A stretch of DNA of 25,741 bases from a virus. The stretch lies in the IMG/VR virus record IMGVR_UViG_3300017727_000136, positions 1-25,741 of that record. One strand, 5' to 3'. Numbering within the stretch: the stretch's first letter is position 1; the number at the start of each line of letters is the position of its first letter. Positions 1 through 25,741 of this stretch are shown here, in pieces. The notes beneath the pieces were generated by a model, which was not told the origin of the DNA, made no database searches, and saw nothing but the letters and a program-made list of their open reading frames with translations. A program made the translations under genes and the position numbers.

Positions 1-699
1 ATTTATGGTTGTACTGACAGTACTATGTTTAATTATAATCCTTTAGCTAACGTAGATAACGGATCTTGTTTACCATTTGTTTATGGTTGTACTGATCCTT
101 TAGCTTACAACTATAATCCACTAGCTAATACTACAGATAATTCATGTTGTTTAATTGCTGGTTGTACTGATCCTTTAGCAGTTAACTATAACGAATTTGC
201 TTGTTTTGATGATAACTCATGTATAACAGCAGTTCCTGGTTGTACTGATGTTTCAGCTTACAATTACAACCCAACAGCAAACGTTTCAGATTCTACAGCA
301 TGTTTATATGATGCTGGTTGTTACGGAGGACCAGGTGTTCCATATTGGCTAAATGATGAATGTTTTGCTTGGGTAATTGATGTAGATGATTACTGTTGTG
401 ATAATGAATGGGATCCCACATGTCAATCAATGTATGATTACTGTCAATTAGGATGGCCAACAGATATAGCAGATGTTGCTTCATTAGGAATAGCAGTTTA
501 CCCCAACCCAACAAGAAACGTATTAACTATAGATACTAGATTAGATATTAAAGTAGAATTATATGATTTAATGGGAAGATTACTAATAAATTCAACAGAA
601 ACTAGACGTTTGGATTTATCTGATTTACCAAATGGATTATATAATTTATCAATCATACACGAAAATAAACGATATAGTAAACAAATAGTTAAACAATAA
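1..699 (+). CDS. T9SS-secreted Cys-repeat protein, C-terminal part (5' truncated)
   Basis: The reading frame is open from base 1, so the true start lies upstream; the ATG at 25 is internal to a repeat. The visible 232 residues hold four Cys repeats (GCTDPLAxNYNPxA...SC type, residues 3-101), then a Cys/Trp-rich module (residues about 106-148, with YCCDNEWDPTC), then a domain at about 162-232 that starts IAVYPNPT and ends NGLYNLSI...KQIVKQ. That last domain matches the T9SS type A sorting domain, which directs export and surface attachment in Bacteroidota; the repeats are common in secreted proteins of marine Flavobacteriia. Next to phage late genes, on the same strand and with similar base composition, it is most simply a phage-carried gene whose product uses the host's secretion system. 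A host flank of a prophage is the alternative. Domain assignment is firm; role is unknown. Confidence 0.85.
   Translation: MYGCTDSTMFNYNPLANVDNGSCLPFVYGCTDPLAYNYNPLANTTDNSCCLIAGCTDPLAVNYNEFACFDDNSCITAVPGCTDVSAYNYNPTANVSDSTACLYDAGCYGGPGVPYWLNDECFAWVIDVDDYCCDNEWDPTCQSMYDYCQLGWPTDIADVASLGIAVYPNPTRNVLTIDTRLDIKVELYDLMGRLLINSTETRRLDLSDLPNGLYNLSIIHENKRYSKQIVKQ
7..303 (+). repeat. Four imperfect Cys-repeat units (about 21-22 codons each)
   Basis: Units lie at about 7-69, 85-147, 160-222 and 238-303. Each encodes GCTD, then NYN, then a closing Cys, separated by 4-5 residue linkers. Base sequence around GGTTGTACTGATCCTTTAGC is nearly the same in units 2 and 3, so the array probably grew by duplication. 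More units may lie upstream of the window. Confidence 0.85.
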
Positions 700-717
700 C
701 AGCTTCTAGGATAATTT

Positions 718-726
718 TATATTTAT
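718..726 (+). promoter_or_regulatory. Candidate late promoter motif TATATTTAT
   Basis: The motif sits in the 50-base gap between the T9SS gene and the gene at 750, 23 bases before the ATG, and is followed by the A-rich sequence CATAGAATAACA. It matches three other gap motifs at 6811, 10134 and 22053. A promoter role is inferred from recurrence and position only. Confidence 0.4.
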
Positions 727-749
727 CATAGAATAACACTTATATAGCA

Positions 750-1814
750 ATGGCAAACGATAAATTTTACGGATATTCACCTAAAACAAGTAAACCTAGT
801 GGAAAAGAAGGATCATCATGGTCTGGAGAAAAAGAAGGTAATTCTTATGAAAATTTAGGTAATAGATTAGATAGATTAAACCCATACGAATTTAGAAAAG
901 GTATGGATTATGAATTAATATCAGTAGGGGTTTCACGACTAGCGGAATCTACACCTGGAGAAAGAGAAAAAGCTACTGAAGCTGTTCTTAAAAATCTCGA
1001 AGAACATGGTGGATATTATACTGCTTTAATTACTTATGAAACTGAATATCGTAATGCAGAAAAAAAGCCTGCTTTTAAAACATGGTTATCTGAACAAGAT
1101 GAATTTAAAATGAAAGAGGTGGATAAAGAATATAAAAATGATAAAATGGTAGAATTAAAAGAAGCCATTAAATCCCAAATCAGAACAACTTTATTAACAG
1201 AAGCAAAAGATGTTGATGAAGAAGATGAAGATACTACAGCTAAAAAAGCAGCTAAGGGTGCTAAAAAAGCAGCTAAAGGTACAGCTAGATTTGATAAAGA
1301 AATAAAAGCTATTGAAGAACTATTATTTGGAAAAGATAAAGGTGATGAAAAAGCTTCTGAAGAGAATCCAGGTAAGGGTAGTTTATTATTTATAAAAGAT
1401 AAAAATTTAGAAGCTTATAAATCGGATAAAAATATAGATAAATATAAAAAATCTATTGAATTAACAGATGCTATTACTAAAAAACTTGAAAAACATGTTG
1501 AAGCCTTTAGCAAACTAGGTAATAAAGTTACTGTTGCTGATGTAAAAGGTAAAGATCTTCCTGATACTATTAAAAAACTAGAAGCTAGAATTACAGCTAT
1601 TAAAAAGGAAGAAGAACAAGCTATAGCTGATAAAGGTAAAGAAAAAAATGAGATCGCTTCAACTGATATGACTAGAGCTAATCATTTAAGATTACTTGAA
1701 ATTATTAAAGAAAATGGTATTTCACTTAGAGAAGGAAAAGATTCAGTAAAAGTATATTACGAAATAGCTAAACAAGCTTATTTAGAAGGCTTATCAAAAG
1801 GTCTTAAATTATAA
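750..1814 (+). CDS. Charged helical protein of unknown function, probably virion or head related
   Basis: I do not recognise a named family for this 354-aa protein. The first 45 residues are Gly/Ser/Lys-rich and probably disordered. Residues about 46-110 form a compact-looking helical part (NPYEFRKGMDYEL..., KATEAVLKNLEEHGGYYTAL). The remainder is Lys/Glu-rich and predicted mostly helical or coiled coil, with a tandem AKKAAKG repeat near residue 165. The segment LKEAIKSQIRTTLLTEA near residue 136 resembles the N-terminal helices of the proteins at 1825, 2412 and 10162. It starts the first complete transcription unit of the window and has a promoter-like motif upstream. A packaged internal or head-associated protein fits the composition and neighbours, but nothing in the sequence proves it. 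Confidence 0.7.
   Translation: MANDKFYGYSPKTSKPSGKEGSSWSGEKEGNSYENLGNRLDRLNPYEFRKGMDYELISVGVSRLAESTPGEREKATEAVLKNLEEHGGYYTALITYETEYRNAEKKPAFKTWLSEQDEFKMKEVDKEYKNDKMVELKEAIKSQIRTTLLTEAKDVDEEDEDTTAKKAAKGAKKAAKGTARFDKEIKAIEELLFGKDKGDEKASEENPGKGSLLFIKDKNLEAYKSDKNIDKYKKSIELTDAITKKLEKHVEAFSKLGNKVTVADVKGKDLPDTIKKLEARITAIKKEEEQAIADKGKEKNEIASTDMTRANHLRLLEIIKENGISLREGKDSVKVYYEIAKQAYLEGLSKGLKL
1239..1280 (+). repeat. Tandem 21-base repeat encoding AKKAAKG twice
   Basis: Two adjacent 21-base copies (1239-1259 and 1260-1280) differ by a single base and lie in frame inside the gene at 750. The Lys/Ala-rich product resembles flexible basic linkers seen in nucleic-acid-binding proteins. Copy number could vary by slippage. 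Confidence 0.85.
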
Positions 1815-1824
1815 ATAAAAAATC

Positions 1825-2172
1825 ATGAAACTAACAACACTTAAAAATATTATTAAAGAAGAAATTATAAAACTTCAAAATGAACAAGTCAATTTACCAC
1901 AAGGACAATCAATGGAGGGTATGAGCTCATGGGGGTTAAATTGGATAAATACAATAAATAATATGCCTCAAGCAAATAGATGTAATTTTATTAATGGTAG
2001 AATTGCGGGTTGGCAAAATAAACTAAATACAGCAGGTCCTAATTTTGCAAACCAACTTAAGATGAAATTAAATGTAGGTATAGGAAAAGGACAAGCTGAA
2101 GGGTGTTTTGACGCTGGTACACATCCAACCTATTTCGTACAAGGATACATGGGACAAGGACCAGCAGTATAA
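1825..2172 (+). CDS. Small protein with LKxxIKEE-type N-terminal helix, function unknown
   Basis: The 115-aa product starts MKLTTLKNIIKEEIIKL, an amphipathic helix that recurs at the start of the proteins at 2412 and 10162. The rest is Asn/Gly-rich with a few Trp and two Cys (about positions 53 and 94) and no recognised domain. It starts 10 bases after the preceding stop, behind an A-rich leader. The shared helix could be a targeting tag, as for the cleaved N-termini of T4 internal head proteins, but that is an analogy and not a homology call. Confidence 0.65.
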   Translation: MKLTTLKNIIKEEIIKLQNEQVNLPQGQSMEGMSSWGLNWINTINNMPQANRCNFINGRIAGWQNKLNTAGPNFANQLKMKLNVGIGKGQAEGCFDAGTHPTYFVQGYMGQGPAV

Positions 2173-2187
2173 AAATATAAACACGTT

Positions 2188-2388
2188 ATGATAGAATATT
2201 TAAAAAATTTATGGAATGCTCTTTGGGCTAAAACAACAATAGACGAAGAATTAAAATCCAGATACGACGAAGTCGTAAAAGAATTAGAAGATGTTAAAGC
2301 ATCTGCTAAGCAAGTAGTTAAACAATCAAAAGACGTTGTTAAAGCTGCTAAAGGTAAAAAACGAAGAGGTAGAAAACCTAAAAAATAA
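2188..2388 (+). CDS. Small coiled-coil protein with basic AT-hook-like tail
   Basis: The 66-aa product starts with an amphipathic, Trp-rich helix (MIEYLKNLWNALWAK), continues as a heptad-like helix (residues about 18-52) and ends in KKRRGRKPKK. The RGRKP core resembles an AT-hook, which binds the minor groove of AT-rich DNA. The same KKRRGRKP string appears near the N-terminus of the late sigma factor at 6035. It lies 15 bases after the gene at 1825 and 23 bases before the next. A DNA-binding or DNA-condensing role is inferred. A minus-strand frame over the same bases is a shadow. Confidence 0.6.
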   Translation: MIEYLKNLWNALWAKTTIDEELKSRYDEVVKELEDVKASAKQVVKQSKDVVKAAKGKKRRGRKPKK

Positions 2389-2411
2389 TTAACCATTCTA
2401 AAATTAGAAAA

Positions 2412-2723
2412 ATGAATTTACAAGAATTAAAAGAAATGATTAAAGAAGAATTCGATGCTTATACAGAGCAGGCAGAACCAACAGTAGATGTATCAGACGC
2501 AGATATAGATGCAGATGGTGATGAGGATTCTGAAGAAACTTTACGTCAAATCTACGATATGCTAAAAGATTACTTCGAAGGAGGTAATGATGCTGGTGAT
2601 GGTGCTGATGCTGATGATGCTGATGATAATGATGAGGCTGAAGAAAAAGATGCTGAACCAGCAGAAGAAAAAGAAGAACTTCAAGAGAGATTTAAAAAAT
2701 TAGCTAATATTATTAAAGGATAA
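2412..2723 (+). CDS. Very acidic small protein with LKxxIKEE-type N-terminal helix
   Basis: The 103-aa product begins MNLQELKEMIKEEFDAY, the same type of helix as at 1825. The middle is almost entirely Asp, Glu, Ala and Gly, encoded by a low-complexity GATGCT-like tract. The end (LQERFKKLANIIKG) is again an amphipathic helix. An acidic disordered middle between two helices would suit a scaffold, a DNA mimic or a charge-balancing internal protein. None of these can be chosen from the sequence. The stop is only 6 bases before the next start, so both are probably translated from one message. Confidence 0.65.
   Translation: MNLQELKEMIKEEFDAYTEQAEPTVDVSDADIDADGDEDSEETLRQIYDMLKDYFEGGNDAGDGADADDADDNDEAEEKDAEPAEEKEELQERFKKLANIIKG
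2588..2640 (+). repeat. Low-complexity GATGCT/GATGAT triplet tract
   Basis: Imperfect GAT/GCT/GGT triplets encode an Asp/Ala/Gly run inside the acidic protein. The tract is prone to slippage, so length may differ between relatives. Confidence 0.75.
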
Positions 2724-2729
2724 TTAGCT

Positions 2730-4172
2730 ATGACTCTTAACGAGTTATTATTAGAATGGTCTTACCGAACTCAAAAGGGATATCCATCACTGGGTAACCC
2801 TTCTGATGTTCGTGTTTTAAAAACATTATTAGAAAAATTAAATTTACCTTCAGATACTATTATTAACAGAATGTCTGAAGCTTCTTTAAATCCTGGTGAA
2901 TTAAGAAAAGATCGTGAACCTAATCGCGCAGAAGTTTTTCTTAAAAAAATCGAAAATAATGAAGAATTTGAACTAATGGATGGCTCTATGGTTGTTATAG
3001 ATAAAGAACAATCAGCTGATTCAATTCAAAGATTAAAAGATAAAGATTTTAATAAATTAATATTTACTGACACATCAGGTAAACAATTAAAACTAAACCA
3101 ATTTAAAAAAACAAAAGAATTTGGTGCTGGATCAGGTGCTGGAGGTGGTTCTGTAGATACTAGGATAATGGAATCGGCTCATTGTTTTGGTTTAGCCATA
3201 GCATATTATGTTAAAGGAGAGAAAATCACTAAAGAAGATTTAATTAGAGAAAATTTTGAACAAGCCCAACCACATGTAGATGTAGATGCTACAATTGATG
3301 AAATAGAAGAATTTTTAGAAAGAAAACCTTTATGGTATGATTCAACAGCTAAATCAGTTAATAAAATATATGATTTATTCCCTAATAATAGTTTTAAATT
3401 CCATAGAGGTTCTGAACAAGTAAAAGCCATATATTCTGCTTGGCAGTCGGCTAAAACAGAAAAAGGTTTAAAACTAATGGATGATAAATGGAATCCCGCT
3501 GATATTTGGTTAATATCACCAAAAATTAGTGGTGTGACTTTTTCAAATGATTTAAAAATATTAAATGGTGAAATATCCAGTTTTTATGAAGATAGAGATT
3601 TAGTAGGTATTTCATTAAAAATGATCGGTAAAAAAGCTGAAGCCACCTCAAAAGTATTTGGCGATCCAAACATACCACCAGGAAATGAATATAAATATGA
3701 AGGTTATAAAACTACTACTAAATCTTCTACAGTTGAAATTCAATATACAGGTGGTTCAATTACATGTAGGAATTTTAGTGTTGAAACTGGCTGGTCTACT
3801 GAAATAAAAGGTAAAGCCGCTCAAGGCGGTAAATGTGGGCATACAGGGGTTAATGATATTTTAAAATTAAATAATGTAACACAACTACCTCTACAACGAG
3901 ATACATTAGCTGCTTTTAAAACTGATGATAAAGAATATTATGATAAATTTTATTATTTATTTGATCGATTTATAGAAAATATAAATGATAAAGATTTTAA
4001 AGAATTATATGATGAAAAACCACTTTCTTGGAAAACATCTAATTATATGGGGCTAGAATTTCTATCACGCTTAGAAGATAACCCTGAACAAACAGACGAA
4101 ATACTTAACGATGTAATGCGATATGCTTCATCATCAACTAAATTATCATCTCAATTTATAAAAATATCTTAA
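2730..4172 (+). CDS. 480-aa protein, possible PD-(D/E)XK nuclease-like fold
   Basis: No family can be named with certainty. The N-terminus (MTLNELLLEW) resembles the short helices of its upstream neighbours. A Gly/Ser-rich linker (residues about 132-141) precedes a helix with E148 (RIMESAHCFGLA). Then come WNPADIW (D258) and LVGISLK (K297). A helix Glu, a strand Asp and a strand ending in xxK in this order is the layout of PD-(D/E)XK nucleases and related phage DNA-end proteins, so a nuclease or DNA-processing role is possible. Residues about 345-375 contain two Cys (ITCRNF and GGKCGH) that could bind a metal. It is the last gene before the hairpin terminator at 4206. The gene is certain; the function is a weak inference. 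Confidence 0.75.
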   Translation: MTLNELLLEWSYRTQKGYPSLGNPSDVRVLKTLLEKLNLPSDTIINRMSEASLNPGELRKDREPNRAEVFLKKIENNEEFELMDGSMVVIDKEQSADSIQRLKDKDFNKLIFTDTSGKQLKLNQFKKTKEFGAGSGAGGGSVDTRIMESAHCFGLAIAYYVKGEKITKEDLIRENFEQAQPHVDVDATIDEIEEFLERKPLWYDSTAKSVNKIYDLFPNNSFKFHRGSEQVKAIYSAWQSAKTEKGLKLMDDKWNPADIWLISPKISGVTFSNDLKILNGEISSFYEDRDLVGISLKMIGKKAEATSKVFGDPNIPPGNEYKYEGYKTTTKSSTVEIQYTGGSITCRNFSVETGWSTEIKGKAAQGGKCGHTGVNDILKLNNVTQLPLQRDTLAAFKTDDKEYYDKFYYLFDRFIENINDKDFKELYDEKPLSWKTSNYMGLEFLSRLEDNPEQTDEILNDVMRYASSSTKLSSQFIKIS

Positions 4173-4205
4173 AAAAAACTTGGATTACATTAATATTTTC
4201 CATAT

Positions 4206-4226
4206 CCTACAACTGTAGGGGTTTTT
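4206..4226 (+). terminator. Intrinsic terminator hairpin with T-tract
   Basis: CCTAC (4206-4210), loop AACT, GTAGG (4215-4219), then GG and five T. A short GC-rich stem followed by T residues in a 76-base gap is typical of a Rho-independent terminator. It is the only clear one I see here and separates the charged-protein group (750-4172) from the cassette that starts at 4249. The stem can be extended to 6 bp only with a too-short 2-base loop. Confidence 0.65.
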
Positions 4227-4248
4227 AGGTCGAAGTGGCGAACCGGTT

Positions 4249-4620
4249 ATGAATCAATACGATCCCAAACATATAGATAAAGCGTTAAAACGGATGGAAA
4301 AGTCCGATACGTTAAAGAGCATTCCCCGCCCTGATACCAACATTATGTCATTTTTCAATGATATAGAAGAAGATAATCAATTAAATAAACAAAAAACAGC
4401 TGCTGAGCTAAAAAAAGAACAGTACCTAGAAAAAGTGAATTCCTTAAAGAAATTAGTAAAAAATGTGGGTACTGAAGATGAAATTAATCGCCTAACAGCA
4501 ATAGGTGCTTTAATTGAAACTACTAATTTCCTTAATTTAAAACCAGACCGTAAAAAAATATTAAAAGAAAATATGGTATGGTGTAATGAAATCTATAAAC
4601 AATATACAAATGAAAATTAA
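4249..4620 (+). CDS. Hypothetical helical protein
   Basis: The 123-aa product is charged and mostly helical, with a segment DTNIMSFFNDIEED (about residues 30-43) and a Lys-rich coiled-coil stretch (about 52-75). No family is recognised. The start is fixed by an in-frame stop about 33 bases upstream. It begins the cassette after the terminator, and its last 11 bases overlap the next small gene, so the two are probably translationally coupled. Confidence 0.65.
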   Translation: MNQYDPKHIDKALKRMEKSDTLKSIPRPDTNIMSFFNDIEEDNQLNKQKTAAELKKEQYLEKVNSLKKLVKNVGTEDEINRLTAIGALIETTNFLNLKPDRKKILKENMVWCNEIYKQYTNEN

Positions 4621-4747
4621 AAACTTAGACCGCTGGTCTGATGATGATTACTATCCAAAAAAACAAAAAATTAAACGTACAAAACCTCGTAAAGATAATT
4701 TGGATGGTGTAAAAAAAGGTCGTACGTTTAAATCAACTAAAAAATAA
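4610..4747 (+). CDS. Small basic protein (45 aa)
   Basis: Starting at ATG 4610, which overlaps the end of the preceding gene by 11 bases, an open frame reads MKIKNLDRWSDDDYYPKK... and ends at TAA 4745-4747. More than a third of the residues are Lys or Arg; the only acidic cluster is SDDD near the start. It fills the space to the gene at 4752 exactly, with a 4-base gap, in a region where genes otherwise abut. That packing is the main support. No family is recognised; the composition would allow nucleic-acid binding. Confidence 0.6.
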   Translation: MKIKNLDRWSDDDYYPKKQKIKRTKPRKDNLDGVKKGRTFKSTKK

Positions 4748-4751
4748 TATT

Positions 4752-4973
4752 ATGGCAAAATACGAACAACAAGTACAAAACGCAATGGAAAGATTAGATC
4801 AATCCTTAGCTAGATTAAGAGATCTTATTAAAAGGGGCGAAAATGCTAATGCAATTCATTTTATGGAAAGAGGTGAATTAAAAGATCGTTATGAAGACCT
4901 TCAAAATATTATTAATATCTCCTATAATGGTAATTATGGAGCTAGAGGTGTAAGAAACACAGGAAATTTATAA
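4752..4973 (+). CDS. Small helical protein
   Basis: The 73-aa product is a probable helical hairpin or coiled coil (AMERLDQSLARLRDLIKRG, then ELKDRYEDLQNIINI) with a Gly/Asn-rich tail. It lies 4 bases after the small basic gene and 1 base before the HD-domain gene, which implies joint expression. No function can be assigned. Confidence 0.65.
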   Translation: MAKYEQQVQNAMERLDQSLARLRDLIKRGENANAIHFMERGELKDRYEDLQNIINISYNGNYGARGVRNTGNL

Positions 4974-4974
4974 T

Positions 4975-5757
4975 ATGTTATCAGCAGAAAAAATCCAATC
5001 AAATTGGAATCGTTACATTCAAGTAGTAGAAACTTCGTTTTCAAAAGAACGAACAGACATATTATTACCATTTTTAGACAAGTATAAAGAAAGAATGATG
5101 ATGATGCCTGCTTCAAGCAAAAATTGGCACCATTCAGCATTTGCAGGTGGTTATACTGATCACGTTTTACGTGTGTATGATTGCGCTAATTCATTATATA
5201 AAACGTGGAAAGACATGGGTGCTGATATTTCAACGTACACTGTTGAAGAAATGCATTTCGCAGCTTTATTTCATGATTTAGGTAAAATGGGTCAACAAGA
5301 AGGTGAATATTATCAACCAAACGACTCAAAATGGCATGTTGAAAAATTAGGACAAATATATAAATTCAACACAGATATACCTGCGATGAAAGTCCCAGAA
5401 CGTTCATTATTTATACTACAGGAAATTGGTTGTAAAGTAACTCAAAACGAGTATATTACAATTAAAATCCATGATGGTTTATATGATGAGTCAAATAAAT
5501 TTTATTTTATGTCTGGTCAAAAAGAAACTAGACTCAGAACTCATTTACCAATATTAATGCACCAAGCAGATCACATGGCTGCTCAAATTGAATTTGAAGA
5601 ATGGAATAATGCATCTGATGCTGTTCCTAAATCAAAACCAGCTAATGCATCTAAAGGTGATAAAACACTAAGAGCAGCTAAAAAAGTAAACGTAGAAAAT
5701 AACCCAAAATTAGCATCAGCAACATTAGATGTTATAGATTCATTTTTTAAAGACTAA
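4975..5757 (+). CDS. HD-domain phosphohydrolase, YhaM-like
   Basis: This 260-aa protein carries the metal ligands of an HD domain: H52/H53, H63, the H100-D101 pair in FHDLGKMG, and later candidates at H166, H196 and H200 (MHQADH). The entry motif PASSKNWHHSAFAGGYTDH closely resembles the HD domain of the YhaM family of 3'-5' exoribonucleases, but the OB-fold usually found in front of it is missing. It could act on RNA, on nucleotides or on a signalling nucleotide; the sequence does not decide. T4 has no counterpart that I know of. The C-terminal 60 residues are Lys/Ala/Asn-rich and less conserved in appearance. Its stop overlaps the start of the next gene (TAATG). Confidence 0.8.
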   Translation: MLSAEKIQSNWNRYIQVVETSFSKERTDILLPFLDKYKERMMMMPASSKNWHHSAFAGGYTDHVLRVYDCANSLYKTWKDMGADISTYTVEEMHFAALFHDLGKMGQQEGEYYQPNDSKWHVEKLGQIYKFNTDIPAMKVPERSLFILQEIGCKVTQNEYITIKIHDGLYDESNKFYFMSGQKETRLRTHLPILMHQADHMAAQIEFEEWNNASDAVPKSKPANASKGDKTLRAAKKVNVENNPKLASATLDVIDSFFKD

Positions 5758-6026
5758 TGACAACACTTAGTATTATATTAGCAGTAGTAGTTGTAACTTC
5801 TTTTTTTGTAATAAGAAATTTACTTAAACAAATAGAAAAATTAGAAGATATACAAACAGAATATGAAAATTTTATCACTAAACAAAGCGAAGCTATTAAC
5901 GCTTGTGATCAACGATTAAAACAAATTGATGATAGAGGTATTTTCAGTGGAGATGATCAAATAGGATGGTTTTGGACTGATATTAAAAAAATACAAGAAG
6001 CATTAAACGAATTTACCCTTAAATAG
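5757..6026 (+). CDS. Membrane-anchored coiled-coil protein
   Basis: Residues about 4-22 (LSIILAVVVVTSFFVI) form one hydrophobic segment, probably a signal anchor, followed by a charged coiled coil (NLLKQIEKLEDIQTEYENF) and a conserved-looking tail (IGWFWTDIKKIQEALNEF). The 89-aa product shares one base with the HD gene stop and lies 8 bases before the sigma gene. Most of the protein would face the cytoplasm if the N-terminus is outside. Function is unknown. Confidence 0.7.
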   Translation: MTTLSIILAVVVVTSFFVIRNLLKQIEKLEDIQTEYENFITKQSEAINACDQRLKQIDDRGIFSGDDQIGWFWTDIKKIQEALNEFTLK

Positions 6027-6034
6027 ACCCTTAA

Positions 6035-6802
6035 ATGTCAAATGAAAAAAAATCAGAACCGGCTACCACCGGTTCTCTTACTCCCGAACCCGTTGTTAAA
6101 AAAAGACGAGGTAGAAAACCATCTAAAAAACAATATTTTACCTCAGATGTAGACGCTGCTATAAAAGAATATTTAGCATCCTCTAATCAAGAAGAAAGAA
6201 ACGAAATATATCGTTCTCGTATAGCGTACGCTTTTTATAAATTAGCTGAAAATCTAATCCACACATTTAAATTTTACTATACAGAGGTAGAATCATTAGA
6301 AGATTTAAAACATGAGGTTTGTTGTTTTTTCTTAGAAAAACTAGATTATTTTAAACCAGAAAAAGGATCTAAGGCATTTTCGTATTTTTCTATTGTAGGT
6401 AAAAATTATCTTATACTATATAATAATAATAACTACAAAAAGAAAAAAGCCAAAGTAGACCCATTAGCAGCAGACGAAGATGCTGGTGTATTACGTCAAT
6501 TAGGTAGAGATGATCGTAAAAAAGATATAAAAGAATTTATAGACTATTTTACCGAATATGTAGATAAACACATGTTTACTTTATTTAAAAAAGATCATGA
6601 TAGAAAAGTATGTGATGCTGTAAATATATTATTTAAACGAAGAGAAAATTTAGAAATATTTAATAAGAAAGCACTATACATTTATATAAGAGAGATGACT
6701 GGTGTAGAAACCCCAGTAATTACTAAAGTAACTAAAGTACTTAAAAAACTATATAAAAGACTTTACACTGAATATGCCGAAACAGGGTATGTAAGAGTTT
6801 AA
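6035..6802 (+). CDS. 55: Late-transcription sigma factor, T4 gp55-like
   Basis: Residues about 88-135 (LEDLKHEVCCFFLEKLDYF, then KAFSYFSIVGKNYL, then a Lys-rich stretch) match sigma region 2 as seen in T4 gp55. In T4, gp55 binds the host RNA polymerase core and recognises the short late promoter. This protein has 255 residues, against about 185 in T4. The extra parts are an N-terminal tail with KKRRGRKPSKK (about 22-32, AT-hook-like) and a C-terminal helix-turn-helix-like stretch (IREMTGVETPVITKVTKVL, about 218-236). The final residues (ETGYVRV) do not show the hydrophobic/acidic clamp-binding tail of T4 gp55. The first candidate late promoter lies just after its stop. Confidence 0.8.
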   Translation: MSNEKKSEPATTGSLTPEPVVKKRRGRKPSKKQYFTSDVDAAIKEYLASSNQEERNEIYRSRIAYAFYKLAENLIHTFKFYYTEVESLEDLKHEVCCFFLEKLDYFKPEKGSKAFSYFSIVGKNYLILYNNNNYKKKKAKVDPLAADEDAGVLRQLGRDDRKKDIKEFIDYFTEYVDKHMFTLFKKDHDRKVCDAVNILFKRRENLEIFNKKALYIYIREMTGVETPVITKVTKVLKKLYKRLYTEYAETGYVRV

Positions 6803-6810
6803 ACTTTCCC

Positions 6811-6827
6811 ATATTTATAACAAAATA
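6811..6827 (+). promoter_or_regulatory. Candidate late promoter ATATTTATAACAAAATA
   Basis: The motif lies in the 27-base gap between the sigma gene and the gene at 6830. All 17 bases recur at 22054-22070 before another structural gene. The core ATATTTAT ends 11 bases before the ATG. It would start the baseplate transcript. Confidence 0.5.
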
Positions 6828-6829
6828 GT

Positions 6830-7210
6830 ATGGATCCATTAAATCAAGTATTATTCGATGATGTTTCTTTCTCTGATTTATTGAAAGATATCCACGGCAA
6901 CCAAAAGAAAAAAGCCAAACAATTAGCTCAACTTATATCTGAGTTAAAGCCATTAGTGCAATCTTTGGGTGATGCCACTGTTGTAGTGCCATTAATAAAA
7001 GAATACATGGAAATCAGTGTAAAAAACGATGATGCATTAATAAAAATGGCAGCAATTGTACAACGCTTATCAACTGGCACAACTAATTCGGGTGATGGTG
7101 GATTATTGACAGAGGAAGAAATGGCTCAACTTCAAGATTTAACTGAAGAAATAGCTAAAACTGTTGAAGAACCTAAACAATTAGATACACCTAAAGATGG
7201 AAATAGCTAG
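6830..7210 (+). CDS. Small helical virion-associated protein, function unknown
   Basis: The 126-aa product is helical and mixed-charge in residues 14-85 (FSDLLKDIHGNQKKKAKQL, LKPLVQSLGDATVVVPLIK) and acidic in the last 40. It is the first gene after the candidate late promoter and its last 14 bases overlap the start of the hub protein gene. By position it should be a baseplate or tail-assembly protein, perhaps a chaperone or a hub partner. No homologous T4 gene is recognised. Confidence 0.65.
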   Translation: MDPLNQVLFDDVSFSDLLKDIHGNQKKKAKQLAQLISELKPLVQSLGDATVVVPLIKEYMEISVKNDDALIKMAAIVQRLSTGTTNSGDGGLLTEEEMAQLQDLTEEIAKTVEEPKQLDTPKDGNS

Positions 7211-8123
7211 AGTTCAAGAAATAATAACAGATAAAGAACTTCAAGAAAAATATTATAATATATATGGAAAAGAAGATTCTATAGGAAGTATATTATTTAC
7301 TTTTTTAGATGAACCTACACCTATAAATTTTAATCCTTCTACTTGTAGAGTAGCTAAGCCTTTAAACTATAATATTTCGCATTATCCCGTAGCTGGTGAA
7401 TTAGTTCATGTTATCCCCGCCCCTGGTGAATCATATAATACAAATGGTAGGATGGAGTATTATTATCTTGCACCTATATCTATTTATCAACAACCTAACA
7501 GTGATTCATATCCTGATAGTTTAGATGAAGATAATGAATATTATAAAGGTCAATATTTTCAAAATGCTGATAATATAAATCCTTTACTTCCCTATGAAGG
7601 AGATATTATGATAGAAGGTAGATTTGGTCAATCAATAAGATTTGGTTCTACTATAGATAATTCAAAAGTAACAAAACCTAACAGATGGAGCAATGAAGGA
7701 GATTTAGGAAATCCTATAACAATAATTAGAAATGGTCAAACAACTTCCCCAGATAGTTTTAATGGGGATAGAATTTTAGAAGATATAGATCAAGATCCCT
7801 CAAGTATTTATCTTTGTTCAAACCAACAATTATCTAATTTCCAACCAGCTTCCTTATATGATGAATCATATGGTCAAGATATATTTAAAGAAATACAAAA
7901 AGAAGAAGTAATAATTTCTGATGATGAAATAACACCTAATACAGTAGAAGACAAAGAACTTAATTCAACATCTAACCTACCAGCAGAAGAACTCCAAATA
8001 GTCCAAGAAGATTTACAAGATACCCCATATTCTTATTACGATATAGCAGGCACAGAAGAAATAGATGATAATTTCTTTGTAGGAGCAGATGATTTACCTG
8101 ATACTAACGAAGAAAACATATAA
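7197..8123 (+). CDS. Baseplate hub/spike OB-fold protein, gp5 N-domain-like
   Basis: The first 110 residues are beta-rich, with a strand pattern usual for OB-folds of spike proteins (HYPVAGELVHVIPAPGE, YYYLAPISIYQQPN). A second conserved-looking part reads GDIMIEGRFGQSIRFGS, GNPITIIRNGQ and EDIDQDPSSIYLCSNQQ, motifs I associate with hub proteins of marine T4-like phages. The last 80 residues are acidic and probably disordered. The next two genes supply a peptidase and a beta-helix, so the three together match the domain order of T4 gp5. The start overlaps the previous gene by 14 bases. The 309-codon frame is intact. Hub role is likely; the exact gp5 equivalence is inferred. Confidence 0.65.
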   Translation: MEIARVQEIITDKELQEKYYNIYGKEDSIGSILFTFLDEPTPINFNPSTCRVAKPLNYNISHYPVAGELVHVIPAPGESYNTNGRMEYYYLAPISIYQQPNSDSYPDSLDEDNEYYKGQYFQNADNINPLLPYEGDIMIEGRFGQSIRFGSTIDNSKVTKPNRWSNEGDLGNPITIIRNGQTTSPDSFNGDRILEDIDQDPSSIYLCSNQQLSNFQPASLYDESYGQDIFKEIQKEEVIISDDEITPNTVEDKELNSTSNLPAEELQIVQEDLQDTPYSYYDIAGTEEIDDNFFVGADDLPDTNEENI

Positions 8124-8125
8124 AA

Positions 8126-8725
8126 ATGGCATTAGATTTTACATATAAAGAATATTATAGTTCACTAACCGCAATTAAAAATAATATTAATAATAAACCA
8201 GGAGTAGATGAAAGTTTAGATCCTGCTTTTTCAGAAGCTAATATAAAAATTAATTTAGAAAAACTTCATTATAATGTTATTGACCCTATAAGAAAAGCAT
8301 TTCCACCTTATACAAATGGAAATAATAAAGATATATGGATTACATCAGGTTATAGGTGTAAAGAATTAAATAATGGGAATAAAGGAATAAAACCATCAGG
8401 AGCTCTAAATTCACAACATAAATATGGTTATGCTGTAGATATTTTTAGTATTAAATCTCGTGCTTCACTAATATTTAATTGGTGTTATCAAAATTTACCT
8501 GCATGGAATCAGATGATATGGGAATTTCCCGAAAAAGGTGATTGGGTGGATGGAACAAAAAGCCCAGCATGGGTTCATATATCTTATGTTGAAGGAAATA
8601 ATAGAAAAGGATGCTCTTTAGCTTCTAATAGAGAAGATCTCCATGAAATGTATAAAACAGAATTTACTACTCGTTCAGGAGCTTATACCCACGGAATAAC
8701 TTTAGCAGACCAAAATTTAATATAA
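8126..8725 (+). CDS. Zinc D,D-carboxypeptidase/endopeptidase, M15 family
   Basis: The product cleaves peptide cross-links of peptidoglycan. Its M15-type motifs are SGYRC (74-78), SQHKYGYAVDI (96-106) with zinc ligands H98 and D105, a probable catalytic E133 in WEFP, and the third zinc ligand H151 in WVHISY. The length (199 aa) fits M15_3 phage enzymes. No signal peptide or membrane segment is visible. It lies between the hub OB-fold gene (2-base gap) and the spike beta-helix gene (1-base overlap), which places it at the lysozyme position of T4 gp5 and suggests a baseplate enzyme that opens the wall during DNA entry. A lysis endolysin is the alternative. Confidence 0.85.
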   Translation: MALDFTYKEYYSSLTAIKNNINNKPGVDESLDPAFSEANIKINLEKLHYNVIDPIRKAFPPYTNGNNKDIWITSGYRCKELNNGNKGIKPSGALNSQHKYGYAVDIFSIKSRASLIFNWCYQNLPAWNQMIWEFPEKGDWVDGTKSPAWVHISYVEGNNRKGCSLASNREDLHEMYKTEFTTRSGAYTHGITLADQNLI

Positions 8726-9198
8726 TGGCATATATACCTCAAGCACCAGGATCATATCAAGGAAACCAAGTATTAATTAATTCTGATAGATTAACATTTA
8801 ATGCTAAAGAAGATAGTATATTATTATTTTCAAATAAAGCTATAGGGTTTAGTACTAATGGTAGTTTTCATTTTGATACTAGCCCTAATGAAAGTGAAAG
8901 TAAATTTGTAGTAAATTCACCTAATATATATTTAGGTTTAGAATTCGACAATACATTACCAACACAACCAGCAGTACTAAGTGATGAATTAATTTCATCT
9001 TTAACTGAAATTTTAGATTTAATTGCAAAAGTATATCAAGATTTATCATTTAATATATCTTTTATATCTACTTCTCCTGGAAGTCCTACAGGTATGAACC
9101 CTACTAATTATAATATATTAGAAAAAAGAATAAGAGAAATTCAAAAAATACAAGATAGTTTTGAAAGTTTTAAAAGTCAAAACACTAAATTAGTATAA
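8725..9198 (+). CDS. Baseplate spike beta-helix protein, gp5 C-domain-like
   Basis: Residues 14-75 consist of short regular strands (VLINSDRLTFNAKEDSILLF, AIGFSTNGSFHFDT, VVNSPNIYLGLE) typical of the beta-helical needle and its closing segment in T4-like spike proteins. The following part (LSDELISSLTEILDLIAKVY) is a helix often found after the needle in these proteins, and the last 40 residues are a second helix. The 157-aa product would form the puncturing device, probably as a trimer. Its start shares one base with the peptidase stop (TAATG). Confidence 0.65.
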   Translation: MAYIPQAPGSYQGNQVLINSDRLTFNAKEDSILLFSNKAIGFSTNGSFHFDTSPNESESKFVVNSPNIYLGLEFDNTLPTQPAVLSDELISSLTEILDLIAKVYQDLSFNISFISTSPGSPTGMNPTNYNILEKRIREIQKIQDSFESFKSQNTKLV

Positions 9199-9200
9199 AA

Positions 9201-10115
9201 ATGTCAACTAGAGCTATAAAAAATATTATTTCGTCTAAATTAGATTCTTTAATTACAAGATCTAAACAAAAAATTAAAGAAGAGGGAAAAAATAAAATCA
9301 CTGATTTAAAAAAACAACTTCCTACCCCCAACGAAATTAGAGAAAAATTAAAAATAGATATAAACCAGGATTCTTGTAGTGCTGAAGGACAAGAAAAATT
9401 TGATAAAAAAATAGCTATCTTAAGTAATAGATTAAATTTTATTAATAATAATGTAAAGTCCTCTTTAGATGAAATTAATAAAGTAGATGAAAAAATTACA
9501 GAAATAATTAATGCGGATGTTGATGGACCCATAGGACAAATACAAAAAACAGTAAAACCATTAGAAATTTTAGTAAAAACCCTCCAATATTTCTTAATTT
9601 TAGCCCCTCTTATATATTTAGCTAATTCTGGCCCCACAGCTAGTGGAGCAATACAAGCTCAAACAGCTAAAAAAGAAGAAAAAGCTAACTCTAAAGTGGG
9701 TGAATATATAGCATTATTTGCCTCTATTCCCCTAATTATAGCTTACTTTAGAAATGAAGCAAATAAAATTAAAAAATCTATAAACACTATAAAACCCAAA
9801 CTACAATTTATTCAAAATGAAGTCATTAAATTACAAACATATATGGCTGCATTAGCTCTACAACAACAAGTAGATTGTTTAAATTTGAATAATGGGGGTA
9901 ATAATAGTGAAGGTGAAGCAACACCTACTTATTCTGATTTAGAATTATATCTTCAACAACTTCAAGACCAATATAACGTAGTCTTACAAGAATTACAAGT
10001 AAAGGGAAAAACAAAAGCTATAGAAAGAACTTATACTTTAAAACAAGTATTAGATAGTTTTGAAGAAGACTATAATACAAGTTTTAAAACCATTAATCCC
10101 ACTAACATTCAGTAA
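9201..10115 (+). CDS. Coiled-coil protein with two hydrophobic segments
   Basis: A 304-aa protein with charged helices at residues 1-125, a hydrophobic stretch at about 128-148 (LQYFLILAPLIYLANSG), a second at about 169-186 (YIALFASIPLIIAYF), then more coiled coil to the end. In a baseplate operon, a coiled coil with membrane-like segments fits a tape-measure or hub-core protein that enters the host membrane on infection. It is shorter than usual tape measures (T4 gp29 has about 590 residues). It lies between the spike and gp25 genes. An inner-membrane assembly factor is the alternative. Confidence 0.6.
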   Translation: MSTRAIKNIISSKLDSLITRSKQKIKEEGKNKITDLKKQLPTPNEIREKLKIDINQDSCSAEGQEKFDKKIAILSNRLNFINNNVKSSLDEINKVDEKITEIINADVDGPIGQIQKTVKPLEILVKTLQYFLILAPLIYLANSGPTASGAIQAQTAKKEEKANSKVGEYIALFASIPLIIAYFRNEANKIKKSINTIKPKLQFIQNEVIKLQTYMAALALQQQVDCLNLNNGGNNSEGEATPTYSDLELYLQQLQDQYNVVLQELQVKGKTKAIERTYTLKQVLDSFEEDYNTSFKTINPTNIQ

Positions 10116-10133
10116 TAAAAAAAACAAAAACTT

Positions 10134-10142
10134 TATATTTAT
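10134..10142 (+). promoter_or_regulatory. Candidate late promoter motif TATATTTAT
   Basis: This copy lies in the 46-base gap after the coiled-coil gene, 19 bases before ATG 10162, and is followed by the A-rich TAACAAACAACAA. It resembles the motif at 22053 and would start the gp25-gp6 transcript. Confidence 0.45.
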
Positions 10143-10161
10143 TAACAAACAACAATTAACA

Positions 10162-10605
10162 ATGAAAGCAAAAACCTTTGAAAATCTAATTAGAAAAGTA
10201 GTTAGAGAAGAAATCGATTATGCTCTACGTAGAGAAATTAAATCACTTAAAGAAGATTTACGTGATGAACTTAAACCAACAATCACAGAACACACTGAAA
10301 GAATGGTAGAAGTTCCTGAAGAAACAAAAACTTCTTTAAGAGAAAAAATAATGGGTAAAAAACCTATTAAAAAACAAGAACGAAATTTTACAAATAATTC
10401 AGCTTTAAATGATTTATTAAATGAAACGGCAATGGGAGATACAAATACACAAACAGCCCAATCACCTGTAAGTTTATCAGACCCATTTTCATCTGAAGCC
10501 CCATTACCAATGGATACAACAGGTATGCCAGATTCAGTAGCTGATGCAGTTACAAGAGATTATAGTGGTTTAATGAAAGCAATTAACAAGAAAAAAGTAA
10601 ACTAA
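10162..10605 (+). CDS. Small helical baseplate-region protein with LIRKVVREEI N-terminus
   Basis: The start at 10162 is preferred over the in-frame ATG at 10060. The earlier one lies inside the preceding gene, and the promoter-like motif lies between them. The 147-aa product begins MKAKTFENLIRKVVREEIDY, a helix of the same type as at 1825 and 2412, continues as a charged helix to about residue 65, and ends in a Ser/Pro/Met-rich, probably disordered part. It shares one base with the gp25 start. By position it is a structural or assembly protein; no family is recognised. Confidence 0.65.
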   Translation: MKAKTFENLIRKVVREEIDYALRREIKSLKEDLRDELKPTITEHTERMVEVPEETKTSLREKIMGKKPIKKQERNFTNNSALNDLLNETAMGDTNTQTAQSPVSLSDPFSSEAPLPMDTTGMPDSVADAVTRDYSGLMKAINKKKVN

Positions 10606-11009
10606 TGCCTATAATTAAAGGAACAGGAAGAATAAATCCATTAGATCTTAATAGAGATTTTACTATTGGGCTAGAGTTTCCTTTAAATGAAGAAAATATG
10701 TTTTCAGGAACTGAAACAACAGCAGATCAAGCTAGAGCAAATTTAATTGATGTGTTATTAACATATCCTGGAGAAAGAATTAATTTACCTAATTTTGGTG
10801 TAGGATTAAGAAATTTATTATTTGAACAAAATATAGATTTAGTTATATTAAAAGAAAAAATTCAAACCCAAGTAGCTAGATACATGGGAAATATTAGAAT
10901 TGATGAACTGGATTTAAATTATTCAGAAGATCAACAAACTATATTTATAAGTATAACTTATGGTTTACTAGATGGTACTTCAGATAGTATACAATTAAAT
11001 TTTAACTAA
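10605..11009 (+). CDS. 25: Baseplate wedge protein gp25
   Basis: The 134-aa product matches the gp25 / GPW family in length (T4 gp25 has 132) and in its core motif, LLTYPGERINLPNFGVGLRN (residues 51-70), which contains the conserved ER pair and the PxFG turn. gp25 links the wedge to the tail tube-sheath start and resembles the sheath handshake domain. It lies directly before gp6, as in many contractile systems, sharing one base with each neighbour (TAATG). Confidence 0.92.
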   Translation: MPIIKGTGRINPLDLNRDFTIGLEFPLNEENMFSGTETTADQARANLIDVLLTYPGERINLPNFGVGLRNLLFEQNIDLVILKEKIQTQVARYMGNIRIDELDLNYSEDQQTIFISITYGLLDGTSDSIQLNFN

Positions 11010-12895
11010 TGGCCTATAATAAAGTATTAAATACTCCTAAAGAGAAAGAAATAAAATATCTAAATAAAGATTTTAATTCATTTAAAAATCAGTTAATAGA
11101 ATTTACCCAAACATATTTTCCTGATAATTTTAATGATTTTAGTGAAGGTAATCCGGGTATGATGTTTTTAGAAATGTCCGCGTATGTTGGGGATGTTTTA
11201 TCTTTCTATACAGATAACCAAATACAAGAAACATTTTTATCTTTAGCTCAAGATAAAGAAAATCTTTATAATATGGCGTATGCTATGGGGTATAAACCTA
11301 AAACAACCTCAGCAGCAAGTACCAATTTAGATATATCCCAATTAGTACCTTCTAAAATAGTAAATGACACTTATGTTCCCGATTATGATTATGCTTTAAA
11401 TATTAGAGCCAACTCAACATTTGGTTCAACAGAGGGATCTACTTTTTATACAACTCAAGATGCTGATTTTACTTATTCATCATCTATAAATAATATAAGT
11501 ATTTTTCAATATGATGGTTCAAATAATCCCGAGTATTATCTTATTAAAAAAACAGTCCCCGCAATTTCAGCTGAATCTAAAACCCAAACATTTACTATTG
11601 GTGCACCTGAAAAATTTAAAACATTAACACTATTTGATACAAATATTATATCAATAGAATCAATAACTGATTCAGATGGGAATATTTATTATGAAGTACC
11701 TTATTTAGCCCAGGATACTATATTTGAACAAGTAGAAAATATAGGAGCTAATGATCCCCTTCTACAACAATATAGTGGAGAAACTCCTTATTTAATTAAA
11801 TTAAAAAAAGTCCCAAGGAGATTTATATCTAGAGTTAAACCAAACAATCAAATGGAAATCCAATTTGGTGCTGGTATAAGCGATAAAGCAGACGAACAAA
11901 TTATTCCTAATCCCGATAACATAGGTTTAGGGATAAAAGATGGTAGATCTAAATTAGATGTAGCATATGATCCATCTAACTTTTTATATACAAAAGCTTA
12001 TGGTCAGGTTCCATCTAATACAACATTAACTGTAACTTATTTAGTAGGTGGGGGGTTATCCTCTAATGTAAATAGTAATACTATAACTCAACCTGAAACA
12101 TTATTAATCACTAATAAACCCAATTTAAATATTGGTATGTTAACTTTTGTAAAATCTTCTGTAAGTTCTACAAATGTAGAAGCAGCCAAAGGGGGTGGAG
12201 CTGGAGATAGCATAGAGGATGTTAGACTTAATGCAATATCTTCTTTTTCTACCCAAAATAGAACAGTAACTAAAAACGATTACATCATTAGAAGTTTAAG
12301 TATGCCCCCACAATTTGGTGCTATAACTAAAGCATATATAACACAAGATGACCAAATGTCTCCACTAACTACTGAACCGAACCGTATACCAAATCCTTTA
12401 GCTTTAAACTTATATACTTTAGGATATGATTCTAATAAAAAATTAAGTACTTTAAATACAGCTACTAAAACTAATCTAGCTACATACCTAGAAGAACATA
12501 GAATGTTAACAGATGCCATTAATATTAAAGATGCATTTATTATTAATATAGCTATTGATTTTGAAATAACCGTATTTAAAAATTATAATAATCAAAAAAT
12601 ACTATTAGATTGTATTGCTGAACTTAAAAACTATTTTAATATAGATAAATGGCAAATAAACCAACCAATTATTTTATCTGATGTTAAAAATTTAATAGGA
12701 GGAGTAAATGGAGTACAAACAGTAGAAAATATTACATTTTCAAATAAAAATGGAACTATAAGTGGATATTCACAATATATTTACCCAATACAAGCAGCTC
12801 TTAGAAATGAGGTACTTTATCCATCGTTAGATCCAAGTATTTTTGAAATTAAATACCCAGATACAGATATTAAAGGACGCGTAACAACATATTAA
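11009..12895 (+). CDS. 6: Baseplate wedge protein gp6 (J-like)
   Basis: The 628-aa product is close in length to T4 gp6 (about 660). The N-terminal part contains NPGMMFLEMSAYVGDVLSFY and ENLYNMAYAMGYKP (about 48-96), typical of gp6 and P2 gpJ-like proteins. The segment AVTKNDYI-type (TVTKNDYIIRSL, about 418-429) is the second conserved block. gp6 dimers form the ring that joins the six wedges around the hub. It follows gp25 with a 1-base overlap and is followed by a 2-base gap. Confidence 0.9.
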   Translation: MAYNKVLNTPKEKEIKYLNKDFNSFKNQLIEFTQTYFPDNFNDFSEGNPGMMFLEMSAYVGDVLSFYTDNQIQETFLSLAQDKENLYNMAYAMGYKPKTTSAASTNLDISQLVPSKIVNDTYVPDYDYALNIRANSTFGSTEGSTFYTTQDADFTYSSSINNISIFQYDGSNNPEYYLIKKTVPAISAESKTQTFTIGAPEKFKTLTLFDTNIISIESITDSDGNIYYEVPYLAQDTIFEQVENIGANDPLLQQYSGETPYLIKLKKVPRRFISRVKPNNQMEIQFGAGISDKADEQIIPNPDNIGLGIKDGRSKLDVAYDPSNFLYTKAYGQVPSNTTLTVTYLVGGGLSSNVNSNTITQPETLLITNKPNLNIGMLTFVKSSVSSTNVEAAKGGGAGDSIEDVRLNAISSFSTQNRTVTKNDYIIRSLSMPPQFGAITKAYITQDDQMSPLTTEPNRIPNPLALNLYTLGYDSNKKLSTLNTATKTNLATYLEEHRMLTDAINIKDAFIINIAIDFEITVFKNYNNQKILLDCIAELKNYFNIDKWQINQPIILSDVKNLIGGVNGVQTVENITFSNKNGTISGYSQYIYPIQAALRNEVLYPSLDPSIFEIKYPDTDIKGRVTTY

Positions 12896-12897
12896 AA

Positions 12898-14058
12898 ATG
12901 GCACATTACTTTTTATTTCCAGAAATAGATACAACTTTATATAGTCACCCTGATAGATCAGAAATGAATGTAGGTAGTGATGAAATTCTTGAAGTTGTAA
13001 AAGAACGAGGTACAACAAACCAAATTTTATACCCATCAAGAATTTTAATAAAATTTAAAAATGATGATATTCAATCAACAATTGAAAATTTAATAGGATC
13101 TTCAACATTCAATTCTTCGGCCCAAGTTAATTTACAATTAATAGCAGCAGAACCTAAAAACCTACTATCTACCTTAAATTTAGAATTATTTGCAATATCT
13201 CAATCGTGGGATGAGGGTACAGGTAGATACTCTAATTTCCCCACGGGCTCCAATGGTGCTAGTTGGAAATACAGAAATAATACTACAGTAGCTACTGAAT
13301 GGACTACTTCAAGTTTTGCCTCAAGTACAACTGGATCTGTAGATAGTTCATCTCCCATAACCCAAGGAGGAGGAGTATGGTATACGGGTAGTGGATTTAC
13401 CTCTACACAACAGTTTTTAATAGGGGATTCTTTGGATACTAATTTTGATGTAACTGATATAATAAAAAAGTTCAGTGCTAGTTTATTTACTAATGCTACT
13501 TACCCCACAGGTATTGCAAATAATGGATTCTTAATTAAAAAACCAAAAACTATAGAAGAAAATACTTCAGCTAGTTTTGGTGAATTACAATACTTTTCAG
13601 TAGATACTCATACTATACATCCCCCAAAATTAGTTTTTAAATGGGATGATAGTTCATTCTCTTCAGCCTATACAGGTAGTTCAAAACAATCTGGAAATTT
13701 AAATGTTTCGTTATATAGAAATCAAGAAGAATATAACCAAAATGATGAAGCTATTTTTAGAATCCATGTCAGAGATAAATATCCTATTAGACAATTTGCA
13801 TCATCCTCAAATTATCTAAATACGGGATATTTTACAACAGCATCTTATTATAGTGTAAGAGACGCCCATACAGAACAAGAAATAATCCCCTTTGATACTA
13901 GCTATACTAAATTAAGTGCAGATAATGAAGGTATGTTTTTTAAATTATATATGAAAGGTCTTCAACCAGAAAGATACTATAGAGTTTTATTTAAACATAT
14001 TAACAATGATGGTACTAAAATATACGATGATAAATATTATTTTAAAGTTGTTAGATAA
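12898..14058 (+). CDS. Virion protein with DNRLRE-like domain
   Basis: The N-terminal 250 residues follow the DNRLRE pattern: TTLYSHPDRSEMNVGSDEIL, SRILIKF, a later SQSWDEGTGRYSNFP with SWKY, GGGVW, and FDVTDIIKKF. DNRLRE domains are beta-sandwich modules in bacterial surface and extracellular proteins. The remaining 136 residues are beta-rich and end YYFKVVR. Location right after gp6, where T4 has gp7 and gp8, suggests a baseplate wedge or fibre-attachment component. Its stop shares one base with the next start. The fold assignment is by eye. Confidence 0.65.
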   Translation: MAHYFLFPEIDTTLYSHPDRSEMNVGSDEILEVVKERGTTNQILYPSRILIKFKNDDIQSTIENLIGSSTFNSSAQVNLQLIAAEPKNLLSTLNLELFAISQSWDEGTGRYSNFPTGSNGASWKYRNNTTVATEWTTSSFASSTTGSVDSSSPITQGGGVWYTGSGFTSTQQFLIGDSLDTNFDVTDIIKKFSASLFTNATYPTGIANNGFLIKKPKTIEENTSASFGELQYFSVDTHTIHPPKLVFKWDDSSFSSAYTGSSKQSGNLNVSLYRNQEEYNQNDEAIFRIHVRDKYPIRQFASSSNYLNTGYFTTASYYSVRDAHTEQEIIPFDTSYTKLSADNEGMFFKLYMKGLQPERYYRVLFKHINNDGTKIYDDKYYFKVVR

Positions 14059-15764
14059 TGACCAAACAAAATATAAAACTTCAAAAATCTGTTATAAGTA
14101 ATAAGGAATCTAATAACTTACATACTAAAGATTTTAACCAATTAGCTAAATCAGATACACAAGTAGATGTTAATAAAATCCAAAATGTATATGATGAAGT
14201 TTTTTATAATACCCCTAAAAAGGGTACTTATTCCCATTCAACTATTGTTGAAAAAATCCATAATTATATTAATTATTTAAGTAATCAAAACAAAGAAAAC
14301 AAAATTAATAATCTAACAGATGAAATTATTTTTTTAAATGAAAAATTAGATGAACAATTAGAACCAGAAATTAGACAGCACCCTATATATGATAATGGAT
14401 CTTTTCTAATAGCAGGTGAAAATGGCGAAAAATATGATGGAAACGATACTGTATATATAATGCAAGAAGGTTATAAAAGGCCTTTTAAAAATGAAGAAAT
14501 ATATAAAGTAGTTAGAAAAGCTTTAGATTTACCTTTTGAAGGTCCTAATTTATATGGTGATTTATATTATGTAAATCTAGATGAATTAAATAGAATAGAT
14601 GAGGGTAAAGCCATAGAAACAACTAGTGATTTAAATATTACAGGAAAATTTCTTGATGTAGAAGATACATTGATTACTGCAAATTATTCTAGTTATCTTA
14701 TAAAAATTAGATGCCAAGGTACTGAAATTCAAGATATTTCAGACAACCTAATATCAGAACCAGACGCACTTTTTTATTATGATGGGGGTTGCAGTATAAG
14801 ATATTATGGTAAAAATTATACTGATGATCCTTATGAACTTCCGGGTGAAACACCCCTTAATGTTCCTTTAACTCTTGATAGAGATGAAGAAATCATTATC
14901 AGAATAGGAAGAAACAACGATGAACAAACATTTGTGGATGGAGTTCCACAAAATGTAAACTACTCTACCCCCACAGTTCAATATAATGGAAATAATGTTC
15001 AAAATTATATCCAAAACTGGGGTATTAATGGCAAATATAAGGGATTTTCTAAAATTGAAGGAAGAGTTCTCTACAAAGAATTAGGAAGAGATTCTGACAC
15101 ATACTCTTCAAATGAAATTTCAGAGAATTGGAAAGTTTTAAATGGTTTACCCTCTAATTTCAATATAGCAGTAGGTGTTTTAGGTGAAGAAGAAAGTTCA
15201 TATGGAACGAGAATAATTTATCCTAGGGGATCAGGTCTTTATGGAGACCAAAATCATGAAGATAATCTCCAACAAACAGTATTTGACGATCCTAGTAACA
15301 TGTATTATAGACCTGAATTTTATGGTCAACCAATATTTAGGGCTAATAGTGATTATGTAGTATTAGTAGGAAATATAGGAAACTCAACTATACTTTTATC
15401 TTTAGATAAAGAAAATAAACAACCAGCCCCCTTTATGACTAATACACTTTATGGTACAGTAAAAAATTGGGGGTGGTCACAAGATCTTTTAGATGATATT
15501 AAAAATTTCCCTTGCTATATATGGGGTAATGATCGATTAAAACAATTTAATTTACCTCAAAAGAAAAGCGATGGTAGTTTTAATTGGACAGCTCATTCTA
15601 ATAATGATGACTACTATAACCCTGGAAGATTAAGACATAAAGGAATTAAAACCATAGGAAGTTATGGTTTCCAAACAGAAGGATATAAAAAAGGAACTAA
15701 AAATGGAACTTACAATGGAGCGGGATATCCCCTATATTTATGGGATACTTGGATACCTTGGTAA
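14058..15764 (+). CDS. Baseplate structural protein, module shared with next gene
   Basis: A 568-aa protein with a charged N-terminal helix region (1-107), then a module at about 108-158 (HPIYDNGSFLIAG, TVYIMQEGYKRPFKN, EEIYKVVRKAL) that is repeated in the following gene, then a large Asn/Gly/Tyr-rich beta part. The C-terminus (about 460-568) has many Trp and Tyr (NWGWSQDLL, YPLYLWDTWIPW), as in receptor-binding or fibre-connecting domains. No T4 homolog is recognised by sequence; position suggests a wedge protein. Confidence 0.65.
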   Translation: MTKQNIKLQKSVISNKESNNLHTKDFNQLAKSDTQVDVNKIQNVYDEVFYNTPKKGTYSHSTIVEKIHNYINYLSNQNKENKINNLTDEIIFLNEKLDEQLEPEIRQHPIYDNGSFLIAGENGEKYDGNDTVYIMQEGYKRPFKNEEIYKVVRKALDLPFEGPNLYGDLYYVNLDELNRIDEGKAIETTSDLNITGKFLDVEDTLITANYSSYLIKIRCQGTEIQDISDNLISEPDALFYYDGGCSIRYYGKNYTDDPYELPGETPLNVPLTLDRDEEIIIRIGRNNDEQTFVDGVPQNVNYSTPTVQYNGNNVQNYIQNWGINGKYKGFSKIEGRVLYKELGRDSDTYSSNEISENWKVLNGLPSNFNIAVGVLGEEESSYGTRIIYPRGSGLYGDQNHEDNLQQTVFDDPSNMYYRPEFYGQPIFRANSDYVVLVGNIGNSTILLSLDKENKQPAPFMTNTLYGTVKNWGWSQDLLDDIKNFPCYIWGNDRLKQFNLPQKKSDGSFNWTAHSNNDDYYNPGRLRHKGIKTIGSYGFQTEGYKKGTKNGTYNGAGYPLYLWDTWIPW

Positions 15765-15774
15765 TAAAAAATAA

Positions 15775-16647
15775 ATGGCTTATAAATTTAAAACATCTAA
15801 AAAACCACAAACTTCTAAAGTCTCTAAATATGAGGGACCAAGAGATACATTTGGTAATCCTGTGTCTTTAAAAAACCCTTCACAAGAAGCAACAACTACC
15901 GATATAGAGATTACAACCTTACCTATTATAGAACCCACAAGCCAAATAGAATATTCAGTAGAAAAACTTCCTTATAATATAAATTTAAATAAAGAATTAT
16001 ATGGAAAAAGAACAGCATTAGAAGAATTAGATGAAGAATTTACTGAATTTATTTTGACTAAATATACTACTAAAGATTTTTTTAATTTATTGAATAAATT
16101 CTTTTATAATATAGATAGAGAAACTCTCAGTAAATTCATGGGGGTAAGTGGGAATTATATAGGGGGGTATAAAAATCCCCTAGATGTAGAAATCAGTACT
16201 TTAAAACAAGAAGTAAATTTTATTAAAGACCAAATAGATTCTATAGAAAAAGAACATCCTTATCTTAAAAATGGAAAAGTTATAGCTGATTCTATTTATA
16301 AAAATAATGCATCCGCAGCTGTACAACAAGGTAATATTTTTTATATTCAATCTAAAAAAAGAAGACCTATCCAAAATATAGAAGTATATAAAGGTATAAA
16401 AAACAGACTTAGTAAAAATATTAATACTAATTCAAACCAAATAAGTGATCAAGATTTTATAATATTTATAGATCAAATCTATTCTTTACAAGAAGGACCA
16501 CCAATATTTACTTTTGATGATATTTATACACCGCCAGCCGACGCAGGAACCGATAATATTACTTTATATCTTAATAGATATGGTTCTTCACAGTTGGGAG
16601 TTATAGATCAAAGTTTAAATGAATTAGATATAAACAACAGAGTATGA
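15775..16647 (+). CDS. Baseplate structural protein, paralogous module
   Basis: The 290-aa product has a Lys/Ser/Pro-rich N-terminus, a helical middle with coiled coil (LKQEVNFIKDQIDSIEKE, about 142-159) and a module at about 160-212 (HPYLKNGKVIADS, NIFYIQSKKRRPIQN, IEVYKGIKNRL) matching the one in the gene at 14058. The end is beta-like. Its stop overlaps the next start by 4 bases (ATGA), so it is probably translationally coupled to the 1228-aa protein and may be its partner. Confidence 0.65.
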   Translation: MAYKFKTSKKPQTSKVSKYEGPRDTFGNPVSLKNPSQEATTTDIEITTLPIIEPTSQIEYSVEKLPYNINLNKELYGKRTALEELDEEFTEFILTKYTTKDFFNLLNKFFYNIDRETLSKFMGVSGNYIGGYKNPLDVEISTLKQEVNFIKDQIDSIEKEHPYLKNGKVIADSIYKNNASAAVQQGNIFYIQSKKRRPIQNIEVYKGIKNRLSKNINTNSNQISDQDFIIFIDQIYSLQEGPPIFTFDDIYTPPADAGTDNITLYLNRYGSSQLGVIDQSLNELDINNRV

Positions 16648-19600
16648 TTAAAAACTACATACAATTTGACCAATATTCAGGAGGTGGTGGAGGTAATAAT
16701 ATAAGTGGCCCTGCTGTTGTTGTTAATAATACTCCTACTGAATTACCAGAAGAAGAAACAAACCAGTCTACTAATATATCTGAAACTCAAGAAGACACAT
16801 TAGTATTAGATACCCTTTCATCTAAAACTATAGATAGAAATTTTGGAAAAGTTGATGATTATATAGAATTACACATATATAATAACAATAACCAATTAAT
16901 ATATTCAGAAGAAAACTTTAAAGATTATTCTCTTACTCTTGAAGAACCACAAACCACTTCTAATAATATACAAATTGACCCTAATAAAATTTTAACAGAC
17001 AGAAATTTTATTACAGGACAATTTAGAATTAAATTAAATATACTAAGAAATAAAATCTTTAATTCTTCAGAATTTCCTTTTTTATTAAAAGAAATATCTA
17101 TAAGTAAAAGAGAAATCAAAGCTACCGCCCCCACAGTAACTAATCCAACTTTAGACAATGCGGTAAGTGGTTTTATTTCGGATATAGAGTCATCTGTTTA
17201 TTTTAAAGAATTTTCAATTAATTTGGGGGGTGATTTATTAATACCTTGTATTAATATATTATTAAATAAAGAATCTATTAGACATGAAGTTTTATTAAAA
17301 ACTCTAGATCCTTTACCCAATAATATATCAACTAAATCACCTTTTAAAGTTGTCGAAGAAATAGTAGACCCTATTTTTATTGATATAGACTTAGGAGACC
17401 CACAATTAGTTGACACAGGAATTCCTTTAAGGGGTCCAAATTTCCATATTGATATTAGACAAAATAATTCTGTTCCTAGTGGTTTTAAAAGTTATAATGA
17501 ATTACTAAGTTATAATGTAACATCTTCATATCAACATTTATTAAGTAAATTAGAAACTCCAGGTTTAGATTTAGATATTCAATATGATTATATAAGACCT
17601 ATACCTGAAAATCTTCAGGGAATAGATATACCCTATCATTTTGACAATTTTGTTCATTTTAGTAATGCTTCAGAGCGTTTAAAAAACTTTAAGTATAAAC
17701 TAGAATTAATAGAGTTATATGATAGACAAATAGCAACTAACCAAAGTATCCCAGGAAACGCCTCATCATCTGCTACTACAATATATGCTAGAAATACTAT
17801 CAATGATAAAAAGGAAAACCTAATAAAAGGTTTTGATGGATATGAACAATTCTTATATTTTGAATCAGGTGCTTTTTCGTGGCCAAAACAAAACACAACT
17901 AGACCTTATACTTTATATTCTGTTACTTCATCCCAAGCTAAAACCTGGTTAGGAGATAATAGATCAGACTATCCTAATTATGGGGGTCAATTATTATCAG
18001 CTTCTTTATTTGATAAACAAAATGTTTATGCATTAGAAAAAACTATTCCTACTTTTATAAAAGAAAACTCAGAAAACAATCTGTATATAAGTTTTGTAAA
18101 CATGGTAGGTCAACATTTTGATACTATATGGTCTTATATAAATGATATAACAAAAATAAACAATTCTCACCACACATTAGGTATATCTAAAGATCTTGTT
18201 TATTACCAATTAAAAAGTTTAGGGTTAGAAGCTTTTGATCAATTTGAAAATTCTAATCTTTTAGAATATATTCTAGGAGAGGGTACAGGTAGTAATCAAT
18301 ATGATGTAGAGAATTTTTATTCTTCATCAGGTATCCCTTCTGAAACTATAGTAACTGCCTCAAATGCAGGTTCAATTCCTAAGAATGATATAACAAAAGA
18401 AATTTGGAAACGTTTATACCATAATGCACCCTATCTTTTAAAAACTAAAGGAACAGAAAGAGGAATTAAGGCATTAATGAGTTGTTATGGTATTCCTTCA
18501 AGTATTTTAAGTATAAAAGAATATGGAGGTTCTACTACTACCTCAGGACGTTTAAAAGATTTAGATTTATCCGATTATTATAAAACTTTTAAATACGAAA
18601 AAGCTAGTTTAGCCTTAAAAGGTGATTCAGGTACTGACGGGTTTTTTATAAAAACAAACTTTTCATCAGCATTAGCAGATACTTATTTTACTACTACTCA
18701 ACAAGGAAAAGAAACAATTGAATTTAGAATTAAACCCTATAGATTAGGAGATAACCAACATTTACTTACACTATCTGGTTCTTCAACTGATGGGTCCAAT
18801 TATGCACCAGCTAATGATCAATCTCTAATATTACAACCTTATATAGGCAATGATATTTCTTCTTCTAATGATTCAACTCAATATGGAAGAATAGCATTAC
18901 ACAGAGCGGGAAGTGATGTTGAAGTAACTCCATATTTTCCTATTTTTAATGGCGATTTTTGGAATGTATTTATAAACGCAAATAAAAACCCATCAAACGA
19001 AGCTGAAATAACATTTGGGGCTTATCAAGCCAATTTTAATCAGCATATATCCTCTTTCACTACTTCTTCTACTACATCTAATTACCAGTTTTGTTGGGGT
19101 CTTAACCATAAAGGAGCTAAAGATGCTTTCTTTGGGGGTATTCCTGCTAATACACTCGCAAATTTTAATAATATTGATGGTTTAAGATATTCTGGTTCAA
19201 TGCAAGAAATTAGAATATATCTAGGAGAAAATTTAAACACTACTACTCTTAAAAAACACGCCCTTGAACCATTTATGTATGGGGGTAATAATATTTCTTC
19301 TTCTTATGAAAATTTAATTCTTAGATTACCTTTAGGTAGTAATGATCAAGAAAATAGCTCTAGTTTTCACCCTAACATAGATGTACCCTTCTTGGGTATG
19401 GAAGGTGGGGTATCAAGTTCTATGGCTTCTCAAACATGGGAAGAAATATTAGAATTCCATTATTTACCTACTCCCGATACTGTAGGTATTTCAACAACAA
19501 GTGAAAAAGTTAGAATAGATACAGGAACTGTTAATGAAAATATATTATCACCCTTCAAGAAATTCGAAACATCTACATTAGATAGGCAACCACAAGATTT

Positions 19601-20330
19601 TGAAGATTTAGGAATATTCTTTTCACCCACTAATGAAATAAATGAAGATATAATTTATCAACTAGGTTCATTTAGATTAGATGATTATATAGGTTCTCCC
19701 TTACCTTCAGCCCAAACATCTTCAAATTATGGAGACTTAAAATCTATAAAAGATACATACTTTAAAAGAGTTAAAAGAAGATACAATTACCTAGACTATA
19801 TAAAACAAATCCAATATATAGATCACACATTATTTAAAATAATAGAACAATTTGTACCTTTTAGAACCAATCTAAAAACAGGATTAGTAGTAGAACCCCA
19901 CCATTTAGAAAGAACTAAATTCCAAAGAACACTACCTGTAAGATCTGATGCCCAAACAACTATACCTGGTACACATCAAAATATTGAAACCTCTATTAAT
20001 TTAAATTATTATAGTGGCTCTATTTATTCTTTAAATGATTCTAGTGTAGTTAGTGTAGATAATTTATCTTTTACTACTTCGAGCAAAGGTAAAAGATTAG
20101 ATAAAGGTACTAATGGTACAATTCATATTTATGATGATCATTTAGATCCTTTTGGAAAAGACCCTAATAGAGAAAATAACCAATCATCCCAAGCACCCAT
20201 TAAACCTTACACTGGTACTAAACCTTCAAATTACATAGCACACGAATCGTCTGTTTTATTAGGAAATGTACCATCAGGAAGAAAATCTAATAAGTATTAT
20301 AAATATACTGAGTTTCATTTAAATAGTTAA
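16644..20330 (+). CDS. Large (1228 aa) baseplate/tail protein with LamG-like domain
   Basis: The first 40 residues are Gly- and Asn/Thr-rich. Residues about 586-605 (IWKRLYHNAPYLL, KTKGTERGIKAL) followed by YGIPSS resemble the conserved core of tail protein I / wedge proteins. Residues about 660-880 look like a LamG/concanavalin-like beta-sandwich (IEFRIKPYRLGDNQHLLTLS, FNGDFWNVFINAN, GSMQEIRIYLGENL), which often binds carbohydrate. A C-terminal part at about 1040-1110 (RRYNYLDYIKQIQYIDH, GLVVEPHHLERTKFQR) is conserved in look. T4 gp7 is the nearest by size (about 1030) and position, but I see no proof of homology. Confidence 0.7.
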   Translation: MIKNYIQFDQYSGGGGGNNISGPAVVVNNTPTELPEEETNQSTNISETQEDTLVLDTLSSKTIDRNFGKVDDYIELHIYNNNNQLIYSEENFKDYSLTLEEPQTTSNNIQIDPNKILTDRNFITGQFRIKLNILRNKIFNSSEFPFLLKEISISKREIKATAPTVTNPTLDNAVSGFISDIESSVYFKEFSINLGGDLLIPCINILLNKESIRHEVLLKTLDPLPNNISTKSPFKVVEEIVDPIFIDIDLGDPQLVDTGIPLRGPNFHIDIRQNNSVPSGFKSYNELLSYNVTSSYQHLLSKLETPGLDLDIQYDYIRPIPENLQGIDIPYHFDNFVHFSNASERLKNFKYKLELIELYDRQIATNQSIPGNASSSATTIYARNTINDKKENLIKGFDGYEQFLYFESGAFSWPKQNTTRPYTLYSVTSSQAKTWLGDNRSDYPNYGGQLLSASLFDKQNVYALEKTIPTFIKENSENNLYISFVNMVGQHFDTIWSYINDITKINNSHHTLGISKDLVYYQLKSLGLEAFDQFENSNLLEYILGEGTGSNQYDVENFYSSSGIPSETIVTASNAGSIPKNDITKEIWKRLYHNAPYLLKTKGTERGIKALMSCYGIPSSILSIKEYGGSTTTSGRLKDLDLSDYYKTFKYEKASLALKGDSGTDGFFIKTNFSSALADTYFTTTQQGKETIEFRIKPYRLGDNQHLLTLSGSSTDGSNYAPANDQSLILQPYIGNDISSSNDSTQYGRIALHRAGSDVEVTPYFPIFNGDFWNVFINANKNPSNEAEITFGAYQANFNQHISSFTTSSTTSNYQFCWGLNHKGAKDAFFGGIPANTLANFNNIDGLRYSGSMQEIRIYLGENLNTTTLKKHALEPFMYGGNNISSSYENLILRLPLGSNDQENSSSFHPNIDVPFLGMEGGVSSSMASQTWEEILEFHYLPTPDTVGISTTSEKVRIDTGTVNENILSPFKKFETSTLDRQPQDFEDLGIFFSPTNEINEDIIYQLGSFRLDDYIGSPLPSAQTSSNYGDLKSIKDTYFKRVKRRYNYLDYIKQIQYIDHTLFKIIEQFVPFRTNLKTGLVVEPHHLERTKFQRTLPVRSDAQTTIPGTHQNIETSINLNYYSGSIYSLNDSSVVSVDNLSFTTSSKGKRLDKGTNGTIHIYDDHLDPFGKDPNRENNQSSQAPIKPYTGTKPSNYIAHESSVLLGNVPSGRKSNKYYKYTEFHLNS

Positions 20331-20332
20331 AC

Positions 20333-22030
20333 ATGCCTTACAACGAAAATTATATATCCCCCGGACCCTTAGGATCAGTTTCACATAGTTTTAGTGGAAG
20401 ACAACTAACAGCAGAATTTGATGATGCCTTAGTAGATCAAAAAGCATGGAAAAATTCAAGATACGAAGGATCAAAACTTACAGCAGCCCAAATAAATAAA
20501 TTTACTGCAGGAGATGAAAGTTACCAAACATTACCTGTTCTTACTAACCAATCAACTGCTATTTATATAGCTAACACAGTTATAGGAGGTACAGAAGATG
20601 AACAATTTGCTACAATAAAAAATCATTCTTATGTTGGAATTAATAAAATTTTAATAGTTAATCCCCAAGATAATACAATTCAAATATTAGATAAAACTAC
20701 AGAACCCTTTAATGAATTCCATAGATTTATAACAAATGACTTCCCTACAGGTAAAAAAGCTTTTGTAAAAGTTATAGATGAATCAATTCAAACAAATTTA
20801 AAAGGACATCATAGGGTTAAAATGAATAAAGGTTATCTTCTAAAATCTTTTGATTTTAATTATGCAGGAGAATTTTCAGGTTCTAGCCAAACCGATACAC
20901 TTACTGAAAATAACTCAATGTATTTATATCAATCAAGTTCTTTTAGAGATAATTTTGTAATAACTGGATCCCTAAATGCTATTGATGCTACTATAACCCA
21001 ACCAAATGATTTAAGATTTAGGTATGGTTTGATAGAAATGTTTAGTGGTGATTCTGAAGGAACTAGCGGTCATAACTCACTTAAACAATCCAGAATAGGT
21101 CCATTATTTATATCTTCTTCTATTATAGAAAATAAATTTACTTCCCAATATTATTCAGGTAGTTTTGGATTAATTAAACACCAAAATGGGGATTCAGCAG
21201 ATGATGCTATTTTACTAGGAGGATCTTCATTAGGATCAGCTAGTAAATTTTTAGGGTTAAATACCCTAAATTTTCTTACAAATAATATAGCTGATAATAC
21301 TTTAACACAGCAAGAAAAAACTGAGTTACATGTAACTTTTTTTGAAGGTACTAAAGATTTTGCTCCTGGTTTTTATGATGAAAGAAGTATTAGTACATTT
21401 GAAATAGACCAAAATATAGGAAATTTAATGATAGAACAGGGGGGTTCATGTAATGCAGGACTCCCTACAAACCATGAATTTGTTTTTAAGGGTAGAAATG
21501 ATGATAGGTTTTTATCTAAATTAAATAAATTTGAAGATGCAATAGTTAATAGCCATATACAATCAACAGCTTCAAGTGGTATAAATGGATGTAATCCTAC
21601 TTATGATACAAATGATATTTCTGGTGATTTATTATATCCCGGTGTAACTTCAGATAGGTTTGAAATTAATTGTATTGTACAAGGAGGAGCTTTAGGGGTT
21701 ATAGGATATGAAGGTGCCCAATCCGCTAGTTCGACTCAATATGGTAATTCATTATCCTCAAGCATGGCATCCAATAATTTCTACTCAGGATCCTTTAATT
21801 ATGAAGTATCATTTTTAGATAAAGACCATACCTTAATTTTAGATTTAGATAAAGAGGCAGAATTATTTGATGGAATAGGAGAAAAAGGATTAGTCATAAT
21901 CCCCCAAGATTCAGACTCACAAATAGCATTTAATATTGAATATTATTTGACTCAAGCAGGTATAATAAACAACCCAAATTCAACCTTACAAAATTCAAAT
22001 AATAGTACACCACCAGGAAATTTAGAATAA
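20333..22030 (+). CDS. Virion structural protein, function unknown
   Basis: The 565-aa product is beta-rich with many Ser, Asn and Thr and two or three Cys (around 381, 423 and 448: GGSCNAG, GCNPTY, NCIVQGG). The N-terminus reads MPYNENYISPGPLGSVSHSF. No family is recognised. It lies 2 bases after the 1228-aa gene and ends before a 48-base gap with a promoter-like motif, so it is the last gene of that unit. A fibre or wedge-periphery protein is likely by context. A canonical T4-type TATAAATA lies 27 bases before the start, inside the end of the previous gene. Confidence 0.65.
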   Translation: MPYNENYISPGPLGSVSHSFSGRQLTAEFDDALVDQKAWKNSRYEGSKLTAAQINKFTAGDESYQTLPVLTNQSTAIYIANTVIGGTEDEQFATIKNHSYVGINKILIVNPQDNTIQILDKTTEPFNEFHRFITNDFPTGKKAFVKVIDESIQTNLKGHHRVKMNKGYLLKSFDFNYAGEFSGSSQTDTLTENNSMYLYQSSSFRDNFVITGSLNAIDATITQPNDLRFRYGLIEMFSGDSEGTSGHNSLKQSRIGPLFISSSIIENKFTSQYYSGSFGLIKHQNGDSADDAILLGGSSLGSASKFLGLNTLNFLTNNIADNTLTQQEKTELHVTFFEGTKDFAPGFYDERSISTFEIDQNIGNLMIEQGGSCNAGLPTNHEFVFKGRNDDRFLSKLNKFEDAIVNSHIQSTASSGINGCNPTYDTNDISGDLLYPGVTSDRFEINCIVQGGALGVIGYEGAQSASSTQYGNSLSSSMASNNFYSGSFNYEVSFLDKDHTLILDLDKEAELFDGIGEKGLVIIPQDSDSQIAFNIEYYLTQAGIINNPNSTLQNSNNSTPPGNLE

Positions 22031-22052
22031 TTTGCACTTTTTTAAAAAAACA

Positions 22053-22070
22053 TATATTTATAACAAAATA
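22053..22070 (+). promoter_or_regulatory. Candidate late promoter TATATTTATAACAAAATA
   Basis: In the 48-base gap before the gene at 22079, this site shares 17 bases with the one at 6811. The core ends 17 bases before the ATG, behind a T6A7 run that may bend the DNA or form a weak terminator. It would start the fibre-gene transcript. Confidence 0.5.
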
Positions 22071-22078
22071 CAACAACA

Positions 22079-22732
22079 ATGGGATACTTAGATAATAGTT
22101 CAATAACTGTAGATGCGATACTAACAAAAAGAGGTCGTGAATTACTGTCAAGAAATGATGGTTCTTTTAAAATAACACAATTCGCTTTGGGTGATGATGA
22201 AATTGATTATTCATTATTTAATGAAAATCACCCAAATGGTACTCAGTACTCAGCAGAAGCAATTGAAAACATGCCCTTAATTGAAGCTATTCCTAATGGA
22301 GCTAACATGATGAACTCAAAGTTAATTACTTTAACTAGAGGAGCTAACGCTATACCATATATTCAAGTAACAAATGCTACAATTAGTGTTAATCAAGGAC
22401 AAAGCTTCCAAGTAACCCCATCAACTTTCAACCTTACGGGTACTAACGTAGCAGCTTCAGAAGAATATATATTTACTGTATTAGATAGTAGATTAGTAGA
22501 TGATTTTGTAGGTACAGGTGGTACCGCTACAGCAAGTGCATCAGATATAGCTGAATTTAGTACTATAGAACAATCACTTTCAGTAAGAGGAGGAGCACTA
22601 TCAGTATTACCTACTGTAGCCAATGCTTTATTTAGCTCAACTGTTACCTCAAGAACAACAAGTATAATTGTAGAGGGTGTAACTTCAGGAGCTATAAAAA
22701 CAATCTCTCTTACTATTAATAAAACAAATTAA
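22079..22732 (+). CDS. Virion structural protein with conserved N-terminal domain
   Basis: Residues 1-85 (GYLDNSSITVDAILTKRGRE, FKITQFALGDDEIDYSLFN, AIENMPLIEAIPNGA) form a domain I have seen in tail proteins of marine phages. It may be the attachment part of a fibre. The remaining 130 residues are Thr/Ser/Val-rich and beta-sandwich-like, with no recognised family. It opens the third structural unit, behind the candidate promoter at 22053, and is followed after 12 bases by another fibre-like gene. Confidence 0.65.
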   Translation: MGYLDNSSITVDAILTKRGRELLSRNDGSFKITQFALGDDEIDYSLFNENHPNGTQYSAEAIENMPLIEAIPNGANMMNSKLITLTRGANAIPYIQVTNATISVNQGQSFQVTPSTFNLTGTNVAASEEYIFTVLDSRLVDDFVGTGGTATASASDIAEFSTIEQSLSVRGGALSVLPTVANALFSSTVTSRTTSIIVEGVTSGAIKTISLTINKTN

Positions 22733-22744
22733 AAATAAAATATA

Positions 22745-23782
22745 ATGTATACAAGATTTGGAGATAATGATATAGTTACTAGACAAGCTCAAGAACTAGT
22801 AACCTCAACATGGACTAATAATACTAATAATTTACAAGTAGTCCACACAGCTTCAGCCCAAGCAAATTTTTCTACAGCTACTAGTTCAGGACAATTTTTT
22901 ATTGAAGTATATAATGAAGCTACTTCTTCAACTTCAGCTGAAGTTCAATACGCAATAGCATATGGTCATAAAAATGGATCAGGTTCACTTGATTTTACTA
23001 ACGATACAGGTTCGTTTGGGATAGGTGCCTCTAAAGTAATTTATAACCAATATCGACAATTACATTATAATAATGATACTACTAACTTTAAATTTGGTAA
23101 TCACACTCCAGATGATATTTTTGTAATTAATATTGATAGATCAAGATATAAGCAAAGACTTACTTTAGGTTCTTTAAATCTCCATATTTCGGGTACCTCA
23201 GTAGGAGTAACTGCTCAACAAACAATCCACCTTACAGATGATAGTGTTACAAATGGTCAATTTGCAGATTCAAATTTAGGGCCTGTATTTAGAATAGTAT
23301 CAGGGTCTAATGGTGTATTAAGTGGCTCAGTAACTAACCAATTAACAGTTGGGGGTGAAGCTACTAACTACGGTAATTTTTACCCACAAGCTGGATTAAT
23401 AATTTTAAATGCAGGTGCCTTTAGTGGATCAACTTTAGCTCCCACTGTAACTTCAAATACAGCAGGTAAAAATCACCAAAGATTACTTAATGGAATCTCG
23501 GAATCAGGACATTTTATAGTTGACACTACAGAAGAAATAAATTCACAATTTTATTTTGTAAGAGCAAGAAATAATCAATTTAATTATACTAATAATGAAT
23601 CTTTTGTAGATAGTTCAAATAATATTAGATTTGAATCTATGAAATTAAACCCAAAAGTATTTATAACAACAGTTGGTTTATATAATGATGCTTTTGAATT
23701 AATGGGTGTTGCTAAATTAAGCCAACCAGTTACTAAAGATTTTACAAAAGAAGCTCTTATTAGGGTAAAATTAGACTACTAA
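22745..23782 (+). CDS. Tail-fibre-like protein, shares C-terminal module with next gene
   Basis: The 345-aa product is beta-rich. The last part, from about residue 207 (NYGNFYPQAGLIILN) to the end (VFITTVGLYNDAFELMGVAK), matches the C-terminal module of the gene at 23795. The first 200 residues contain a Tyr/Asn-rich part (GSFGIGASKVIYNQYRQLHY) but no known domain. A shared C-terminal end and different N-terminal parts would suit proteins that join a common partner or assemble by a common trimer end. Confidence 0.65.
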   Translation: MYTRFGDNDIVTRQAQELVTSTWTNNTNNLQVVHTASAQANFSTATSSGQFFIEVYNEATSSTSAEVQYAIAYGHKNGSGSLDFTNDTGSFGIGASKVIYNQYRQLHYNNDTTNFKFGNHTPDDIFVINIDRSRYKQRLTLGSLNLHISGTSVGVTAQQTIHLTDDSVTNGQFADSNLGPVFRIVSGSNGVLSGSVTNQLTVGGEATNYGNFYPQAGLIILNAGAFSGSTLAPTVTSNTAGKNHQRLLNGISESGHFIVDTTEEINSQFYFVRARNNQFNYTNNESFVDSSNNIRFESMKLNPKVFITTVGLYNDAFELMGVAKLSQPVTKDFTKEALIRVKLDY

Positions 23783-23794
23783 AATGTCATTTAA

Positions 23795-25552
23795 ATGGGT
23801 TTATCATATACTTACAAAAAATTCTCTGCACAAGATTTTGCAATAGTCCCCTTTAATGCTCATAAACATTATATTTTTACATCCGCTTCTGCTGCATCTA
23901 ATCAATTAGCTCATTATAATACTAGCTATACCTCAGAGTCTATTTCTTTATATAGTTCTGCAAGTTCAGCCTATGGGGGTGATTCTAAAAATATTATAAA
24001 ATATAACCAAGCAGACCATCTATTTTATAGAAATTATACCCAACAAATAGGTACTAAAAAAGATCTTATTGACTTTTTAGATAATAGAAGGGATTTATAT
24101 GAAAAAAATAATATATTATCTATTCCCTCGGGATTATATGGTTACCAAATAAAAAAATCTTCTTTTTATTTAAGTTCAAGCGCATACCAATTAGTAGATG
24201 ACTCTAAAGGTAATTTAATAATAGAGAACACTGATGTAACTACTTACCCTAATGATGTTCAAGAAAATGTTTTTAGGTTAGACCCCATCCAAGGTTTCAA
24301 AAAATACGATTTAACCGTCCACGATACAGATTATGTAGAAGTTATAGGAGGAGATTACATAGATGGTCATCCTATTATTACTAAAAAATTCTATAGAAGA
24401 GGTCTTAGTAATACTGATGCCTCCTCATCATATACTACTACAAATAAATTTCCTAGAGAATATTACCCCCAAGATATTGATGATAGTTATTTTTTAAATG
24501 AAATTTACTATAATAATGTAACTTTTAAAAAAAGTGAATTAGGTTCAACTGAACATAAATTCCCCGCAATCAATTTAAATAGTGCTATTAATTCTTTTAT
24601 AAAAGTTCCTCACCAAGAAAAATTTAATTTTAATACAAATCAAGATTTTTCTATATCTTTTTATATAAAACCCTCCCCACCTAACGCATCATCTACAGAA
24701 AAACGATATATAATAGCAAAAAGTGGAACAGAAACTATAGTATCTAGTGGTTCTACATCAGTAGATATAGAAACCCCAAGCCCTCAATTTCCGTATGAAA
24801 TTTATATGCAAAGTCAATCTTTGTATTTTTCAAGATCAGATGGTAATCAAACAGATACTATAAGTGGTATTATAACATCTAGTGATAATCATATGAGAAC
24901 TTCCCATATAGAATGTCAATTATCCTCTTCTGTAATGGAATTATGGTTTGATGGGACTAAAATAGCTTCTAGTACTTCTAATTTAAAAAGTTCTACTCGA
25001 AATAAAGCCAATTTATATATAGGGTCTAAAGGAATTCCTACAACAATAGATGGAACTAGTAATACCATAAAATATTTTAATGGAGATATTAGTAATATAA
25101 ATATATGGACTAGATCCTGGAATGAAACCCAAATAGCTAATATATCTGAAAGTGTAAATGCTTCACCTTACATAGGAAATATATTTTATGAAAGTGGGTT
25201 AGTTACCATAACACACCCTAAATACCATAGTATATTATCTGGATCAGCGGGTGGTGGTATTATTAATGATATCCAATTCCAAGGTACCCACTTAATATAT
25301 GAAAATGAATTCCAATGTACAGTTCAAGAACATGAATTCAATACCTCAACAAATTCAACCGCTCTAGACCAAACAGATTCAAACCCTTATAAAATATCTC
25401 CTTTTACAACCAGTTCACATTTTCAACCTTACGTTACTACAATTGGTTTATATAATGAAGATAATGAATTATTAGTTGTGGGTAAATTAGGACAACCTAT
25501 AAGAAAATCAGACAAAACTGATATGACTTTCATAGTTCGTTGGGATACCTAA
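23795..25552 (+). CDS. LamG-domain tail-fibre/adhesin protein
   Basis: The 585-aa product has a beta-rich N-terminus, then a clear LamG_3-type (concanavalin-like) domain at about 262-452 (FIKVPHQEKFNFNTNQDFSI, MELWFDGTKIASS, ANLYIGSKG, YFNGDISNINIWTRSWNETQ). LamG domains commonly bind glycans, so a role in host-surface recognition is likely. The last 129 residues (from SPYIGNIFYESGLVTIT to PYVTTIGLYNEDNELLVVGK) match the end of the previous gene. It starts 12 bases after that gene; the ATG at 23784 is in another frame and soon ends. Confidence 0.75.
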   Translation: MGLSYTYKKFSAQDFAIVPFNAHKHYIFTSASAASNQLAHYNTSYTSESISLYSSASSAYGGDSKNIIKYNQADHLFYRNYTQQIGTKKDLIDFLDNRRDLYEKNNILSIPSGLYGYQIKKSSFYLSSSAYQLVDDSKGNLIIENTDVTTYPNDVQENVFRLDPIQGFKKYDLTVHDTDYVEVIGGDYIDGHPIITKKFYRRGLSNTDASSSYTTTNKFPREYYPQDIDDSYFLNEIYYNNVTFKKSELGSTEHKFPAINLNSAINSFIKVPHQEKFNFNTNQDFSISFYIKPSPPNASSTEKRYIIAKSGTETIVSSGSTSVDIETPSPQFPYEIYMQSQSLYFSRSDGNQTDTISGIITSSDNHMRTSHIECQLSSSVMELWFDGTKIASSTSNLKSSTRNKANLYIGSKGIPTTIDGTSNTIKYFNGDISNINIWTRSWNETQIANISESVNASPYIGNIFYESGLVTITHPKYHSILSGSAGGGIINDIQFQGTHLIYENEFQCTVQEHEFNTSTNSTALDQTDSNPYKISPFTTSSHFQPYVTTIGLYNEDNELLVVGKLGQPIRKSDKTDMTFIVRWDT

Positions 25553-25576
25553 AATATTTTTTGTACATTAAGGGTT

Positions 25577-25741
25577 ATGTGGTATTTCTTAGACAAACAA
25601 ATAAACGAAATTTCTGACCTTCCTGAAGGAGTGTTCGGATTTATTTATCAAACAACTCATATTCCAACCGGAAAAAAATACATTGGTAAAAAATCACTAA
25701 TGTACAATCGTAAGAAAAAACTTACTAAAAAAGAACTTTTA
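25577..25741 (+). CDS. GIY-YIG nuclease-like protein, N-terminal part (3' truncated)
   Basis: From ATG 25577 the frame is open to the last base (55 residues). GFIYQTTHIPTGKKYIGKKS (residues 21-40) carries both halves of the GIY-YIG signature: GFIY and KYIGKK at the usual distance. GIY-YIG enzymes are nucleases found in phage as homing or DNA-processing enzymes. The catalytic Arg and Glu lie beyond the window, so activity cannot be judged. It follows the fibre gene after 24 bases without a promoter-like motif. Confidence 0.65.
   Translation, partial: MWYFLDKQINEISDLPEGVFGFIYQTTHIPTGKKYIGKKSLMYNRKKKLTKKELL

Follow-up and report, generated by a model that had tools for sequence, protein, structure and literature searches.

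Three adjoining genes in this marine phage sequence very probably encode, for a contractile tail, a single gp5-like central spike that pierces cells, with the enzyme carried in the virion. The proposal is based on the gene order, the OB-fold model of the first product, the M15 family assignment and metal ligands of the second, the octads of the third, and the single OB–M15 chains and enzyme exchange observed in relatives. The M15 peptidase is most likely part of a virion-borne drill and not a lysis gene. The analysed sequence, hereafter the window, was the entire IMG/VR record of 25,741 bases, which is a fragment of a virus. A search of the literature for a description of this three-gene arrangement found none. 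Fusion, fission and enzyme-swap states in the related phages form a natural series that links enzyme-free spikes, such as P2 gpV, with T4 gp5 and its lysozyme, and the arrangement in these phages shows how drilling tips get assembled from parts. The linker and the gene borders mark natural joints between the parts of the spike. Two questions become testable, namely, how a contractile injector acquires a wall-cutting enzyme and why gp5 undergoes cleavage in T4.

Gene layout and baseplate context

The three genes adjoin on the plus strand in the ORF list (Table 1). The OB gene and the M15 gene are separated by a gap of 2 nt, and the stop codon of the M15 gene overlaps the start of the spike gene by 1 nt (TAATG). 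The initial annotation had described an OB-fold-like protein, an M15 peptidase and a spike as three abutting genes, and both the order and the positions were upheld. The genes sit in a baseplate gene block, upstream of the gp25 and gp6 genes; the gp25 gene comes two genes after the spike gene and is followed by the gp6/J-like gene. T4 gene 5 is also located upstream of T4 gene 6. The arrangement is not a product of chance because it recurs in dozens of contigs.

Genes for an HD-type phosphohydrolase (4975-5757) and a sigma-70-region-2-like protein (6035-6802) were observed directly upstream of the spike genes. Similar phosphohydrolase and sigma-70-region-2-like genes occur at the equivalent place in two related loci (L002 and L003), and phage immuto has an annotated phosphohydrolase there. 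At the 3′ end (14058-25552) lie seven large ORFs, the longest of 1228 aa. Compared with PHROG at E 0.1, five gave no match and two a weak one; these large ORFs probably encode tail fibres or adhesins.

Table 1. Features of the spike genes and of their baseplate context in the window
Feature	Position	Strand	Basis
OB gene, spike N-terminal protein, 308 aa (OB barrel, beta extension, acidic linker)	7197..8123	+	ORF, AF2 model, relatives
OB barrel, residues 1-105 (strands 2-9, 32-36, 51-55, 69-76, 86-90)	7197..7511	+	AF2, structure matches
Beta extension, residues 135-210, GDIMIEGRFGQSIRFGST...PITIIRNGQ	7599..7826	+	Matches to P2 gpV and P1 past their OB barrels
Acidic low-confidence linker, residues 225-308	7869..8120	+	AF2, alignment
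Linker motif YYDIAGTE, OB residues 280-287	8034..8057	+	Alignment of relatives
Peptidase_M15_3 (zinc peptidase) gene, 199 aa	8126..8725	+	Pfam, PHROG, alignment
Zinc ligand H98	8417-8419	+	Alignment
Zinc ligand D105	8438-8440	+	Alignment
Zinc ligand H151	8576-8578	+	Alignment
Spike (needle) gene, 157 aa	8725..9198	+	ORF, relatives, AF2 model
Octad repeat, residues 14-53, probable triple-stranded beta-helix	8764..8883	+	Periodicity test
Helical hairpin of the spike, residues 86-149	8980..9171	+	AF2 monomer model
gp25-like baseplate wedge gene (context)	10605..11009	+	PF04965, E 2.7e-10
gp6/J-like baseplate wedge gene (context)	11009..12895	+	PHROG 219, E 9.6e-17

The OB-fold protein, the M15 peptidase and the needle

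The first product had no match in Pfam, PHROG or NCBIfam, and nothing was found for it among PDB sequences. Its AlphaFold2 model, built with 90 relatives, reached a pLDDT of 79 (about 82-98 by block for residues 1-210) and contains five strands within residues 2-90, further strands at 137-207 and a disordered tail from about residue 240. Foldseek placed P2 gpV and R2 pyocin spikes at ranks 1-9 against the PDB, with weak E values of 0.14 and up. In VIA-align, the model matched P1 (Z 6.3, 132 residues), P2 gpV (5.9, 123 residues), AFP (5.9), VgrG (5.8) and Mu (5.6); the top nine rows, all at Z below 8, were mostly central spikes that belong to phages, injection systems or T6SS, and the lower rows also mixed in generic OB folds, for example cold-shock proteins (Z 4-6 overall). 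The matches to P2 gpV, P1, AFP, VgrG and Mu cover residues 1-196 to 1-233 of the product, that is, an OB-fold followed by beta structure, and the beta extension is probably the top of the needle. A predicted viral protein in BFVD, annotated as glycoside hydrolase family 19, also matched the model (E 1.5e-7). The OB-fold earlier ascribed to this product is supported by the five-strand barrel of the AlphaFold2 model and by best solved matches that are OB-bearing central spikes, at modest scores. A Z below 8 is weak by itself, but an OB spike protein is also indicated by the enrichment of spikes among the matches, by the location in the genome and by the fused relatives.

The second product matched PF08291 (Peptidase_M15_3) in Pfam at E 1.2e-5 and 25.8 bits, which passed the cut-off of 23.2, and its best solved relative was 1lbu, a muramoyl-pentapeptide carboxypeptidase (E 7e-5). 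The three zinc ligands had been reported as intact; their numbering proved right, and H98, D105 and H151 do not vary among the 59 relatives compared. Candidate catalytic acidic residues are E136, kept in 59/59, and E133, kept in 52/59. Residue 148, three positions before H151, is A or S in nearly all relatives; a dead enzyme was considered on this ground and ruled out, since A or G stands at this place in true M15_3 endolysins as well.

M15 relatives of known activity act on peptides of peptidoglycan, and the modules that replace M15 in other loci are peptidoglycan amidases and endopeptidases. Both points argue against a protease for morphogenesis or maturation, or a helper that stays outside the particle, acting in tail assembly and not on peptidoglycan. 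Such a role would be compatible with M15 being a free gene in the window and an enzyme by prediction only, and we regard it as very improbable. A similar judgement, only slightly less severe, applies to a lysis endolysin that lies in the baseplate operon by chance while OB and needle form the spike alone. PHROG 894, which the product matched at E 1.2e-17, is an endolysin family; outside the group, the nearest M15 relatives come from Pelagibacter and Bacteroides phages, at 34-38% identity, and carry peptidase or endolysin annotations, and two of the four inspected adjoin holin genes. However, no holin was recognised beside M15 in the 25.7-kb window, where the gene sits between two spike genes, and the relatives described below also weigh against a lysis gene.

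The third product has an 8-residue hydrophobic period of five octads at residues 14-53 (lag-8 p 0.001; best-lag corrected p 0.008). Octad repeats are a feature of triple-stranded needles, as in T4 (PMC3004832). Judged from this periodicity, residues 14-53 probably form a triple-stranded beta-helix within a presumed trimer, and the needle-like part of the product is limited to residues 14-70. In the monomer model, the octad region is extended and is followed by two helices within residues 86-149. The search of this model against PDB folds returned no beta-helix and helical noise only, an uninformative outcome that would be expected if the protein is an intertwined trimer, of which a single chain was modelled; the sequence gave coiled-coil noise only among PDB sequences. 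The beta-helix spike that had been assigned to this gene is probable for the octad region; the monomer model offers no beta-helix match and predicts a helical hairpin further on. A match of the spike to Burkholderia phage SURPRISE13 (locus L007) was rejected as chance, its protein being unrelated.

Fused, split and enzyme-swapped relatives

Five overlapping scans of viral contigs, with the best 80 matches kept per query, yielded 164 non-identical loci, which were made unique by sequence only, so that the counts below are not numbers of independent events. M15 lies between OB and needle in 59 of the 164 loci, as its own gene in 45 and fused to OB in 14. Amidase_2 occupies the slot in 18 loci (15 fused to OB, 3 as an own gene), M23 in one, and an unknown module of 460-540 aa in four. 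The remaining 82 of 164 loci carry none of these four modules; OB and needle are fused in 55 of them and separate in 27. Some of the 82 carry other modules, namely, VanY (L204), a C39_2-like domain (L196) and a Cys-rich module (L083, L203, L205, L208 and L230). The E values of the slot modules were 1.4e-12 and 7.5e-14 for Amidase_2, 1.8e-8 for M23, 7.4e-6 for VanY and 1.1e-4 for the C39_2-like domain.

The search for fused relatives that had been suggested as a check was thus positive, with OB and M15 in one chain in 14 loci and OB and spike in one chain in 55 enzyme-free loci. Among the 164 loci (best 80 per query), the commonest relatives are enzyme-free single chains of OB and spike, like P2 gpV, and a single chain with OB, enzyme and needle was found in none. 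OB and needle also form one protein, with no recognised enzyme between them, in Microcystis phage Mel-JY01, Flavobacterium phage immuto and the uncultured megaphage LR756508. A literature search for virion data on phages immuto or Mel-JY01 found no paper and no virion proteomics. The possibility that the gene next to an enzyme-free spike supplies the hydrolase was rejected, as the 40 neighbouring ORFs included no peptidoglycan hydrolase among the families listed (25 of 33).

In several relatives the peptidase and the spike protein share one covalent chain, a finding that speaks against a role in lysis only. The endolysin explanation is further opposed by the unrelated hydrolases that take the M15 slot, also fused to OB, and by the OB-linked linker motif on the peptidase gene of one locus (L109). 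This motif, YYDIAxTE, recurs in the acidic linker between OB and M15; in the window it sits towards the 3′ end of the OB gene. It is inside one OB–M15 chain in L098 and on an own gene of 92-116 aa in L014, L018, L106, L119 and L120; it was not recognised in 31 of the 59 M15 loci and is not universal. In these sequences, the order of the parts is constant, and only the positions of the gene cuts shift.

On an unrooted OB tree of 154 loci, there are at least 17 changes of enzyme state and at least 15 of layout; enzyme gain and loss are not told apart on such a tree. The distances between loci for OB, M15 and spike are correlated (r 0.64-0.70, n=59), as would be expected if the parts travel together, and plain vertical inheritance would give the same. 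The needle is separate in 87/87 module-bearing loci versus 15/67 without a module, a difference that is clustered on the tree and represents only 5 independent contrasts.

Several slot modules were noted in their own right. The Cys-rich module (CxxCxFH...CxKWxAxV...CxxW) belongs to one clade (e.g. L208:3847-4701) and had no confident match in Pfam; its residues suggest a possible Fe-S or zinc site, and a tail tip bearing iron would be of interest. The 460-540-aa module (L043:3388-5004, L073:3876-5474, L157:542-1933 and L162:1826-3214) had no Pfam match in the three copies scanned (L043, L157 and L162) and is possibly an undescribed wall-cutting enzyme. A further slot module (L057:4772-5533) has no Pfam match and carries a GINIHRSN...NWSAGCQVF motif that resembles an L,D-transpeptidase (S-x-G-C) site. 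In L296 (4029-6056), a 676-aa gene with Cys-rich repeats lies between OB and needle; its C-terminal part is CHAP-like by eye, with no Pfam match. Pfam offered no match at E 0.01 for the annotated 'putative chitinase' encoded at 9361-10392 of Mel-JY01 (L004), and the product of 10918-11421 in this phage, annotated as a 'tail lysozyme', occupies the gp25 position and is probably gp25 and not a lysozyme.

Proposed mechanism and comparison with known spikes

In the proposed spike, an OB trimer would cap the tail tube and start the beta prism, and the 157-aa protein would trimerise as a needle beneath it. M15 would be held by a flexible linker or docked beside the needle. As a presumed component of the virion, it would reach the periplasm when the tail contracts and would there cut the peptide stems of peptidoglycan, allowing the tube to pass. 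The hydrolase module was probably added to a gpV-like spike of OB and needle, with the gene borders moving later. We give about even weight to a wider reading, according to which the genes would be an exchangeable cassette of OB, linker, at least four hydrolase families by turn and needle, in a fixed order on one to four genes; the needle would always be separate where an enzyme is present, and a gene boundary would replace the proteolytic maturation of T4, allowing assembly without cleavage.

T4 gp5 consists of domains 1-129, 174-339 and 389-575 (PMC4576200) and is cleaved between lysozyme and needle, the cut falling between Ser351 and Ala352; with its needle attached, the trimer has 10% of the monomer's lysozyme activity (PMC3004832). 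The window resembles T4 in the order of OB-fold, peptidoglycan hydrolase and needle, in long linkers, in a needle that is finally a separate chain and in a position upstream of gp6. However, T4 has one chain that is cleaved, whereas the window has three ORFs with a gene boundary at the corresponding place; lysozyme in T4 contrasts with the zinc peptidase Peptidase_M15_3 in the window, where beta strands follow the OB-fold already before the enzyme, and the needle is much shorter (about 5 octads) and ends in a helical hairpin.

The initial annotation had read the genes as T4 gp5 split in three, with the lysozyme replaced by M15. The parts of one spike in gp5 order, with a peptidase at the lysozyme position, are supported; descent from T4 gp5 is not supported. 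Direct fission of a gp5 ancestor would give the same machine by another history, and the shared domain order, the shared position upstream of gene 6 and the T4 cleavage site are in keeping with it. It is nevertheless unlikely: profile comparison (hhalign) with T4 gp5 found no similarity (probability 0.2% for OB and 0.3% for the spike), the three-part chain is absent among the loci, and half of the loci lack a recognised enzyme, mostly with OB fused to the needle like P2 gpV. The related suggestion that separate genes may reach the cleaved end state of T4 fits the data, with no module-bearing locus fusing the needle to the preceding part, but the few independent contrasts on the tree limit it. 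A better fit is that an enzyme was inserted in parallel into a spike of the gpV type and that the genes fused and split while their order stayed fixed, albeit on an unrooted OB tree; this history is preferred over a broken T4 gp5 because profile similarity is absent, the enzyme family is another and the OB protein resembles gpV-type spikes.

The M15_3 peptidases of HTVC010P, HTVC202P and BS-TP3 have the family and the H-x6-D...W-x-H ligands in common with the window gene, at 33-41% identity in the alignment. These pelagiphage and Bacteroides phage peptidases are stand-alone genes, and two of those inspected adjoin holins, whereas the window gene sits between OB and needle. The enzyme-free spikes P2 gpV, R2 pyocin spike and Mu gp45 share an OB-fold followed by beta structure, and in structure the OB product matches them best; the window differs from them in its enzyme, its separate needle and the predicted helical end of the needle protein. 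The three-gene set is best filed among the contractile-tail central spikes of the gpV/VgrG/gp5 superfamily.
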